Shown piece by piece: positions 1 to 64,000 of a DNA stretch of 64,000 nt; within the stretch, counting starts at the first letter, position 1; each line of letters starts with the position of its first letter. Under the pieces are notes generated by a model. The model had not been told where the DNA came from, did not search any database, and saw nothing but the letters and a program-made list of their open reading frames with translations. This DNA comes from Rhizobium jaguaris. Lineage in GTDB: Bacteria; Pseudomonadota; Alphaproteobacteria; Rhizobiales; Rhizobiaceae. Position numbers and translations under genes: made by a program. Where the stretch lies: assembly GCF_003627755.1 (NCBI RefSeq), contig NZ_CP032695.1, positions 1,612,001-1,676,000 on the forward strand, in the 5' to 3' direction.

Positions 1-954
1 GCACCCGTCGACCCAAAGGCGACCGATACCGGTTTTGCGCCGCCGCAGGTGATCAGCTTCCACGACAAGGACGGCAATTTCGTCTTCCAGCCGCGGGTTT
101 ATGCGCTCGCCGAAACCGAGGAGCTCGATCCGGTCACCTTCCAGCCGATCGTCGGGCCGGACTACAACAATCCGCGTTTGCTTGGCTTCTTCGTCAAGGG
201 CGCTCCCTATAAGCTGTTTGGCCTGATCCCCGGAAACCGCCATCTCTTCGGCTCGACCGACAGCCAGCCGGTGCATTTCCTCGGTACCGACAAGTTCGGC
301 CGCGATGTGCTCTCCCGTGCCATTTATGGTTCGCGCATCTCGTTGATGATCGCACTGACTGTCGTCTCCATCGTCACCGTCGTCGGCACGACCGTCGGCA
401 TGGTCTCCGGCTATTTCGGGGGCACGCTCGACGCCTGGATCCAGCGTTTCGTCGAACTGGTGCTGGCCTTTCCGCAATTACCGCTCTATCTGGCGCTGAC
501 CTCGTTGATCCCGGTCACGGCGCCGACCAACGTCTTCCTCGCCTTCGTCATCATCGTCATGTCGGCGCTCGGCTGGGCGCAGATGTCACGCGAGGTGCGC
601 GGCAAGACTTTGGCCCTGGCGCGGATCGACTATGTTCGCGCTGCGATGGCGGTCGGGGCGACCGACCGACGCATCATCCTCCAGCATATTTTTCCGAACG
701 TCATGAGCCACGTCATCGTCACCGTGACGCTGGCAATCCCGAGCGTCGTGCTGCTCGAATCCTTCCTCGGTTTCCTGGGGTTCGCGGTCAAGCCGCCGCT
801 GATCTCCTGGGGGCTGATGCTGCAGGACACGTCTACCTATTCTGTCATCGGCTCCTATCCCTGGATCCTCTCACCCGTCGCCTTCGTGCTCGTCACCGTC
901 TTTGCGTTCAATGCGCTCGGCGATGGCCTGCGCGATGCGATCGATCCCTATTGA
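1..954 (+). CDS. ABC importer permease, DppC/OppC type (5' end outside window)
   Basis: Inner-membrane permease subunit of a peptide/sugar-type ABC importer. The frame is open to base 1, so the true start lies upstream of the window. A long periplasmic segment precedes the conserved FLGTDKFGRDVLSR motif typical of DppC/OppC proteins. It is followed by about five hydrophobic segments and an EAA-type coupling loop (YVRAAMAVGATDRRII) that contacts the ATPase. The stop is 13 bases before the double ATPase gene, so they form one operon. The long periplasmic insert is shared with the permease at 13286-14461. With the GH4 glycosidase downstream, an alpha-galactoside type (agp-like) transporter is a reasonable inference, but the binding protein is not in view. 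Confidence 0.9.
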   Translation, partial: APVDPKATDTGFAPPQVISFHDKDGNFVFQPRVYALAETEELDPVTFQPIVGPDYNNPRLLGFFVKGAPYKLFGLIPGNRHLFGSTDSQPVHFLGTDKFGRDVLSRAIYGSRISLMIALTVVSIVTVVGTTVGMVSGYFGGTLDAWIQRFVELVLAFPQLPLYLALTSLIPVTAPTNVFLAFVIIVMSALGWAQMSREVRGKTLALARIDYVRAAMAVGATDRRIILQHIFPNVMSHVIVTVTLAIPSVVLLESFLGFLGFAVKPPLISWGLMLQDTSTYSVIGSYPWILSPVAFVLVTVFAFNALGDGLRDAIDPY

Positions 955-967
955 TAGGACACAGACC

Positions 968-2638
968 ATGGCTCTCGCACTCGTCAATCCCTTCGCCCCC
1001 GATGCCAGGCTGGATGCTGCCAGCAAAACCGTGCCGCCCGTCATCGACGCCCGCAACGTCGCCGTCAAATTCAAGGTCGAGGACGGCATCATCGATGCCG
1101 TCAAGGATATCTCCTTCCAGCTCTATCGCGGCGAAACCATCGCCATCGTCGGCGAATCCGGCTCGGGAAAATCGGTGACCGCCCGTACGGTGATGGGTCT
1201 GCTCACGAAACGTGCCGTCGTCTCGAAGACATCCACCGTCAGCTACGACGGCAAGAATGTGCTGAAATTTTCCGAACGCGCCCGTCGGCAGCTACGTGGC
1301 GATCGCATCTCGATGATTTTTCAGGAGCCGATGAGTTCGCTGAACCCGATCTATACGATCGGCAGCCAGATCGTCGAGGCGATCCGCGTTCACCGCAAGA
1401 TCGGCCGCCGTGAGGCAGAGAGGCGGGCGCTGGCGCTGCTGCAGCAAGTGCAGATTCCCGATCCGGAAGCGCGGCTCAAGCAATATCCGCATCAGCTTTC
1501 CGGTGGCCAGCGTCAGCGCGTGATGATCGCCATGGCACTCGCCAACGACCCGGACGTGCTGATCGCCGACGAGCCGACCACTGCGCTTGACGTCACCGTG
1601 CAGGCACAGATCCTGAACCTGATCCGCAACCTGCAAAAACAGCTCGGCATGGCGGTGATCCTGATCACCCACGATCTGACCGTGGTCAGGCAGTTTTCCG
1701 ACTATGTCTACGTCATGCAGCATGGCGAGATGCGCGAGCACAATACGACGGAAGAGCTCTTCGCCCATCCGCAACATCCCTATACTCAGCATCTGCTCGC
1801 CTCCGAGCCGCGGGGGCAGGCGAAGCCGCTGCCGCCGGACTGCGACACCATTCTCGAGGGCAAGTCCGTCAAGGTCGCTTTCATGCTGCGCCACGGCACC
1901 TTCCTCAAACCTGATCTTCGTGAGCTGGTCGCAGTCGACGGCCTCAGCCTGGAGCTTCGCCGGCACGAGACGCTGGGGCTTGTCGGCGAATCCGGCTCCG
2001 GCAAGACCACTTTCGGCCAGGCGCTCCTGCGGCTGATCGATGCTGATAGCGGCGGAATCTATTTCGACCGGCAAGCGATCCACGGCCGCTCGCGGACCGA
2101 GATGCGACCGCTGCGCTCGCGCATGCAGATCGTATTCCAGGATCCTTTCTCCTCGCTCAACCCGCGCATGCCGATCGGCCAGATCATCGCCGAGGGGCTG
2201 GTGGTCAATAATATCGGCGCCAACAAGGCGGAGCGGCTGGAGCGGGTGAAGGAAGCGCTGGTCAGCGCCGGCATGCCCTCGAACATCCTGTCGCGCTTCC
2301 CCCATGAATTCTCGGGCGGCCAGCGCCAGCGCATCGCCATTGCCCGGGCTATCGCGCTCGAACCGGAATTCATCCTGCTCGATGAGCCGACCTCGGCGCT
2401 CGACCTTTCTGTCCAGGCGCAAATCATCGATCTCCTGCGCAAGCTGCAGGACGAACGAGGCCTGAGTTATCTTTTCATCTCCCACGACCTTAAGGTCGTC
2501 CGCGCCCTTTGCCATCGCGTCATCGTCATGCAGCACGGCAAGATCATGGAAGAGGGGCCTGTCGACGACGTTCTTTCCCATCCCAAGACCGCTTACACCG
2601 AGCGCCTCGTCAGAGCGGCGTTCGAGGTAGCCTCATAA
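968..2638 (+). CDS. ABC importer ATP-binding protein, two fused ATPase domains (DppD-DppF type)
   Basis: Cytoplasmic ATPase that powers the importer of the preceding permease. The 556-residue protein holds two complete nucleotide-binding domains. The first has Walker A near 62-69 (GESGSGKS), signature LSGGQ at 178-182 and Walker B IADEP near 199-203. The second has Walker A near 340-347 (GESGSGKT), SGGQ near 449 and LLDEP near 470. Each domain is followed by the HPYTQ/HPKTAYT-type tail of oligopeptide transporters. The ATG at 968 is chosen because AGGA lies just upstream and homologous domains begin soon after; an earlier in-frame ATG at 902 would overlap the permease gene. Both catalytic sites look intact. 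Confidence 0.93.
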
Positions 2639-2656
2639 GCATTCAGGAGATTTTAC

Positions 2657-4027
2657 ATGGCAGGCAATCCCAAGATCACCTTTATCGGCGCCGGTTCGAC
2701 CGTTTTCATGAAGAACATTATCGGTGACATTTTGCAGCGCCCGGCACTTGCGGGCGCAAAAATTGCGCTGATGGATATCAACTCCCAGCGACTGGAAGAA
2801 AGCGCCATCGTCGCCCGCAAACTGGCCTCGACACTTGGTGCATCGGCTGCGGTCGAGACCTTTACCGATCAGCGCCAGGCACTTGACGGCGCCGACTTCG
2901 TCGTCGTCGCCTTCCAGATCGGCGGTTACGAGCCCTGCACGGTGACCGACTTCGAAGTGCCGAAGAAATACGGCCTGCGCCAGACGATTGCCGATACACT
3001 GGGCGTCGGCGGCATCATGCGCGGTCTGCGCACCGTGCCGCATCTCTGGAAAATCTGCGAGGACATGCTGGCCGTCTGCCCGGAGGCCATCATGCTGCAA
3101 TACGTCAATCCGATGGCGATCAACACCTGGGCGATCGCGGAGAAGTACCCGACGATCAAGCAGGTCGGTCTATGCCATTCCGTGCAGGGCACGGCGATGG
3201 AACTGGCCAAGGATCTCGACATTCCCTATGACGAAATCCGCTACCGTTCGGCTGGTATCAACCATATGGCCTTCTATCTGAAATTCGAGCATCGCCAGGC
3301 GGACGGTTCCTATCGCGATCTCTATCCCGATCTCGTCCGCGCCTATCGTGAGGGGCAGGCACCGAAGCCCGGCTGGAACCCGCGCTGCCCGAACAAGGTG
3401 CGCTACGAAATGCTGACGCGTCTCGGTTATTTCGTCACCGAAAGCTCCGAGCATTTCGCCGAGTACACGCCTTATTTCATCAAGGAAGGCCGTGAGGACC
3501 TCATCGAGAAATTCGGCATTCCGCTCGACGAATATCCGAAGCGTTGCATCGAGCAGATCGCGCGCTGGAAGAACCAGGCCGAGCAATATCGCAGCGCCGA
3601 CAAGATCGAAGTGGCTCAATCGAAGGAATATGCCTCCTCGATCATCAATTCGGTCTGGACTGGCGAACCCTCGGTCATTTACGGCAATGTCCGCAACAAC
3701 GGCTGCATCACCTCGCTGCCGTACAATTGCGCCGCCGAGGTTCCCTGCCTGGTCGACGCCTCCGGCATCCAGCCGACCTTCATCGGCGACCTGCCGCCGC
3801 AACTGACAGCGCTGATCCGCACCAATATCAACGTGCAGGAACTGACGGTGCAGGCCCTGATGACCGAAAACCGCGAGCACATCTACCACGCGGCGATGAT
3901 GGACCCGCATACTGCTGCCGAGCTCGATCTCGACCAGATCTGGTCGCTGGTCGACGAGCTGTTGGCTACCCATGGAACCTGGTTGCCGGAATGGGCACGC
4001 AGCGACCGCAAGGTTCAGGCCGCTTAA
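2657..4027 (+). CDS. Glycoside hydrolase family 4 (alpha-galactosidase/alpha-glucosidase type)
   Basis: Cytoplasmic NAD- and Mn-dependent glycosidase of family GH4, 456 residues, which cleaves by an oxidation-elimination mechanism. The N-terminal NAD-binding motif GAGSTVF lies at 11-17. The metal and substrate motif is C173-H174-S175 (GLCHSVQGT), with N202-H203 (INHMAFY) completing the site. Cys-His-Ser at this position is typical of AglA/MelA-like alpha-glycosidases rather than 6-phospho-beta-glucosidases. AGGAG precedes the ATG by 9 nt. It follows the importer ATPase by 18 bases, so the sugar is imported intact and hydrolysed inside. Melibiose or raffinose-type alpha-galactosides are the most likely substrates; other alpha-glycosides remain possible. 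Confidence 0.88.
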   Translation: MAGNPKITFIGAGSTVFMKNIIGDILQRPALAGAKIALMDINSQRLEESAIVARKLASTLGASAAVETFTDQRQALDGADFVVVAFQIGGYEPCTVTDFEVPKKYGLRQTIADTLGVGGIMRGLRTVPHLWKICEDMLAVCPEAIMLQYVNPMAINTWAIAEKYPTIKQVGLCHSVQGTAMELAKDLDIPYDEIRYRSAGINHMAFYLKFEHRQADGSYRDLYPDLVRAYREGQAPKPGWNPRCPNKVRYEMLTRLGYFVTESSEHFAEYTPYFIKEGREDLIEKFGIPLDEYPKRCIEQIARWKNQAEQYRSADKIEVAQSKEYASSIINSVWTGEPSVIYGNVRNNGCITSLPYNCAAEVPCLVDASGIQPTFIGDLPPQLTALIRTNINVQELTVQALMTENREHIYHAAMMDPHTAAELDLDQIWSLVDELLATHGTWLPEWARSDRKVQAA

Positions 4028-4057
4028 AACTATTCTCTCCCGGTTTTGCGGCCGAAG

Positions 4058-4108
4058 GGGCCTCGCAGCGTTGCTGCGGGGCCCTGCCTCTTCGCCGTTA
4101 CGGAGAAG
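4058..4108. repeat. Double stem-loop, palindromic intergenic element
   Basis: Two adjacent hairpins fill the gap between the GH4 and FAH genes. The first pairs 4058-4069 with 4073-4084 (12 bp, one G-T) around a GTT loop. The second pairs 4090-4097 with 4101-4108 (seven of eight positions) around TTA. The style resembles the RIME-type palindromic elements of rhizobia, an assignment made from appearance only. There is no U tract, so it may stabilise or separate messages rather than terminate. Confidence 0.5.
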
Positions 4109-4207
4109 GTGAAAATCCAAAACCCGCTGTTCTTCCGGCTGATCTGATGTGGCAAAGCCTCGCCGCCTGCGCTAAAAACGAGGCGAACCTTGGGAGAGAT
4201 CAAACAC

Positions 4208-5350
4208 ATGGCGAGTTCAGACATCTTCAAAACCGGAACTTTTGTCGGCCGCATCTGGCGTCCTGATGTGAAGGGGCCGGCCCTTGTCGTCGTTCGCAAC
4301 GGCGCACTTTGCGACATCACCTCGAAAGAAGCGCCGACTATGCGCGACCTTCTGGAGAAGGATGATCCGGTTGGTTTTGTCCGCGCGCAGAAAGGTGAAG
4401 CCGTCGCCAAACTCGAAGACCTGCTTGACGGCAAGGCCGACACCTCGGCCATCCATCTCCTTGCTCCCATCGACCTGCAGGCGATCAAAGCCTGCGGCGT
4501 CACCTTTGCCCGCTCAATGGTAGAGCGCGTTATCGAGGAGCGCGCGGCCGGCAATCCGGATCTTGCGGAAGCGATCCGAGGTAAGGTCATGGCCCTTATC
4601 GGCGACAGCCTGCGTAACCTGAAGGCTGGTTCGCCTGAAGCTGCCAAAGTGAAGGCGGCACTGATCGAAGAGGGCGTCTGGTCGCAATATCTCGAAGTTG
4701 GCATCGGCCCCGACGCCGAGGTCTTCTCCAAGTCACAGGTCATGTCCTCGGTGGGCGTGGGCGCCGATGTGGGCCTGCATCCGATCTCGAAGTGGAACAA
4801 TCCCGAGCCGGAAATCGTGCTTGCCGTTGACAGCCAGGGTCGTGTCAAGGGCGCGACGCTCGGCAATGACGTCAATCTGCGCGATGTCGAGGGACGCTCG
4901 GCGCTGTTGCTCGGCAAGGCAAAGGACAACAACGCCTCCTGCTCAATCGGCCCCTTCATTCGCCTGTTTGACGAAACCTACACGCTCGACGATGTGCGCA
5001 ACGCCGATCTCGACCTCAAGGTCGAAGGCGAGGACGGCTATGTCCTGCACGGCCGCTCGTCAATGAAGGAAATCAGCCGCGATCCTCTCGATCTCGTCTC
5101 CCAGACCATCGGCCGCCATCACCAGTATCCGGACGGCTTCGTGCTCTTCATGGGCACTCTCTTTGCTCCTGTCGAGGACCGTGATACGCCCGGCCAGGGC
5201 TTTACCCACAAGATCGGCGACATCGTCACCATCTCCAACGACAAGCTCGGGGCGTTGAAGAACCGCGTATTGCTGTCAACGGAGTGCGCGCCGTGGACCT
5301 TCGCGACATCGCACCTGATGCGCAATCTGGCTGGGCGAGGGCTGATTTGA
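4208..5350 (+). CDS. Fumarylacetoacetate hydrolase-family protein (2-keto-3-deoxy sugar acid dehydratase-like)
   Basis: A 380-residue cytoplasmic protein of the FAH superfamily. The C-terminal FAH core begins near residue 95 (ACGVTFARSM). Probable divalent-metal ligands are E200 and E202 (NPEPEIVL) and D221 (GNDVNLRD). The length and the N-terminal extension fit the XylX/KdxD group of 2-keto-3-deoxy-pentonate dehydratases better than the shorter FAH hydrolases; this is inference. The ATG at 4208 is preferred to an upstream in-frame ATG at 4190 because GGGAGAG lies about 10 nt before it. Its place behind a sugar importer and glycosidase suggests a role in sugar-acid breakdown, possibly unrelated to the galactoside itself. 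Confidence 0.82.
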   Translation: MASSDIFKTGTFVGRIWRPDVKGPALVVVRNGALCDITSKEAPTMRDLLEKDDPVGFVRAQKGEAVAKLEDLLDGKADTSAIHLLAPIDLQAIKACGVTFARSMVERVIEERAAGNPDLAEAIRGKVMALIGDSLRNLKAGSPEAAKVKAALIEEGVWSQYLEVGIGPDAEVFSKSQVMSSVGVGADVGLHPISKWNNPEPEIVLAVDSQGRVKGATLGNDVNLRDVEGRSALLLGKAKDNNASCSIGPFIRLFDETYTLDDVRNADLDLKVEGEDGYVLHGRSSMKEISRDPLDLVSQTIGRHHQYPDGFVLFMGTLFAPVEDRDTPGQGFTHKIGDIVTISNDKLGALKNRVLLSTECAPWTFATSHLMRNLAGRGLI

Positions 5351-5415
5351 GGGAGACGTCCAGGGAAGGCTCGACTGCCTAAAGGCCGCGGCGACAGGAG
5401 CAGAACATTTTATCC

Positions 5416-5437
5416 GCTGGGCGAGTTTTCGCCCGGC
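5416..5437 (+). terminator. Terminator-like hairpin after the FAH gene
   Basis: A 9-bp stem (5416-5424 with 5429-5437, one G-T pair) closes a GTTT loop 65 bases past the FAH stop. No clear U tract follows, so termination is inferred from position and stem strength only. Confidence 0.4.
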
Positions 5438-5502
5438 TATTCATCGTCGAGCAAACGCTAATGATCACGTGGAAGCAAGGGCGATTTCCACCGACAACAC
5501 GT

Positions 5503-5763
5503 TCAAAGGTTGTATGATTGAGCAGCGCCTTGCTCCGGAGACGCGACGAGCGCCCCGGACCGCCGCGATATCGACACAAGCCGCCGACACTCCGAAACCG
5601 TCTTATCGAGCATGACACGGGACAGAGGCACACCATTCGTTCTGGGATATGGCATACCGTCGTCCCGGAGGATGTTTATGAGGCGATCCAATTCAATCTG
5701 CTTCTCATGCTCGGTCATCGCTCTATAGTCCAAGTCGCAAAGGATGAACGCCATGAACATCAT
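5503..5763 (-). CDS. Small hypothetical protein (86 aa)
   Basis: I do not recognise this protein. From the ATG at 5763 it would be 86 residues, with AGGA six bases upstream. The central part is charged and looks helical (MTEHEKQIELDRLIN), followed by a Pro/Arg-rich turn and a Ser/Arg-rich tail. No signal peptide or membrane segment is visible. An internal ATG at 5718 is an alternative start. Its amino-acid mix is more protein-like than the antisense frame over the same bases. It stands alone between two unrelated units, and it could be chance. Confidence 0.38.
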   Translation of the reverse strand: MMFMAFILCDLDYRAMTEHEKQIELDRLINILRDDGMPYPRTNGVPLSRVMLDKTVSECRRLVSISRRSGALVASPEQGAAQSYNL

Positions 5764-5875
5764 GGCCTGTCCTTACCGCATCGAAAAATTTGAGCGCATT
5801 GAACACGAAGGACAACTTGGCAATAGAGGCAATGGGTCGTCCATTGTCCGTATAAAGGTCGTAGGAAATATGTGA
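5753..5875 (+). CDS. Possible 40-residue small ORF
   Basis: An ATG at 5753, with AGGA eight bases upstream, opens 40 codons ending in TGA at 5873-5875. The peptide is charged (PYRIEKFERIEHEGQ) with a short hydrophobic end. It overlaps the start of the opposite-strand small gene by 11 bases. Length alone gives little support; it could be a fragment of a decayed gene. Confidence 0.18.
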   Translation: MNIMACPYRIEKFERIEHEGQLGNRGNGSSIVRIKVVGNM

Positions 5876-6076
5876 TCGAAGATCCGAAACCTCACCCTGC
5901 GGGATGTGTACCGGAGGAAAGCCTTCCTGAGGTCGTCATGCGATGGAGGTAGGTGCGTATCATCCTGGCCCATGCCTATGAGGCAAAGGAAAAGGCGCCC
6001 ATTAGCGAAGGGCATGCGCATGAAGTCCGCACTCGCGCGAGATCTCAAAAGGCCAAGCGGGCACAGCGGCTCAACT

Positions 6077-6553
6077 TCAATGGGTCGACATTGGTTGTGG
6101 CTGGTTCTGACGGCTGCGGGCTGCGGTGAGTTCGGAGGTGGTGTGATTGAGGCGGTCGGCGAGGACGCGCATGATCTCGACGGCCATTTCGGGAAAATCG
6201 CTGAGCAGCTTCAGGAAATGCTCCTTGCTGATCTTCAGCGCCTCAAGCCGTGACGTCGCCTTAACGGTGGCGGTGCGGGAGACGTCGCAGAGGATCGCGA
6301 TTTCGCCGACGATGGAGTTGATATCCACCTCGGCGACTTTGATCTCTCCGGTCGGGCTGTCGACAAGAATATCAGCGGTTCCGGAAAGAACAACGTAAGC
6401 GGCATCACCTTGATCGCCCTGATGAAACAGTGCCTGACCGGCATTGTAGCTGACGCGATCCGAGGTAAATGCCAAAAGTTTCAACTTGGCGGGTGCGATG
6501 CGCGAAAAAATCGGCACCCGCTTTAGCATTTCAACTTCATCTTTCAGAAGCAT
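6077..6553 (-). CDS. Cyclic nucleotide-binding domain protein (no DNA-binding domain)
   Basis: A 158-residue protein that is almost entirely one cNMP-binding fold. The phosphate-binding cassette is intact: VGEIAILCDVSRTATVKA, with E84 for the ribose and R93 for the phosphate. A C-terminal helix and a short Gln/Ser-rich tail follow. There is no helix-turn-helix, so it is not a CRP-type regulator and probably acts on a protein partner. It starts 53 bases after the end of the ABC-like gene and is transcribed with it. The ATG at 6553 has a TGGGGG stretch upstream; a TTG at 6598 is possible but lacks a ribosome site. Control of the adjacent ABC-like protein by cAMP or cGMP is an inference from position. 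Confidence 0.85.
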   Translation of the reverse strand: MLLKDEVEMLKRVPIFSRIAPAKLKLLAFTSDRVSYNAGQALFHQGDQGDAAYVVLSGTADILVDSPTGEIKVAEVDINSIVGEIAILCDVSRTATVKATSRLEALKISKEHFLKLLSDFPEMAVEIMRVLADRLNHTTSELTAARSRQNQPQPMSTH

Positions 6554-6605
6554 GAGCTTCAAACCCCCAGTGTCGGGCCCCAAATACCACCGAAGCAATA
6601 GGATA

Positions 6606-9320
6606 TTACGATAACAGTTCCTTGAACATACCGTTTTTCTCTAAAAGATCGGTGGATGTGCCGCTTTCAACCAAGCTGCCGCGGTCGAACACCAAAACAC
6701 GATCAAACAATTCCGCAAAGCCCGGATTGGACAGAACCCAAACAACCGCTGGTGCGTACTCGCTGTTGCCGACCCCGGTCAGGATCGCGCGGGCGATCTG
6801 GTCCTGGACGCGGTGGTCGAGCGCCGGCAGCGGGCGATTGCAGATAATGTAATCCGCCCGCTTCAGCAAAGCGCGGCCGAGACTGAGTTTCTGCCGCTGC
6901 ACGTTGGTCAGTCGCTTGCCGCCGGAACCGACATCAAAATCGAGGCCGATCGACAGCACGCTGTCCTGCATGCCAAGCCGCTCGAAAACGTCGTACATGA
7001 TGCTGTGGATGCGCTCAGGCGCATCGGCCTGCTGGTGCGCAATCCGGCCGAACAGCACATTATCCATCAATGTCGCCGAAGCGGTGAAGCGTTCGGGATC
7101 GTAGCGCTCGACCACACGGGCCAGGTCGGCCGGGATATGTTCGTGGAACTTCGCGCGCGCCTTGACGATCTTCTCCATCAGCATCTGCGTCAAAAGACCG
7201 AAGCGGTGACGGGGTTCGATATAGGAGAAGCTTAGGCGTATGATGGACACCCGCTCGTCCGGTGTCGCAGCGTCGAAGCCCTTTCCGTTCAGCTTCTGCA
7301 GCAACGCTTCGTAGGTTGGAATATCCTCGGCCGTCATGAAGGTGAGCTGCTGGAAGAAGGGATGATCCGGCGGCAGGTCGGTGAAGAGTTCGACGGCATT
7401 CTCTGCAATTTCCAGACCCATGTCGTAGAGATCGGTATCGAGCCCGGTCTCGGTGAATAGCCGTTGGAAATAGGGATGGGCGGCGAGCTTGCGGTTGGTC
7501 ATCAATGGCCGCTTCAGCGTGCCGAACAACAGGTTTTCGCCGACAGTCGCCTGCGGATTGTAAGCGTCGAATTGGAAAGGCACGACAAGTCCGTCGAGAT
7601 TCTCCTCCTGCAGCCTGAGGCGCAGTGTCTGGCGCAACTCGACGATGCGTGAGGTGAGATCGTCATGCGTCGCCGTGTCGACATTTGAGCGCAGTGCCAT
7701 GTCGAGAATATCTTGCGACATGGCCACGGCATCGAGGACAGGACGGATAGCCGCATAGATATCATGCGGGCCGGTGGCACCGGCGGCGGCGTAATCGACC
7801 CAGTCGCTGTTGAGATCGAGTTCAGGGTTGCCGGCGCGACGCGCCTCGGCCATCTGCCATTTGATCTCGTTGGCCGCGACATCATCATAGTCGGCGCCCT
7901 TCAATGGCGCGTGCTTCAGGCCGTAGAGAAGATTGCTGCGCAACGTGCCATGAAAGAAGAATGTTTCCGACGAGGCATAGGCGATGCGTCGTCCCGTCAG
8001 CGATTCCGGCAGTTCCAGCAGGTCGCGGCCATCGATCGCGATGCGGCCGCTATCCGGCCAGACAAGCCGGCCAAACGCCTCGGCGAGGTATTCGCCACCA
8101 GCGCCGCTGTCGCCGACAATTGCCACTTTCTCGCCAGGGTGGATTTCGACCGAGACGTGATCCAGCACGCGAGCACCGCTGTCGTCGACCACAGTCAAAT
8201 TAGTCGCAACCAGCGAATGGGTGATTCGGCCGGCGGGCGCCGGCGAGACAACCTGGATCTTCGAATCGATCAGATCGTCGACACTGAACTGCTCGACCAC
8301 CTGATTATATTTGACCTGCACGTCCTGACGCGACTGATCCCAGTCGATGAGTTCCTTCAGCGGCCCCGGCAGGTCCTTGTATGCGTTGATGACGGCCACA
8401 AGCTGACCGATGTCCAGGCGCCCTTGCAGTGCAAAGACACCGCCGATCGAATAGAACAGGAAGGGCGTGACCTGGGCGAGGAAGTTGTTGATGAACTTCA
8501 CCAGGAACTTCCACTGATAGAGATCGTAGCGGATCGAAAAGATCAATCCGAGACGGGCAGCGATGTCGGCGCGCTCCAGATTGGTGGTGTCGTTGGCATG
8601 GATCGTGCCGATGCCTTCGACGATTTCCCCGACACGCCCGGAAAGCTCGCGCGCAGTCAGCTGCCGCTGGCGGCCGAGCTCCAAGAGTCGCTTGCGCATG
8701 CGGGGGATGACAACGGCTTGCACCGCGACGATGCCGGCGGCAATCATGCCAAGCCAGAAATTCTGCATGATGATGAAGACGAGCGCCGTGATCGCCTGGC
8801 CGCCGAGCAGCGCCGGCGTCACATAGGCGTCGCCGGTAAAGCCGCCCATGGGCTCTACCTCGTCCTTGATCATCGTGGCGATTTCAGCCGGCTTGACCCG
8901 CTTGAAATGCGCCGGCGGGAAACGCAGTACGCGGTCGATGAGCTCGAAACGGATACGGCGCAGCATGCGCTCGCCCAGTCGGCCCTTGTAGGTGTTGATG
9001 TAAAGTTTGAAGAGGCCGTTGAGGACGACAAGTGCCAGAAACACCAGGCTGAGCGCCATCAACATCCAGAAGCGGGTGAGCTGCATGCCTTGATATACTT
9101 CGAAGTGCCCAAGCACTGGCACGTCGAAAGCGATATGCATGAAGGTCTGGGTTTGACCTGGATGTTCGAAACCCTTGCCCTGGATTGGTCCGTTGACGAT
9201 CTGCTTCGGCAAGTCGAAGGACAGAAAGTACGGGATCATCGAAGCCGCGACGATCGTCAGGATCCAAATTTGCTCCAGCCGGGTATTCGACCAGATGTAA
9301 CGCGCTAGGCTCTTTTCCAT
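6606..9320 (-). CDS. ABC exporter-like membrane protein with a degenerate, expanded nucleotide-binding domain
   Basis: A 904-residue protein. Residues 1-345 form a type I exporter transmembrane domain, with hydrophobic segments near 18-38, 84-108, 165-205 and 280-300. The nucleotide-binding domain begins near 368 but every catalytic motif is altered. Walker A reads GDSGAGGEY (403-411), so the Lys is Gly409. The Q-loop Gln is Ser451. The signature is LTNVQ (804-808). Walker B reads YIICNRP, so Asp and Glu become N828 and R829. The switch His is N865. About 320 residues separate the two NBD halves and carry two further copies of the Q-loop segment ending NLLFG/NVLFG (near 579-600 and 736-758). 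ATP hydrolysis by this chain alone looks impossible. It lies between three glycosyltransferases and a cNMP-binding protein on the same strand, suggesting a regulated or structural role in envelope glycan handling. Confidence 0.88.
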   Translation of the reverse strand: MEKSLARYIWSNTRLEQIWILTIVAASMIPYFLSFDLPKQIVNGPIQGKGFEHPGQTQTFMHIAFDVPVLGHFEVYQGMQLTRFWMLMALSLVFLALVVLNGLFKLYINTYKGRLGERMLRRIRFELIDRVLRFPPAHFKRVKPAEIATMIKDEVEPMGGFTGDAYVTPALLGGQAITALVFIIMQNFWLGMIAAGIVAVQAVVIPRMRKRLLELGRQRQLTARELSGRVGEIVEGIGTIHANDTTNLERADIAARLGLIFSIRYDLYQWKFLVKFINNFLAQVTPFLFYSIGGVFALQGRLDIGQLVAVINAYKDLPGPLKELIDWDQSRQDVQVKYNQVVEQFSVDDLIDSKIQVVSPAPAGRITHSLVATNLTVVDDSGARVLDHVSVEIHPGEKVAIVGDSGAGGEYLAEAFGRLVWPDSGRIAIDGRDLLELPESLTGRRIAYASSETFFFHGTLRSNLLYGLKHAPLKGADYDDVAANEIKWQMAEARRAGNPELDLNSDWVDYAAAGATGPHDIYAAIRPVLDAVAMSQDILDMALRSNVDTATHDDLTSRIVELRQTLRLRLQEENLDGLVVPFQFDAYNPQATVGENLLFGTLKRPLMTNRKLAAHPYFQRLFTETGLDTDLYDMGLEIAENAVELFTDLPPDHPFFQQLTFMTAEDIPTYEALLQKLNGKGFDAATPDERVSIIRLSFSYIEPRHRFGLLTQMLMEKIVKARAKFHEHIPADLARVVERYDPERFTASATLMDNVLFGRIAHQQADAPERIHSIMYDVFERLGMQDSVLSIGLDFDVGSGGKRLTNVQRQKLSLGRALLKRADYIICNRPLPALDHRVQDQIARAILTGVGNSEYAPAVVWVLSNPGFAELFDRVLVFDRGSLVESGTSTDLLEKNGMFKELLS

Positions 9321-9551
9321 CGCTTATTGCATGCTTCCAAATTCAACAGTCTTCGCCGTCGGCGCCGATGTTGCAGAGGTGCGGGAGAAGTTCATCGTGA
9401 ATGCGCGGCCCCATTGTGAAAAACGGAACGCCGCCCGGTCTTTCGTCCAGGTACCTCCCGATTCATTGTTTTCTCGATTTATATCACAAGATTGCAAAAG
9501 ACGAGGAGAGCAAAACGATAAGGCATTGTAATCGATATTTTGCTGCAACCG
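9321..9551. other. Intergenic region upstream of the ABC-like gene
   Basis: This is the largest gap inside the glycosyltransferase/ABC locus. It is relatively AT-rich around 9465-9545 and holds a TATAAA-like element on the minus strand near 9478-9485, so a separate promoter for the ABC-like and cNMP genes is possible. I see no strong hairpin or gene. Confidence 0.35.
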
Positions 9552-10598
9552 TCACGACGCGTCACGAATGATCGCCGAGGTTCGCTCGGCACCGGTAAGG
9601 TCGATGTCGGGGTTCGACGGCTTCGGCCGCGACAATGCAATTTCCACCGCGTCCACAAGCTGATCGGTCGTCAGGCCCGCTTCCGGCAAGGTCAGCGCCA
9701 GCCCGAGTTTCTCCAGTCGCTCGGCACGCACCGACTGCTCCGTTTCGCCGCCGGCCGTGAACGGAACCAGGATAGACCGGCAGCCAGTGACGAGGAGATC
9801 ACCGACCGTATTATAGCCCGCCTGCGAGATCGACAGTTCCGCGCGCCCCAGCAGCGACGGGAAATCCTTGCGGAAACGGACCAAGTCGACATTGCCGGGT
9901 GCGTCCTTTGCCAATGCGGCAAAATCCTGCTCCGGCAGGTTCGGTCCGGTGATCAGCAACCAGCGACGATCGATCGCCACTCGGCTTGCCGCCTCCAGTG
10001 AGGCACGGATGAGGTCACGCCCAACCGCACCGCCGCCGGCGGAAACGATGATGTCGAAAGTCTCCATCGTTTCCGGCGGCAGGGGCGGGGCGACAAGGCC
10101 GGTATAGGTTATCTTGTCGGATATGGCTGATGTCAGCGGAAACGTCTCCTCCAGCCGAACGAAGCCGGGATCGCCATGGACGAGAACACCGTCGAAGTGA
10201 TCCCGCAACAAAGCCACCGTCTCCCCATCACGCCCTGGCTTCTTCTGTTGCTGCAAGATATCGCGCACCGAGGTGTAGAGCTTCGGCTTGGGATTGGCTC
10301 CGGCGATGGCGTCGAGCAGCGGCAGCAACTCGAAGCGCATTTGTCGGCGGCCGAACGGAAAAGCCTCGATGATGACGACATCGGGCTCAGCCGTCCGAAA
10401 TGCCTCCAGCAGCAGGTCGCGGCGCGCCGACAGGAACTCCTCGCCGGCGGCATTTCCCGTTTGATCGGCGAGTCCCGAAAAGCCGGCACTGCTGGCCACG
10501 ACTGGCGGCAGGGTGACCGAGGTGACATCCGGGCCTGGAAATCCGTTCACTGGCACGCCACCGGTGACGACCGTCACCTGACAGCCGTCCTTGGCCAT
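9552..10598 (-). CDS. Glycosyltransferase, GT28/MurG-like (apparent 5' frameshift)
   Basis: A nucleotide-sugar glycosyltransferase with the GT-B fold. The C-terminal half has the MurG-like donor-site pattern (SQAGYNTVGDLL, then PFTAGGETEQSVRA). From the ATG at 10598 it is 348 residues but lacks the first beta strand and the glycine loop. Those residues are encoded just upstream in the same frame (10599-10688, VFFYVQHLLGIGHLARA), where no usable start codon exists. The natural start is the ATG at 10694-10696, overlapping the stop of the preceding glycosyltransferase, but it is one base out of frame. The gene is thus a one-base frameshift or a slippage product. Its neighbour at 11970 has the matching HDTFGLGHLRRC N-terminus. 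Confidence 0.75.
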   Translation of the reverse strand: MAKDGCQVTVVTGGVPVNGFPGPDVTSVTLPPVVASSAGFSGLADQTGNAAGEEFLSARRDLLLEAFRTAEPDVVIIEAFPFGRRQMRFELLPLLDAIAGANPKPKLYTSVRDILQQQKKPGRDGETVALLRDHFDGVLVHGDPGFVRLEETFPLTSAISDKITYTGLVAPPLPPETMETFDIIVSAGGGAVGRDLIRASLEAASRVAIDRRWLLITGPNLPEQDFAALAKDAPGNVDLVRFRKDFPSLLGRAELSISQAGYNTVGDLLVTGCRSILVPFTAGGETEQSVRAERLEKLGLALTLPEAGLTTDQLVDAVEIALSRPKPSNPDIDLTGAERTSAIIRDAS

Positions 10599-10696
10599 AG
10601 CACTGGCGATGCGGCTGGCGCGCGCGAGATGGCCAATGCCGAGCAGGTGTTGAACATAGAAAAAGACACGCGGGGACGAAGTACGGGGGACCTCAT
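10599..10696 (-). other. Out-of-frame 5' coding segment of the GT28-like gene
   Basis: The ATG at 10696-10694 overlaps the upstream TGA, a typical coupled start, and is followed by a run of five C on the minus strand (five G at 10685-10689). Adding one C, or a -1 slip on the run, joins it to the frame encoding VFFYVQHLLGIGHLARASR and then residue 1 of the annotated product. Homopolymer sequencing error, a true mutation or programmed slippage are all possible. Confidence 0.65.
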
Positions 10697-11952
10697 GCGG
10701 ATTTCCGCCATTGCTCTTCTTTTTGCCACTGCTCCTCGAACAGCCGCGTCAATTGCCGAATACTGGAATGATGGTCGAAATGTTCGCGCACCCGCTTCTC
10801 GGCGGCGTTGCCAAGCCGATGGCGCAGCGCCGGGTCGCGGATCGCCCGTCCCATTGCCGCCGCCAGCGCCTTCGGGTCTTCCGGCGGCACGACGAAACCA
10901 TTCTCGCCATCCGTAAGCAGCTCCGGCACGCCGGAAATATTGGTGGAAAGGCAGACAAGGCGTTGGCTGGAGGCCTCGACCAGAACATTCGGCAGACCGT
11001 CGCGGTCGCCATCCGCCGCTACGCGGCAGGCAAGCGCAAAAAGATCCGCTTGGCGGTAATGCGCCAGCACATCCTCCTGCGCCATCGCGCCTTTCCAGGT
11101 GATGCGGTCACCAATGCCGAGCGTTTCGGCAAGTGCCTTCAACTTCGTCAATCCATCGCCGCCGCCAATATGGATGAAGCGCCAATGAAGATCGGCGGGC
11201 AGCAGCGCCAACGCCCGCAACAGGATATCATAACCCTTCTTCTCCACGGCCCGACCAACACTGAGCAGGAAAACGGGCTCGGATGCCTGCGAGCCGTCAC
11301 GGTGGGAATGGTGCCCAGCAAAAGCGTCGAAGCGGGCGAGATCCAGGCCGTGATAGCTCAGATGCACGCTTTCCGGCACCGGCGTCAGATCACGCATGTG
11401 CTCAAAGCCGCTGCGGGTGCAAGTCACCGTCCAGCGGGCGCGTTCAAGCTTTTCCGACAGCTCCCAGTCTGGTGAGGTCCAGATATCCTTGGCATGCGCA
11501 GAGCAGGTCCAGGGGACGCCTGTCATGATGCTGGCATAGGCCGTCACCGAGGCCGGCGTATGGATGAAATGCGCGTGCAACCACGCACCATTGTCGGGCC
11601 ACTCATGCGCCAGCACCAGCGCCTGGCCGAGGCGGCGTACGCGGTTTGGCGTGATGTCACGCTTGAGATCGGCCCAGAATTGCCTCAGCAGCGGCTTGAA
11701 GCCGGGCTTCTTGATCCCGGCCAAGAAGGCTCGCAACACGCGCAACGGCTCGTTGTGCAGATACTCCGGCAGGTAGACGACCCGCGCCTTGATCTCGTCA
11801 TGGATAGGATGGCGCTTCTTGTCCGTCGGCTTGCGCATCGAGATCAGCGTCAGGTCGAAGCCGGCCCTCTCCAGCCCGAGCAGTTCCTGCGCGATGAATG
11901 TCTCGGACAGGCGAGGATAGCCCTTGAGAACCACCAGGATTTTCTTTTGCAT
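10693..11952 (-). CDS. Glycosyltransferase family 4
   Basis: A 419-residue GT-B glycosyltransferase of the GT4/WcaL-like group. The N-terminus KILVVLKGYPRLSETF is typical of colanic-acid type GT4 enzymes, and the C-terminal donor domain has SVGRAVEKKGYDILLRAL and DGLPNVLVEASSQ, with the E-x7-E pattern partly kept. It transfers a sugar from a nucleotide donor to an envelope or exported glycan; donor and acceptor are not predictable here. It starts 17 bases after the preceding GT28-like gene and ends overlapping the ATG of the next, so the three glycosyltransferases are one operon. Confidence 0.88.
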   Translation of the reverse strand: MQKKILVVLKGYPRLSETFIAQELLGLERAGFDLTLISMRKPTDKKRHPIHDEIKARVVYLPEYLHNEPLRVLRAFLAGIKKPGFKPLLRQFWADLKRDITPNRVRRLGQALVLAHEWPDNGAWLHAHFIHTPASVTAYASIMTGVPWTCSAHAKDIWTSPDWELSEKLERARWTVTCTRSGFEHMRDLTPVPESVHLSYHGLDLARFDAFAGHHSHRDGSQASEPVFLLSVGRAVEKKGYDILLRALALLPADLHWRFIHIGGGDGLTKLKALAETLGIGDRITWKGAMAQEDVLAHYRQADLFALACRVAADGDRDGLPNVLVEASSQRLVCLSTNISGVPELLTDGENGFVVPPEDPKALAAAMGRAIRDPALRHRLGNAAEKRVREHFDHHSSIRQLTRLFEEQWQKEEQWRKSA

Positions 11953-11969
11953 CGATCGGTTCCGATGCT

Positions 11970-13184
11970 CTATTCGGCGACGACCGATAGCGGCGGATAA
12001 TGGTCGCGGTCGTCAAACCAATCGCCGATGATGCGGGAAATATGCACCAGCCCTTCCAGCCGCATGTTCTCGCCGCTCGCCGACGGCGGCGCGCGGGTCG
12101 GCAGACGCTTCAGCGCGGCCGCGAGCTGTCTCGGATCGGCAGACTCCTCCGGCAGCAGCATGTCGACGAGGCCCAGCTCGCTTGCCCGCTGGGCGCGGAT
12201 CAGTTGTTCTTCGCGTGGCCGCGTGCGCGGGATGATCAGCGCGGGCTTATCGAAGGACAGGATTTCGCAATAGGTGTTGTAGCCACCCATGGCGACCACG
12301 CCCTTGGCGCCGGCAATCAGCTCTTCCATCTTGTTGTCGAACTCGATTACCTGCAGACAGGCAATCTTGTTTGCCCGCTCGATCAAGTGGTTGCGCTCCT
12401 TGGCCGGCATATACGGGCCGAGCACGATCAACGTCTTGTGTTGAAGCGTATCGTCTTGCTCGAAAGCGCCGAGAACATCGCTGACGAGATCGGCACCGTC
12501 GCCGCCGCCACCGGTCGTGACCAGAATGTAATCCTCGTCAGGCACATGTTCCGACTTCGTGCCCAATGTGGATACACTGCGCTGCAGGAAACCGACGAAC
12601 TCCATCTTCCGGCGCACGCCCGACGGCACGTCAAGACCGACCAGCGGATCGTAGAAATCCGGCGGGCCGTAAACCCAGACGCGATCGTAGAACTGGTCGA
12701 TCTTCTGGAAGGCGTTGTTCCTCTTCCACTCGGCATCAAGCAGATAAGGGGCGTCCATGACATCGCGCATGCCGAGCACGAGCGTGGTGCCGCGCGCCTT
12801 CAGATATTGCAACGTCTCCTCGACCTCGCCCTTCAGGCCCATCGGCTCCTTATCGACGATGAAGATGTCAGGCTGGAAGGTCTCCGCCGTGTGGCGGATG
12901 ATCGACTGGCGCATCTTCATCGTTTCCTGAAGATCGATATGGCTCGCCATCGACGTATATTCGCCGTCACGCAGCTTGATGACGCTCGGCACTTTCACAA
13001 AATCGACTCGTGCTCGATAATCGAAAGCACCGGCAATCGTCGCACCGGAAATGATCAGGACGTTCAGCCCACGATAGTCTTCAACGAGCGCGTGCGCGAT
13101 GGTTCGGCACCGCCGGAGGTGGCCGAGACCGAACGTGTCGTGACTATACATGAGGATTCGAGCATCTTCTAAGCGCCGCTTCAT
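11970..13184 (-). CDS. Glycosyltransferase, GT28/MurG-like
   Basis: A 404-residue GT-B protein. The N-terminal acceptor loop reads HDTFGLGHLRRC (15-26). The donor domain has TTGGGGDGADL and a MurG-like AMGGYNTYCEILSFDKP followed by RPREEQLIRA. No membrane segment is visible; it probably works at the cytoplasmic face. The ATG at 13184 is preferred to an upstream start at 13211 because TGAGG precedes it and conserved sequence begins immediately after. It is the first gene of the minus-strand glycosyltransferase/ABC/cNMP locus, 101 bases after the peptide-importer operon, with which it might be co-transcribed. Confidence 0.84.
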   Translation of the reverse strand: MKRRLEDARILMYSHDTFGLGHLRRCRTIAHALVEDYRGLNVLIISGATIAGAFDYRARVDFVKVPSVIKLRDGEYTSMASHIDLQETMKMRQSIIRHTAETFQPDIFIVDKEPMGLKGEVEETLQYLKARGTTLVLGMRDVMDAPYLLDAEWKRNNAFQKIDQFYDRVWVYGPPDFYDPLVGLDVPSGVRRKMEFVGFLQRSVSTLGTKSEHVPDEDYILVTTGGGGDGADLVSDVLGAFEQDDTLQHKTLIVLGPYMPAKERNHLIERANKIACLQVIEFDNKMEELIAGAKGVVAMGGYNTYCEILSFDKPALIIPRTRPREEQLIRAQRASELGLVDMLLPEESADPRQLAAALKRLPTRAPPSASGENMRLEGLVHISRIIGDWFDDRDHYPPLSVVAE

Positions 13185-13285
13185 GGGCAAAACCTCAGGA
13201 ATGAAAGTCATTTTCGCGGGTTGTCAGCAAACGACGTCCGCGGCCGCTCTTCGAATTGCAATCCATTTCTTGGCCACGCTTTCCG

Positions 13286-14461
13286 CTATTTGTAGGGATC
13301 GGCCGCGTCGCGCAAGCCGTCTCCTAAAAAGTTGAACGCCAGAATGACCAAAATCACCGGGACCATCGGGAAGAGGAGCCACGGGTAAAATGCAATGACA
13401 CTGACGCTTCTTGCCTCGGTGAGCAGGATGCCCCAGCTGGTGATCGGTGGGCGAAGACCGAGCCCTAGGAAGCTCAGCGCGGTTTCGCCGAGGATCATGC
13501 TGGGGATCGAAATCGTCGCCGTCGCGATCAGATGCGACATGAATCCTGGTACAAGATGACGTCCGATGATACGCGGCGAACTTGCACCCATCAATTGTGC
13601 TGCAAGTACATAGTCTTCTTCGCGTAAAGACAAGAGCTTCGAGCGAACGGCGCGTGCCAATCCGGTCCAATCGAGAATGCCGAGTATGATGGTGATGCCG
13701 AAATAGATGATGATGGGGCTCCAGGTCACCGGCATGATCGCTGCGAGAGCCATCCATAGCGGCAGGCTCGGCAGAGATTGCAGCACTTCGATGACCCGCT
13801 GGACGAGAAGGTCGAAGAGACCGCCATGATACCCCGCCAGCCCACCGATGACTATCCCCAGCACGAAGCTGATGGCTATGCCGATCAACCCGATTGTCAG
13901 GGAAATGCGCGCTCCGTAAATGATGCGGGACAATACGTCGCGCCCGAGCCGGTCGGTGCCAAGCAGGAACATCTGGCCACCGACCGCGGGACAGATCAAA
14001 TGGAGATCCGAATCCACCAATCCCCAGAAGCGATAGGCATCGCCACGACAGAAGAAGCGGATCGGCTGTATGTCTTGCGCGTTGTTCGTATAGACCCGCC
14101 GCAACGTGGCGAGATCAAGGGTCATTTTGCGGCCATAGACGAAGGGGCCGACGAATTCGCCGTTGTTAAAGAAGCGGACCCTCTGTGGCGGCGAATGGAT
14201 AAAATCGACATTGCGGGTGTGCAGGCCATAGGGCGCCAGGAATTCCGAAATCAAGATCGTGCAGTACAGCAGCAGCAGGAAGATGCCGGAAGCAAGAGCA
14301 AGCTTATGCCGCTTGAACTTCCACCACATCAACTGCTTCTGAGAGGCCTTGTAGTAGCGTGCCTGACCGGCCGACATGGCCTCGAACTGCTCCGGATCGA
14401 AGGCGGCAGTGGAAACGTAGTGTTCTAGTGGGGCGCCTGGACGCGGCAGGGGTGCGTTCAT
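13286..14461 (-). CDS. ABC importer permease, DppC/OppC type
   Basis: A 391-residue permease, last gene of the four-gene importer. After a first membrane segment (residues near 52-72) comes an unusually long periplasmic segment (about 75-165) before LLGTDRLGRDVLSR. Then come five hydrophobic helices and the EAA coupling loop (DYVLAAQLMGASSPRII). The ATG overlaps the preceding permease stop (ATGA). The same long insert is present in the permease at 1-954, which marks a subfamily paired with binding proteins above 600 residues. Confidence 0.92.
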   Translation of the reverse strand: MNAPLPRPGAPLEHYVSTAAFDPEQFEAMSAGQARYYKASQKQLMWWKFKRHKLALASGIFLLLLYCTILISEFLAPYGLHTRNVDFIHSPPQRVRFFNNGEFVGPFVYGRKMTLDLATLRRVYTNNAQDIQPIRFFCRGDAYRFWGLVDSDLHLICPAVGGQMFLLGTDRLGRDVLSRIIYGARISLTIGLIGIAISFVLGIVIGGLAGYHGGLFDLLVQRVIEVLQSLPSLPLWMALAAIMPVTWSPIIIYFGITIILGILDWTGLARAVRSKLLSLREEDYVLAAQLMGASSPRIIGRHLVPGFMSHLIATATISIPSMILGETALSFLGLGLRPPITSWGILLTEARSVSVIAFYPWLLFPMVPVILVILAFNFLGDGLRDAADPYK

Positions 14462-15456
14462 TTCGTGCTCCTGCCTTGCAAGCGGATACGCGGATCAAGG
14501 AAGCCGAGGGCGATGTCGGAGATCAATACGCCGATAACGTTCAGGAAAGCGAGAAACATCAGGAACGAGCCAGCGAGATACATATCCTGGCTCTGCAGCG
14601 CCTTGATCAGCATCGGCCCAGTCGTTTCCAGGGAGAGCACGATGGCGGTGATCTCGGCACCGGAGATGATCGACGGTAGAATCGAGCCGATATCGGCGAC
14701 GAAGAAATTGAGCGCCATGCGCAGCGGATATTTCACCAGTGCTCTGAGCGGGTGCAGTCCCTTGGCCCGAGCCGTGATGACATATTGCTTCTGCATCTCG
14801 TCGAGCAGGTTGGCACGCAGGCGGCGGATCATGCCGGCGGTGCCGGCGGTGCCGACAATGATGACGGGAATCCACAGATGCGAGAGGATCGAGCGCGCCT
14901 TTTCCCAACTCATCGGCTGAGACAAGTATCTCTGATCCATCAGGTGACCGATGGAGACACCGAACCAGACATTCGCGAAATACATCAGGATCAGCGCCAG
15001 CATGAAGTTCGGAATGGCGATACCGAGCAGACCCAGGAAAGTCAGGCCGTAATCACCCCAGCTATATTGATGGGTGGCGGAATAGATGCCGATGGGGAAC
15101 GCAACCAACCATGTCAACAGGATCGTCGTCATGGATACCAGGATCGTCAGCCACAGCCTGTCGCCGACGACCTCCGAAACCGGCAGCTGATATTCGAAGG
15201 AATAGCCGAAATCACCGTGCAGCATGCCGGCGACCCAACGGACATATTGTAGGGCCATGGGCTTATCGAGCCCGTATTCGTGGCGAAGATCCTCGATTTC
15301 CTGCAGGTTGGCGGTTTCGCCCTGGGCTTGAAGCTCCGCGATCTGGCTTTCGAAGAAATCGCCCGGTGGCAACTGGATGATGGTGAAGACCAGCATCGAG
15401 ATGACGAGCAGCGTCGGAACCATGACCGCAATGCGCCAAAGAATATATCTAAACAC
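14458..15456 (-). CDS. ABC importer permease, DppB/OppB type
   Basis: A 332-residue inner-membrane permease. It begins [22 protein letters not shown], the standard DppB N-terminal helix, has six hydrophobic segments and an EAA loop (YVITARAKGLHPLRAL). It starts at a GTG that overlaps the end of the binding-protein gene and ends overlapping the next permease, so translation is coupled throughout. It forms the channel with the DppC-type partner at 13286-14461. Confidence 0.92.
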   Translation of the reverse strand: MFRYILWRIAVMVPTLLVISMLVFTIIQLPPGDFFESQIAELQAQGETANLQEIEDLRHEYGLDKPMALQYVRWVAGMLHGDFGYSFEYQLPVSEVVGDRLWLTILVSMTTILLTWLVAFPIGIYSATHQYSWGDYGLTFLGLLGIAIPNFMLALILMYFANVWFGVSIGHLMDQRYLSQPMSWEKARSILSHLWIPVIIVGTAGTAGMIRRLRANLLDEMQKQYVITARAKGLHPLRALVKYPLRMALNFFVADIGSILPSIISGAEITAIVLSLETTGPMLIKALQSQDMYLAGSFLMFLAFLNVIGVLISDIALGFLDPRIRLQGRSTK

Positions 15457-17365
15457 GCGGTTGATCCTCCTTCAGCCAGAAGGTGTCGGGCATATAGACC
15501 CCGAGATAGCAGGTCGGATCGAAACCGTAGAGCGCCTTTTCCGGCATATTTTGCAGATGCGACGCGCGTAGGATCGGCTGCAGGGTGCCGTTGATCAGGC
15601 CAATAGAGAAGACCTGCTGGGTATAGATCGACAGCATCCGATGCCAGATCTCGGCGCGTTCGAAAGAGGACGCCGCGACGCCCCATTTGCCGAGAAGTTC
15701 GACCAGTTCTACCGCATCCGGCAGGTCGGGCGGAACGCCTTGGGTGCCGCGTGAAAGATAATGCATGCCCCAGAGCGGCCATTGCATCTGGTCGTCCATC
15801 GTCGGCGCGAGCTGGCCGGGATTCATGTCGGCTGTTGGCACCCCGTTGTCGAGACCATACCAGATCGACATCAGGATGCGCCCGCCCATGGCGCGGCTGC
15901 GAAAGACGTCGCGTTGCGACACGCGGGTGAAGAGCGCAATGCCGACCCTGCGCCAATGATCGGTGACCAGCTCCAACACATCAGTATCGAGTGTGCTTTC
16001 GCCGGCAGTCTCGACCGTGATCTCCGCCCGCCGCCCGTCCGGCAACAGGCGAATGCCATCCCTGTCGCGTTTGTCGAGGCCGGCCGCATCGAGCAGATCA
16101 TTGGCCTGAGCCGTATCATGGGCAATCCAGGCGGAAGAATATTCCGGCCTATAGAGCGGGCTCTCCGGCAGAACGGTATCGGCACTTTCGGTGCCGAGGC
16201 CGTAGAAGACGGCCATGTTGATCTCGTGGCGATCGATCGCCATCGAGAGTGCCCGTCGTACCCGCACGTCGCGCAGGACATCACGCCAAACGGGATCGGC
16301 ACTATTCAAGTTAGGCAGCAGCGCGACACGCGAACCGCGCGCCACCTTCCAGAGATGGACCTTGACCGGATAGCGCTTCTCCGAATCCTTCAGGAAGGTG
16401 TAGTCGTTGAAATCGATGCCGGTCGCCTGAAGATCGCTTTCACCGGCGCCGGCCTTGGCTGCGATGATCGCCGAGGAGCTGATGCTGAGGATAAAGCGGT
16501 CGATGTAGGGTAGTTGCCGACCGTTTTCATCGACGCGATGGAAATAGGGATTGCGCTCGAACACGAATTGTTCGGCCGGTGGCGCGGTCGTGTTGCGCCA
16601 GGGATCGAGCACTGGCAGGTTGGGGTTTTCCGGCCGGTAGCTGCGCGCCATCTTGGTGTGCAGTTCCGTCCATTTGCGAGCGCGGTTCTCCTGCATCAGG
16701 GCGGAGAGGCGGATTTCGTCCTGGTATTTCTTGTGGAATTGCTTGAGGTAATGAGCAGGGCCGGCAATGACCAGCGGCTGCGGTGCCGCCAGGCTCGGCA
16801 GGAAATTCGGATTGGGTTGATCCCAGGAATAACGCACCGTCAGCGAATCGAGCACTTCGAAACGCGGCAGGTTACCGTGAGGGCGCAGCTCCAACGCACC
16901 GCCGCCCGGCGTCAGCGCTTTGCTGAGAATGACGTCTTCCCACCAATAGCGAAAATCATCCGATGTGAACGGCTGGCCGTCCGACCATTTGTGCCCCTCA
17001 CGCAGCTTGAAGGTGAAAACGGTGTCATTCTCCGTCGTGAAAGATTCGAGGATATCCGGCTGCAGCGTCAGCGTCGGGTCGTAGCCAACGAGGCGGGCAT
17101 AACCGTAGATCGTCATGTAGCGGATATCATTCTGGCTGCCGATGATCGTGCGCACCGAGCCGCCGTAACGGCCAGGCTCGCGGCCCAAGGCTGCCATATT
17201 GACGATGCGCGGCATCTTCGGCAGGCGCTCGGCGAGCCGCGGCATCTGGCCGGACCTGAGCCAGTCGTGCAGGTAGTCCGGCTCGTTGTCTGCATCAGCC
17301 GCCATGGCCGGCAGCGGCAGCATGCTGGAGGCCAATAGGCCAAGAAAGGTTCGACGACTTACCAC
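15449..17365 (-). CDS. Periplasmic solute-binding protein, peptide/nickel family 5, Tat-exported
   Basis: A 638-residue extracytoplasmic binding protein of family 5 (SBP_bac_5). The N-terminus [17 protein letters not shown] followed by AMAADA is a twin-arginine signal with a cleavage site. Family motifs include [20 protein letters not shown] and [14 protein letters not shown]. It is about 100 residues longer than typical DppA, as in YejA/AgpA-like proteins, which can bind sugars or modified peptides. The GTG start overlaps the ATPase stop. The gene order ATPase, binding protein, two permeases is complete, but the ligand cannot be told from sequence. Confidence 0.9.
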
Positions 17366-19263
17366 GTGCGCAGTTCCTGAACATCGGCGTCGCGGCGAGC
17401 GCGCACGAAATGACCACCACCAAGATCGGCGTAGGCGAGATCCACACCTTCATCCTCCGCAAAGTGCGGCCCCCAGCTCTGTTTGGCTGCCGGACCGTCG
17501 GCATTCAACGCAGAGAAATCAAGCGGCCGGTCGAGATCGGGGAAGGGGACCGCGGCAAGCAGCGAGCGGGTATAGGGATGGACGGGATCGCGCAAGATGA
17601 TCTCGCGCGGCGCGATTTCGACGATGCGGCCACGGGCCATGACGGCAATGCGGTCTGCCATGTAGTCGACGACTGCGAGATTGTGCGAGATGAAGAGATA
17701 AGTAAGACCAAGTTCTCTCTGCAAATCCTTGAGAAGATTGAGGATCTGCGCCTGGACGGAGACGTCGAGCGCTGAGACCGGTTCATCGAGGATCAGCAGT
17801 TTCGGCCCAAGCGCCAGGGCACGGGCGATACCGATGCGCTGGCGCTGCCCACCGGAAAAGCTGTGCGGATAGCGGCTCAGATAATGCTGGTCGAGCCCGA
17901 TTGCCTGCATCAGGCCTTTCACCTTCTCCTTGCGCTCGCCGCTGTCGCCATGTCCATGGATCTCGAGGGGTTCGCTCAGGATATTGCGGATCGTCATGCG
18001 CGGCGACAAGGATGAAACCGGATCCTGGAACACCATCTGGATCTTGGTCCTGAGATCCATGAGCTCGTCGCCCTTGACGGCCAGCACATCGATCTTGCCC
18101 CCGCCGTCATCGAATGTCACCGAACCACTGTTGGGTCGGACGGCCCGCATCAGGATCTTGCTGACCGTCGTCTTACCGCAGCCGCTCTCGCCGACAAGAC
18201 CGAGGCATTCGCCACGGCGTATATCGAAGCTGACATTGTCTACGGCGCTAATCTGCAGGCCTGCCTTTCGCCCGAACATGCCGGTTCCCTTGGACATGTA
18301 GGTCTTGGAGAGATTGCGTACGGACAGCAGAACTTCTGGCGCACCATTTGCGCCATTGGTTTTGGCGTATTTCTTCTTGCCGGAGAACGTGCTGAGATTG
18401 ACCGGCACATCGCGCAACGATTTCAGCCGCTCGCCGGGTTTCATATCGAAATGCGGCACCGCCGACATCAACGCCCTGAGATACCGATGCTGCGGCTGCC
18501 GGAAAATCGTCTCGACCGGTCCCGCCTCCATGATCTCGCCGTGATAGATGACCACGACCTCATCTGCCATATTGGCGACTACGCCGAGATCATGCGTGAT
18601 CAGCAGCATGGCCATATTGAACTTCTGCTGCAGGCTGCGCAGCAGGCCAAGGATCTGCGCCTGGATCGTCACGTCCAATGCCGTCGTCGGCTCATCGGCG
18701 ATCAGAAGCGCAGGATTGCAGATCAGCGCCATGGCGATCATCGCGCGCTGACGCATGCCGCCCGACAATTCGAAAGGATACATATCGAAGGTGCGATGCG
18801 GATTCTGAAAGCCGACGAGGCCCAGCATTTCCTCGGTCTTCTCGCGCTGCTCGGCCCTGCTGATGGCAGGATTGTGGATGCGAAGCGCCTCGCTGATCTG
18901 GTTGCCGACTGTGTGCAGCGGCGAGAGCGAGGTCATTGGCTCCTGGAAAATGTTGGCCATGCGGGCGCCGCGAAGCTGGCGCATCGCAGCACTGTCGCGC
19001 GGCAGCTCGAGAATGTCCGTAGTCTGACCATCGAGCGGATCGGTAAAGAGAATACGGCCGGTCGCCTGTGCCGGCGTTGGCAGAATGCCCATGATCGACT
19101 GGCTGATGATCGACTTACCGGAACCGGATTCGCCAACAAGTGCCGTTACCTTGCCGGGCAGCACCCGGAGGTTGGCGCTCTTAACCACGCGCAACTTGTC
19201 CCCGTAGATGGAGAACGAAACGTCGAGGTTCTCAATACGCAACAAATCAGTCCCTGACGCCAT
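17359..19263 (-). CDS. ABC importer ATP-binding protein, two fused ATPase domains
   Basis: A 634-residue double ATPase that drives the importer encoded by the next three genes. Both halves carry intact motifs: Walker A GESGSGKS and GESGCGKT, signatures LSGGMRQR and FSGGQRQR, Walker B LLIADEP and LLILDEP. It is the promoter-proximal gene; GGGAA lies upstream of the ATG. The 160-base gap behind it (19264-19424) should hold the operon promoter, in which I see no recognisable operator. Confidence 0.93.
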
Positions 19264-19424
19264 GCCGAAGTAGTTCCCGCTTGCACGACCATTTTGGCCC
19301 CATACGGCACACTAACGTAGGCCATAACGGGTGTCCAGTTGGTCAAAGGGGGACGGTAACTGTAAAAAAACTGTCGTTTTTCCAGTGATCTACCGAAAGA
19401 CGCTCAACTTGGTCATCCTGAATA

Positions 19425-20765
19425 TCACTGGATGAACTTCTCGACTTGCGGGCGGCTCTCGAACTTCTTGGCATCCCGATGCAGCAAGATGACCTGCTCT
19501 GCTTCCGAAAGAACGTCGGCGGCCGCATCGAGAAAGACTTCCGTGGTTCCATTGGCTGTGGTGATCGCCTTTGGATGCACGACCGTAAAGCGCTGGCGCA
19601 CGCCGCGTAGCCTCTCCTCGCCGAGCGTTACCCACTCGCCGCCGGTATAGCCGGCAAACGTTTGGCTCGCGACCACCTCCGTCTGATATTTCTTGGTCAG
19701 CGATTGCAGCCGCTCCACCTCGTTAACGGCGGCGCCGAAAGCGGAGAAGGTCAAGCGATCCTTCAGCCCGACATTGCCGAACATGACGTTGCCGACATGA
19801 AGGCCGATGCCATAACGAACTTCGTTCAGGCCGCGTGTCTGGCGATCCTTGTTGAGAGCGGCAACCCGGTTCCGCGCGTGGAAAACGGCGGATAGCGCCG
19901 CTTCGCAAGCGACCTTGGAGGGGTCCTTATGTCGGCCGCAGGGATAGACGGCGAGGAAGCCGTCACCGAGGAAACTCAAGATTTCGCCGCCGTTGCGGTT
20001 GAACGGCGCAGCGATGGCGTCGAAAAATTCGTTCAGCGTATCGATATAGGCCTGGCGTCCTTCCTTCTCGGCGTAGAGGGTCGACTGACGCATGTCGCCC
20101 ATGACCAGGGCGGCGCGGATCGTTTCACCGTCGCCGCGGCGGATCTGCCCGTTCAGCACGCGTTTACCAGCGTCGCCTCCGAGATAGGTGGTGAGCATAT
20201 TGTTGGCGAGCTTACCGAGTACCGCCATCTTGGCGGCCATGGCGAGATGATTCTGCATGCGCATCAGCGCGCCGATCATTTCCTCGCTGAAACCGCTGAT
20301 ACTGTCGGTCGACCAGGAGCCCATCATTCCCTGGGCGGAACCAGCGCCGAAAGTCTGTACGAAGGCGATATAGTCGGTGATCTTCTCCTTGCGCAAGTCC
20401 TCGAAGACCGGAAATTCAAGCGGCCCGTCAATGTCGACGCGGCGGCGCAGGTGCAGCAGATTGTTGGAGAGCAGATAATAATAGGGGCTCTGCACGAAGC
20501 GTTCCGGCTTGTCGTTTCTATGCCGATAGCCTTCGATCGTCAGCCCGCCGGCGCGCCGCCAGGTGAAGCCGAGCGCGTCATAGAGCGGATGCAGCATCGA
20601 GAAGGTCAGATGCACGCGGGCGATCGGCAGGCCGGACGCGGCGATGCGTTCGCAGAAACCGCGGACGATGCTCTCCAGATTTTCGCCTGTCAGTGCCGAC
20701 TGCGTCAGCCATTCGGCGACCTTGTCGAGAAAAATATCGGAAACACTCGAGTGAACGGTCATCAT
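19425..20765 (-). CDS. Class III adenylate/guanylate cyclase
   Basis: A 446-residue soluble protein. Residues 1-200 are an N-terminal domain found with some rhizobial cyclases and have no assigned function here. The catalytic domain spans about 215-400, with metal ligands D224 (MGDMRQST) and D268 (SFLGDGFLAVY) and the late motif FSAFGAAVNEVERLQ. In that motif Ala replaces the base-selecting Asp or Thr, while N348 and R352 are kept. It probably makes cAMP, but nucleotide choice is uncertain. It is the first of three cyclase-fold genes within 6 kb. Confidence 0.85.
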   Translation of the reverse strand: MMTVHSSVSDIFLDKVAEWLTQSALTGENLESIVRGFCERIAASGLPIARVHLTFSMLHPLYDALGFTWRRAGGLTIEGYRHRNDKPERFVQSPYYYLLSNNLLHLRRRVDIDGPLEFPVFEDLRKEKITDYIAFVQTFGAGSAQGMMGSWSTDSISGFSEEMIGALMRMQNHLAMAAKMAVLGKLANNMLTTYLGGDAGKRVLNGQIRRGDGETIRAALVMGDMRQSTLYAEKEGRQAYIDTLNEFFDAIAAPFNRNGGEILSFLGDGFLAVYPCGRHKDPSKVACEAALSAVFHARNRVAALNKDRQTRGLNEVRYGIGLHVGNVMFGNVGLKDRLTFSAFGAAVNEVERLQSLTKKYQTEVVASQTFAGYTGGEWVTLGEERLRGVRQRFTVVHPKAITTANGTTEVFLDAAADVLSEAEQVILLHRDAKKFESRPQVEKFIQ

Positions 20766-21112
20766 CCCCGTGGCCTATTCCTGTGATCCAAAATGCCGTT
20801 CCCCGGCGACACGCCAAATACCAAATAATATGGGCGCGGCGATAAGGTCGTGTCCAAGCAATTTGGCACGGGTCGGATGAACGAGCCATGCAATGGCGAC
20901 AGCGCATTTCTCCCAAAAGTGTTGAATCGCGCCGGCGCCGTGAAAGATTTTGCTGCGCCTTCTACGCGTCCTGGCGGACATATGGCGCAACAGAAAAGAG
21001 TCGCCAGAATTGCCGGCTCTCGTTTTGTTCTCCTTCAAATAAGTCAGCCATGCCGCTGAAACAATGGCTGAAAACGACGGAGCTGAAGAAAATTTTGCCG
21101 GAGAGAAAAACT
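20766..21112. other. 347-base intergenic region
   Basis: It lies between two minus-strand genes, so it should carry the promoter of the cyclase and the end of the DUF3095 message. A 7-bp stem (21047-21053 with 21067-21073) sits 40 bases past the DUF3095 stop. Short open frames on both strands have no protein-like features, and I do not call them. Confidence 0.4.
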
Positions 21113-22318
21113 CTACGGTATACTGGGCGACGGCAGGGGCGTATCCACCGCCGGAGAAACGGCGGCGCGCAGCTTATCCCGCAACGCCATCGCCGCCATC
21201 GCATAACCGCCGCTAGCGCCGTCAATGAAATGCATGTGGTCGCGCATCAGTGGCGTCGGCACGAAGCAGGTCATCAGCGCGCTTTGCTGCCGATGCAGCC
21301 CGTAACGGCAGATGCCTGCAGCTTCGGCTTCGCGCAGCCGCGCTTCGATGCGGGAAAGATGCGCGGCGTCCACATCGATGGTCATCTTCAAGCCATCGTC
21401 GAATTTGCGAAAATCTGAGTTTGCGGCAAGGTCACGCCTGTAGATCTTGGCATCGAAGGTTGCCGCGCGGATGCCGAATCTGTCGAGGATGTAGATGACA
21501 ACGATCTGGGCGGCAATCGAAAGCTTGCGCAGCCAACGATTGGACGCCGACGCCGTGGCTCGCGCCTCGATTTCGGCTCCGTCGAAGGCAAGCGCCGGCG
21601 TCGGACCCTCGACCGGCACCGGATGGCCGCCGCGGTTCTGCTCCATGGAAATGGCGATGATATCGGTGACGAGGCGCTGGAATTCCGGGCCATTTCCGGC
21701 CGCATCGGGAACCGCGATGATCGAGACGATCTCGCCATTATGCGCGTCGATCGGGTTCCATCGGCAGGAAAGACCGGTCAGATCCGGCCGCGCCTCCTGC
21801 GGTGCCGCCTCGACGGCAAAGCGTCCTGCCTTCATCTGCCTTTCGGCCCAGCTCGCACCGCCGCCGGAAAACATGGCGTAGGAAACGAAGTCGCTGGGGC
21901 TGAAACGGGCGACCCGCACATCCAGCCCCTCGGCACGAACATCCGCCATCGGCACCAGAGCGGTGCGCAGGCTGAGTTGCAACTCCTCCATCACCCATGT
22001 CCGCACCGCCGCCAGCGCGTCTCGCACGCGACCCTCACCGGAGGGAGGAACGGCCACCAGAGCACCATCGCCGCCGAAGACGAAGGGAAAGTCGCCATTG
22101 TCCAGCGCGTTAAGCACGGCGGAAATTACGCCGGCCCCAGCCATATTGACGGATTTGTAGTGACCGGAAGCGATCGCCTTCGTCGAGCTGACGATATCGG
22201 CGACCGCCAGAAACCAGTCATGGGGAAGCGGCTGATAATTGTTGCCGTCGGTGACGCCTTCGAAACGGGTGAAAACCGGCAAATTACGGAAGAAATCGTC
22301 GTTCGATAGATCGGCCAT
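21113..22318 (-). CDS. DUF3095 family protein (cyclase-like fold)
   Basis: A 401-residue protein of the DUF3095 family, function unproven. Conserved points are the N-terminal FYLP-type opening, YQPLPHDWFLAVADIVSST with D41, the GHYKSVNMAG block, and FVFGGDGA with D84. The paired D41 and D84 sit where class III cyclases and GGDEF proteins place their metal-binding aspartates, so a nucleotide cyclase or nucleotide-binding role is plausible. GGGAGG precedes the ATG. A hydrophobic stretch near 266-285 could be a membrane segment. It is flanked by two bona fide cyclases. Confidence 0.82.
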   Translation of the reverse strand: MADLSNDDFFRNLPVFTRFEGVTDGNNYQPLPHDWFLAVADIVSSTKAIASGHYKSVNMAGAGVISAVLNALDNGDFPFVFGGDGALVAVPPSGEGRVRDALAAVRTWVMEELQLSLRTALVPMADVRAEGLDVRVARFSPSDFVSYAMFSGGGASWAERQMKAGRFAVEAAPQEARPDLTGLSCRWNPIDAHNGEIVSIIAVPDAAGNGPEFQRLVTDIIAISMEQNRGGHPVPVEGPTPALAFDGAEIEARATASASNRWLRKLSIAAQIVVIYILDRFGIRAATFDAKIYRRDLAANSDFRKFDDGLKMTIDVDAAHLSRIEARLREAEAAGICRYGLHRQQSALMTCFVPTPLMRDHMHFIDGASGGYAMAAMALRDKLRAAVSPAVDTPLPSPSIP

Positions 22319-22475
22319 GACATCCTCCCTATGTGTTGGCCCCTTATGGGCGGGCGCCGCAAAATCCTATCCCTACAGCAACGGCGTTGAAATACCAGCG
22401 GTCGACGCGATGTCATCCGCCATGCTACTCCAACCTCGGGAGAGACACCGCGACGCCGAGGACAAGATATATACG

Positions 22476-22955
22476 ATGAGCCGCCTGGATAGTTTCATCC
22501 GCCGCCTGACCGCGCAGCGCGATATTCTCAATGCTGTTGCCGACGAGGTCAAAACGCTAGACGGCCCAGTGCTCGAGCTTGGGCTCGGCAATGGCCGCAC
22601 GTTCGATCACCTGCGCGAGCTTTTCCCAGACCGCCGTGTCGTCGCCTTCGATCGGGCTGCCAATGCCTACGGCCCATCGATGCCGGAGGCCGGCAATCTC
22701 GTGCTCGGCGAGATCAAGGACACTGCAAGGGATTTCATCGGTATCGGCGCGTCGCTTGCCCATGCCGATATCGGCACGGGTTATGAGGACAAGGATGCCA
22801 TAACGCTGACCTGGCTTCCCGAGATCATGGCCGGCGTTCTGGCCTCAAGCGGCCTGGCCGTTAGCGGCCTGCCCCTCGATCATCCCGATCTCGATGCATT
22901 GCCCTTGCCGTCAGACGTGAAGGAGGGCCGCTACTTCATCTATCGGCGCAGATAG
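22476..22955 (+). CDS. Small class I SAM-dependent methyltransferase
   Basis: A 159-residue methyltransferase-fold protein. The SAM loop VLELGLGNGRTFDHL is near residues 34-48, followed by an acidic strand end (VVAFDRAA). It is short for the class, with no visible substrate domain. The ATG at 22476 opens the conserved region; longer frames upstream run into the DUF3095 promoter region and are unlikely. It ends 3 bases from the convergent FkbM gene. The substrate is unknown. Confidence 0.75.
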   Translation: MSRLDSFIRRLTAQRDILNAVADEVKTLDGPVLELGLGNGRTFDHLRELFPDRRVVAFDRAANAYGPSMPEAGNLVLGEIKDTARDFIGIGASLAHADIGTGYEDKDAITLTWLPEIMAGVLASSGLAVSGLPLDHPDLDALPLPSDVKEGRYFIYRRR

Positions 22956-22958
22956 CCG

Positions 22959-23837
22959 TCAACGCAGGAACAGGACATCGAACTGCTCGCCCTCAACCGG
23001 CAAGTCAACCACTTTCATCGGCACAGTGCGGTCTTCGAAAAAGGCGAGGCATTCCGTATAGTAGCCGGCGAGATTGCCGATGAAGGCTGACGTCTGTTCC
23101 CTGCCGTAGAAGGCCGGTGTGAATTCCATATGGAGCGGCACCTTGCGGGCCATCAGCGCCTGCATCGACCGGATGGCAACAGGCTCATAGCCCTCGATAT
23201 CCATCCAGATCAGCCCGATATCTGCAGCCTCGACGCCGATGTCGTCTAGAATGCGGCCAACGGGCCGGACCGGCACGGAAATCTTTTCATCTCCCGCACT
23301 TTGGCGCAGCGCACTGCTTTTGCCGTGATTCTTGTGGTTCAGATAGAAGTCGAGCTGCCCTTCACGGTCGCCGGCGGCGCAGTTTATTGCAGTTACCCGA
23401 TCCTGCATTCCGTTATCGGCGATATTCATCGACAGGAGCCGAAAGTTACGGGGATCGGGCTCGACGGCAACGATTTGGCGGTAGACGCCGCTCAAGGCGA
23501 AATAGGTGGTCTGCGTGCCGATATTGCCGCCGAGTTCCAGCAGCACCGTGCCCTTTCGCAGCAGGCCGTGCTCGCGCAGAACCGTCAGCAGCCGGTCGAC
23601 ATGATCGCGCTCGAAATGGCCTTTGCGAAACACTTTGCGGCCGATGTAGTCGGCCGGCGAGAAGCTCAAGACGTGATCGCCGCAATCCAGCGTCATGGTC
23701 TTCACACGCGGGCCGATGGCGCTGATCAGGATGTCGCGGCCAAGACGGCTATCGAATAGACGCGTGACAATGCGATCCCTGATCTTGCGGAGGGTGCGAT
23801 TCCAGAATTTGACGGTCAAAATCTTGCGGTCGGACAT
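22959..23837 (-). CDS. FkbM family methyltransferase
   Basis: A 292-residue class I methyltransferase of the FkbM family, commonly O-methylating sugars in surface glycans. The SAM-binding motif LLELGGNIGTQT is at 99-110 and the acidic ribose-binding residue is E126 (VAVEPDPRN). The FkbM signature WMDIEGYEPVAIR appears in the C-terminal half. The neighbouring glycosyltransferase and deacetylase genes suit a polysaccharide-modifying role; that is inference. Confidence 0.85.
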   Translation of the reverse strand: MSDRKILTVKFWNRTLRKIRDRIVTRLFDSRLGRDILISAIGPRVKTMTLDCGDHVLSFSPADYIGRKVFRKGHFERDHVDRLLTVLREHGLLRKGTVLLELGGNIGTQTTYFALSGVYRQIVAVEPDPRNFRLLSMNIADNGMQDRVTAINCAAGDREGQLDFYLNHKNHGKSSALRQSAGDEKISVPVRPVGRILDDIGVEAADIGLIWMDIEGYEPVAIRSMQALMARKVPLHMEFTPAFYGREQTSAFIGNLAGYYTECLAFFEDRTVPMKVVDLPVEGEQFDVLFLR

Positions 23838-23864
23838 TGCGCCATCCCTACACGCCTGAACGGC

Positions 23865-25589
23865 CTATGCAAAGCGACCGCTTTCCTCCTTCGGGACGAT
23901 ATAGACGCGCAAAGGCTCGCCGCGGCCGCGCACAGCTATCTCGCGGCTTTCGATACCGGCGATATCAACGCCGGAAAGGCTCGCCACCGGCTCGGAGAAG
24001 ACCAGCGCGCGGTTGAATTCTTTGGCGACGCTTTCGAGGCGGCTCGCCACATTGACGGTATCGCCGATCGCCGTCACGTTTTTGACATTGCCATAGCCCA
24101 TCGAGCCGACTACTGCCGAACCGGTGTGAAGGCCAACGACGATCTCGAGGGGGACCGATAGCTCGTCTGCCAGCTCTTTGCCGAGTTTGTCGATCTCCCG
24201 GATAATCTCGGCCGCCGCCTTCAGCGCCTGACGGTTGGCTTCCTGGGGCGTGGTGCTCAGGCCGAACAGAGCCATGGCGCCGTCGCCGATGAACTTGTCC
24301 ATCCGGCCGCCATTGTCCTCGACGATCCGGCCGACGATCGCAAAATAACGGTTGAGCAAGAAGACGATATCGAAGGGCAGGCGCGACTCGGTCAGCGTCG
24401 TAAAATGGCGGAGATCGCAGAAAAACACGACGATCTCACGTTCGCGACCTGGGCTCGCCGTCTGGCTGTAGACTGGAATGGTCGATTCCGACATCGGCGT
24501 CAAAAGCGGCACGACACTGATCTCACTTGTCGGACGCAGCTGGCAGGCGAGGCGGACGTCCGGTGTGGCGCCGATTCGGTTCAGCGTCTTTTGCTCCAAC
24601 GCCTCGGGCGGCGGCAGTTTATCTCCGCCATCGATGATCTGGACGCGGCAGGTGGAGCATTGGCCCTTGCCGCCGCAGACGGAATAATGCGGGATGCCGC
24701 CGAGGCGGCTTGCTTCGAGCACGGTGAACCCGCGGGGCACGCGCACGACCTCGCCGCTGGCATAACGGATCGCGACTTGGTGCTGACGTTCACGCAGCCT
24801 GCGATGGGTGCGGAAGGCGAAAAGGCCGATGATGGATGCGCTGAAAGCACCGTAGAAGCCGGCGCGATAGGGCCATAAGTCGCTGACCATCCGGCTGCCG
24901 GGTATGGATCCGGTTTCGCCATAGCTGCGCATGTCGCTGTAATAGCCGCCCCGATAACCGCGCTCGTCATCGTGCGCCACCTCATGCGACACCGTTCTGC
25001 CCATGGCGGCGAAACCGAGCAGGGCCAGCACTGGCAAAACGATGGCGAAAGACAGCATGAGGGGCGCAACCGCCGCGTACCAGGAGCGATAGCGCAGCCA
25101 GAAATGAACACCGATGCAGCCATGGATCCAGACGACCATCAGCACGATCATCTGGCGCACGCCGTTTGCCGGCGACGTGATCCAGAGACTGCGGACGATG
25201 GCACGATAGTTGTCGTGGTAGCCGTAGACATCATGCAGGATGCGCGTCCCGATGATGTGGTCGATCAGGAGAACCGGAACCAGCAAACCGGTGACGATCT
25301 GGAAGGCCTCGCCTGCCGGCATCACCAGAGTGCGGCGCTTGTAAAGCATGCGCAAGACAAGGAGGATATGGACGATCAGCGCGCCGTAGAGAAGCACCGT
25401 GCCGACCGGATTGCGCCAGACGGCCATGAACCAGCGTTGCGCATGATCGGCAGCACTCAACGAGATCAATCCGAGGGAATGATTGGCCAGATGCATGATC
25501 ACGAAGACGAAGATGACCAAACCGGAGCCGAGGCGGAACTTTCGCACGAGACGATCGGAGATGAAGGGTTTTCTCGCCTCTGTGGTCAT
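23865..25589 (-). CDS. cyaC: Redox-sensing adenylate cyclase, CyaC type (diheme anchor, 2Fe-2S, cyclase)
   Basis: A 574-residue membrane cyclase with three parts. Residues about 20-260 form a multi-helix membrane domain rich in His (HLANH, LIVH, IDHIIG, WIHGCIGVHFW), like the diheme-b anchor of succinate dehydrogenase. A ferredoxin-like domain follows, with C305, C311, C314 (CGGKGQCSTC) and C349. The C-terminal class III catalytic domain has D392 (FFCDLRHFT), D436 (FIGDGAM) and GDTVNVASRLE. This is the architecture described for CyaC of Sinorhizobium meliloti, a quinone-responsive, redox-regulated cyclase. The ATG at 25589 has GGGA upstream; a GTG at 25616 would add nine residues but has no ribosome site. 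Confidence 0.87.
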   Translation of the reverse strand: MTTEARKPFISDRLVRKFRLGSGLVIFVFVIMHLANHSLGLISLSAADHAQRWFMAVWRNPVGTVLLYGALIVHILLVLRMLYKRRTLVMPAGEAFQIVTGLLVPVLLIDHIIGTRILHDVYGYHDNYRAIVRSLWITSPANGVRQMIVLMVVWIHGCIGVHFWLRYRSWYAAVAPLMLSFAIVLPVLALLGFAAMGRTVSHEVAHDDERGYRGGYYSDMRSYGETGSIPGSRMVSDLWPYRAGFYGAFSASIIGLFAFRTHRRLRERQHQVAIRYASGEVVRVPRGFTVLEASRLGGIPHYSVCGGKGQCSTCRVQIIDGGDKLPPPEALEQKTLNRIGATPDVRLACQLRPTSEISVVPLLTPMSESTIPVYSQTASPGREREIVVFFCDLRHFTTLTESRLPFDIVFLLNRYFAIVGRIVEDNGGRMDKFIGDGAMALFGLSTTPQEANRQALKAAAEIIREIDKLGKELADELSVPLEIVVGLHTGSAVVGSMGYGNVKNVTAIGDTVNVASRLESVAKEFNRALVFSEPVASLSGVDIAGIESREIAVRGRGEPLRVYIVPKEESGRFA

Positions 25590-25788
25590 CCAATCCCGCT
25601 TATATTGCCCGTTCACAAAAGAACAGAAAGCAGTTATCGCCTAGTGATCTAGCTGCAATGCCGCGTGCTGTCGAGGATGCGGCCTTTGAAGCGGGAGCCT
25701 TATTGTCAAGCAACCTGTCGGAATTCGGGCATTTCCCGCACATTTCCGAGCCAAACTATCACTTTATCGTCAACTATTCGCTCACGCC

Positions 25789-26892
25789 ATGAAGATCGCC
25801 TTCTACGCCCCACTTAAATCGCCCAGCAATCCGGTGCCGTCCGGCGACCGGTTGATGGCGCGCCTCATCATCGCGGCGCTGGAAATGGCGGGACACAGAG
25901 TCGAGATCGCGTCGGAATTGCGCAGCTTCACGCCGACGCCAGAGGTTGGGCCGCGCGCCGAAATCGCTCGGAAGGCGGGACACGAGACCGAGAGATTGCT
26001 CGAAAAGTGGCGAAAAGAGCCGCTGCCGGATCTCTGGTTCACGTATCATCCCTACTACAAGACGCCGGACCTGATCGGCCCGCCGATCACGGCGACACTC
26101 GGCATTCCCTACGTCACGGCCGAGGCGTCTTATAGCAGGCGGCACGATGACAACGGCTGGGGCGAAAATCAGCGTCTGGTTGCCGACGCCGTGTGGCAGG
26201 CCGCCGTCAATCTCTGTTTTACCGAGCGCGACCGAATCGGTCTCGTTGATGCCGTCCCCGAAGGGCGCTACGAACGCTTCCTGCCTTTCATCGATACGTC
26301 GCTTTTCGGACCCCCGATCGAGGAGATCGACCCGCATCGGTTGATCGCCGTTGCGATGATGCGGCGCGGCGACAAGTTCGATAGCTATGCGATGCTCGCT
26401 GAGGCGCTCAGGCTGATCCGCGATGGTGACTGGACGCTGACGGTCATCGGCGACGGGCCGATGCGAGAGGAGGTGCGGATGCTGTTCTCCGCCTTCGATA
26501 GTCATCGCATCACCTGGCTCGAAGAACGCTCGCCGCCAGAGATTGCGGCTGAACTGCGGGCAGGGGGCATCTATGTCTGGCCCGGCTGCGGCGAGGCCTA
26601 TGGCCTTGCCTATCTCGAGGCGCAGGCAGCCGGTCTGCCCATCGTGGCGCAAGCAACCGCGGGCGTGCCGGAAGTCGTGATCGATGATGTCACAGGTCTT
26701 TTGACACCCGAGGGAGATTTGAAAGCCTATGCCGGTGCGATTTCACGTTTGCTGGACGATGATCTGAAGCGTCGGGCGATGCGCAAAGCGGCCCACCGCT
26801 TGGTTCATGAAGACCGGTCGTTAACTGCGGCTTCGAAGCGACTTGAAACCATCCTGCGAAAGCATTTGGGAGATTCCTATTATGAACGATAG
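25789..26892 (+). CDS. Glycosyltransferase family 4
   Basis: A 367-residue GT-B enzyme. The N-terminal strand MKIAFYAPLKSPSNPVPSG opens the acceptor domain. The donor domain has TLTVIGDGPMREE and the E-x7-E motif in GCGEAYGLAYLEAQAAG. No clear ribosome site precedes the ATG. Its stop overlaps the start of the deacetylase gene by 11 bases, so the two are translated together and probably act on the same surface glycan or glycolipid. Confidence 0.87.
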   Translation: MKIAFYAPLKSPSNPVPSGDRLMARLIIAALEMAGHRVEIASELRSFTPTPEVGPRAEIARKAGHETERLLEKWRKEPLPDLWFTYHPYYKTPDLIGPPITATLGIPYVTAEASYSRRHDDNGWGENQRLVADAVWQAAVNLCFTERDRIGLVDAVPEGRYERFLPFIDTSLFGPPIEEIDPHRLIAVAMMRRGDKFDSYAMLAEALRLIRDGDWTLTVIGDGPMREEVRMLFSAFDSHRITWLEERSPPEIAAELRAGGIYVWPGCGEAYGLAYLEAQAAGLPIVAQATAGVPEVVIDDVTGLLTPEGDLKAYAGAISRLLDDDLKRRAMRKAAHRLVHEDRSLTAASKRLETILRKHLGDSYYER

Positions 26893-27631
26893 AGCCGAAT
26901 GGCAGCCTCTGCGCGATGACTTACAGCGCTGGGCCGATGCCGGGCGAAAGGCGAAACTGTGGTTTCGCGACGATGACGCTATCGAGCCGACCGCCGCGCT
27001 CAACCAACTGCTGGCGCTCTCGGATCATTATTCGATACCCATGACGTTGGCGGTGATCCCCGCCCATACCGGCGAGCCGCTGGCGACGCGGTTGGCGCGC
27101 CAGAAAGATCTGACGATAACCGTGCATGGCTGGACGCATCGCAACTATGCGCCGGACGAAACGAAGAAACAGGAACTCGGCGCGCATCGCCCAAAAGCGA
27201 TCGTGCTGGATGAACTTCACAAAGGCTTTGACAAGCTGAAAGCGCTTTATCCCGAGCAATTCGCGCCGATGCTGGTGCCGCCGTGGAACCGGATCGATAA
27301 GGCGCTGCTGCCCGAGCTTGCGCCTTTCGGATATCGCGCCATTTCCACCTATGGATTGGCAAAACCGGGCCAGCCGATCACCCCGATCAACACCCATATC
27401 GATATCATGGATTGGCATGGCACGCATGGCGGGCGACCGCATGGCGAGCTTGTCGGCTATCTCGTGCGGGAACTGCAAAACCGCTTCGATGGCAATGATG
27501 AGCCGATCGGCATCCTAACCCACCATCTGGTCCACGACGCCGCGGCCTGGGATTTTATCGCAACGCTGTTCGAGGAGACAACTGTCCACCCGGCCGTCGC
27601 CTGGCGCCAGGTCGGCGACTTCATTGGTTGA
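26882..27631 (+). CDS. Polysaccharide deacetylase-like protein (NodB-type fold)
   Basis: A 249-residue protein of the carbohydrate esterase 4-like superfamily. Visible motif residues are the Asp cluster D30-D32 (WFRDDDAIEP) and the metal-binding HGWTH (H82, H86). Motif 3 is PPWNR. A late THHLVHD could supply the base. No signal peptide is seen, which suggests it acts on a cytoplasmic lipid-linked or nucleotide-linked sugar. The start overlaps the GT4 gene. Confidence 0.78.
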   Translation: MNDRAEWQPLRDDLQRWADAGRKAKLWFRDDDAIEPTAALNQLLALSDHYSIPMTLAVIPAHTGEPLATRLARQKDLTITVHGWTHRNYAPDETKKQELGAHRPKAIVLDELHKGFDKLKALYPEQFAPMLVPPWNRIDKALLPELAPFGYRAISTYGLAKPGQPITPINTHIDIMDWHGTHGGRPHGELVGYLVRELQNRFDGNDEPIGILTHHLVHDAAAWDFIATLFEETTVHPAVAWRQVGDFIG

Positions 27632-27647
27632 TAGCAGCAAGCGCGAT

Positions 27648-27684
27648 CTTATCCCAAGACGCCTTTTTGCACGTTTGGGATGGG
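27648..27684. terminator. Stem-loop between convergent genes
   Basis: A stem of about 13 pairs with one bulged G (27648-27661 with 27672-27684) closes a loop containing TTTTT. It sits between the convergent deacetylase and metallo-hydrolase genes, where a terminator serving both sides is expected. Confidence 0.5.
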
Positions 27685-27688
27685 CGCT

Positions 27689-28519
27689 TCAAAGCTCAAG
27701 CAACTGACCGTCAAACGCGGCAAAAGCACCGTCGAAGCTCGCGCGTGCATCCCGCTGCATGTCGTCCAGCTCCTTGTCAGTGCGTGCCGGCGCATGGTGG
27801 AAGAGGGCGAGACGCTTAGCGCCCGCTTTTTTCGCCAGTTTGACGCCTTCCTGCCAGGTGGAATGCCCGAAACCCAGATGTTTCGGCATCTCCGGCTCGA
27901 TGTAGGTGGTGTCGTAGACGGCGAGATCTGCATCCATCATCAGCGAAAGGGCAGCTTCGTCCAGCCGACCAGCCATGTGCTCGGTGTCGTAGACCAGCGC
28001 AATGACACGGCCAGCCCATTCGATGCGGTAGCCGATGCAGCCGCCCGGATGGTTCATTTTGGCGGTGTGGATGACGATACCCGGATGCGGCTTCAGCGTA
28101 TCACCGGCCACGAAATCACGAAATTTCATCGTCGCGCGGCAGATATCGGGTTCAACCGGAAACCAGGGCGGCCGCATGAATTGGCCGATCAATTGTCGGG
28201 TCGTCGTCTTGCCGGCGAGATGACCCGACCAGATATCGACGCTGACCTTGGGATCATAGATCGGGTTGAAAAAAGGCAGGCCGATGATGTGGTCGTAGTG
28301 CGAGTGGGTGAAGAAGACATCGACATCGCGAACGCCTTCCTGTGCAAGCGACAATGCTGCCTCCCGCGCTCCGGTCCCGGCGTCGAAAATAATGTGCCTG
28401 CCGTCATGCCGCAATTCGATGCAGGATGTATTCCCGCCGTAGCGCTCGAATTCCGGTCCCGATACGGGGATACTTCCTCGCACACCCCAGAATTTAAGCT
28501 CGAAACTATCGTTTTTCAT
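27689..28519 (-). CDS. MBL-fold metallo-hydrolase
   Basis: A 276-residue metallo-beta-lactamase fold hydrolase. The zinc motif is THSHYDHIIG with H72, H74, D76 and H77, and later ligands lie in HPGGC and YDTTYIEPEM. The N-terminus ELKFWGVRGSIPVSG is characteristic of a phosphodiesterase-like subgroup often seen with signalling proteins. With cyclases nearby, a cyclic nucleotide phosphodiesterase role is conceivable but unproven. It is divergent from the cytochrome c operon. Confidence 0.8.
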   Translation of the reverse strand: MKNDSFELKFWGVRGSIPVSGPEFERYGGNTSCIELRHDGRHIIFDAGTGAREAALSLAQEGVRDVDVFFTHSHYDHIIGLPFFNPIYDPKVSVDIWSGHLAGKTTTRQLIGQFMRPPWFPVEPDICRATMKFRDFVAGDTLKPHPGIVIHTAKMNHPGGCIGYRIEWAGRVIALVYDTEHMAGRLDEAALSLMMDADLAVYDTTYIEPEMPKHLGFGHSTWQEGVKLAKKAGAKRLALFHHAPARTDKELDDMQRDARASFDGAFAAFDGQLLEL

Positions 28520-28769
28520 AGAAGTTTTGACACCATTCCCCTTTCCGTCAACGTAAGCACACTTTTTCTATCGTGCGAAGCCAGCAATTTTCGCAAAAGT
28601 CGTACTCCCGTGAAAACTAAATCCCGCCGTTTCATCAACGCAGATCCTTGGTTAATGTTCAGCAACGAGTTGCACACAACTAATATAGGTATGCGATGAC
28701 AAAAAAGATGAAGCGTCGCGCAACACGTGATAGACCTCGACGTTAAGGCGTGTTCGGTGTCCGGGGGGC

Positions 28770-30188
28770 ATGCGAAAGTTCACACCTGTAATGCGTATCA
28801 TTCGATTGCTATCAGTCCTGGTGATCCTTGCGATCATCGCCGCCGTTGGGTTTTTCGCGCTCACCTCACACGCGGAAATCCCCGCGGAGGAAGCATCGGC
28901 CCATTCTCAATTCGACGCGCGGCTCATTGCGCATGGCGAAGCTTTGGCCTCGGTCGGCAATTGCATTGCCTGTCATACCGTCCCCGGAAAACAGGCTTTT
29001 GCCGGTGGCCTGGCGATACCAACCCCGTTCGGAACGCTTTATTCCACCAATATAACGCCTGATCCGGAGACCGGCATCGGTCGCTGGAGCGAGGCGGCCT
29101 TCAATCGCGCCATGCGAAAAGGCGTCGACCGCCAGGGCAACAACCTCTACCCGGCCTTTCCCTTCGACCATTTCACCCACGTGACAGATGACGACAATCG
29201 CGCGCTCTATGCCTACCTGATGACGCGCACGCCCGTGCACGCCGTCGCGCCGGCAAACCAGCTGCCATTCCCGCTGACGCTGCGGCCGCTGCTGGCTGGT
29301 TGGAAGCTGTTGTTCTTCCGTGAAGGTGCATTCACCCAGGATCCGGCTCAGAGCGACGCCTGGAACCGCGGCGCCTATCTTGCCGAAGGCCTGGGCCATT
29401 GCGGCGCCTGCCATACGCCGCGCAACAGCCTTGGCGCCGAAGACGCGAGCCGACCTTTCGCGGGCGGTGAAGAGGAAGGTTGGCACGCGTTTGCGATCAA
29501 CACCGCTTCCGCAGCACCCATTCCATGGGACAAGGACAGCATAGCCTTTTACCTGCGTCATGGCTGGGACCAATTCCATGGCGTCGCCGGCGGTCCGATG
29601 GCGGAAGTCACCGGCAATCTGGGTTCGCTCCCTGACAGCGACATCGACGCCATCGCTACCTATGTTGCCGCCAACATGGGTCAGCCATCGGCGGACAAAG
29701 CGGCCAAGGCGGACGAGCTGCGCAAGGCTTTTTCCGGCGATCAAGGCAAGGTCGCACTCGTTTCGACGGAACAGGACCCCTCGGCGGCCAAGACCGCACA
29801 TATGCCAGGCGCTGCCATCTACACGGCCACCTGTTCCACCTGCCACGAGGGTGGCCGGCCGCCGCCCTTCGGCGGCATGAATTTCCGCCTAAGTACCGCA
29901 ATCCATGCACCGAACCCACAGAACGCCATCAATATCGCGCTTTATGGCCTGCCGCCGGCCGACGGCCAGCCGAGCGCCGTTATGCCGGCCTTCGGCGGTT
30001 CGCTCAACGACGTGCAGGTGGCCGACCTTCTCGCCTATCTCCGTGCGCGTTTTACCGACCAAGGGCCTTGGCAGGACGTGGCAAATCTCGTCGCTAGGAC
30101 GCGATCAGGCGAAATCAAGGTAACGGTCGTCCCTTCAGACGGCATCGAACGGGCACCCCTGAATGTAGGTGCGAAGGAGCAACCATGA
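28770..30188 (+). CDS. Membrane-anchored triheme cytochrome c
   Basis: A 472-residue periplasmic cytochrome anchored by an N-terminal helix (RIIRLLSVLVILAIIAAVGF). Three CxxCH heme sites are visible: CIACH (65-69), CGACH and CSTCH, as in the cytochrome subunit of alcohol or aldehyde dehydrogenases. It overlaps the next gene by 4 bases and would pass electrons from the molybdenum hydroxylase to the respiratory chain. The ATG at 28770 sits against a G-rich run; the ATG at 28791 is a possible alternative start. Confidence 0.88.
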   Translation: MRKFTPVMRIIRLLSVLVILAIIAAVGFFALTSHAEIPAEEASAHSQFDARLIAHGEALASVGNCIACHTVPGKQAFAGGLAIPTPFGTLYSTNITPDPETGIGRWSEAAFNRAMRKGVDRQGNNLYPAFPFDHFTHVTDDDNRALYAYLMTRTPVHAVAPANQLPFPLTLRPLLAGWKLLFFREGAFTQDPAQSDAWNRGAYLAEGLGHCGACHTPRNSLGAEDASRPFAGGEEEGWHAFAINTASAAPIPWDKDSIAFYLRHGWDQFHGVAGGPMAEVTGNLGSLPDSDIDAIATYVAANMGQPSADKAAKADELRKAFSGDQGKVALVSTEQDPSAAKTAHMPGAAIYTATCSTCHEGGRPPPFGGMNFRLSTAIHAPNPQNAINIALYGLPPADGQPSAVMPAFGGSLNDVQVADLLAYLRARFTDQGPWQDVANLVARTRSGEIKVTVVPSDGIERAPLNVGAKEQP

Positions 30189-30667
30189 CAATCACGCTCA
30201 CAATCAATGGCAAGGACCATGATGTTGAGGCAGATCCCGACACGCCGCTTCTTTACGTGCTCAGAAACGATCTGGCGCTCAACGCCGCGAAATTCGGCTG
30301 CGGCCTCGGCCAATGCGGCGCCTGCACCGTAATAGTCGATGAGCAGCCCGTGCTCTCTTGCGTAACGCCGATCACGCTTCTGCAGGGTAAGGCGATCATG
30401 ACCGTCGAAGGGCTCGGCACAATCGACAATCCCGGACGGATGCAGGCAGCCTTTATCGAGGAGCAGGCGGCGCAGTGCGGTTATTGCATCGCCGGCATGA
30501 TGATGGCTGGTGAAGCGTTGCTCAGACGAAATCCCGATCCGAGCGACGACGATATCCGCGCGGCGCTACGCACCAATCTCTGTCGCTGCGGCACGCATAT
30601 GCGCATCATGGCGGCAATCCGTCGCGCAGCACGGCCGCAGTCGCAGCCGATGAAGAGGACGGGCTGA
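30185..30667 (+). CDS. 2Fe-2S subunit of molybdenum hydroxylase (IorA-like)
   Basis: A 160-residue iron-sulfur subunit of the xanthine oxidase family. The plant-type cluster is held by C39, C44, C47 and C59 (CGLGQCGAC). The second cluster is held by C98, C101, C133 and C135 (CGYC and CRC). Length and motifs match isoquinoline 1-oxidoreductase alpha-type or nicotinate hydroxylase small subunits. It relays electrons from the Mo site to cytochrome c. It overlaps both neighbours, so the three genes form one translational unit. Confidence 0.9.
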   Translation: MTITLTINGKDHDVEADPDTPLLYVLRNDLALNAAKFGCGLGQCGACTVIVDEQPVLSCVTPITLLQGKAIMTVEGLGTIDNPGRMQAAFIEEQAAQCGYCIAGMMMAGEALLRRNPDPSDDDIRAALRTNLCRCGTHMRIMAAIRRAARPQSQPMKRTG

Positions 30668-32910
30668 TGGATACCCTCGACAAAGCGGAAATCACCCGCC
30701 GCGGCCTTCTGACCGGAACCGGCTTCCTCGTGGTCAGCTTTTCCGTCAGCCGCGCGCTCGGCCAGGAGGCGGCTCCGGTGACCCAAACTACTGCCACGCC
30801 GCCTCTGCCAGGCAGCTTGGCCGATGATCCCTACCTCGATTCCTGGATCAAGATCGATGCCGGCAATCACATCACCGTCTTCACCGGCAAGGCCGAGCTC
30901 GGACAAGGCGTCGAGACCGCACTGCTGCAGCTTGCGGCCGACGAACTGGAAGTCGAGCCCGGCGATATCGAACTCATCACCGCCGATACCAACCTGACGC
31001 CCAACGAGGGCTATACGGCCGGCAGCCAGTCGATGATGAATAGTGGCACCGCGATCCGCAATGCCGCGGCGCAAGTGCGTGACCTGCTGATCTCCCAAGC
31101 AGCCGGTCGCTTCGGTGTCGAAGCCAGCACGCTGCAGGCAAAGGGCAAGCGCATTCTTGCCTCCGACGGCCGTTCTGTCGCCTATGGCGAACTGGTCTCC
31201 GGGCAGGCGCTGCATCTGAAGGCGCAGCCGCAATCGCAGCTGACGCCACCATCGGCGCTACGATATATCGGCAAGCCGATGCAGCGCGTCGACATCCCTG
31301 GCAAGGTTACCGGCGGCGTCTCCTATGTGCAGGACCTGAAGCTCGACGGCATGTTGCACGCCCGCGTCGTTCGGCCGCCGAGCTATGGGGCGAAGCTCCT
31401 CGATTTCGACCAGGCAAGCATCGCTTCCATGCCCGGCATTGTCTCCATCATCCGCGACGGCAACTACCTTGCGGTTGTCGCAGAACAGGAGTTCCAGGCC
31501 ATCAAGGCGATGCAGGCACTGACCGCCAGCGCCAAATGGGAGGAGAAACCGTCGCTGCCCGAGCAGGCAAACCTGGCTGCGGCCCTCGAAAGCTTGGAGC
31601 GCGAAGTCGGAACTGTCGCGCAATCCGGCGCTCCGACCTTCAACGGTCCAACCATCTTCGAGGCGACCTATACGCGGCCCTATACGAGCCATGGCTCGAT
31701 CGGCCCGTCCTGCTCCGTTGCCGTCATGGATAAGGATGGCAACGTCAAGGTGTGGACGCACACTCAGGGCGTCTATCCCGATCGCGGCGCGATCGCCGAT
31801 CTGCTCGGCCTGCCAAAGGACAAGGTTCGCGCCATTCACATGCAGGGCTCCGGTTGCTACGGCCATAACGGCGCCGACGATGCCGCAGGCGACGCAGCGT
31901 ACATCGCCTCAAAGCTGCCCGGCCGGCCGATCCGCGTGCAATGGATGCGCGAGCAGGAACATTGCTGGGAGCCTTTTGGCCCCGCGATGGTGACGAAGGT
32001 TAAGGCCTCGCTTGACGCTAGCGGCAAGATCGACAACTGGACCTATGATCTCTGGAGCAATACGCATTCCACCCGTCCCGGCAAAGCGGGCGAACTGCTT
32101 GCCGGCCGGCTGAAGGAAAATCCGGTCGCGCCGCTTCCCGTGAAAATGGAGATCACGCCCGCGGGCAATGGCGACCGCAATGCCGATCCGCTCTATGTCA
32201 TCCCGAACCGGCGCATCCTCTGGCATTTCGTAGCGGAGATGCCGGTGCGCGTCTCGGCACTCAGGGGATTGGGCGCCTATGCCAACGTCTTTTCCATAGA
32301 GAGCACAATGGACGAACTGTCGCGCATCGCCAAGGCAGACCCGGTCGAGTTTCGGCTCCGTCATCTGGCGGATCCGCGTGCCCGCGACGTGGTGCAAATG
32401 GCGGCGGACAAGTTTGGCTGGAGCGACAGCAAGCTTCCTGACGGACACGGCCGCGGTTTCGCCTTTGCCCGCTACAAGAATCATGCCGCCTATCTGGCCA
32501 TTGCCGTGGAAGCCAAGGTCGAGCGCGAGACGGGCAGGGCGCAGGTTCTTCGCGCAGTCGCGGCGATTGACAGCGGCCAGGTCATCAACCCCGACGGCAT
32601 CCGCAACCAGACGGAGGGCGGCATCCTGCAGTCGATGAGCTGGACGCTTTACGAAGCCGTGACCTTCGACGATACGCGCATCACCAGCACCGATTGGTCG
32701 CGCTATCCGATCCTGCGCTTCGCCAGTGTGCCGGAGACGGTCGACGTCCATATCATCGACCGGCCGGACCAACCCTTCCTCGGTACCGGGGAGGCGGCTC
32801 AGGGACCGACGTCGGCGGCAGTCGCCAACGCTATCCGCGACGCCATCGGCAAGCGGCTCTACAACCTGCCGCTGACGCGTGAGCGGATCAAGGCGGCGAT
32901 GGCGGTCTGA
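30667..32910 (+). CDS. Molybdopterin-binding subunit of aldehyde/isoquinoline-type dehydrogenase (IorB-like)
   Basis: A 747-residue catalytic subunit of the xanthine oxidase family. The N-terminus has a twin-arginine signal (TRRGLLTGTGFLVVSFS), so the folded enzyme is exported to the periplasm, consistent with its cytochrome partner. Family motifs include ELGQGVETALLQLAADEL, AGSQSMMNSG and, near the end, GTGEAAQGPTS, which carries the catalytic Glu. It hydroxylates an aldehyde or N-heterocycle; the substrate is not evident. The start overlaps the 2Fe-2S gene by one base. Confidence 0.9.
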   Translation: MDTLDKAEITRRGLLTGTGFLVVSFSVSRALGQEAAPVTQTTATPPLPGSLADDPYLDSWIKIDAGNHITVFTGKAELGQGVETALLQLAADELEVEPGDIELITADTNLTPNEGYTAGSQSMMNSGTAIRNAAAQVRDLLISQAAGRFGVEASTLQAKGKRILASDGRSVAYGELVSGQALHLKAQPQSQLTPPSALRYIGKPMQRVDIPGKVTGGVSYVQDLKLDGMLHARVVRPPSYGAKLLDFDQASIASMPGIVSIIRDGNYLAVVAEQEFQAIKAMQALTASAKWEEKPSLPEQANLAAALESLEREVGTVAQSGAPTFNGPTIFEATYTRPYTSHGSIGPSCSVAVMDKDGNVKVWTHTQGVYPDRGAIADLLGLPKDKVRAIHMQGSGCYGHNGADDAAGDAAYIASKLPGRPIRVQWMREQEHCWEPFGPAMVTKVKASLDASGKIDNWTYDLWSNTHSTRPGKAGELLAGRLKENPVAPLPVKMEITPAGNGDRNADPLYVIPNRRILWHFVAEMPVRVSALRGLGAYANVFSIESTMDELSRIAKADPVEFRLRHLADPRARDVVQMAADKFGWSDSKLPDGHGRGFAFARYKNHAAYLAIAVEAKVERETGRAQVLRAVAAIDSGQVINPDGIRNQTEGGILQSMSWTLYEAVTFDDTRITSTDWSRYPILRFASVPETVDVHIIDRPDQPFLGTGEAAQGPTSAAVANAIRDAIGKRLYNLPLTRERIKAAMAV

Positions 32911-32964
32911 TAATCTGCTGGCACGATCTCCGAATAACGCGTCACGGTTTTCGGAACATGCGTT

Positions 32965-32991
32965 GGTGGAGGTGGCGAGACCACCTTCACC
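32965..32991 (+). terminator. Terminator-like hairpin after the molybdenum hydroxylase operon
   Basis: An 11-bp stem (32965-32975 with 32981-32991, one G-T pair) closes a CGAGA loop 55 bases after the stop. Only a weak pyrimidine stretch follows. It separates this operon from the AfuABC-like operon. Confidence 0.55.
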
Positions 32992-33028
32992 CTTAACGCG
33001 CATTGGATGTTACCAGATTGCAACCAAA

Positions 33029-33046
33029 TTGTCGCAAAACTGTCAT
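33029..33046 (+). promoter_or_regulatory. PHO-box-like direct repeat
   Basis: TTGTCGC, four bases, CTGTCAT: two 7-bp repeats 11 bases apart, the spacing of a PhoB box (consensus CTGTCAT-N4-CTGTCAT). The second half is perfect and the first keeps TGTC. Two further TGTC cores follow at 33053 and 33061. It lies 54 bases before the ABC ATPase start, which predicts phosphate-starvation control of the operon. Confidence 0.5.
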
Positions 33047-33099
33047 CCAGCCTGTCTAAATGTCGCCTTAATTTAATTCGCACGACATTTTGGTCGCCA

Positions 33100-34191
33100 A
33101 TGAACGCCCCTACACGCCCGTTGCGCGCTGCCGTTTCCGCGGCGGAACTTGAACTGAGCTATGGCGCGACCACGATACTTCGCGGCATCGACTTTTCCCT
33201 TCCCAAAGGCCAGACGCTGGCGCTGCTCGGCCCCTCCGGCTGCGGCAAGACCACGCTATTGCGGCTGGTCGCCGGCCTTCTGGCCCCGAGCAAAGGGCGT
33301 ATCTCGATCGGCGAGCAGATCGTCGCGGATGCCGCGAAAGCCGCTTTCCTGCCGCCGGAGCGGCGTGGGCTCGGCATGGTGTTTCAGGACTATGCGTTGT
33401 GGCCGCATCTGACGGTCGGCGGCAATGTCTCCTTTCCGTTGGAAATGCGCGGCGTCAACAAGGCGGATCGCGAGGGCCGCACGCTGAGGGCGTTGGAGCG
33501 CGTCGGGCTCGGCGGCTATGGACAGCGCAGGCCGAGCGAGCTTTCCGGCGGCCAGCAGCAACGGGTCGCCATCGCCCGCGCCATCGTCGCCGAACCGGCG
33601 CTGATCCTCTTCGACGAGCCCCTCTCCAATCTCGACCGTGAATTGCGAGAAACCATGGTCGGCGAGATCGGCAATCTGATTTCCTCTCTCGGGCTGACGG
33701 CAATCTACGTCACACACGATCATAGCGAAGCGCTGAGCCTTGCCGACCAGGTGGCGATCATGCGCGGTGGACTGATTGAGCAACTGGCGCCGCCGGATGT
33801 CCTCATTGACCGGCCGGCAACGCCCGAGGTCGCGGATTTCCTGCGGCTAGGTTGCGTTGCCGCCGTGGAACGCCACGGCGAGACCTGGCGGCTGGTTCGA
33901 GGCGGTGCTGCGATTGCGGCTGCCGATGCGGCGGCTCCGGATACCACGCATGCGCTACTGCCCATAGCCGCCATCGAACTCGTGGAGACTTCTGAGGCAG
34001 TGCTCAGCGGCATCGTGCTCCGCTCACAATTTCGCGGTGATGGCCATCTCGCCACCGTACAAATCGGATCGGGCGAGGACCGCGGCGAACTCCAGTTGAT
34101 CAGCAGGACCAAACTTCGTGCGGGCGAGCCCGTCGGCCTGCGGATCGATCCCCAGCATATCCGCTGGTTTTCAAGCAATGCCTATAAATAA
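33100..34191 (+). CDS. ABC importer ATP-binding protein, FbpC/AfuC type
   Basis: A 363-residue ATPase of the CUT1/ferric-type importer group. Walker A is GPSGCGKTT (44-52). [14 protein letters not shown] and [12 protein letters not shown] supply the signature and Walker B. The Q-loop region reads [17 protein letters not shown]-terminal TOBE-like domain (about 245-363) is present. The ATG at 33100 directly precedes the conserved start; a longer frame from 33007 would cover the promoter. It is first in an ATPase, binding protein, permease operon. Confidence 0.9.
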
Positions 34192-34206
34192 AGGGAGTTT
34201 TTGAGG

Positions 34207-35163
34207 ATGTTTAAATCGATCAAGAGCATGGCGCTTGCCGCCGTGACGGCCATGATGATGGCAGGCGTCGCCCATGCCGACATTACCGTTTATACCGCCG
34301 GTCCCCAGGACCTCATCGACAAGCTCGCTTCCGGCTTCACGACGCAGACCGGGATCAAGGTCAAGGTCTTCCAGGCGACGACCGGCAAGGTCATGGCCCG
34401 CGTCGAATCGGAAGCGTCCAATCCGGTCGTCGACGTCCTGATTTCGGCTTCCTTGGATACGGCGACCGACTTCGCCAAGCGCGGCTGGCTCGTTCCCTAT
34501 ACCAGCCCGAACGCCGCCAAGGTGCCGGACTTCCTGAAAACCGAAACCGCCGTCGCTCAGGGCGTCTCAGCCCTCGGTATTGCCTGGAACCCGAAGAGCA
34601 ACACCCCGAAGCCGACCGAATGGGCCGATCTGACGAAGCCGGAATACAAGGATCTGGTCAACATTCCGGACCCTGCCCAGTCCGGCTCGTCCTTCGAACT
34701 CACGGCCGCCTTGCAGGGCACGGACGGCTGGAAGCTGTTTGATGACCTCAAGGCCAACGGCGCGATCGTCGCCGGTGCCAATGCCGATGCGCTGAACCCA
34801 GTTCTGCAGGGCGCCAAGGCTGCTGTTTTCGGCGCCGTCGATTATATCGCCATGGGCAGCAAGGCAAACGGTGAGAACATCGATGTGATCTTCCCAGCCT
34901 CCGGTACGGTCATCGCGCCGCGCCCAGCCATGATCCTCAACTGGTCGAAGCATCAGGATGAAGCCAAAAAGTTCATCGACTACATGCTGTCAGACGAAGG
35001 CCAGAAGGCTGTCGCAGACGACTATCTGATGCCCTCGCGCACGGACATTCCGGCCAATCGCCCGCTGATCAGCGATCTCAAAGTGCTGAAATACGACGCC
35101 AAGGCGATCTACGGCAAGCGCAAGGACACGTTGAAGGAATTCGCGGACAAGTTCGCGAAATAA
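34207..35163 (+). CDS. Periplasmic substrate-binding protein, AfuA/FbpA-like
   Basis: A 318-residue binding protein with a Sec signal (KSMALAAVTAMMMAGVAHA). The mature part begins DITVYTAGPQDL, as in ferric-type and 2-aminoethylphosphonate-type binding proteins. The adjacent Tyr pair that holds iron in FbpA is not seen; the region reads FGAVDYIAMG. This weakens an iron role and makes a phosphorylated ligand, as for AfuA, more likely. The ATG at 34207 is 9 bases after GGGAG; a TTG at 34201 is too close to that site. Confidence 0.85.
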   Translation: MFKSIKSMALAAVTAMMMAGVAHADITVYTAGPQDLIDKLASGFTTQTGIKVKVFQATTGKVMARVESEASNPVVDVLISASLDTATDFAKRGWLVPYTSPNAAKVPDFLKTETAVAQGVSALGIAWNPKSNTPKPTEWADLTKPEYKDLVNIPDPAQSGSSFELTAALQGTDGWKLFDDLKANGAIVAGANADALNPVLQGAKAAVFGAVDYIAMGSKANGENIDVIFPASGTVIAPRPAMILNWSKHQDEAKKFIDYMLSDEGQKAVADDYLMPSRTDIPANRPLISDLKVLKYDAKAIYGKRKDTLKEFADKFAK

Positions 35164-35175
35164 GGTCTGAGCAGG

Positions 35176-36855
35176 ATGAAGGCGAACGGCATCAGCGGTG
35201 CGGCACCGGCAGCGTGGCTCGCGACATTGGGCCTCGTGCTGGTGGTGGCGGTGCCGTTCGCAGCCATCGTCCTGCAGGCGATTTTCCCTCAGATCGGGCA
35301 GGGCTCCTTTGCGGCGCCCTTCTCGCAATTCTACACGGCGCTCGGCGACAGCGCATTGCTGGCGATGAGCCGCAACACGCTGATCCTCGGTTTCAGCGTC
35401 GTTCTTTTGTCCGCACTGCTGGCTGTGCCACTTGGCGTGTGCCGGGCGCTTTATAAAGTACCCTTTGCCGCCTTTTGGGACGTGGTCCTGCTCGTCCCCT
35501 TCATGATCCCGCCCTACATTGCCACGCTCGGCTGGATCATGACCCTGCAACCGCGCGGCTATCTGCAGCAGTTGGCCGGCTTCAACATGGCGCCGGTGTT
35601 GTTTTCACTCTTCGGCATGACGTTCGTCATGGCGATGAACACTTTTCCGGTCGTCTATTTTGCCGTGTCGCGCACGGTCGAAGCGGTCGGCTCGCGTTAT
35701 GCCGATATTGGTCGCGTCTTCGGCGCTTCGCCGGCGCGCGCGTTTTGGCGCATCACCCTGCCGCTCTCGGCTCCTGGCCTTGCGGGCAGCCTGATGCTCG
35801 TCTTCGCAGCCGCGATCGAGGAATACGGTACGCCGGCCGCCCTTGGCGGGCGCACGAAATTTCAGGTGCTGGTCACCGGCATCGACCTGCGCGTCTCCGA
35901 TTGGCCGATCGACCTGCCGGGCGCGGCAATCCTGTCGATCGTGCTGGTTGCCATGTCGCTCATAACCTTCCTGCTGCAGCGCTGGATTCTGGCTCGGCGC
36001 TCCTATGAGACCACGGGCGGCAAGCCGCAAAACAAGGACAAGCGGCCACTCGGGGCGCTTAACATTCCCGTTCTTATCGCCTTCGCCGTCGTCGCCTTTC
36101 TCGCGACCGGCGTTCCGCTGCTCGCGATTCTCGCCACCGCTTCGTCCAAGACGATTTCCGGCGGGCTAACGCTCGGCAATCTCGGCTTCAACAATTTCCT
36201 CGCTGTCTTCAAGGACAGCGCCGGCGCACTGCAGGCGCTTGGAAACAGCATAGCGCTCGGCGTCGGAACCGCTCTTCTGACCGGCCTGATCGGTGTGCTG
36301 GCCGCCTATACCACCGTCAAGACGCGCTATCGTGGCCGCATGCTGCTCGACATCATGACGATCCTGCCAAATGCGCTGCCGGGCATCGTTGTCGCCGTTG
36401 GCCTGATCCTGGCCTGGAATATGCCGGGCTTGCCGTTCACGCCGTACAATACCGGACTCATCCTGCTGCTTGCCTATTGCTGTCTGCTGCTGCCGCAGCC
36501 GGTGCGCTACACGACGGCCGCTTTCCAGCAGATCGGCGACAATCTCGAGGCGGCGGCACGCGTTTGCGGCGCCAGCAGCTTCACCGCTTTCCGCCGCATC
36601 ATGCTGCCTTTGGTTTTCCCCAGTCTGGCCGCATCTATGTTGCTCGTCTTTGCTGTGGCCTCGCGCGAACTCGTCGCCTCCGTCGTTGTCGCGCCCGTCG
36701 GCATGCAGACGATCGCAACCTTCATCTGGCGGCAGTTCGAGCAGGGATCGATCGGCCTCGGCATGGCGATGGCCTTCATTACCATCGTCATCACCACGTT
36801 GCTGCCGCTCTGTGTCATCGGCCTGATGCGGCGCGTCAGCGTCATTCAGGACTGA
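35176..36855 (+). CDS. ABC importer permease, fused double domain (FbpB/AfuB type)
   Basis: A 559-residue permease with about twelve hydrophobic segments, the product of two fused permease domains. Each half has an EAA loop: RYADIGRVFGASPARAFWRI in the first and NLEAAARVCGASSFTAFRRI in the second. AGG precedes the ATG, and the gap to the binding-protein gene is 12 bases. It completes the AfuABC/FbpABC-type importer and ends 16 bases from a convergent gene. Confidence 0.9.
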   Translation: MKANGISGAAPAAWLATLGLVLVVAVPFAAIVLQAIFPQIGQGSFAAPFSQFYTALGDSALLAMSRNTLILGFSVVLLSALLAVPLGVCRALYKVPFAAFWDVVLLVPFMIPPYIATLGWIMTLQPRGYLQQLAGFNMAPVLFSLFGMTFVMAMNTFPVVYFAVSRTVEAVGSRYADIGRVFGASPARAFWRITLPLSAPGLAGSLMLVFAAAIEEYGTPAALGGRTKFQVLVTGIDLRVSDWPIDLPGAAILSIVLVAMSLITFLLQRWILARRSYETTGGKPQNKDKRPLGALNIPVLIAFAVVAFLATGVPLLAILATASSKTISGGLTLGNLGFNNFLAVFKDSAGALQALGNSIALGVGTALLTGLIGVLAAYTTVKTRYRGRMLLDIMTILPNALPGIVVAVGLILAWNMPGLPFTPYNTGLILLLAYCCLLLPQPVRYTTAAFQQIGDNLEAAARVCGASSFTAFRRIMLPLVFPSLAASMLLVFAVASRELVASVVVAPVGMQTIATFIWRQFEQGSIGLGMAMAFITIVITTLLPLCVIGLMRRVSVIQD

Positions 36856-36871
36856 TCACAGCAGCGGTGGG

Positions 36872-37627
36872 TCACGACGAAAGCGGCGCAACCGGCTCAT
36901 GCGCAAAGCCCGCCGAATCCAGTGCCCTGCGGACAAGGCCGGACGCCTTGGCTTCGTTCATGAAGCCGGTCACGAACGCCAGGGCAGCGGGTTTGGCCTT
37001 TGCGACAGCGATCGCGATCCCCGTCTGCTGAAAGCCGCCGTCGAGAACGCGGGCGTCCGGAAAGCTGGGCAGGAGGGTATGGAAAGCATCGCGCGACAGG
37101 GCGAGAGCCTCCGCTTGTCCCGTCAATAGCAGATCGACCGCAACGGCGATCGATTCCTGCGCTGTCGGCACGGTTTTCGTAAGGCTGCGCGTGGAAGCGC
37201 GGATCGTCGTCGTATTGGCAATGCCGACGACGCGGATACCCTCGCGATCGACGTCGGTGAGCGTCCTGATACCGGACACGCCCGTGACGAGATAGGTGCT
37301 TTCGAGCACGTAATAGGCCGGACCGAAGGCCACTCTTTTGCGGCGTTCCTCATCGACCGGCATGAAGGTGACATCGATCGCGCCTTTCTCCAGCGCTTCG
37401 GTGCAAGCGCCGGAGTTCATGAAGACGATGATGTCCAAGGATGCGCCAAGCTGAGACGCCAACGTCTCCGCCAAATCGACGGTCACCCCCCTGACCTCCT
37501 CACCGTCGCGCATAGCAAAAAGCACAGACGGGGCAGGGGCGGAGATGATCCCGACCCTGAGTTTTCCGGTCGGGGTGAGCTCCCCAAATGCGGCGTCGCG
37601 ATCAAGCGGCAGGTGTGCATTGTCCAT
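36872..37627 (-). CDS. Solute-binding (family 3) domain protein without signal peptide
   Basis: A 251-residue type II periplasmic-binding-protein fold. After a short polar N-terminus it begins GKLRVGIISAPAPSVLFAMRDG, typical of amino-acid binding proteins (SBP_bac_3), with DVTFMPVDEERRKRVAFGPAY, the ligand-domain motif. No signal peptide or lipobox is visible from the ATG at 37627, nor from the alternative ATG at 37639, so it appears cytoplasmic. It is the last gene of the long minus-strand operon. It may sense or buffer an amino-acid-like product rather than transport it. Confidence 0.75.
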   Translation of the reverse strand: MDNAHLPLDRDAAFGELTPTGKLRVGIISAPAPSVLFAMRDGEEVRGVTVDLAETLASQLGASLDIIVFMNSGACTEALEKGAIDVTFMPVDEERRKRVAFGPAYYVLESTYLVTGVSGIRTLTDVDREGIRVVGIANTTTIRASTRSLTKTVPTAQESIAVAVDLLLTGQAEALALSRDAFHTLLPSFPDARVLDGGFQQTGIAIAVAKAKPAALAFVTGFMNEAKASGLVRRALDSAGFAHEPVAPLSS

Positions 37628-37656
37628 GGCTTCACACATCAAATCCGACCGCTGTA

Positions 37657-38586
37657 TCAAGCCGAAACCGGTGTGCCAACACCGATAAGAGCCTCGCCCT
37701 GGTTCACCGCCAGGCTCGTCAGCCGGTAAAGGACGAAACCCACCTTTTCCGATTGAATTCTTGCGAGAACTTCTCCGAATACATTCTTGATTTCGCCCAG
37801 CAATTCGCCAACACCAACGGTCTCGGTGAGATCCTTGCGAGGATACCAGAGGCCGGTGACCGGCGCGGTCGGCACCCACATGGTCACCACCTTGGTTGCC
37901 TCAGCGGTTTTCTTCGGCGCATCCGCCACCATGCCGAGATGCTGCATCACCCGGCGGACACCGTCCGTGAGCTGCGTCACGGTCGCTTCACCCCAAAGGC
38001 CGTTGCCGCTGACTTCCGGCAGGATGCTCGGGATGCCGAGCTTGCCAGAAGCATCGACCGTGTAACCAGCGCCGCCGGCTGCGACCAGCACGGGTATGCC
38101 AAAGGCGGCTGCCATTGCCTGGGATTTTTCCGATCCGGCCGGGAAGATCGTGAACGGTTCCAGACCCTCGTCCAGATCGCCGCCATGCATGTCGAGATAG
38201 GCGTCGACTTGCGGATAGACCCTCGTCACCAGCCAGCTCGCCAACCGCTCGCTGGTCGAACCCTCCGGATTGCCGGGGAACATGCGGTTCAGGTTCTTAC
38301 CGTCCTGCGGCATGATGTAGATGTTGCGCTTGTGGAATCCCTGGACGTTGAGGATCGGCAAGATCACCAATGTTCCCTTGATCTCCTCCGGCTTGATCTG
38401 CATTATCCGCACCGCCGCCTCGACCGAGCAGAATTCCGACCCATGCACGCCGGCCGTGATCAAAAGCGTTGGGCCAGGTTCCGCGCTCTCGATGATCGCG
38501 AAAGGGATCGCGGTTTCGTCGATCGGAGTGACATGGCCGAACTCGACGCGGGCTTTTCTCGTATGAAGAGCGGGCAAATTATCCAT
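37657..38586 (-). CDS. Succinylglutamate desuccinylase/aspartoacylase-family deacylase
   Basis: A 309-residue zinc hydrolase of the AstE/AspA family (M14-like fold). Zinc ligands are H48 and E51 (GVHGSE) and H134 (DMHGGD). NLNRMFPGNPEGS carries the substrate-binding Asn-Arg. It would remove an acyl group from an N-acyl amino acid. AGAGGA precedes the ATG at 38586. A structured spacer separates it from the carboxypeptidase gene. The exact substrate is unknown; two metallo-deacylases in one operon suggest a conjugated amino acid. Confidence 0.85.
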   Translation of the reverse strand: MDNLPALHTRKARVEFGHVTPIDETAIPFAIIESAEPGPTLLITAGVHGSEFCSVEAAVRIMQIKPEEIKGTLVILPILNVQGFHKRNIYIMPQDGKNLNRMFPGNPEGSTSERLASWLVTRVYPQVDAYLDMHGGDLDEGLEPFTIFPAGSEKSQAMAAAFGIPVLVAAGGAGYTVDASGKLGIPSILPEVSGNGLWGEATVTQLTDGVRRVMQHLGMVADAPKKTAEATKVVTMWVPTAPVTGLWYPRKDLTETVGVGELLGEIKNVFGEVLARIQSEKVGFVLYRLTSLAVNQGEALIGVGTPVSA

Positions 38587-38624
38587 GGCGCTACATCCTC
38601 TCAAAATGTCTGTGGGATTTATAT

Positions 38625-38671
38625 CTGACGTGGCAAAGACCGCACGGAAAACGTGCGAGAGATTGCGTCAG
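38625..38671 (-). other. Intercistronic nested stem-loop
   Basis: An inner 6-bp stem (38641-38646 with 38652-38657) lies within an outer 6-bp stem (38625-38630 with 38666-38671), between the carboxypeptidase and deacylase genes. It may process or attenuate the operon message. Confidence 0.4.
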
Positions 38672-38708
38672 GATAAGCACCCTCTTGCAGTGACGACAAG
38701 ACCGAACC

Positions 38709-40454
38709 TCATGCCGCCGGAAAATCGGTGCTCTCGGCCAGCCGCCTGTAGGCTTCGACTGCGTAGAGCACGGTCCGCATCTGCGCCTCGTGGCAATCGA
38801 TGAAGGTCTGGTCATAGACCGTCTCGTCCGTCGCCTCGGTAATGATCGTCAGCGGCGCCTGATAGAGTGAGCCGACCTGCTTCAATACGGGGATGCCGTA
38901 GCGCACCTCGAACGGCGCGTTCGGCATATGTTGCCGGACACAATCGATCTGCTTGGCGTTGAAGTCGACAAGGGCCTTGTCCTCTGCAAGCCGTCGTGCC
39001 ACCTCGTCGAGCAACGTTTCACCGATCGCTTCCCAGCCGGGATGCGTGCAGATGATCAGGAAAAAGCCCTTCGGGATGGTCCAGAGCTCGAAACCACGCG
39101 GCAGGTAACCGGACATCGGCCGTGTCCATTCATGCGAAGGATAGCCATGCAGGTTAAGATGAAGCTTGGCGGAAGACAGTGTCAGGGCCGCTGTCCGAGC
39201 GTCACGCTCATAGGCGGGGGCGGGGACGGTGAAAGAAAGATCGTCGCCAAAGGCCGTATAGCGGGCGGCGTGATGCATGTGGAACGGGTTTTCGACGATC
39301 AGCCTCTGATGCAGCTCATAGCCGTCGACATTCTCGACGGGGACGATGGCGAAATGTGCATTGGGATCGCCGGCAAGCACCTGCGCAGCTCTCAGCGCGC
39401 CGACCGGACCGCTGGTCTCATTGGCGTGTTGGCCGGAAGAGATGAGGACGGCAGGGCCGGGGCCTTTATGATAACCCCCGAGCACATCGCGACCCTCGCG
39501 CGAAACGGCTTTGATTGGCTCGCCCTCGATCTTGGACAGCTCCCTTCGAATCTGGCCGATCTTAAGCGGCCGGCCGGCGGTTTCCATGGCGATGTCGGGA
39601 CCTGTCGTCTCTTCGTGCTCGCCGAAATCCTCGATGGTCATGACGATCCGCGGATTGGCCTTTGCAGCGCGGATATCCGGGACAACCTGGCCAGGTCTTG
39701 CTCCGCCACGGCCGGCCATGGCGCCCATTTCAGCATTCAGGCATTCCCGCACGGTGAAAAACAGGTCCTCATGCATGGCTTCGCGCAGGCTGATGCTTTC
39801 GCTGCAAAAATCCAGATCGAGATCGTTGGCCGGCAGGTCGACCGTGATGCGCAGCCGGTCGAAATATGGCTGCTGCCGCTCCCAATGATGATGCTTGACC
39901 GCATCGACGGCGGCGAGGAACAGGATCTCAAAATCCGTCTTCAGGCGCTGCCCGGCATCGGCAACACCGACAGCCCGCCGCCAGCCGCAGCAACGCAGCA
40001 CCGGCGTGCCCACATGATCGTCCTCGACGATATTCGGCGCGAAGACGGCATGCGTGCTCGTTTCACCTGCTTTCGTTACGAGCGTAACATCATAGACGAG
40101 ATCGAGATCATTGGCGTGGAAGGATATCTCGGCGTTACCAACGAGTGCGGCCAGCGGATAGGCCTCGATCAGGAAACGATGGGGATCGGCGGCGGCATGA
40201 ACAGGGTAGCCGACCTCGATCCGGGCAAGGGAAGAAATATCGACCTCTTCCAGGAAGAAATAGACCAATGGCTTGTAGGCACTGCGGATACGCGCCTTGA
40301 TGCCGGCCGTGGCAAGCTTTGCTTCCGCTGCCTTGCGTGAGGGGCCGTCGTCGAACAGCCAGGCCTCGACCGCCTGGCTCGGTGGACTGGAAAGCAGCAG
40401 GGAGACCAGGGCGTCGAGCGTGCGCGGAACATCGAGATTGAGAATGGTAGTCAT
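38709..40454 (-). CDS. M14-family zinc carboxypeptidase-like protein with N-terminal extension
   Basis: A 581-residue protein. The C-terminal 250 residues form an M14 metallopeptidase domain: H343 and E346 (GQHANET), H436 (NLHGYPSHEW) and a catalytic E540 (IITEATDE). The first 320 residues are a separate domain I do not recognise, with no signal peptide, so it probably cleaves imported peptides in the cytoplasm. The ATG at 40454 overlaps the permease stop (ATGA). Linkage to a peptide importer supports breakdown of the imported compound. Confidence 0.82.
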   Translation of the reverse strand: MTTILNLDVPRTLDALVSLLLSSPPSQAVEAWLFDDGPSRKAAEAKLATAGIKARIRSAYKPLVYFFLEEVDISSLARIEVGYPVHAAADPHRFLIEAYPLAALVGNAEISFHANDLDLVYDVTLVTKAGETSTHAVFAPNIVEDDHVGTPVLRCCGWRRAVGVADAGQRLKTDFEILFLAAVDAVKHHHWERQQPYFDRLRITVDLPANDLDLDFCSESISLREAMHEDLFFTVRECLNAEMGAMAGRGGARPGQVVPDIRAAKANPRIVMTIEDFGEHEETTGPDIAMETAGRPLKIGQIRRELSKIEGEPIKAVSREGRDVLGGYHKGPGPAVLISSGQHANETSGPVGALRAAQVLAGDPNAHFAIVPVENVDGYELHQRLIVENPFHMHHAARYTAFGDDLSFTVPAPAYERDARTAALTLSSAKLHLNLHGYPSHEWTRPMSGYLPRGFELWTIPKGFFLIICTHPGWEAIGETLLDEVARRLAEDKALVDFNAKQIDCVRQHMPNAPFEVRYGIPVLKQVGSLYQAPLTIITEATDETVYDQTFIDCHEAQMRTVLYAVEAYRRLAESTDFPAA

Positions 40455-41308
40455 TTTTCCCTCGTGGGATCGAGATAGTCGCGAAGCCAGTCGCCGAGCA
40501 GATTGAGCCCGAGGACGGTGAACATGATGGCGAAGCCCGGAAAGACACTGACCCACCAGGCCGACTGCACATAGGTGCGGCCATCGGCCAGCATACCGCC
40601 CCAGCTCGGAATCGTCGCATCGACGCCAAGGCCGACGAAAGTCAGGCTACTTTCGAGCAGGATGTTGTTGGCGACGTTGAGCGTCATAAGCACGATCACC
40701 GGGCCGATAATATTCGGCAGAATATGCTTGAAGATGATCCGGCCCTTGCCGGCGCCGATGGCCCGTGCCGACTGGATGAATTCCCGATCGCGCAGCGACA
40801 GGACCTGACCGCGCACCAGACGAGCATATTGCACCCATTGGGCGATGATCATCAGCGATATCAGAACGGAAAGACCGGGGCCGACGATGGCGATGAAGGT
40901 CAGCGCCATCAGCATGAACGGCATGGCAAGCTGAACGTCGGCGATACGCATGAGGATCATGTCGGCGACACCGCGGAAATAACCTGCGATCAACCCCGCT
41001 GTCGTCCCGACGATCGTGGCGCCGCCGACCGACAATAGACCGACGATCAGCGATATCTTGCCGCCGGCGGCTATGCGGGCGAGCACATCGCGGCCAAGCG
41101 GATCGGTGCCAAGAATATGCTTTAAGCTGACGAAGGGCGGCAGCAGGCGAGCGCGCAGATCCATCATATCGGCGCTGCCACGGAAGATCGCGTCGGAGAA
41201 GACGACGAGCAGGACCATGCCGGCGGTGAAGATGACACCGAGGATCAGTTCCAGCGGCGTATGGCGAAAGAAGGTGATGCGTTTTGCGGAAGAGACGGCC
41301 ATAGGCAT
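40451..41308 (-). CDS. ABC importer permease, DppC type
   Basis: A 285-residue permease with HILGTDPLGRDVLARI, about six hydrophobic segments and an EAA loop (FIQSARAIGAGKGRII). The start is tightly packed against the preceding gene: the ATG at 41308 shares a base with its TGA. A GTG at 41311 or an ATG at 41302 are alternatives. It lacks the long periplasmic insert seen in the DppC proteins at 1-954 and 13286-14461, so this importer belongs to the standard dipeptide class. Confidence 0.92.
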   Translation of the reverse strand: MPMAVSSAKRITFFRHTPLELILGVIFTAGMVLLVVFSDAIFRGSADMMDLRARLLPPFVSLKHILGTDPLGRDVLARIAAGGKISLIVGLLSVGGATIVGTTAGLIAGYFRGVADMILMRIADVQLAMPFMLMALTFIAIVGPGLSVLISLMIIAQWVQYARLVRGQVLSLRDREFIQSARAIGAGKGRIIFKHILPNIIGPVIVLMTLNVANNILLESSLTFVGLGVDATIPSWGGMLADGRTYVQSAWWVSVFPGFAIMFTVLGLNLLGDWLRDYLDPTREK

Positions 41309-42231
41309 CACTTCCTTCCGATGCGGGGATCGATGATGCCGTAGGCGAGATCGATCGCAAGGTTGGTGAGCACGATCATCAGCGCCAGCACGGTGATCGT
41401 CCCCTGTAGCACCGGATAATCTCGCGCCGAAATCGCGTCGAAGGCGAGGCTGCCCATGCCCGGCCAGTTGAACACACGTTCGACAATGACGACGCCGCCG
41501 AGCAGGTCGCCGAACTGCAGGCCAACGAAGGTCAGCAGCGGGATAAGGCAGTTGCGAAGCGCATGCTTATAGAGCACGACGCGATCCTTCAGCCCCTTGG
41601 CGCGCGAGACGAGGATATATTGGGTCGAGAGCGTATCCAGCATCGCCGTGCGCACGATGCGAAGATTCACGGCGGAAAGGATGAGCGCCAGCGTCAGGCA
41701 GGGCAGGACGAGACCCTGATAGACGAGGAAGCCGCTCGACGGCAGCCACTCGAACTTGATCGAGAAGATCAGCACCAGCATGATCGCCAGCCAGAAATTC
41801 GGGAAGGAGAGGCCGATCAGCGAGAAGATGCGGATGATCTGATCCGACCAGGAGCCCGCCTTGACGGCAGCATGGATGCCGAGCGGGATCGAAATCAGAA
41901 AGGAAATGATCAGCGAAAGGAAAGAGAGCAGCAGGGTGGCGGGCAAGGCTTGCGCAATCATCGTCCAGACCGGCGTACCGCCGAAGAAACTCTTGCCGAA
42001 ATCACCCCTGATGACGCCGCCGATGAAATTCAGATATTGCATATGGAAAGGCTGATCGAGACCCAGACCAGCGCGGATGCGCTGCAGATCCGCTTCGCTG
42101 ATGGCGCCGCCGCCGCTCACAAGCATGGCCGTAGGGTCGCCAGAGAGGCGGATCGCATAGGAGACGAGCAGCGTGACGACGATCACGACGAACAGCGCCT
42201 GAAACAGACGTTTCAAGATATAGATTGGCAT
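41308..42231 (-). CDS. ABC importer permease, DppB type
   Basis: A 307-residue permease beginning MPIYILKRLFQALFVVIVVTLL, the usual DppB first helix, with six hydrophobic segments and an EAA loop (YILVSRAKGLKDRVVL). It follows the binding-protein gene after a strong hairpin, an arrangement that usually lets binding protein be made in excess over permease. Confidence 0.92.
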   Translation of the reverse strand: MPIYILKRLFQALFVVIVVTLLVSYAIRLSGDPTAMLVSGGGAISEADLQRIRAGLGLDQPFHMQYLNFIGGVIRGDFGKSFFGGTPVWTMIAQALPATLLLSFLSLIISFLISIPLGIHAAVKAGSWSDQIIRIFSLIGLSFPNFWLAIMLVLIFSIKFEWLPSSGFLVYQGLVLPCLTLALILSAVNLRIVRTAMLDTLSTQYILVSRAKGLKDRVVLYKHALRNCLIPLLTFVGLQFGDLLGGVVIVERVFNWPGMGSLAFDAISARDYPVLQGTITVLALMIVLTNLAIDLAYGIIDPRIGRK

Positions 42232-42251
42232 GATTGGCCTCTGCTGAAACG

Positions 42252-42281
42252 ATGACTGCCCACCAATTGGCGGGCAGTCAT
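42252..42281 (-). other. Intercistronic stem-loop after the binding-protein gene
   Basis: A perfect 10-bp stem (42252-42261 with 42272-42281) closes a 10-base loop containing CCAATTGG. It lies 13 bases after the binding-protein stop and before the permease start, the classic place for a partial terminator or 3' stabiliser. Confidence 0.6.
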
Positions 42282-42293
42282 GTCGGGTTCGAC

Positions 42294-43817
42294 TTATTCA
42301 ACAGTGGTATCGACGAAGCGGAAGCGGATATCCGGGGTCGGCGGCAGATTGTGAACACGCTTGTTGACGGCATAGAGCGTGTTGCTGTTATAGAGCGGAA
42401 TCTCATAAGCCTGATCGGCAGCATAGTCGGCGATCTGGTTCAGAATCTTCTTACGCTCATCGACATTGTAGGTGGCGCGTTGCGCCTCCAGCATCTGATC
42501 GAGCTTGGCATCCTTGATGTAGGGATTCCAGAATTGGCCGCTGTGATAAAGCAGATAGGCCGTGTTGTCGAAGTCGAAGGTCCAGCCGCCCCACTGATAC
42601 TGATAGAGCGGGCCGGTTTTACCGTGCGGTACCAGATCGGTGTAGTAGACGTTGGATTCGTAGGACTTCAGCGCGACATTGATGCCGACTGCTTGCAGAT
42701 AGGCGGCAACCGTCTGGGCCACTTCGCGGAAGGTCGCATTTGTGCCGATGAAGGACAATTCGACATTAGTGCCGGGCTTGACGCCGGCCTTGGCGAGCGC
42801 CGCCTTGGCGGCCGCCGGGTCGAAAGGCAGGGGCTTCAAGTTCGGATCGTAGCCGAAGGACAGCGAGCTCTGGAGACTGGCGATCGGCTTGGCATTGCCC
42901 TGCATGATCTGTTCAATGATTGCATCTCGGTCGATCGCCTCGATCATAGCCTTGCGAACGGCCGGGTCCTTGGTGAGGCCGTCGGCGCTGTTGAAGCGCA
43001 GCATGACCACATCGGGACCGGTGATGCTTTCCACTTCCAGTTTCGGATCGCCTTTGATCGTATCGATCAGGCTGATCGGCACCAGCGTCGCAATGTCGAT
43101 GCCGCCTGATTGCAGCTCGGACACCTGGGTCGCCGCTTCCGGAATGAAGCGATAGACGAGGCCGCTAAGCTTCGGTGCGCCGCCCCAATAATCGGGGTTG
43201 GCCTCAAGCGTCAGACTGACCTTCGGCTTATAGTCGACGAACTTGAACGCCCCCGTGCCGACCGGATGAAGGTTGAAATAGGTGTCACCTTTTTCCTGGA
43301 TATATTTCGGCGGCACGATCATCGCACCGTAGCCGGCGAGCTTGGTGATCAGCACCGGGTCCGGCGTCTTCAGGATGAAATCGACGGTGTAGTCGTCAAT
43401 GACATTGACCGAGCCGATCGAGGTGTAGTTCGCCTGTTGCGGTCCTTTGGCGCCTTCAGGACCAAGGAGCCGGTCGAACGTGAACTTGACCGCTGCAGCG
43501 TTGAAATCTTCGCCATCATGGAATTTCACGCCCTGACGCAGCGTGAAGCGGATGCGCTTGTTATCGTCCAGGAATTGCCAGCTGGTGGCAAGGCCCGGAT
43601 AGAGTTTCAGATCCGGGCCGCGCAGAACAAGGCCGTCATAGAGGTTGCTGCCGATGCGGCCCCAGGTGAGGGTGAACGTGTCGATCGGGTCCCAGCTGCC
43701 GTCGTCTGTTTCGAGAGCGACGGTCAAGGTGCCGGCGGCATGTGCGGCTGTAGTCGCGATCGGCAGAAGCGATAGGGCGGCGGCAAAAAGAAGATTGCGA
43801 TATCCTGTCAGTTTCAT
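42294..43817 (-). CDS. Periplasmic dipeptide/oligopeptide-binding protein (family 5)
   Basis: A 507-residue family 5 binding protein with a Sec signal (NLLFAAALSLLPIATTAAHAA). The mature start GTLTVALETDDGSWDPID and the block FTLRQGVKFHDGEDFNAAAVKF are standard for DppA-type proteins. Normal family length. It would capture the peptide or acylated amino acid processed by the deacylase and carboxypeptidase genes downstream. Confidence 0.92.
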   Translation of the reverse strand: MKLTGYRNLLFAAALSLLPIATTAAHAAGTLTVALETDDGSWDPIDTFTLTWGRIGSNLYDGLVLRGPDLKLYPGLATSWQFLDDNKRIRFTLRQGVKFHDGEDFNAAAVKFTFDRLLGPEGAKGPQQANYTSIGSVNVIDDYTVDFILKTPDPVLITKLAGYGAMIVPPKYIQEKGDTYFNLHPVGTGAFKFVDYKPKVSLTLEANPDYWGGAPKLSGLVYRFIPEAATQVSELQSGGIDIATLVPISLIDTIKGDPKLEVESITGPDVVMLRFNSADGLTKDPAVRKAMIEAIDRDAIIEQIMQGNAKPIASLQSSLSFGYDPNLKPLPFDPAAAKAALAKAGVKPGTNVELSFIGTNATFREVAQTVAAYLQAVGINVALKSYESNVYYTDLVPHGKTGPLYQYQWGGWTFDFDNTAYLLYHSGQFWNPYIKDAKLDQMLEAQRATYNVDERKKILNQIADYAADQAYEIPLYNSNTLYAVNKRVHNLPPTPDIRFRFVDTTVE

Positions 43818-43873
43818 TGTCTTATTCCCCTTGATATTTTTGTGGGCATGAAATTCGAGTAGGCGGTCTGTCC

Positions 43874-45712
43874 TTATGGGAGGGCTGCGGACAGCTTCTG
43901 CGGCTCGGCCGCAACGAAGTGGGAGGGCGAGAAGCGGCGGTATTCGACAAGCGCCGGCTCGTCGCCGATTTTCCTGACCGGGCTAGGAATGGCGCCGGTC
44001 AGAAGCGAGGTGTCGATGCTGCGATCCGGATCGGGGATCGGTATCGCCGAGAGCAATTTGCGCGTATAGGGATGTTGCGGATTTTCGAAGATTTCCTGTC
44101 GCGTGCCGATCTCGACGATCTGGCCGAGATACATGACCGCGACGCGATGGCTGATCTTTTCGACCACAGCCATGTCATGGGTGATGAACAGATAGGAAAG
44201 ACCGCGCTCCTTCTGCAATTCCAGCAGTAGGTCGAGGATCTGCGCCTGTATCGAGACATCGAGCGCCGAGACGGACTCATCGGCGATGATCAGCTCGGGA
44301 TCGCTGGCAAGCGCGCGCGCAATGCAGACACGCTGGCGCTGGCCACCTGAAAGCTCATGCGGAAACCGTGTCCGATAATCGCGCGGCAGGCCGACGCGGT
44401 CGAGCAGATCATTGGTGCGCGCCTCGATCGCCGCCCTGGTCGGTAACAGCTGATGAACGACCATCGGCTCGGCAATGCTGGCACCGACCCGCTGACGCGG
44501 ATCGAGCGCGGCAAAGGGATCCTGAAATATGTATTGGATCTTCTGCAGCAGCGAATGTTTCTCGCGCTCGTTCATTTCGGCGATGTCACGTCCGCGGAAA
44601 CGTATCTTGCCGCCGGACGGCTGCATGATCTGCTGCAGCATGCGGCCGGTCGTCGATTTGCCGCTGCCGGATTCGCCGACGAGTGCCAGCGTCTCGCCGG
44701 CTGACATCTCAAAGGAGATACCTTCGACGGCGTGCACTCGATGCGTCGTCCGTCCGAATATGTTCTTCTTCGCCTGGAACCTGGCGGTTAGTCCGTCGAC
44801 TTGAAGGAGCGGCGGTTTGGCGCCCGAGCGTTCCGCCTCGAGCGTCTCGCTATTGGGAGCGGGCTTTCCGGACATGCTGCCGAGCCGCGGCACGGCGGCA
44901 AGCAAGGCCTGCGTATAGGCGTGCTGAGGATTGGAAAACAGGGCTCGCACCGGCGCATCCTCAAGCTTTTCGCCATGGCGCATCACGATGACGTCGTCCG
45001 CCATCTCGGCAACCACACCCATGTCGTGGGTGATGAAGATCACCGCCATACCGAGCTCGCGCTGCAATTCCCTGATGGTGTTGAGGATCTGTGCCTGGAT
45101 GGTAACGTCCAGCGCTGTCGTCGGCTCATCGGCAATCAGAAGCTGCGGCCGGCAGGAGAGTGCCATGGCGATCATGACGCGCTGGCGCATGCCACCGGAC
45201 AGTTGATGCGGATAACGCTTCATCATCGCATCGGCGTCGGGAATGCGGACTTTTTCCAGCATATCGCGGGCGATGCGATTGGCCTCGGCCCGGGATGTCC
45301 TTTGATGCAGCAGCACCGCCTCTGTGATCTGGTCACCGATCGAAAAGACCGGATCGAGCGAGGTCATCGGCTCCTGGAAGATCATGGCGATCTCGCCGCC
45401 GCGGATTTGCCGGATGCGTTCGGGGTTTGCCTTGAGAAGATCGAGCGGGCCGGTGCGGCTTCGGAAAATCGCCTCGCCGCCGCTGATGTGGCCGCCGGAA
45501 TAATCGGTGAGGCGCATGATCGCCCTTGACGTCACCGATTTGCCGGAGCCGGACTCGCCGACGATGGCGAGCGTCTTGCCGGCATGAACATCGAAACTGA
45601 GCGACTTTACCGCCTGAAAGGCATCGAACCTTTGGGGGAAGTCTACCGATAGCGAGCGAACCGAAAGAAGGGGAGCAGAAGGGTCAACTCGGATATCGAT
45701 CGGTAGGCTCAT
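43874..45712 (-). CDS. ABC importer ATP-binding protein, two fused ATPase domains
   Basis: A 612-residue double ATPase for the same importer. Both halves have intact motifs: Walker A GESGSGKS twice, signatures LSGGMRQR and LSGGQRQR, Walker [13 protein letters not shown] and [12 protein letters not shown]. In the second the usual DEP is DES, a tolerated variant. The ATG overlaps the MarR stop (ATGA), so regulator and transporter are translated together. Confidence 0.92.
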
Positions 45713-46239
45713 AGGGTTGCCGCTGACCTCGCTGCCTGCTCGTAATAGCCCGACAGCGCCCGCAAATGCGATGCTATGTCGGAAAGATCGTCCTGAGAGA
45801 GGCCTGAAACCTTGGTGGCTTCGACCAGCAGCCGTTCGCGGATTTCGGAATAGCGCGTCAGCGCCTCCAGGCCCTTGTCGGTCACCTGAATCATCTTTTC
45901 CTTGCCGGTCTTGCCGGTCTTGACGAGACCGGCAGCCTCCAGCTTCTTCACGGCGTAGTTGGCGACATGGGTGTCTTCGATGTCGAGCACGAGGCAGAGA
46001 TCTGACAACGTCTTCGGCCGCCCACGGTGCCGCACCGAATGGATGATCAGGATCTCGACCGGCGAGAGGCTGGGCACGCCGGCAGCCGCCATGCAGCGAA
46101 CCATCCAGCGGTTAAACGCATGCGAAAAAAGGATCAATCCATACTCAAGTTCGGAGAGGGCCGGAGAACTGCCTCCCGCCAGATGGGCGGACGACACGAT
46201 CAATTCGCGGGGAGATTTCCGTTCCTTCGGCTTATCCAA
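45709..46239 (-). CDS. MarR-family winged-helix regulator
   Basis: A 176-residue regulator. The winged helix runs about 58-125: LSPVEILIIHSV, then a recognition region (LSDLCLVLDIEDTHVANYAVKKLEAAGLV) and the wing (KTGKTGKEKMIQVTDKG). Helical ends provide dimerisation. It is the first gene of the importer/deacylase operon and is preceded by a perfect inverted repeat that fits a MarR operator, so autoregulation by the imported compound is likely. Confidence 0.87.
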   Translation of the reverse strand: MDKPKERKSPRELIVSSAHLAGGSSPALSELEYGLILFSHAFNRWMVRCMAAAGVPSLSPVEILIIHSVRHRGRPKTLSDLCLVLDIEDTHVANYAVKKLEAAGLVKTGKTGKEKMIQVTDKGLEALTRYSEIRERLLVEATKVSGLSQDDLSDIASHLRALSGYYEQAARSAATL

Positions 46240-46293
46240 AATGCTCTCACATAACCGGATTGAAGTACGTCAGGCAGACTATCCGACAAAGAC

Positions 46294-46309
46294 AATTTGT
46301 CAACAAATT
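46294..46309 (-). promoter_or_regulatory. Inverted repeat, probable MarR operator
   Basis: AATTTGT-CA-ACAAATT is a perfect 16-base inverted repeat with a 2-base centre, 55 bases before the MarR start. Read on the minus strand it overlaps a TTGACA that could be a -35 element, so binding would block transcription of the operon. Confidence 0.6.
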
Positions 46310-46389
46310 ATCGCTAAGATTCAAGTATCCTCGGCCAGGCTTTTTGGCAGTGCACCTGACCACACTCAAGGCGGCCAAGGAGGTAATCT

Positions 46390-49300
46390 CTAAGCCTCAG
46401 GTTTGCCGTATCCGCCGCCAGTCGGGGTGACGACGGTGAAGGCTTCGCCAGCGTCCAATACCGTATGGGCGGCGCCGATCAGCTCGTCGATGGTGCCGTC
46501 GTTGCGCCGGACATAATTGCGGCCGGTCTGACCCGGTTCACCGCCCTTGGCGCCGAACGGAGCGATGCGGCGATGGCCGGAGAGCACGGCAAATTCCAGC
46601 TTCTCGCGGGTCCGAATGGTACGCTGGGTACCGTTGCCGGAGCTCCATCTGCCGCGTCCGCCGGAATTCGGGCGGATATGGAAATCCTCCAGCACCACGG
46701 GGAACCGGGTCTCGAGAATTTCCGGATCGGTCAGGCGCGAATTGGTCATGTGCGTGTGCACGGCATCGGCGCCGTTGAAACCAGGGCCGGCGGGCGCGCC
46801 GGAACAGATCGTCTCGTAATATTGATAGGTATCATTGCCAAAGGTGAGGTTGTTCATCGTCCCCTGGGCAGCGGCGAGCGTGCCGACCGCGCCGAACAGG
46901 CAGTTGGTCACGGCCTGGCTGACCTCGACATTGCCTGCGACGACGGCGGCCGGATATTTCGGCGTCAGCATCGTCCCGTCGGGGATGATGATCCGAACCG
47001 GCCGCAGACAACCGGCATTCATCGGAATGTCGGCTTCGACCAGCACGCGGAAGACATAAAGCACGGCAGCGCGCGTTACCGGCTGCGGCGCATTGAAATT
47101 GTCCGCGCGCTGCTCCGAAGTCCCGGTGAAGTCCACCGTCGCCTCGCGCTTGTCCCTGTCGATCGAAATCTTGACGACGATCTTGCAACCCTGATCCATT
47201 TCATAGCTGAACTCGCCGTCCGGCAGACGATCGAGAACGCGGCGCACGCTTTCGGCCGCATTGTCCTGGACGTGACCCATATAGGCATCGACCACGTCTT
47301 CGCCGAAGTGGACGATCATCTTCTTCAGTTCGGCAACGCCCTTCTCATTGGCGGCGACCTGTGCCTTCAGGTCGTTGACGTTCTGCGCCAGTGTGCGTAC
47401 CGGGTAGCGGGCGCCGGTCAAGAGCTTCGCCAGCTCGTCTTCGCAGAAGCGGCCGCGATCGAGGAGCTTGAAATTGTCGATATAGACTCCTTCCTCCTCG
47501 ATGTGAGTGGCAAGCGGCGACATGGAGCCGGGGGAGATACCGCCGATATCGGCGTGATGGCCGCGGCTGGCGACCCAGAAACGAATGTCCTTGCCGGCAT
47601 CGTCGAAGACGGGCGTGCAGACTGTGAGGTCCGGCAGATGCGTGCCGCCATTGTAGGGCGCATTGATAAGGAAGACGTCGCCGGGATGGATGATCGGATT
47701 TTCCCGGATGGCAGTTGCGACCGAGGCGTCCATGGAGCCGAGATGCACCGGCATGTGCGGTGCATTGGCAACGAGATTACCTTCGGCATCGAAGACGGCA
47801 CAGGAGAAGTCCAGCCGCTCCTTGATATTGACGGAATAGGCGGTGTTCTGGAGCGTCACGCCCATCTGTTCGGCGATGGACATGAAGAGATTGTTGAAGA
47901 TTTCCAGCATCACCGGATCGGCCTTGGTGCCGATGGCAGTGCGTTCCGGCAATGCCTTGATGCGGGTCAAGACGATGTGATCCTTCGCCGTCAACACCGC
48001 CTGCCAGCCGTCCTCGATGACGATGGTCTGGTTCGGCTCGATGATGATCGCCGGTCCGGTCACTGTCTGGCCGGGCAGGATCGCCTCGCGCAGCACGACG
48101 GCTGCATCGTGGCTTTCGCCCTGGGAATGGAAGGATGTGCGGCGGGCCGCATCGGCTTCGCCTTTGCCGGACTGTTCTTTCTCGATGTCGATCTCGGCCG
48201 CCGCACCTCCGATCGTTTCGATTTCGACTGCCTCGACCACCAGCGGCTTATCTTCCGCGACAAAGCCGAAGCGGCGCTTGTGCAGCACTTCGAATTCGCT
48301 GCGCAGCCGCGCGGGCTCGTCGACCCCGGGGAAGGTGACCTCAACCGCCAGCATCGTATCCGTGCCCGCATAGCGGATGTGAGCGCGCTGGATCGTGCGG
48401 ATATCGTCCTCAGTCACGCCTTGCGCTTGCAGTTCCGGCACGCATTCGCCCTGCAATTCTCGGCCCAATGCGGCAATGGCCGCCGGCGCGGCATCGTCGA
48501 GCCGTACGCCAAGGGCCTTCTGCCGCGTAGCCCTGATATCGGCGAGACCCATGCCATAGGCTGAGAGCAGGCCGGACATCGGATGCAGCAGTATGCTCTT
48601 CATGCCGAGCGCGTCGGCGACGAGGCAGGCGTGCTGTCCACCGGCGCCGCCGAAGCAATTGAGGGCATAGTGCGTCACGTCATAGCCGCGCTGCACCGAA
48701 ATCTTCTTGATCGCCTCGACCATATTGGCAACGGCGATACGGATGAAACCGTCAGCCACTTCTTCCGGACTGCGGCCATCGCCGATCTGGACTGCCAATT
48801 CGGCGAACCTGCCGCGCACCGTCTCGATATCCAACGGCTGATCCTGGTTCGGCCCGAAGATCGCGGGGAAAAATTCCGGCAGCAGCTTACCGGTCATGAC
48901 ATTGGCATCGGTCACCGCCAAAGGCCCGCCGTTGCGATAACAGGCGGGGCCGGGAAAAGCGCCGGCGGAATCCGGGCCGACACGGAAACGGTCGCCATCG
49001 AAATGCAGGATCGAGCCGCCTCCAGCAGCCACCGTATGGATCAGCATCATCGGCGCACGGACACGGACACCGGCGACTTCCGTCTCGAAGGCGCGCTCAT
49101 ATTCGCCGTCGAAATGCGCCACGTCGGTCGACGTGCCACCCATATCGAAGCCGATGACATTGGCAAAGCCGGCCTGCTCACCGGTCTTTGCGAGGCCCAC
49201 CACGCCGCCTGCGGGGCCGGAAAGGATGGCGTCCTTGCCCTGGAACATGTCGGCAGCGGTCAGCCCGCCGGACGACATCATGAACATGACGCGCACGCCT

Positions 49301-50016
49301 GTACGAGCAATATCAAGCTCTTCCGAGACTTGGTTGATGTAGCGGCCGAGCACAGGTGAGAGGTAGGCGTCAACCACCGTCGTGTCGCCACGGCCGACCA
49401 GCTTAATCAACGGCGAGACCTCGTGGCTGACCGAGACCTGCTCGAAACCGAGGCGCCTTGCGATCTTGGCAACGGCTGCCTCGTGCGCCGGGAATTTGTA
49501 GGCATGCATGAAGATGATCGCGATGGCGCGATAGCCTTTGGCACGCAGATCCCGCAGTGCCGCTTCCGCTGCCTGCTCGTCCAGGGCAAACTCTACCGCG
49601 CCGTCGGCAAGCACGCGCTCCTCGATCTCCACCACGTCGTCGTAAAGCGCTTCTGGCTTGATGATTTCAGTCGCAAAGATCTTCTTGCGTTCCTGATAGC
49701 CGATGCGCAGCGCGTCGCGGAATCCCTTGGTCGCGACGAGAGCCAGACGTTCGCCCTTGCGCTCCAGAAGCGCATTCGTGGCAACTGTCGTGCCCATGCG
49801 CACCTCGCTGATCAAGCCGGCCGGGATTGGCTCGCCACTCGTCAGACCGAGATGCAGGCGGATACCGTAAACTGCGGCGTCACGATAAGCGTCGGGATTT
49901 TCCGAAAGGACTTTGCGGGCGTGCAATTCTCCTGCGGGATCGCGCCCGACGATGTCGGTGAAGGTGCCACCGCGATCGATCCAGAAATCCCAATGACCCG
50001 CCGCGCTGCCTGACAA
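46390..50016 (-). CDS. Fused HyuA-HyuB hydantoinase/5-oxoprolinase
   Basis: A 1208-residue fusion of HyuA (about 1-690) and HyuB (about 700-1208), the layout of ATP-dependent 5-oxoprolinases that open pyroglutamate or related lactam and hydantoin rings. The HyuA ATP-site motif [12 protein letters not shown] is at 11-22 and [15 protein letters not shown] follows; a mid-domain [13 protein letters not shown] is intact. HyuB begins [16 protein letters not shown] and contains [10 protein letters not shown]. The TTG at 50016 is chosen because GGAGG lies five bases upstream; GTG at 50028 or TTG at 50031 would add a few residues. Substrate choice within the family is uncertain. Confidence 0.88.
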
Positions 50017-50060
50017 GACCGCCTCCACCAAAACCGCTCAAATATTCACTAAGAAAATAT

Positions 50061-50084
50061 CGATAAATCGTCGATGTTTTATCG
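50061..50084. promoter_or_regulatory. Inverted repeat in divergent promoter region
   Basis: CGATAAA and TTTATCG arms (50061-50067 and 50078-50084) lie in the AT-rich gap between the oxoprolinase and ureohydrolase genes, 45 bases before the oxoprolinase start. This could be an operator; no regulator gene adjoins it. Confidence 0.35.
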
Positions 50085-50273
50085 TCAAGAGCAGGATGGT
50101 CGTCGATGCGGCAACCGGCGAAATGTAACACTCAGCGCAGAACCGGTTTTTATGATTCGGCATGCGCAGTGGAGATGATATTTGTATTGTGCGAAACAGC
50201 GTTGCAAACATGCGAGCATCGACAGACCACCCCATCCCGTATCCTCAACGTCGAAATTTCAGCTAGACCGTCA

Positions 50274-51185
50274 ATGACCATCTCGCCCCCTTTTCTCGGC
50301 CTTCCAGATCGCCTCGCCGACGGCCACATGCCCCGTGCGGTGATCTTCGGAGCCGGTCATGGCAGTACCTATCCTGGCAAGGACAGCAGCGGCTATGCCT
50401 TGGCCGCCGACGCCATTCGCGCTGCGAGCCAGGACGATGCCACGCTCATCGAACATTGGGATTTCGATCTCGGCGGACCGCTGTTCGACGGCAAGCCGAT
50501 TAGCTGCATCGACGCCGGCGATATTCCGACCATCATGCACGACAATGCCGGCAACCAGACCCGGATAGAGGCAAAGACGCGCGAGGTCCTGGCATTGCCG
50601 GCGGTACCGGTTCTGCTCGGTGGTGATGATTCCGTCGTCATTCCCTTCCTCGCTGGCTTTGCGGATCACGGTCCGGTCTGGGTCTTGCAGATTGATGCCC
50701 ATATCGACTGGCGCGATGATTTGCATGGGGAACGCCATGGTTATTCGAGCCCGATGCGCCGAGCCAGCGAAATGCCGCATGTCGCCGGCATCGTGCAAGT
50801 TGGCCTCCGTGGTGTCGGCAGCGCACGCCTCACCGAAATCGAAGCGGCACAGCATTACGGCAGCCGCTTCGTAACCGCCCGCGAGGTTCACGCCCAGGGC
50901 GTTGAAGCCGCACTCCGGCATATTCCCGCGGGAGCGCGGGTTGTCGTCACCCTCGACTGCGACGGCTTGGATTCCAGCGTCATGCCGGGCGTGGCGGCGC
51001 GTACGCCAGGCGGCCTTACCTATACACAGGTCATCGACTTGATCGCCGGCCTCGGCAGGCGGGCCACGATCGCAGGTTTCGACCTTGTCGAGCTTTATCC
51101 CCCTGCTGACATCGGCGGCCTGTCGGCCCTGACTGCCGCGCGCCTCCTCGTCAATGTGATCGGCACTGTCATCCGGCAGGTTTGA
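50274..51185 (+). CDS. Arginase/agmatinase-family ureohydrolase with altered metal ligand
   Basis: A 303-residue ureohydrolase that would release urea from a guanidino compound. Metal-site motifs DAHID (D141, H143, D145) and TLDCDGLD (D228, D230) are intact, and GFDLVELYPPAD matches the late family motif. The first ligand motif, normally GGDHS, reads GGDDS, so the His ligand is D119. The substrate may therefore differ from agmatine. The ATG at 50274 opens the conserved part; an upstream ATG at 50106 lies in the promoter region and adds unlike sequence. Divergent from the oxoprolinase gene. Confidence 0.83.
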   Translation: MTISPPFLGLPDRLADGHMPRAVIFGAGHGSTYPGKDSSGYALAADAIRAASQDDATLIEHWDFDLGGPLFDGKPISCIDAGDIPTIMHDNAGNQTRIEAKTREVLALPAVPVLLGGDDSVVIPFLAGFADHGPVWVLQIDAHIDWRDDLHGERHGYSSPMRRASEMPHVAGIVQVGLRGVGSARLTEIEAAQHYGSRFVTAREVHAQGVEAALRHIPAGARVVVTLDCDGLDSSVMPGVAARTPGGLTYTQVIDLIAGLGRRATIAGFDLVELYPPADIGGLSALTAARLLVNVIGTVIRQV

Positions 51186-51283
51186 AACTCTGGCTTCTTT
51201 CGCAGCATGATGACTTGGCTGGAGCCCTCAGTCGTCTAGAGGATGCTCCCGTGCGACCAGCGACTTGTGTCGGCCCTAAGCGC

Positions 51284-52000
51284 CTAATGCAGGCCGCCTA
51301 CGCCGAGCAGGCGCTCAACGGCGTCATGGTCCTGGGAGAGGGCGCCGGGCGTCCCTTGCCAGGCAAGCCGTCCACGCTCGAGGATGATCACCTGATCGGC
51401 GAAATCCAGTGCGCTTTGAATGCGTTGCTCGACCAAGAGGATGGTCATGTCGCCGGTCTTGGCGAGATTGGCGAAGGCGGCCATGAGTTCTTCGCAGATC
51501 ACGGGCGCCAGCCCCTCAAGCGGTTCGTCGAGGAGGAGCACGGAGGGGCGGCCAAGGATGGTCCGTGCCGTTGACAGCATCTGCTGTTCTCCGCCGGAGA
51601 GCTGGTTGCCGAGATTTTTGCGGCGTTCCTTGAGGCGCGGAAACATGTCGTAGGCTTCCTGCAAGGCAGCCTTTGGACGGCCTTTCAGACCGACCGAGAG
51701 GTTTTCCTCGACCGTCAATGTCGGAAATACATCGCGCGTCTGCGGCACGTAGCCGAGACCCTGATGCGCGCGCTTCGCACTCGGCAGGCCGGTGACATCG
51801 GCGTTGCCCAGGCGGATACGGCCGTCATAGCGGCGCGTCTGGCCGGCAAGCGTTGCAAGAAGCGTCGTCTTGCCCATGCCGTTGCGGCCGAGCACGGCAA
51901 GCCGTGCGCCAGCGGGAACGGAAAAGGAGACACCTTCAAGCACCCGCGTCGGCCCATAGCCGGCGCACAGATTTTCCACTTCAAGCGGCGTGGCTGGCAT
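51284..52000 (-). CDS. Branched-chain-type ABC importer ATPase, LivF-like
   Basis: A 238-residue ATPase. Walker A is GRNGMGKTT, the signature LSGGEQQMLSTART and Walker B VLLLDEPLEGLAP, as in LivF. The ATG at 52000 lies inside the end of the LivG-like gene (20-base overlap). Last gene of the five-gene Liv-type operon next to the pca genes; probably part of an aromatic acid importer. Confidence 0.9.
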   Translation of the reverse strand: MPATPLEVENLCAGYGPTRVLEGVSFSVPAGARLAVLGRNGMGKTTLLATLAGQTRRYDGRIRLGNADVTGLPSAKRAHQGLGYVPQTRDVFPTLTVEENLSVGLKGRPKAALQEAYDMFPRLKERRKNLGNQLSGGEQQMLSTARTILGRPSVLLLDEPLEGLAPVICEELMAAFANLAKTGDMTILLVEQRIQSALDFADQVIILERGRLAWQGTPGALSQDHDAVERLLGVGGLH

Positions 52001-52745
52001 TGGCGTAGCTCCCCAGATAGGCTTCGCGCACGCGCGTATCCTTCGTGACGTCGGCGGGCGAGCCGTCGAAAATGACGGTGCCGGCGGCCAATACGACGAC
52101 GCGCTTGGCGAAGCGGAAGACCAGGTCCATGTCATGCTCGATCATCAGCACGGCGAGATCGCCGGGCAGATCGGCGAGCGCCTGCTCGATGCGACCAGTA
52201 TCGCTCTGCGGGACGCCGGCGGCGGGTTCATCGAGCAGCAGCACCTTCGGCTTCAACGCCACGGCGACGGCGATCTCCAAAAGCCGCTGCTGGCCATAGG
52301 CGATCTCGCTGACCTTGCGATGCATGAGATCGCCAAGACCCAATGCACCGAGCAAATCGTGAGCCTCAGCCATGACATCGCGCATGGCCAGGAAATTACC
52401 GAACATGCGGCCGGAGCGACCGGAGCGCTGCAAAATGGCGAGGCCAACATGCTCGGTCGGTGTCATATCCTGAAAGAGCCGCGTCACCTGGAACGAGCGC
52501 ACCAGCCCACGCCGGACACGACCGATAGCGTCGATCTTGGTCACCGTCTCGCCGCCAAGACGGACCGCACCGGAATCCGGCCGCAGAATGCCAGTAACCA
52601 GATTGACGAAAGTGGTCTTGCCCGCACCGTTCGGCCCGATCACTGCCACCCGATCACCCGGCGCCATCGACAGGCTCACGTCGTTGGTCACGGTCAACCC
52701 ACCGAAAGCCTTCTTGAGATGCTCAACCTCGAAGATCGCGCTCAT
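51981..52745 (-). CDS. Branched-chain-type ABC importer ATPase, LivG-like
   Basis: A 254-residue ATPase. Walker A is GPNGAGKTT, the signature region IAYGQQRLLEIA (LSGGQ replaced by AYGQQ, common in LivG) and Walker B VLLLDEPAAGV. The ATG overlaps the LivM-like stop (ATGA). It pairs with the LivF-like ATPase as a heterodimer. Confidence 0.9.
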   Translation of the reverse strand: MSAIFEVEHLKKAFGGLTVTNDVSLSMAPGDRVAVIGPNGAGKTTFVNLVTGILRPDSGAVRLGGETVTKIDAIGRVRRGLVRSFQVTRLFQDMTPTEHVGLAILQRSGRSGRMFGNFLAMRDVMAEAHDLLGALGLGDLMHRKVSEIAYGQQRLLEIAVAVALKPKVLLLDEPAAGVPQSDTGRIEQALADLPGDLAVLMIEHDMDLVFRFAKRVVVLAAGTVIFDGSPADVTKDTRVREAYLGSYANASHAA

Positions 52746-53743
52746 GAACGGTCCTCCCGGCTGCGCGCGAGATAGGCCGCGGCGGTGCCGTAGATGCCCT
52801 TCGGCGCGAACAGGACGACCAGGATCAGCAGCAGGCCGACGACCGTCAGCCAATGGAAGGGATTGGCGGCGGAAACATAGTCTTCGAACAGCATGAAGAT
52901 CATGGTGCCGGCGAGCGCCCCGAACAACGAGCCGGTGCCCCCGAGCACGAGCATGACCAGCGCCTCGGCGGATTGTGTGAAGGAGAGGCTGTCGAGGCCG
53001 ACCACCTGAGTGGAGATTGCGTTCAGCGCACCGCCGACGCCAGCGACAGCTCCGGAGATGACATACATCTTGATCAACGCTGTCTTCGGCGAGGCGCCCA
53101 TGGCACGGATGCGCAAAGGATCTTCCTTGATACCGCGGCAGAGCATGCCGAAGGGTGATCGCACAAGAAAACGAAGCAGGATCAATACGATCAGAAGAAG
53201 AGCTACAGCATAGATATAGGCCGTATGCCCATAGAGATCGAACTCGAACAGGCCGAACAGCGGATCGGCAGAGATGCCGGAAAGCCCGTCGCTGCCGCCG
53301 GTCCAGTTCGATGCCTTGTTCGCGAATTCATGAAAGAGGTAGATCAGCGCGATCGACAGCACGAGTTGCGGCAGGCCCTGTGCTCGGAGGATGACGACGC
53401 CGCAGATCAACCCGGCGATCGCTCCGCCAATGATGCCGGCCACCGTCATGATCATTGGATCGTTGATGCCATAATGCGCCGATACGATACCGGCGGCATA
53501 GGCGCCGGCCCCGAAGAGAGCCGCATGGCCGAGCGTCGCCACACCGCAATAGCCGGTCACCAGATCGAGCGACAAAACCAGCAGGGCGATCGCGATCAAC
53601 CGTGTCAGAAGCGCGAGATTGTCGGGAAACAGCAGATAGCCGACCGCCGCCAGCACCAGGATGGTCGCTATGGCGATGGCATCGCGCCCAAAGGCGCGAC
53701 GCGTGCTGGCGGCGGCGGTCTCTTTGTCCATGATCAACGCCAT
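52742..53743 (-). CDS. Branched-chain-type ABC importer permease, LivM-like
   Basis: A 333-residue permease with eight or more hydrophobic segments (first at about 20-45) and the coupling region LRIRAMGASPKTALIKMYVISGAVAG typical of LivM. The ATG at 53743 follows the LivH stop by one base and has GGAAGGGCG upstream; a TTG at 53764 would overlap LivH and is less likely. Confidence 0.9.
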   Translation of the reverse strand: MALIMDKETAAASTRRAFGRDAIAIATILVLAAVGYLLFPDNLALLTRLIAIALLVLSLDLVTGYCGVATLGHAALFGAGAYAAGIVSAHYGINDPMIMTVAGIIGGAIAGLICGVVILRAQGLPQLVLSIALIYLFHEFANKASNWTGGSDGLSGISADPLFGLFEFDLYGHTAYIYAVALLLIVLILLRFLVRSPFGMLCRGIKEDPLRIRAMGASPKTALIKMYVISGAVAGVGGALNAISTQVVGLDSLSFTQSAEALVMLVLGGTGSLFGALAGTMIFMLFEDYVSAANPFHWLTVVGLLLILVVLFAPKGIYGTAAAYLARSREDRS

Positions 53744-53744
53744 T

Positions 53745-54608
53745 TCATTTCGCCCTTCCGGCAAGGCCGCGTGGGAAGATGCAGACGATCGCGATCACGG
53801 CAAGATAGAAGAAGAATTCGCCATATTCCGGCATCAGATAACGGCCCGTCGTATCGATGCAGCCAAGGATGAGACAGGCAAGCAGCGCCCCAGAAATGGA
53901 GCCGGCGCCACCGACCGAAACGACCACGAGGAAGGTCACCATATAACGCAGGGCATAGTAGGGTTCGACCGGCAGGAGTTCGGCGCCGACAACGCCGCCG
54001 AAAGCGGCGAGCCCCACAGCAACGGCGAAGCTGACGGCATAAACGATCTCCGTGCGCACGCCGAGGGCCGCTGCCATCGAGGCGTTGTCGACCGAGGCGC
54101 GGAGCTTGACGCCAAACGAGGTCTTCTCGATCGTGTACCACAGTGCCAGCGCGACGATGAGCCCGCATTCGATCGCAAAGAGGCGATGCGTGCCGATGGT
54201 GCGGAAGCCGAGATTGACGGAGCCCTGTAGCTCGTTCGGCAAGGGGATCGTCTTCAAGGTCGGACCGAAGACATAGTTGGCGATACCGATGATGCAGAAG
54301 GTAATGCCGATCGTCATCAGCACCTGCGTCAGTTCCGGCGCCCCATAGATGCGCCGGTAAAGCAACCGTTCGATCGGGATGGAGATGATCACGGTGCCCA
54401 CGACCGCAAGCAGCACCGCGACCGCATAACCCATGCCAAGATCGTGTGCCGCATAGGAGGCGATGTAGCCGCCGATCATCGCGAAGGCGCCATGCGCCAG
54501 GTTGACGACGCGCATCAGTCCCATGGTGATGGACAGACCGATCGAAATCACGAACAGCACCATGCCATAGGCGAGGGCATCCACTGCTATGCTAAGCACG
54601 GTTTGCAT
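53745..54608 (-). CDS. Branched-chain-type ABC importer permease, LivH-like
   Basis: A 287-residue permease of the LivH group: ALAYGMVLFVISIGLSITMGLMRVVNLAHGAF at the start is a family hallmark, followed by further hydrophobic segments and LRASVDNASMAAALGVRTE as the coupling loop. It follows the binding-protein gene after a 108-base gap with a stem-loop. Confidence 0.9.
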   Translation of the reverse strand: MQTVLSIAVDALAYGMVLFVISIGLSITMGLMRVVNLAHGAFAMIGGYIASYAAHDLGMGYAVAVLLAVVGTVIISIPIERLLYRRIYGAPELTQVLMTIGITFCIIGIANYVFGPTLKTIPLPNELQGSVNLGFRTIGTHRLFAIECGLIVALALWYTIEKTSFGVKLRASVDNASMAAALGVRTEIVYAVSFAVAVGLAAFGGVVGAELLPVEPYYALRYMVTFLVVVSVGGAGSISGALLACLILGCIDTTGRYLMPEYGEFFFYLAVIAIVCIFPRGLAGRAK

Positions 54609-54657
54609 GATGCTGGTCCGATTACCTTTTCTGGTCCTGCCTTAATCCCTCTCCGCC

Positions 54658-54682
54658 GGAGCGGACGCAAGCCGCCCGCTCC
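54658..54682 (-). other. Intercistronic stem-loop after the binding-protein gene
   Basis: A 7-bp stem (54658-54664 with 54676-54682) and an 11-base loop lie between the binding-protein and LivH-like genes, inside a GC-rich stretch that resembles rhizobial mosaic elements. It may set different levels for binding protein and permease. Confidence 0.4.
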
Positions 54683-54716
54683 CTGAATAGCCGGAAGGAT
54701 GGGGCGAAGGCCGACC

Positions 54717-55889
54717 TTACTTCGCTGCGGCGAGACCGGGATCGCCCTGCTTTTCGAAGGTCTGGATTTCCTTGTTGATGTAGGTGCCATCAGCAGCCTT
54801 GGCGACCTCGCGCAGATAGATGTTCTGCGTGATATGCCTGCTGTCCGGATCGATGGTGACGGGACCGCGTGGGCTGACCCAGGAGAGGCCCTTCACCGCA
54901 TCGACTGCCTTCTGTGCGTCCTGCTTGCCGCCGGTCGCCTCGATCATCTTGTAGATGACATGCATGCCGTCGAAGGCGCCGACAGCCGGGAAGGTGAGTT
55001 CGGCCGGATTGCCGATCGCCTTGCCAGCAGCAGCGACGAAGGCCTTGTTTTCCGGGGAGTCATGCGACACCGCATAGTGAAAGGTAGTCTGCATGCCGAG
55101 TGCAGCGTCGCCGAGCGCGGGCAGGTCCGATTCCTGCGTTAGGTCGCCGGGCGAAAACAGCTTGATGCCGGCGCTCTTCAGGCCGTTTTCATTGTACGCT
55201 TTGACGAAACCGAGCGTGGTCGGACCGGAGGGCAGGAAAGCAAAGACGCCCTGCGCGCCGGAATCCTTGATGCGCTGCATGATCGGGCTGAAATCATTGG
55301 TCGACAGCGGCATACGGATAGCCTCGACGACTTGACCGCCTGCCTTCTCGAAGCCGGCCTTAAAGGCATTTTCGGCATCGATACCAGGACCGTAATCGCT
55401 GACGACGGAAATGATTTTATTGACCCCGCTATCATGCGCAACCTTGGCGATCGGCGTCGAGGTCTGCCAAGTCGTGAACGAGGTACGCACGACAAGTGGG
55501 CTCTTGGTGACAATCGCCGACGTGGCGGCGTTCATGATCACCATCGGCACATTGGCCTGCTTGAGGATCGGCGTCACAGCCATGGCGTCCGGTGTGAAAT
55601 AGAAGCCGGCGAGATATTGTACATGCTCTTTGACGACCAACTCTTGCGCCGAGGATTTCGATTGCGCCGGGTCGGCCTGCGGGACGTCGCGGTAGATCAC
55701 CTCGATCTCGTTGTCGCCGACTTTGTTGCCGTGCATTGCCATATAGGCATCGATACCAGCCTTGAAGTTCTTGCCCTGCAGCGCGAATGGGCCAGAAAAC
55801 GGACCGATGACGCCGACCTTGATCGTGTCGGCATAGGCCGCGCTACCCATGGCGATAGCCGCGATTGCGGCCAAAACGAACCGTCTCAT
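54717..55889 (-). CDS. Periplasmic binding protein of Liv-type importer (probable aromatic acid ligand)
   Basis: A 390-residue LivJ-type binding protein (Peripla_BP_6). The Sec signal is RRFVLAAIAAIAMGSAAYA, and the mature start is DTIKVGVIGPFSGPFALQG. GGAGAAAAT precedes the ATG at 55889. The gene lies 152 bases from pcaB and has a PcaQ-type box upstream. In Sinorhizobium meliloti a Liv-type importer for protocatechuate is under PcaQ control, so the same ligand is predicted here; this is inference from context, not from ligand residues. Confidence 0.88.
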   Translation of the reverse strand: MRRFVLAAIAAIAMGSAAYADTIKVGVIGPFSGPFALQGKNFKAGIDAYMAMHGNKVGDNEIEVIYRDVPQADPAQSKSSAQELVVKEHVQYLAGFYFTPDAMAVTPILKQANVPMVIMNAATSAIVTKSPLVVRTSFTTWQTSTPIAKVAHDSGVNKIISVVSDYGPGIDAENAFKAGFEKAGGQVVEAIRMPLSTNDFSPIMQRIKDSGAQGVFAFLPSGPTTLGFVKAYNENGLKSAGIKLFSPGDLTQESDLPALGDAALGMQTTFHYAVSHDSPENKAFVAAAGKAIGNPAELTFPAVGAFDGMHVIYKMIEATGGKQDAQKAVDAVKGLSWVSPRGPVTIDPDSRHITQNIYLREVAKAADGTYINKEIQTFEKQGDPGLAAAK

Positions 55890-56003
55890 ATTTTCTCCTC
55901 CCACAGCCAGCCTGCTCCCGGACCAGCTTGCGTTGATGAACTTCCGTGACTGCCAATCTGGCATGTGAAATGGTAATGTAAAATGAAATAAAAGCTCGTA
56001 TTC

Positions 56004-56019
56004 ATAATTCTCAGGTTAT
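56004..56019 (-). promoter_or_regulatory. PcaQ-type box upstream of the Liv-type importer
   Basis: On the minus strand it reads ATAACC-TGAG-AATTAT, 115 bases before the binding-protein ATG. It nearly matches the PcaQ consensus ATAACC-N4-GGTTAA and the box between pcaD and pcaQ. It implies induction of the importer with the pca operon. Confidence 0.6.
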
Positions 56020-56040
56020 GTTTGACGCTAGGATTTCGGC

Positions 56041-57090
56041 TCAAGAAGCCACCCCCAGTCGTTTTACATTGCCGATCAGTTCATGGGCCGATCGCAGCGA
56101 CGCGGCCGTCGCTATCACCATAGGCGGCAACAACAACCATTCTAGCGTCCAAGCTGCGCCCGAGCGTTCCTGCTCGTGCACCAGGGATTGATGGATGCCG
56201 GAAAGCTGAACGGCATTGAAGCGGGCTAGGGATACCAGTGCCTCGGCGGCAACCGGGTTCTGCTTGTGCGGCATGGCCGAAGAGCCGCCCCCGCCGGCGA
56301 GTTCGATTTCGTCACCGGCCTGCGCGAGAAGCGCTATGTCCTGGCCGATCTTGCCGAGGCTGCCGGAGATCAGCGAGAACAGACCAGCGAGTTCCGCAAT
56401 TTTGGCCCGCTGGTTCTGCCATTGCGGCTCGTCGGTGAGGTCGAGTTCCTGCGCCAGCGATGCACGAACAGCCACGGACTTCAATCCCAATTTTTCCAAA
56501 GTGCCGACCGCGCCGCCAAACTGGAGCGGAAAAGTCTCCTGCGTCAGCCGGTCACGATATTTCTCCAGCGGATCGCACCAGGTGCGCAGCCGGTCGGACA
56601 CCGTGATCGGAAGGGCGGCCTGCATGCGGGTATAGCCCATAAGGCGATTTGAACCATACTGCTTGTCGAGCTTTTCAAGCGCCGCCGCAACGGCGAAAAG
56701 GCGGTTGCTGAACAGGAAGGCGACCGCCTTGAGACGGATCATCAGGCTGGTGTCGATGACATCCTGGCTTGTGGCGCCGAAATGCACATGCTGTGCTGCC
56801 TCGCCGCCGACCGCCTTGCGCAATTGCTTCACGAGATCCGGGACGACGACCCCGTCCGTCGCCGTCGCGGACTTCAGGCTGGCAACATCGGGCTGGAAAT
56901 GTGTGCAAACCTCAACAATTCGCTGCGCCGCCGCCTGCGGAACGAGACCATGCCGCGCTTCGGCCTTCGCCAGCGCCGCCTCGAAGGCAAGCATGGCACG
57001 AATATCGGCTTCCACCGAAAAATAAGCGGAGACCTCATCGTCGCCGAGAAGGCCGGAGAGAAACGGGTGATCGAAGGCAGAGATGCTCAT
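56041..57090 (-). CDS. pcaB: 3-carboxy-cis,cis-muconate cycloisomerase
   Basis: A 349-residue enzyme of the fumarase/aspartase superfamily that converts 3-carboxymuconate to 4-carboxymuconolactone in the protocatechuate branch. The superfamily signature GSSAMPHKQNP is present, and the N-terminus DHPFLSGLLGDDEVSAYFS is typical of PcaB. It is shorter than the 450-residue pseudomonad enzymes, as usual in rhizobia. It is the last gene of pcaDCHGB, 3 bases after pcaG. Confidence 0.93.
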   Translation of the reverse strand: MSISAFDHPFLSGLLGDDEVSAYFSVEADIRAMLAFEAALAKAEARHGLVPQAAAQRIVEVCTHFQPDVASLKSATATDGVVVPDLVKQLRKAVGGEAAQHVHFGATSQDVIDTSLMIRLKAVAFLFSNRLFAVAAALEKLDKQYGSNRLMGYTRMQAALPITVSDRLRTWCDPLEKYRDRLTQETFPLQFGGAVGTLEKLGLKSVAVRASLAQELDLTDEPQWQNQRAKIAELAGLFSLISGSLGKIGQDIALLAQAGDEIELAGGGGSSAMPHKQNPVAAEALVSLARFNAVQLSGIHQSLVHEQERSGAAWTLEWLLLPPMVIATAASLRSAHELIGNVKRLGVAS

Positions 57091-57093
57091 GGC

Positions 57094-57708
57094 CTATATA
57101 TCGAGGAAAACCGTTTCCTTGTCGCCCTGCAAATGCACGTCGAACGTATAGACCGATCCTACCTGGCTGGCGATCAGGGTGGCGACGCGGTCGCGATGTT
57201 CGATACGGGCAAGCAACGGGTCCCCCGAATTGGCCTCGGCCTCGTCCGGAAAATACATGCGCGTGTGCAACCCGATATTGATGCCGCGTGCGACGATCCA
57301 GAGCGTGACATGCGGCGCCATCCGGCGGCCGTCCTTATAGGGAACGCGGCCCGGCTTCACCGTCTCGAAGCTGAAGACGCCGTCTTCGGCGCTGGTGGGG
57401 CAACGACCCCAGCCGGTGAAATTCGGATCGGCCGTTCCGCGCAGTTCCGAAGGACTATTGTAAAGCCCGACGCTATCGGCCTGCCAGATTTCGACGACGG
57501 CGTCCTTCACCAGCGTGTCGGCGCCGTCGAAAATCCGGCCCCTGACCGTGATGCGCTCCCCAATCGTCTTTTCGTTGATCATGGATGTGCCGAGATCTGC
57601 GTCATAGACGCCGCCGATGCCGCAAAAATTCGGCGTCAGGCCGATATGGACGTATGGACCGGCCGTCTGCGACGGCGTTTCCTTGAGATAGCGGAGTTCC
57701 TGCACCAT
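57094..57708 (-). CDS. pcaG: Protocatechuate 3,4-dioxygenase alpha subunit
   Basis: A 204-residue subunit of the intradiol ring-cleaving dioxygenase. It keeps the fold motifs (TAGPYVHIGLTP, VVEIWQADSVGLYN) but not the full iron ligand set, which is carried by PcaH. The ATG shares one base with the pcaH stop (TGATG), so the two subunits are translationally coupled. Confidence 0.94.
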   Translation of the reverse strand: MVQELRYLKETPSQTAGPYVHIGLTPNFCGIGGVYDADLGTSMINEKTIGERITVRGRIFDGADTLVKDAVVEIWQADSVGLYNSPSELRGTADPNFTGWGRCPTSAEDGVFSFETVKPGRVPYKDGRRMAPHVTLWIVARGINIGLHTRMYFPDEAEANSGDPLLARIEHRDRVATLIASQVGSVYTFDVHLQGDKETVFLDI

Positions 57709-58457
57709 CAGTTGCCCTCCAACCGGTTTTCGAACAATGTCGAGCGACGGCCGCGCAGCACGATGTCAAATTTATAGGCGCGCGCATCCATTGGGATGGT
57801 ATTGCCCCAGTCAAGCGGCGCGATGAGCTGTTCGATCGCGCTTTTATCCGGGATCGTGCCGACGATCGGACATTTCCAGATCATCGGATCGCCCTCGAAA
57901 TACATCTGCGTGATCAGCCGCTGCGCAAAACCGTGGCCGAAGATCGAGAAATGGATATGCGCCGGCCGCCAGTCGTTGACGCCGTTCGGCCAGGGATAGG
58001 CGCCCGGCCGGACGGTGCGGAAAGCGTAATGGCCGTCCTCATCGGTGATGGCGCGGCCGCAACCGCCGAAATTCGGATCGATGGCGGCGAGATAGGTCTC
58101 TTTCTTGTGGCGATAACGCCCGCCGGAATTGGCTTGCCAGAATTCGACCAGAACGCCCGGAACGGGCCTGCCGCGTTCATCGAGCACACGACCGTGCACG
58201 ATAATGCGTTCGCCGATCGCGCTTTCTCCAGGCTTGGCGAAGTTATGGATCAGGTCGTTGTCGAGTTCGCCGAGAATCGAATGTCCGAACACTGGTCCAG
58301 TGATTTCGGAGATCGTTCCGTCCAGCGACAGGAGCGCCCGCTGTGGCGAGCGCAGCACCGAGGTCTTGTAACCGGGCGTGAAGGCTGGCGCATGCCAGGC
58401 ACGATCGCGGGCGAAAAAGGCGCCGGTTTCCGGCCTGCTGTTGGTTTTGTCAGACAT
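57708..58457 (-). CDS. pcaH: Protocatechuate 3,4-dioxygenase beta subunit
   Basis: A 249-residue catalytic subunit binding Fe(III). The ligands are visible as Y115 (GGRYRHK), Y154 (GAYPWPN), H167 and H169 (RPAHIHFS). With PcaG it cleaves protocatechuate to 3-carboxy-cis,cis-muconate in the cytoplasm. Normal family length; no oddity. Confidence 0.95.
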
Positions 58458-58469
58458 ATCTGCCTCGCT

Positions 58470-58874
58470 TCAAGCCGTCTCTTCGGCGTCCATCTGTTCG
58501 AAAACCTGTTTGGCGATCTTGATCGCGTGATTGGCGGCCGGCACGCCGGCATAGATGGCCACGTGCAACAGTGCTTCGCAGACATCGTCGCGCGTCGCGC
58601 CGGTATTGCTGGTGGCGCGGACATGCATCGCCACCTCATCATCCTGACCCAGCGCTGCCAAAAGCGCGATCGTCACGATCGAGCGCTCGCGCTTGCTGAG
58701 CGTCGGACGCGACCATACGTGACCCCAGGCCGCTTCCGTGATCAGTTCCTGGAACGGCCGGTCGAAATCCGTCGATCCCGACTGCGTGCGGTCGACATGA
58801 CTGTCGCCAAGAACAGCGCGGCGCGTCGCCATGCCCTGAAGGTAGCGCTCGGACGGGGCGAGGGGATCATTCAT
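58470..58874 (-). CDS. pcaC: 4-carboxymuconolactone decarboxylase
   Basis: A 134-residue CMD-family enzyme that decarboxylates 4-carboxymuconolactone to 3-oxoadipate enol-lactone. The family core DDVCEALLHVAIYAGVPAAN is present. It is a stand-alone domain, not fused to PcaD as in some actinobacteria. The ATG overlaps the pcaD stop. Confidence 0.93.
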   Translation of the reverse strand: MNDPLAPSERYLQGMATRRAVLGDSHVDRTQSGSTDFDRPFQELITEAAWGHVWSRPTLSKRERSIVTIALLAALGQDDEVAMHVRATSNTGATRDDVCEALLHVAIYAGVPAANHAIKIAKQVFEQMDAEETA

Positions 58875-59680
58875 GGGCCTTTTTCTCCATACAGAGCGAA
58901 ATCGATGAACGCGCGGATGATGGCGGTCAGTGCCTCGGGTTGCTCGACACAGGGGATGTGCCCCGCGTCCTTGATAACTTCATAGCGCGCATTGGGGATC
59001 AGCTTGGCGGTCGACAGCACCAATTCCGGCGGCGTCGAGCCATCCTGATCGCCAACGATGCAGATGGTCGGCACCGCGATCCTCTTCGCCGCCTCGGTGA
59101 AATCGGCGTCGCGAAGGGCAGCGCAAGTGGCGACATAGCCTTCCACCGGCTGGCGGATCAGCATGTTCCGGTAGCCGCCGAAAGCAGTGTTTTCAGGACG
59201 GCGAAAAGCGGGTGTGAACCAAAGCTCGAGCACGCCGTCGGCAATTGCCTCGATACCCTCAGCTTCGACCTTGGCGATGCGGTTGGTCCAACTCTCCACA
59301 GTGCCGATCTTGTGGGCCGTATCGCAAAGGATCAGCGCCCGCACCAAATCGGGCCGCCGCTGATAGAGCGACTGCGCAATCAGCCCTCCGACCGACAGGC
59401 CGCAGATAAAGGCATTCTTGACCGCGAGCAGATCGAGCAGCCCCGCGAGATCGGTGGCGTGATCCTCCATCGTATAAGGCATCTGACCGAGATCGGAGAG
59501 GCCGTGACCACGCTTGTCATAGAGCACGATGGCAAAATCTCCCGCGAGCCGCACGATCACATCACGCCAGATCCGGAAATCGGTGCCAAGCGAATTGATA
59601 AAGACAAGAACCGGCTTATCGCCGGCCGCACCGATGATCTGGTAGTGAATCGTGACGTCGTTAATACGGGCGAACTGCAC
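58871..59680 (-). CDS. pcaD: 3-oxoadipate enol-lactonase
   Basis: A 269-residue alpha/beta hydrolase that opens the enol-lactone to 3-oxoadipate. The nucleophile is S96 in CGLSVGG, the acid D211 or D213 (VGDQDGSTPP), and the base H241 (DAGHIPCVEQP). The GTG at 59680 is chosen because GAGGAG sits about 7 bases upstream and MQFARINDVTIHY is the family N-terminus; upstream in-frame starts would run into the promoter and the PcaQ box. First gene of pcaDCHGB. Confidence 0.93.
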   Translation of the reverse strand: MQFARINDVTIHYQIIGAAGDKPVLVFINSLGTDFRIWRDVIVRLAGDFAIVLYDKRGHGLSDLGQMPYTMEDHATDLAGLLDLLAVKNAFICGLSVGGLIAQSLYQRRPDLVRALILCDTAHKIGTVESWTNRIAKVEAEGIEAIADGVLELWFTPAFRRPENTAFGGYRNMLIRQPVEGYVATCAALRDADFTEAAKRIAVPTICIVGDQDGSTPPELVLSTAKLIPNARYEVIKDAGHIPCVEQPEALTAIIRAFIDFALYGEKGP

Positions 59681-59750
59681 TGGAAATCTCCTCGACAGCG
59701 AGATTGGAGGTTTAATCTGGTTAGGTAAAATGATATTTGTCGGCCTTTCA

Positions 59751-59766
59751 ATAACCAGCGAGTTAT
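59751..59766. promoter_or_regulatory. PcaQ-type box in the pcaD-pcaQ divergent promoter
   Basis: ATAACC-AGCG-AGTTAT, a near-perfect interrupted palindrome matching the S. meliloti PcaQ site ATAACC-N4-GGTTAA. It lies 71 bases before the pcaD GTG and 8 bases before the pcaQ ATG, so PcaQ would activate pcaD and probably repress itself. Confidence 0.7.
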
Positions 59767-59774
59767 GAAAAACC

Positions 59775-60701
59775 ATGATCGACTCCCGCGTCAAATTCCG
59801 CCATCTTCAGACCTTTGTCGAGGTTGCCCGCCAGAAAAGCGTGATCAAGGCGGCCGAACTCCTGCATGTCAGCCAGCCCGCGGTGACGAAGACCATCCGC
59901 GAGCTGGAAGAGGCGCTGGGCGTCGATGTTTTGGAACGCGACGGGCGAGGCATCAAGATCACCCGTTACGGCGAAGTCTTCCTGCGCCATGCCGGAGCGG
60001 CGCTGACGGCGCTCCGGCATGGCTTCGATTCCGTTTCGCAGGAGCGTTCGGGCGAAGCGCCGCCGATCCGGATCGGCGCTTTGCCAACCGTCTCGACACG
60101 GATCATGCCGCGGGCGATGGAGTTGTTCCTAAGGGAGGAGACCTGGAGCCGCATCAAGATCGTCACCGGTGAAAACGCGGTGTTGCTGGAACAACTCCGC
60201 GTCGGAGATCTCGATCTCGTCGTCGGCCGCCTGGCCAGTCCCGACAAGATGGCCGGCTTTTCCTTCGAGCATCTTTATTCCGAGCAGGTGGTCTTCGTGG
60301 TGCGTGCAGGGCATCCGCTGCTTGCGGCCAAACAATCGCTGTTTTCCGATCTCGGCAAATACCCTGTTCTGATGCCGACGCGGGGCTCGATTATCCGGCC
60401 CTTCGTCGAGAGCTTCCTGATCGCCAACGGCGTCGCCAGCCTGCCGAATCAAATCGAGACCGTATCGGATTCCTTCGGCCGCGCCTTCGTGCGATCGAGC
60501 GACGCCATCTGGATCATCTCAACCGGCGTCGTTGCGAGCGACGTCGAGGACGGTTTGCTCAGCCTGCTGCCGATCGACACTAGCGAAACGAAAGGTCCCG
60601 TCGGGCTCACCATGCGCACCGACGCCATTCCCACCATGCCGCTCTCGATCCTGATGCAGACGATCCGTGAGGCGGCGAACGAGGTGGCGAAGAAGAAGTA
60701 G
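59775..60701 (+). CDS. pcaQ: LysR-type regulator of the protocatechuate pathway
   Basis: A 308-residue LysR-type regulator. The helix-turn-helix covers about 9-60 (KAAELLHVSQPAVTKTIRELEE), followed by an effector domain (about 95-300). The divergent position against pcaDCHGB and the binding box between them identify it as PcaQ, which in rhizobia and agrobacteria activates the operon with 3-carboxymuconate or its lactone as co-inducer. Confidence 0.93.
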   Translation: MIDSRVKFRHLQTFVEVARQKSVIKAAELLHVSQPAVTKTIRELEEALGVDVLERDGRGIKITRYGEVFLRHAGAALTALRHGFDSVSQERSGEAPPIRIGALPTVSTRIMPRAMELFLREETWSRIKIVTGENAVLLEQLRVGDLDLVVGRLASPDKMAGFSFEHLYSEQVVFVVRAGHPLLAAKQSLFSDLGKYPVLMPTRGSIIRPFVESFLIANGVASLPNQIETVSDSFGRAFVRSSDAIWIISTGVVASDVEDGLLSLLPIDTSETKGPVGLTMRTDAIPTMPLSILMQTIREAANEVAKKK

Positions 60702-60709
60702 ACGCCGGG

Positions 60710-61909
<1,200 letters not shown>

Positions 61910-61961
61910 CTAATTCTGCGCGGCGGAGAGGGCGGCAACAATGGACATTTCGCCCAAGTAA

Positions 61962-61976
61962 TTGCACAAATCGAAC
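61962..61976. promoter_or_regulatory. Candidate regulator site in the pobA-pobR gap
   Basis: On the minus strand it reads GTTCGATTTGTGCAA, sharing its GTTCGAT half with the PcaR consensus. It sits in the 113-base divergent region, 20 bases before the pobR start. Binding protein uncertain; could serve PobR or PcaR. Confidence 0.3.
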
Positions 61977-61995
61977 ATAACTGCGGGAGGTAGCT

Positions 61996-62883
61996 TTGTC
62001 GAAACTAGTGCCGACCTACGAACTCTACGGTGAAAATACAGGCAAAAAGCCAGATTTCTGGCTGCATTGCGAGACAATTCCGTCGCGCAGCAGCCAGCAT
62101 CATTGGGAAATCCGACCACATCGCCACGAAAGCTTCTTTCAGATCCTGTACATAGATGCCGGCTCCGGCGATGCGGTCTTTGACGGAGAAAGCCACGCCA
62201 TCATGCCCCCGGCGGTGATCACCATTCCGCCGCGCCTTAATCATGGTTTCCGCTTCTCCAGGGACATTGACGGCTTCGTCATCACGGTATTGATCTCGCA
62301 CCTCAAGGCGGCGCCCGGCGACCGCAGCCGGCTCGGCCAATGGCTGGCGACACCGCATCTGACGCGACTGGATACGAGCAGCCAAGACGCAGCATACGTC
62401 GCCGAAACCTTGAAGCGCCTCGGCAAGGAATTCGCCAATCGCCACAGCGGGCGCAACGATCTGCTCGAAGCCTATCTGACCTCGGCGCTGCTTCTGACCG
62501 CTCGCCTTTCCCAACAGGGAGGCGAGGGGCAAGGTGCATCCGATGAAAGCGAGCGGCGGATGGAGACGCTCTATGGCCTCATCCAGCGCCATTTACGCTC
62601 GCACAAACCTGCCGCCTTTTATGCCGAAGCGCTCGGCATCTCGCCGACACATCTGAACCGCGTCGTGCGTGACAAAACCGGCCATGGTGCACACGAGCTG
62701 ATCGTCCGCAAGCTGGTCGATGAGGCCAAGCGCGAACTGGTCTTCACATTTGGAAGCGTCCAGGAGATCAGCTTTCGCCTGGGGTTCACCGATCCCACCT
62801 ATTTCTCTCGCTTCTTCCTGAAGCAAACCGGCCAGACACCCCGCGCATGGCGCATCGAGGAACGAGAGAGGCTCGGAATGTGA
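61996..62883 (+). CDS. pobR: AraC-family regulator, probable PobR
   Basis: A 295-residue AraC/XylS-type activator. The N-terminal cupin-like sensing domain (about 15-150) contains HHWEIRPHRHESFFQILYI, and the C-terminal pair of helix-turn-helix motifs (about 195-290) ends FGSVQEISFRLGFTDPTYFSRFF. The start is TTG at 61996, supported by GGGAGG six bases upstream. Divergent from pobA, it should respond to 4-hydroxybenzoate. Confidence 0.82.
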   Translation: MSKLVPTYELYGENTGKKPDFWLHCETIPSRSSQHHWEIRPHRHESFFQILYIDAGSGDAVFDGESHAIMPPAVITIPPRLNHGFRFSRDIDGFVITVLISHLKAAPGDRSRLGQWLATPHLTRLDTSSQDAAYVAETLKRLGKEFANRHSGRNDLLEAYLTSALLLTARLSQQGGEGQGASDESERRMETLYGLIQRHLRSHKPAAFYAEALGISPTHLNRVVRDKTGHGAHELIVRKLVDEAKRELVFTFGSVQEISFRLGFTDPTYFSRFFLKQTGQTPRAWRIEERERLGM

Positions 62884-62921
62884 GCAAGGCAATGGTCTAT
62901 GCCAATGGGCGCCAACCACCC

Positions 62922-62940
62922 GCCCTCGTGGTTCGAGGGC
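62922..62940 (+). terminator. Hairpin after pobR
   Basis: A perfect 7-bp stem (62922-62928 with 62934-62940) with a TGGTT loop, 39 bases past the stop. No U tract follows. Confidence 0.45.
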
Positions 62941-63018
62941 GCTTGCGCGCCACCTCACCATGAGCTACCTCCTCACTCCGCCGAAGTGCAGTGAGCCATA
63001 TCGAAAAAGAGGCCTGCT

Positions 63019-63083
63019 CCATCCTCATCCTGAGGCGGGAGCCTCGAGCTTATCGAAGGGCGACCCTTGAAGGACGAGGATGG
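63019..63083. repeat. Cloverleaf-like palindromic repeat
   Basis: Outer arms 63019-63030 and 63072-63083 pair at 11 of 12 positions. Inside are perfect hairpins 63032-63036 with 63041-63045 (GGGA loop) and 63056-63060 with 63064-63068 (CGA loop), and a short third stem. It resembles the CTCATCCTGAGG-type intergenic repeats common in Rhizobiales; that assignment is from memory of the family. Confidence 0.6.
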
Positions 63084-63100
63084 CCCGACGGACGTGCAGG

Positions 63101-63856
63101 CTAGCGCAGAACCAGCCGCAACATCGCCTGCGTTTCCCGCAACAGCGGCAGATAACGCTCCGCCATGTCGGCAGCGACGACATAGGCCGCCGGCGCGCCG
63201 ATATTGATGGCTGCTACCGTCTGCCCGCGATCATTCGCCACCGGAACCGCGATGGAGCAGAGGCCGATTTCCAGCTCTTGATCGATGACTGCGTAACCCT
63301 GAGCCCGCACGCGGCGAAATTCAGCCATCAGTTCTTCCGGATCCGTCTTGGTATTCGGCGTGTTGGCTTTGAGCTCCGTGCGGGCAAGCACAGCGCGCGC
63401 CTCGCTTTCCGGCAAGGCACTCAGCAAGACTCGACCCATGGAGGCGCAATAGGCGGGAAGGCGGCTGCCGGGAGTGAGATTGATCGACATCACCCGGCGC
63501 TGTGACGCCCGGGCGATATAGACGATTTCGGTGCCGTCCAGCACCGAAGCCGAAGCGTTATGACCGGCGCGCTCCGAAAGCTGGTCGAGATAAGGCTGGA
63601 TGATCGTTGGAAGCGGCGTCGCCGAAAGATAGGCATGGCCAAGTCGCAGGATTTTCGGTGTCAGTGTGAAGAACTTTCCGTCGTAGTCCGCATAGCCGAG
63701 TTCGGCGAGTGTCAGCAGCGAGCGCCGCACCGTGGCGCGGTCGAGCCCCGTCAACTTGGAAGCCTCGGCGATCGACAGCTTCTGGTGTGTTTCACCGAAG
63801 GCTTCGATTGTTTTCAATCCCTTGGCAAAGCCACTTACGAAATCGCTTTCACGCAT
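63101..63856 (-). CDS. pcaR: IclR-family regulator, PcaR/PobR type
   Basis: A 251-residue IclR-type regulator. The N-terminal winged helix (about 10-70) contains FAKGLKTIEAFGETHQKLSIAE split by SKLTGLDRATVRRSLLTLAE, and the C-terminal effector domain runs about 85-250. FVSGFAKGLK is a hallmark of the PcaU/PcaR/PobR subfamily. GGAGGG precedes the ATG at 63856; an upstream start at 63898 is unlikely. It should respond to 3-oxoadipate and control the divergent gene at the window edge. Confidence 0.85.
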   Translation of the reverse strand: MRESDFVSGFAKGLKTIEAFGETHQKLSIAEASKLTGLDRATVRRSLLTLAELGYADYDGKFFTLTPKILRLGHAYLSATPLPTIIQPYLDQLSERAGHNASASVLDGTEIVYIARASQRRVMSINLTPGSRLPAYCASMGRVLLSALPESEARAVLARTELKANTPNTKTDPEELMAEFRRVRAQGYAVIDQELEIGLCSIAVPVANDRGQTVAAINIGAPAAYVVAADMAERYLPLLRETQAMLRLVLR

Positions 63857-63876
63857 AATTTCCCTCCGACTTGGAG

Positions 63877-63921
63877 ATATTGTGCGATATATGAACAAAA
63901 GTCAAATAACGCACAAAATAT
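63877..63921. promoter_or_regulatory. Divergent PcaR-type operator
   Basis: The minus strand reads GTTCATATATCGCAC at 63896-63882, 11 of 15 matches to the Pseudomonas PcaR site GTTCGATAATCGCAC. A looser copy in the other orientation is at 63901-63914. Outer ATATTGTGCG and CGCACAAAATAT arms make a larger inverted repeat between pcaR and the divergent gene. Confidence 0.5.
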
Positions 63922-63985
63922 TTGACGCCGATCGCCCGGAGGCGCTTATTTACGGCCAGACGACATGAATATTTTGGGAGGCCTT

Positions 63986-64000
63986 ATGGCGAAGATCGTA
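63986..64000 (+). CDS. Start of a gene cut by the window end (probable pcaI)
   Basis: ATG at 63986 with GGGAGG six bases upstream, followed by codons for Ala, Lys, Ile and Val to the window end. Only five residues are visible, so sequence cannot identify it. Position next to pcaR and the operator suggests the 3-oxoadipate CoA-transferase gene pcaI, the missing next step of the pathway. Confidence 0.5.

Follow-up and report, generated by a model that had tools for sequence, protein, structure and literature searches.

The 904-aa protein encoded at 6606..9320 of the window (the whole 64,000-nucleotide stretch of Rhizobium jaguaris DNA analysed here) belongs to a widespread membrane protein family, of which no description was found in the open-access literature searched, and its features suggest that an exporter pump has apparently been converted into a signal-controlled membrane device. 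Our main reading, to which we give a probability of about one half, is that of a non-hydrolytic transporter or sensor derived from an exporter, placed under the control of a cyclic-nucleotide-binding (CNB) protein and standing beside a glycosyltransferase locus in many lineages. At the level of sequence, this reading builds on loss of catalytic residues, purifying selection, internal repeats, association with a CNB protein or domain and a conserved ligand-binding cassette. The original prediction had proposed a non-hydrolytic scaffold or sensor built from an exporter. The protein is indeed exporter-derived, probably non-hydrolytic and under selection, but the CNB partner had been missed.

The exporter-like protein and its family

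The protein has the fold of an ABC exporter by its Pfam matches, PF00664 (ABC_membrane) at residues 86-311 with 58.9 bits against a gathering score of 28, and PF00005 (ABC_tran) at residues 386-486 with 52.8 against 25, the latter representing a partial ABC domain. In the best PDB matches, the nucleotide-binding domain (NBD) is broken into two pieces, about 381-472 and 748-903. The best NCBIfam match is TIGR02203 (MsbA), with 173.5 bits against a curated cut-off of 602 that is not reached; four relatives score 129.5-213.6 bits. No C39 peptidase domain was found by Pfam in the protein or in the five relatives scanned.

6606..9320, minus strand: 904-aa ABC-exporter-like protein with a degenerate NBD (ORF with ATG start; Pfam, PDB and NCBIfam matches)
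8286..9320, minus strand: transmembrane domain (TMD), residues 1-345, with PF00664 at 86-311 (Pfam, alignment)

The R. jaguaris genome contains one full-length copy of the gene. Family matches at E 1e-40 or better occur in 98 of 289 sampled genomes of the same class (107 match rows, the window's own copy counted in), mostly near full length, a few of them incomplete or broken into two parts. Across a phylum-level sample of 349 genomes, 28 match at E 1e-60; 27 of these are from the window's class, some with partial matches, and the sole match outside the class is partial. Plasmid records with a family match number 261, chiefly from Rhizobium (143) and Sinorhizobium (80). Furthermore, the insert region of one relative matched 2865 of 7995 scored protein clusters at E 0.001 or better, some of which are perhaps non-members.

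Three partly overlapping sets of aligned rows are used below: 79 rows (69 of the 80 named loci, which are the best 80 of 511 relatives, together with 9 listed proteins and the window), 71 rows (65 loci, 5 listed proteins and the window) and 112 rows (112 of 120 listed proteins, those of at least 800 aa). Left out of the 71-row alignment were the window copy L001, the duplicate L074, the C-terminal fragment L062 and the divergent or partial L061 and L075. In quick trees, both the 71-row and the 79-row set come out as a single clade (support 100) on long branches. The outgroups were 12 and 10 ordinary exporters, respectively, of the same genome, two long-branched exporters of the 71-row tree having been dropped from the 79-row tree. 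Charged or polar TMD residues that are invariant in the 79 rows include R121, R122, R124, R219, R224, R264, K271, K275, N278 and K315.

The CNB partner and the gene neighbourhood

Directly downstream of the exporter-like gene lies a gene for a CNB protein.

6077..6598, minus strand: CNB protein, PF00027 (Pfam; directly downstream of the exporter-like gene)
6263..6307, minus strand: phosphate-binding cassette GEIAILCDVSRTATV of the CNB protein (sequence, family census)

PF00027 scores 69.1 against 27.5 bits and is the sole Pfam match of this protein, no DNA-binding domain being found by Pfam. Its likely start is an internal ATG at 6553, giving 158 aa. The protein contains the Glu and Arg of a pattern that we take to mark the phosphate-binding cassette, and its matches among solved structures include PKA regulatory subunits and SthK (E 1.1e-10 for SthK).

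With a search profile derived from the CNB sequences of the very loci examined, a CNB gene or domain is adjacent to or fused with the exporter-like gene in 70 of the 80 named loci, the best 80 of 511 (66 adjacent, 4 fused), and in 57 of 65 sampled loci (48 adjacent, 9 fused). Elsewhere in the same stretch only, it is found in 6 of the best 80 of 511 and in 3 of the 65; three of these 80 named loci lie on stretches that end too early to judge, and no CNB was found near the gene in 1 of the 80 and 5 of the 65. A C-terminal CNB fusion is seen by Pfam in all four long members scanned. Among 86 CNB sequences (76 from the named loci, the best 80 of 511, nine fused ends and the window), the strict cassette pattern is present in 73, the Glu in 79 and the Arg in 85, the strict pattern being missing in five of the nine fused ends. 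Judged from gene order and fusion, coupling of CNB to the exporter-like protein is well supported, and a CNB partner found throughout the family points to a sensor or a gated device.

Upstream of the exporter-like gene and on the same strand, the window contains three glycosyltransferase genes (Pfam, neighbourhood census).

9552..10598, minus strand: GT28-C-type glycosyltransferase
10693..11952, minus strand: GT4-type glycosyltransferase
11970..13211, minus strand: GT28-C-type glycosyltransferase

Among the best 80 of 511 relatives, the GT4-type gene recurs at 68 loci, the GT28-type genes at 60 and 61, a histidine phosphatase at 58 and a Methyltransf_17 protein at 40; in most of these named loci that bear glycosyltransferases, the latter are divergent from the exporter-like and CNB genes. 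The comparison of sampled-locus neighbourhoods (57 of 69 stretches anchored) includes nine fused loci without glycosyltransferase neighbours, as is also the case for a fused gene of Ruegeria; the four fused loci among the best 80 of 511 have at least some such neighbours. Because glycosyltransferases are missing at these nine fused loci and beside the Ruegeria gene, CNB is the more constant partner, and any link to glycans is, by gene order, lineage-specific and not general. Two clusters of recurrent opposite-strand ORFs at these loci were set aside as shadow ORFs, apparently antisense to the CNB and glycosyltransferase genes.

The same neighbourhood bears on the alternative that survives best, although we hold it to be unlikely, namely that the protein is a membrane scaffold that arranges the neighbouring glycosyltransferases and moves nothing. 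Conservation of the glycosyltransferase and histidine phosphatase locus in 58-68 of the 80 named loci, the best 80 of 511, speaks for such a scaffold. However, the TMD is among the most conserved parts of the protein, with charged residues that are invariant or at least 90% conserved, and glycosyltransferase loci do not include the Ruegeria gene or nine of the fused loci in the sample.

ATP-site motifs and selection

All tested ATP-site motifs of the window protein deviate from the canonical form.

8091..8114, minus strand: degenerate Walker A GDSGAGGE, residues 403-410, with Gly409 and Glu410 (residues read, alignment)
6897..6911, minus strand: degenerate signature LTNVQ, residues 804-808 (residues read, alignment)
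6834..6851, minus strand: degenerate Walker B, residues 824-829, with Asn828-Arg829 (residues read, alignment)
6726..6731, minus strand: switch region Ser864-Asn865, canonically His-Arg (family alignment)

In place of GxxGxGK[ST], Walker A reads GDSGAGGE, with Gly409 for the Lys and Glu410 for the Thr/Ser; the Q-loop Gln is Ser451 and the Walker B Asp-Glu is Asn828-Arg829. These replacements, all of which had been predicted, are read directly in the sequence. The predicted change of LSGGQ to LTNVQ is likewise seen, but the signature is degenerate and not absent, as L804 and Q808 are kept. The switch His is lost as well, but the family alignment places its column at Ser864, and Asn865, to which the loss had been assigned, corresponds to the Arg of 'HR'. 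From these residues, loss of ATPase activity in the window copy is near certain.

Homologues with an intact ATP site were looked for in the alignments, and all five ATP-site motifs occur together in 0 of 79, 0 of 71 and 0 of 112 rows. In these three sets, GK[ST] is present in 6, 4 and 3 rows, Asp-Glu in 2, 3 and 2, Gln451 in 18, 15 and 37 and His864 in 33, 19 and 74; a strict signature, counted as SGG/TGG, is present in 0, 0 and 4 rows, and SGA in three rows each of the 79- and 71-row sets. None of the five motifs is left in 32 of the 79 rows, and no row exceeds three motifs in the 79-row set, two in the 71-row set and three in the 112-row set. The fullest case is locus L146, which has GKT, LSGAQ, DE and the His but lacks the Gln (three of five motifs by the strict count, four if SGA is accepted) and is nested among degenerate relatives in the tree. 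The common states of the family are [KR]409, [DE]410, LSxxQRQ, [NS]828, E829 and H864. Loss of all motifs, as originally claimed, therefore holds for this copy and not for the family at large, many members of which keep Lys409 (41 of 79 rows), Glu829 (48 of 79) or His864 (33 of 79). This graded retention makes the loss look stepwise, and most complete in the rhizobial branch by the alignment, and it implies that some of the non-rhizobial members in which these residues are kept may still bind or slowly use nucleotide.

Mean entropy is 2.19 over the nine catalytic columns, compared to 1.27 for the TMD, 1.28 for the Q2 part, 1.35 for the Q3 part and 1.24 for the signature region, and the loose parts of the NBD are nearly as variable as the catalytic columns (U1 tail 2.09, C-end 2.07). 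In the 79-row alignment, D835, Q810 and K811 are each at least 90% conserved.

An acidic residue at 410 in 59 of 79 rows and Asn or Ser at 828 in 64 of 79, together with the retention of K409, E829 and H864 and the motifs of L146 given above, could mean that ATP binding or slow hydrolysis persists in the family through a modified site, with an acidic residue for the Walker A Ser/Thr, Asn/Ser for the Walker B Asp and Lys, Glu and His often kept. We regard this as improbable, since these columns are variable and Lys, Glu and His have also been lost in the rhizobial branch, which is that of the window.

Somewhat less probable again is a heterodimeric exporter of which the protein would be the degenerate half, an ordinary half-exporter encoded elsewhere providing one working ATP site. 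It is well established that an exporter can have one degenerate site (PMC7756269), and potential partners exist: 109 ABC-protein matches lie elsewhere in the genome, and among 17 long ORFs in 13 stretches around the better ones, 12 combine GK[ST] with an [ST]GG signature. In the window, however, no ordinary half-exporter adjoins the gene, and a second exporter-like ORF occurs at just two of the 80 named loci, the best 80 of 511 (L109 and L151). Moreover, the signature that the partner's site would need is degenerate too (SGG/TGG in 0/79, 0/71 and 4/112 rows), and the rhizobial form is without a catalytic residue at every motif tested.

Selection still acts on the open frame, as had been predicted, with dN/dS of 0.05-0.19 and near-fixed replaced residues in rhizobial orthologues. 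Values of 0.050, 0.071 and 0.185 were obtained against Rhizobium sp. CB3171, R. tropici CIAT 899 and R. etli CFN 42, respectively; in each comparison the TMD has the lowest value (0.029, 0.051, 0.096), and the insert ranks at or close to the top (0.065, 0.094, 0.230). Of 120 listed orthologues, 107 are exactly 904 aa long, and in these the replacements are near-fixed in Walker A (A/G409 in 107/107, E410 in 106/107), in the signature (T805 in 107/107, V807 in 106/107, with position 806 variable) and in Walker B and the switch (N828 and R829 in 106/107 each, S864 in 102/107). Degeneracy of every catalytic motif in the window copy might otherwise suggest a decayed exporter heading for loss, but this deserves almost no credence given such dN/dS values, the absence of stops in the four compared copies, the single length and near-fixed residues of the orthologues and a class-wide family with conserved neighbours.

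The split NBD, its repeats and the proposed mechanism

The NBD halves are split, as proposed, and the gap from Q1 to Q3 measures about 290 residues (Asn463 to Asn754) and not 320. The region divides into three units.

7599..7997, minus strand: unit U1, residues 442-574, with Q1 (443-468) contiguous with Walker A, plus a tail (profile comparison)
7125..7598, minus strand: unit U2, residues 575-732, the extra copy, with Q2 motif at 576-601 (profile comparison)
6807..7124, minus strand: unit U3, residues 733-838, with Q3 motif at 734-759, then signature and Walker B at canonical spacing

Comparison of the non-overlapping units with hhalign gives E 4.2e-6 for U1-U2, 2.5e-11 for U2-U3 and 6.7e-5 for U1-U3, the last at a probability of just 63.8. 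For every pair, none of 200 column permutations matched the observed score, and TMD control segments reached E 0.15 or worse (run with overlapping units, self-matches disregarded). The two additional Q-loop segments noted at the outset are thus true internal repeats by hhalign and permutations. Their consensus sequences are GRRIaYVGpsaYlFsgTLRDNLlYGL for Q1, aaLVEpFDpdrYNtNATVAENLLFGT for Q2 and rgsVEFFDperYNAAASLQDNILFGK for Q3. A longer U1-U3 alignment (E 1.2e-4, probability 55.7) bears on the weakly supported idea that each repeat might also contain a signature helix and a Walker-B-like strand.

Against the ordinary exporters of the genome, U1 aligns over the Q-loop stretch alone (25 columns, E 6.6e-11), U2 weakly (27 columns, E 9.4e-4, better than 60/60 permutations) and U3 over 94 columns of the canonical NBDs that take in the Q-loop, the signature and Walker B (E 1.4e-26). 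This pattern implies an NBD whose first half is normal up to Q1 and whose second half is normal from Q3 onwards, with additional Q-loop-bearing material in between. The possibility that the insert is a foreign domain was rejected, as a PDB search with the window's insert gave nothing under E 0.5 and its alignment is with the Q-loop units of the protein itself. By analogy with the role of the Q-loop segment in exporters, the triplicated segment probably provides an enlarged surface for coupling to the membrane helices or for docking of a partner.

Under the main reading, the protein would be an exporter-fold membrane protein, presumably a dimer, in which ATP hydrolysis has been lost. The strongly conserved TMD, charged residues included, would be retained, and the NBD would have become a structural part with variable catalytic positions but a preserved signature helix (QRQK), D-loop Asp and triplicated Q-loop segment. 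Nucleotide input would now come from the CNB protein or domain with its conserved ligand-binding cassette, presumably in physical complex with the membrane protein; a conserved cassette next to a degenerate ATP site amounts to a conserved signal-nucleotide site beside a degenerate ATP site. A cyclic nucleotide or related signal nucleotide may bind CNB and shift the conformation of the dimer, which in turn could gate substrate passage or flipping, or relay a signal to neighbouring enzymes, often glycosyltransferases. More tentatively, the family might represent a class of transporters or lipid scramblases whose ATP engine, inherited from an ABC exporter, has given way to a cyclic-nucleotide switch, with two pseudo-NBDs whose triplicated Q-loop units make up a coupling platform that a CNB subunit or fused CNB domain drives.

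The TMD fold and NBD framework are shared with MsbA-type exporters (TIGR02203; PF00664 and PF00005), from which the window protein differs by its degenerate motifs, an insertion of about 290 residues that holds two further Q-loop units and its CNB partner. Selection also tolerates degenerate ATP-site motifs in TM287/288, MRP1 and CFTR, and TAP is a further exporter with one degenerate site. However, TM287/288, MRP1 and CFTR keep one working site, whereas no site is complete in the window protein and no ordinary partner was found adjacent to its gene. The SthK cyclic-nucleotide-gated channel likewise combines a membrane protein with a CNB domain; its membrane part is a channel, which differs from the exporter-like protein. 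HetC, like the window family, pairs an ABC exporter with a CNB domain, and this domain is required for function (PMC10986499). In HetC the CNB domain is N-terminal, the protein also has a C39 peptidase domain, and one of its ATPase residues is essential. The window family has no peptidase domain in the members scanned, a degenerate NBD and CNB as a separate protein or C-terminal fusion. The HetC CNB domain bound ppGpp and not cAMP (PMC10986499), so the ligand of the CNB partner may, by analogy, be other than a cyclic nucleotide.

A possible source of the ligand is a class III nucleotide cyclase in the window, which contains a second one at 23865-25616.

19425..20765, minus strand: class III nucleotide cyclase, PF00211 (Pfam)

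In R. etli p42e, the exporter-like and CNB genes share a single gene row with a cyclase, an importer and three glycosyltransferases; RHE_RS24195 and RHE_RS24190 are the R. etli CFN42 orthologues of the exporter-like protein and its CNB partner. A cyclase lies within the stretch around 14 of 146 loci. Class III cyclases were found in 38 of 39 family-bearing genomes (median 10) and in 12 of 16 without the family (median 1), or 2.35 against 0.54 per Mb, the genomes being taken from the heads of the lists (39 of 98 and 16 of 191; four of twenty listed were passed over). Among the 39 family-bearing genomes, only G108 had no cyclase, and its locus, L063, is likewise one where no CNB was seen. As related genomes are non-independent, this association of cyclase richness with the family, which is confounded by phylogeny and lifestyle, is suggestive only.

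ABC exporters are defined by ATP-driven motion. If the main reading is true, the family shows how a pump becomes a signal-gated or sensing device and provides a natural experiment on the role of the NBD beyond hydrolysis, and the class III cyclases, abundant in many family-bearing genomes, possibly gain a new output. Many records label the protein 'ABC transporter ATP-binding protein', a name that would then be misleading.

Members with divergent or partly intact motifs

The family member in locus L146 (10001-12637) carries the insert together with GKT, LSGAQ, DE and the His, and is placed by the tree inside a group of degenerate relatives. This ATP site may have been either retained or regained. 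Locus L061 contains a divergent open reading frame of 850 aa (4473-7025), in which the repeats resembling the second and third copies of the Q-loop segment (Q2 and Q3) are kept, Walker A is degenerate and LSGGQ is not recognisable. Partial profile matches resembling this frame were found in four further genomes of the order.

Paralogues and unexpected taxonomy

Three paralogues fused to a cyclic-nucleotide-binding domain occur in a single genome, G154 (L054, L055 and L056). Among the best 80 of 511 relatives, eight loci (L101, L129, L131, L134, L150, L152, L153 and L154) lie in MAGs whose assigned taxon is Anaerolineae, Competibacteraceae or Gammaproteobacteria, an assignment that may reflect binning errors or transfer.

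Importer block and cyclase neighbourhood

Three further features lie in the window:
13286-19263 (-), Opp-type ABC importer block, flanked by the cyclase and the glycosyltransferases
21113-22318 (-), DUF3095 protein (PF11294), near two class III cyclases
23865-25616 (-), protein whose class III cyclase domain is accompanied by a 2Fe-2S domain of the ferredoxin type

An ABC importer is also present at the corresponding place of R. etli p42e, and an OppC-like gene is found in 11 of the 80 named loci (the best of 511 relatives). For DUF3095, a search of an open-access collection of papers returned nothing; a DUF3095 gene also lies close to the syntenic cyclase of R. etli.
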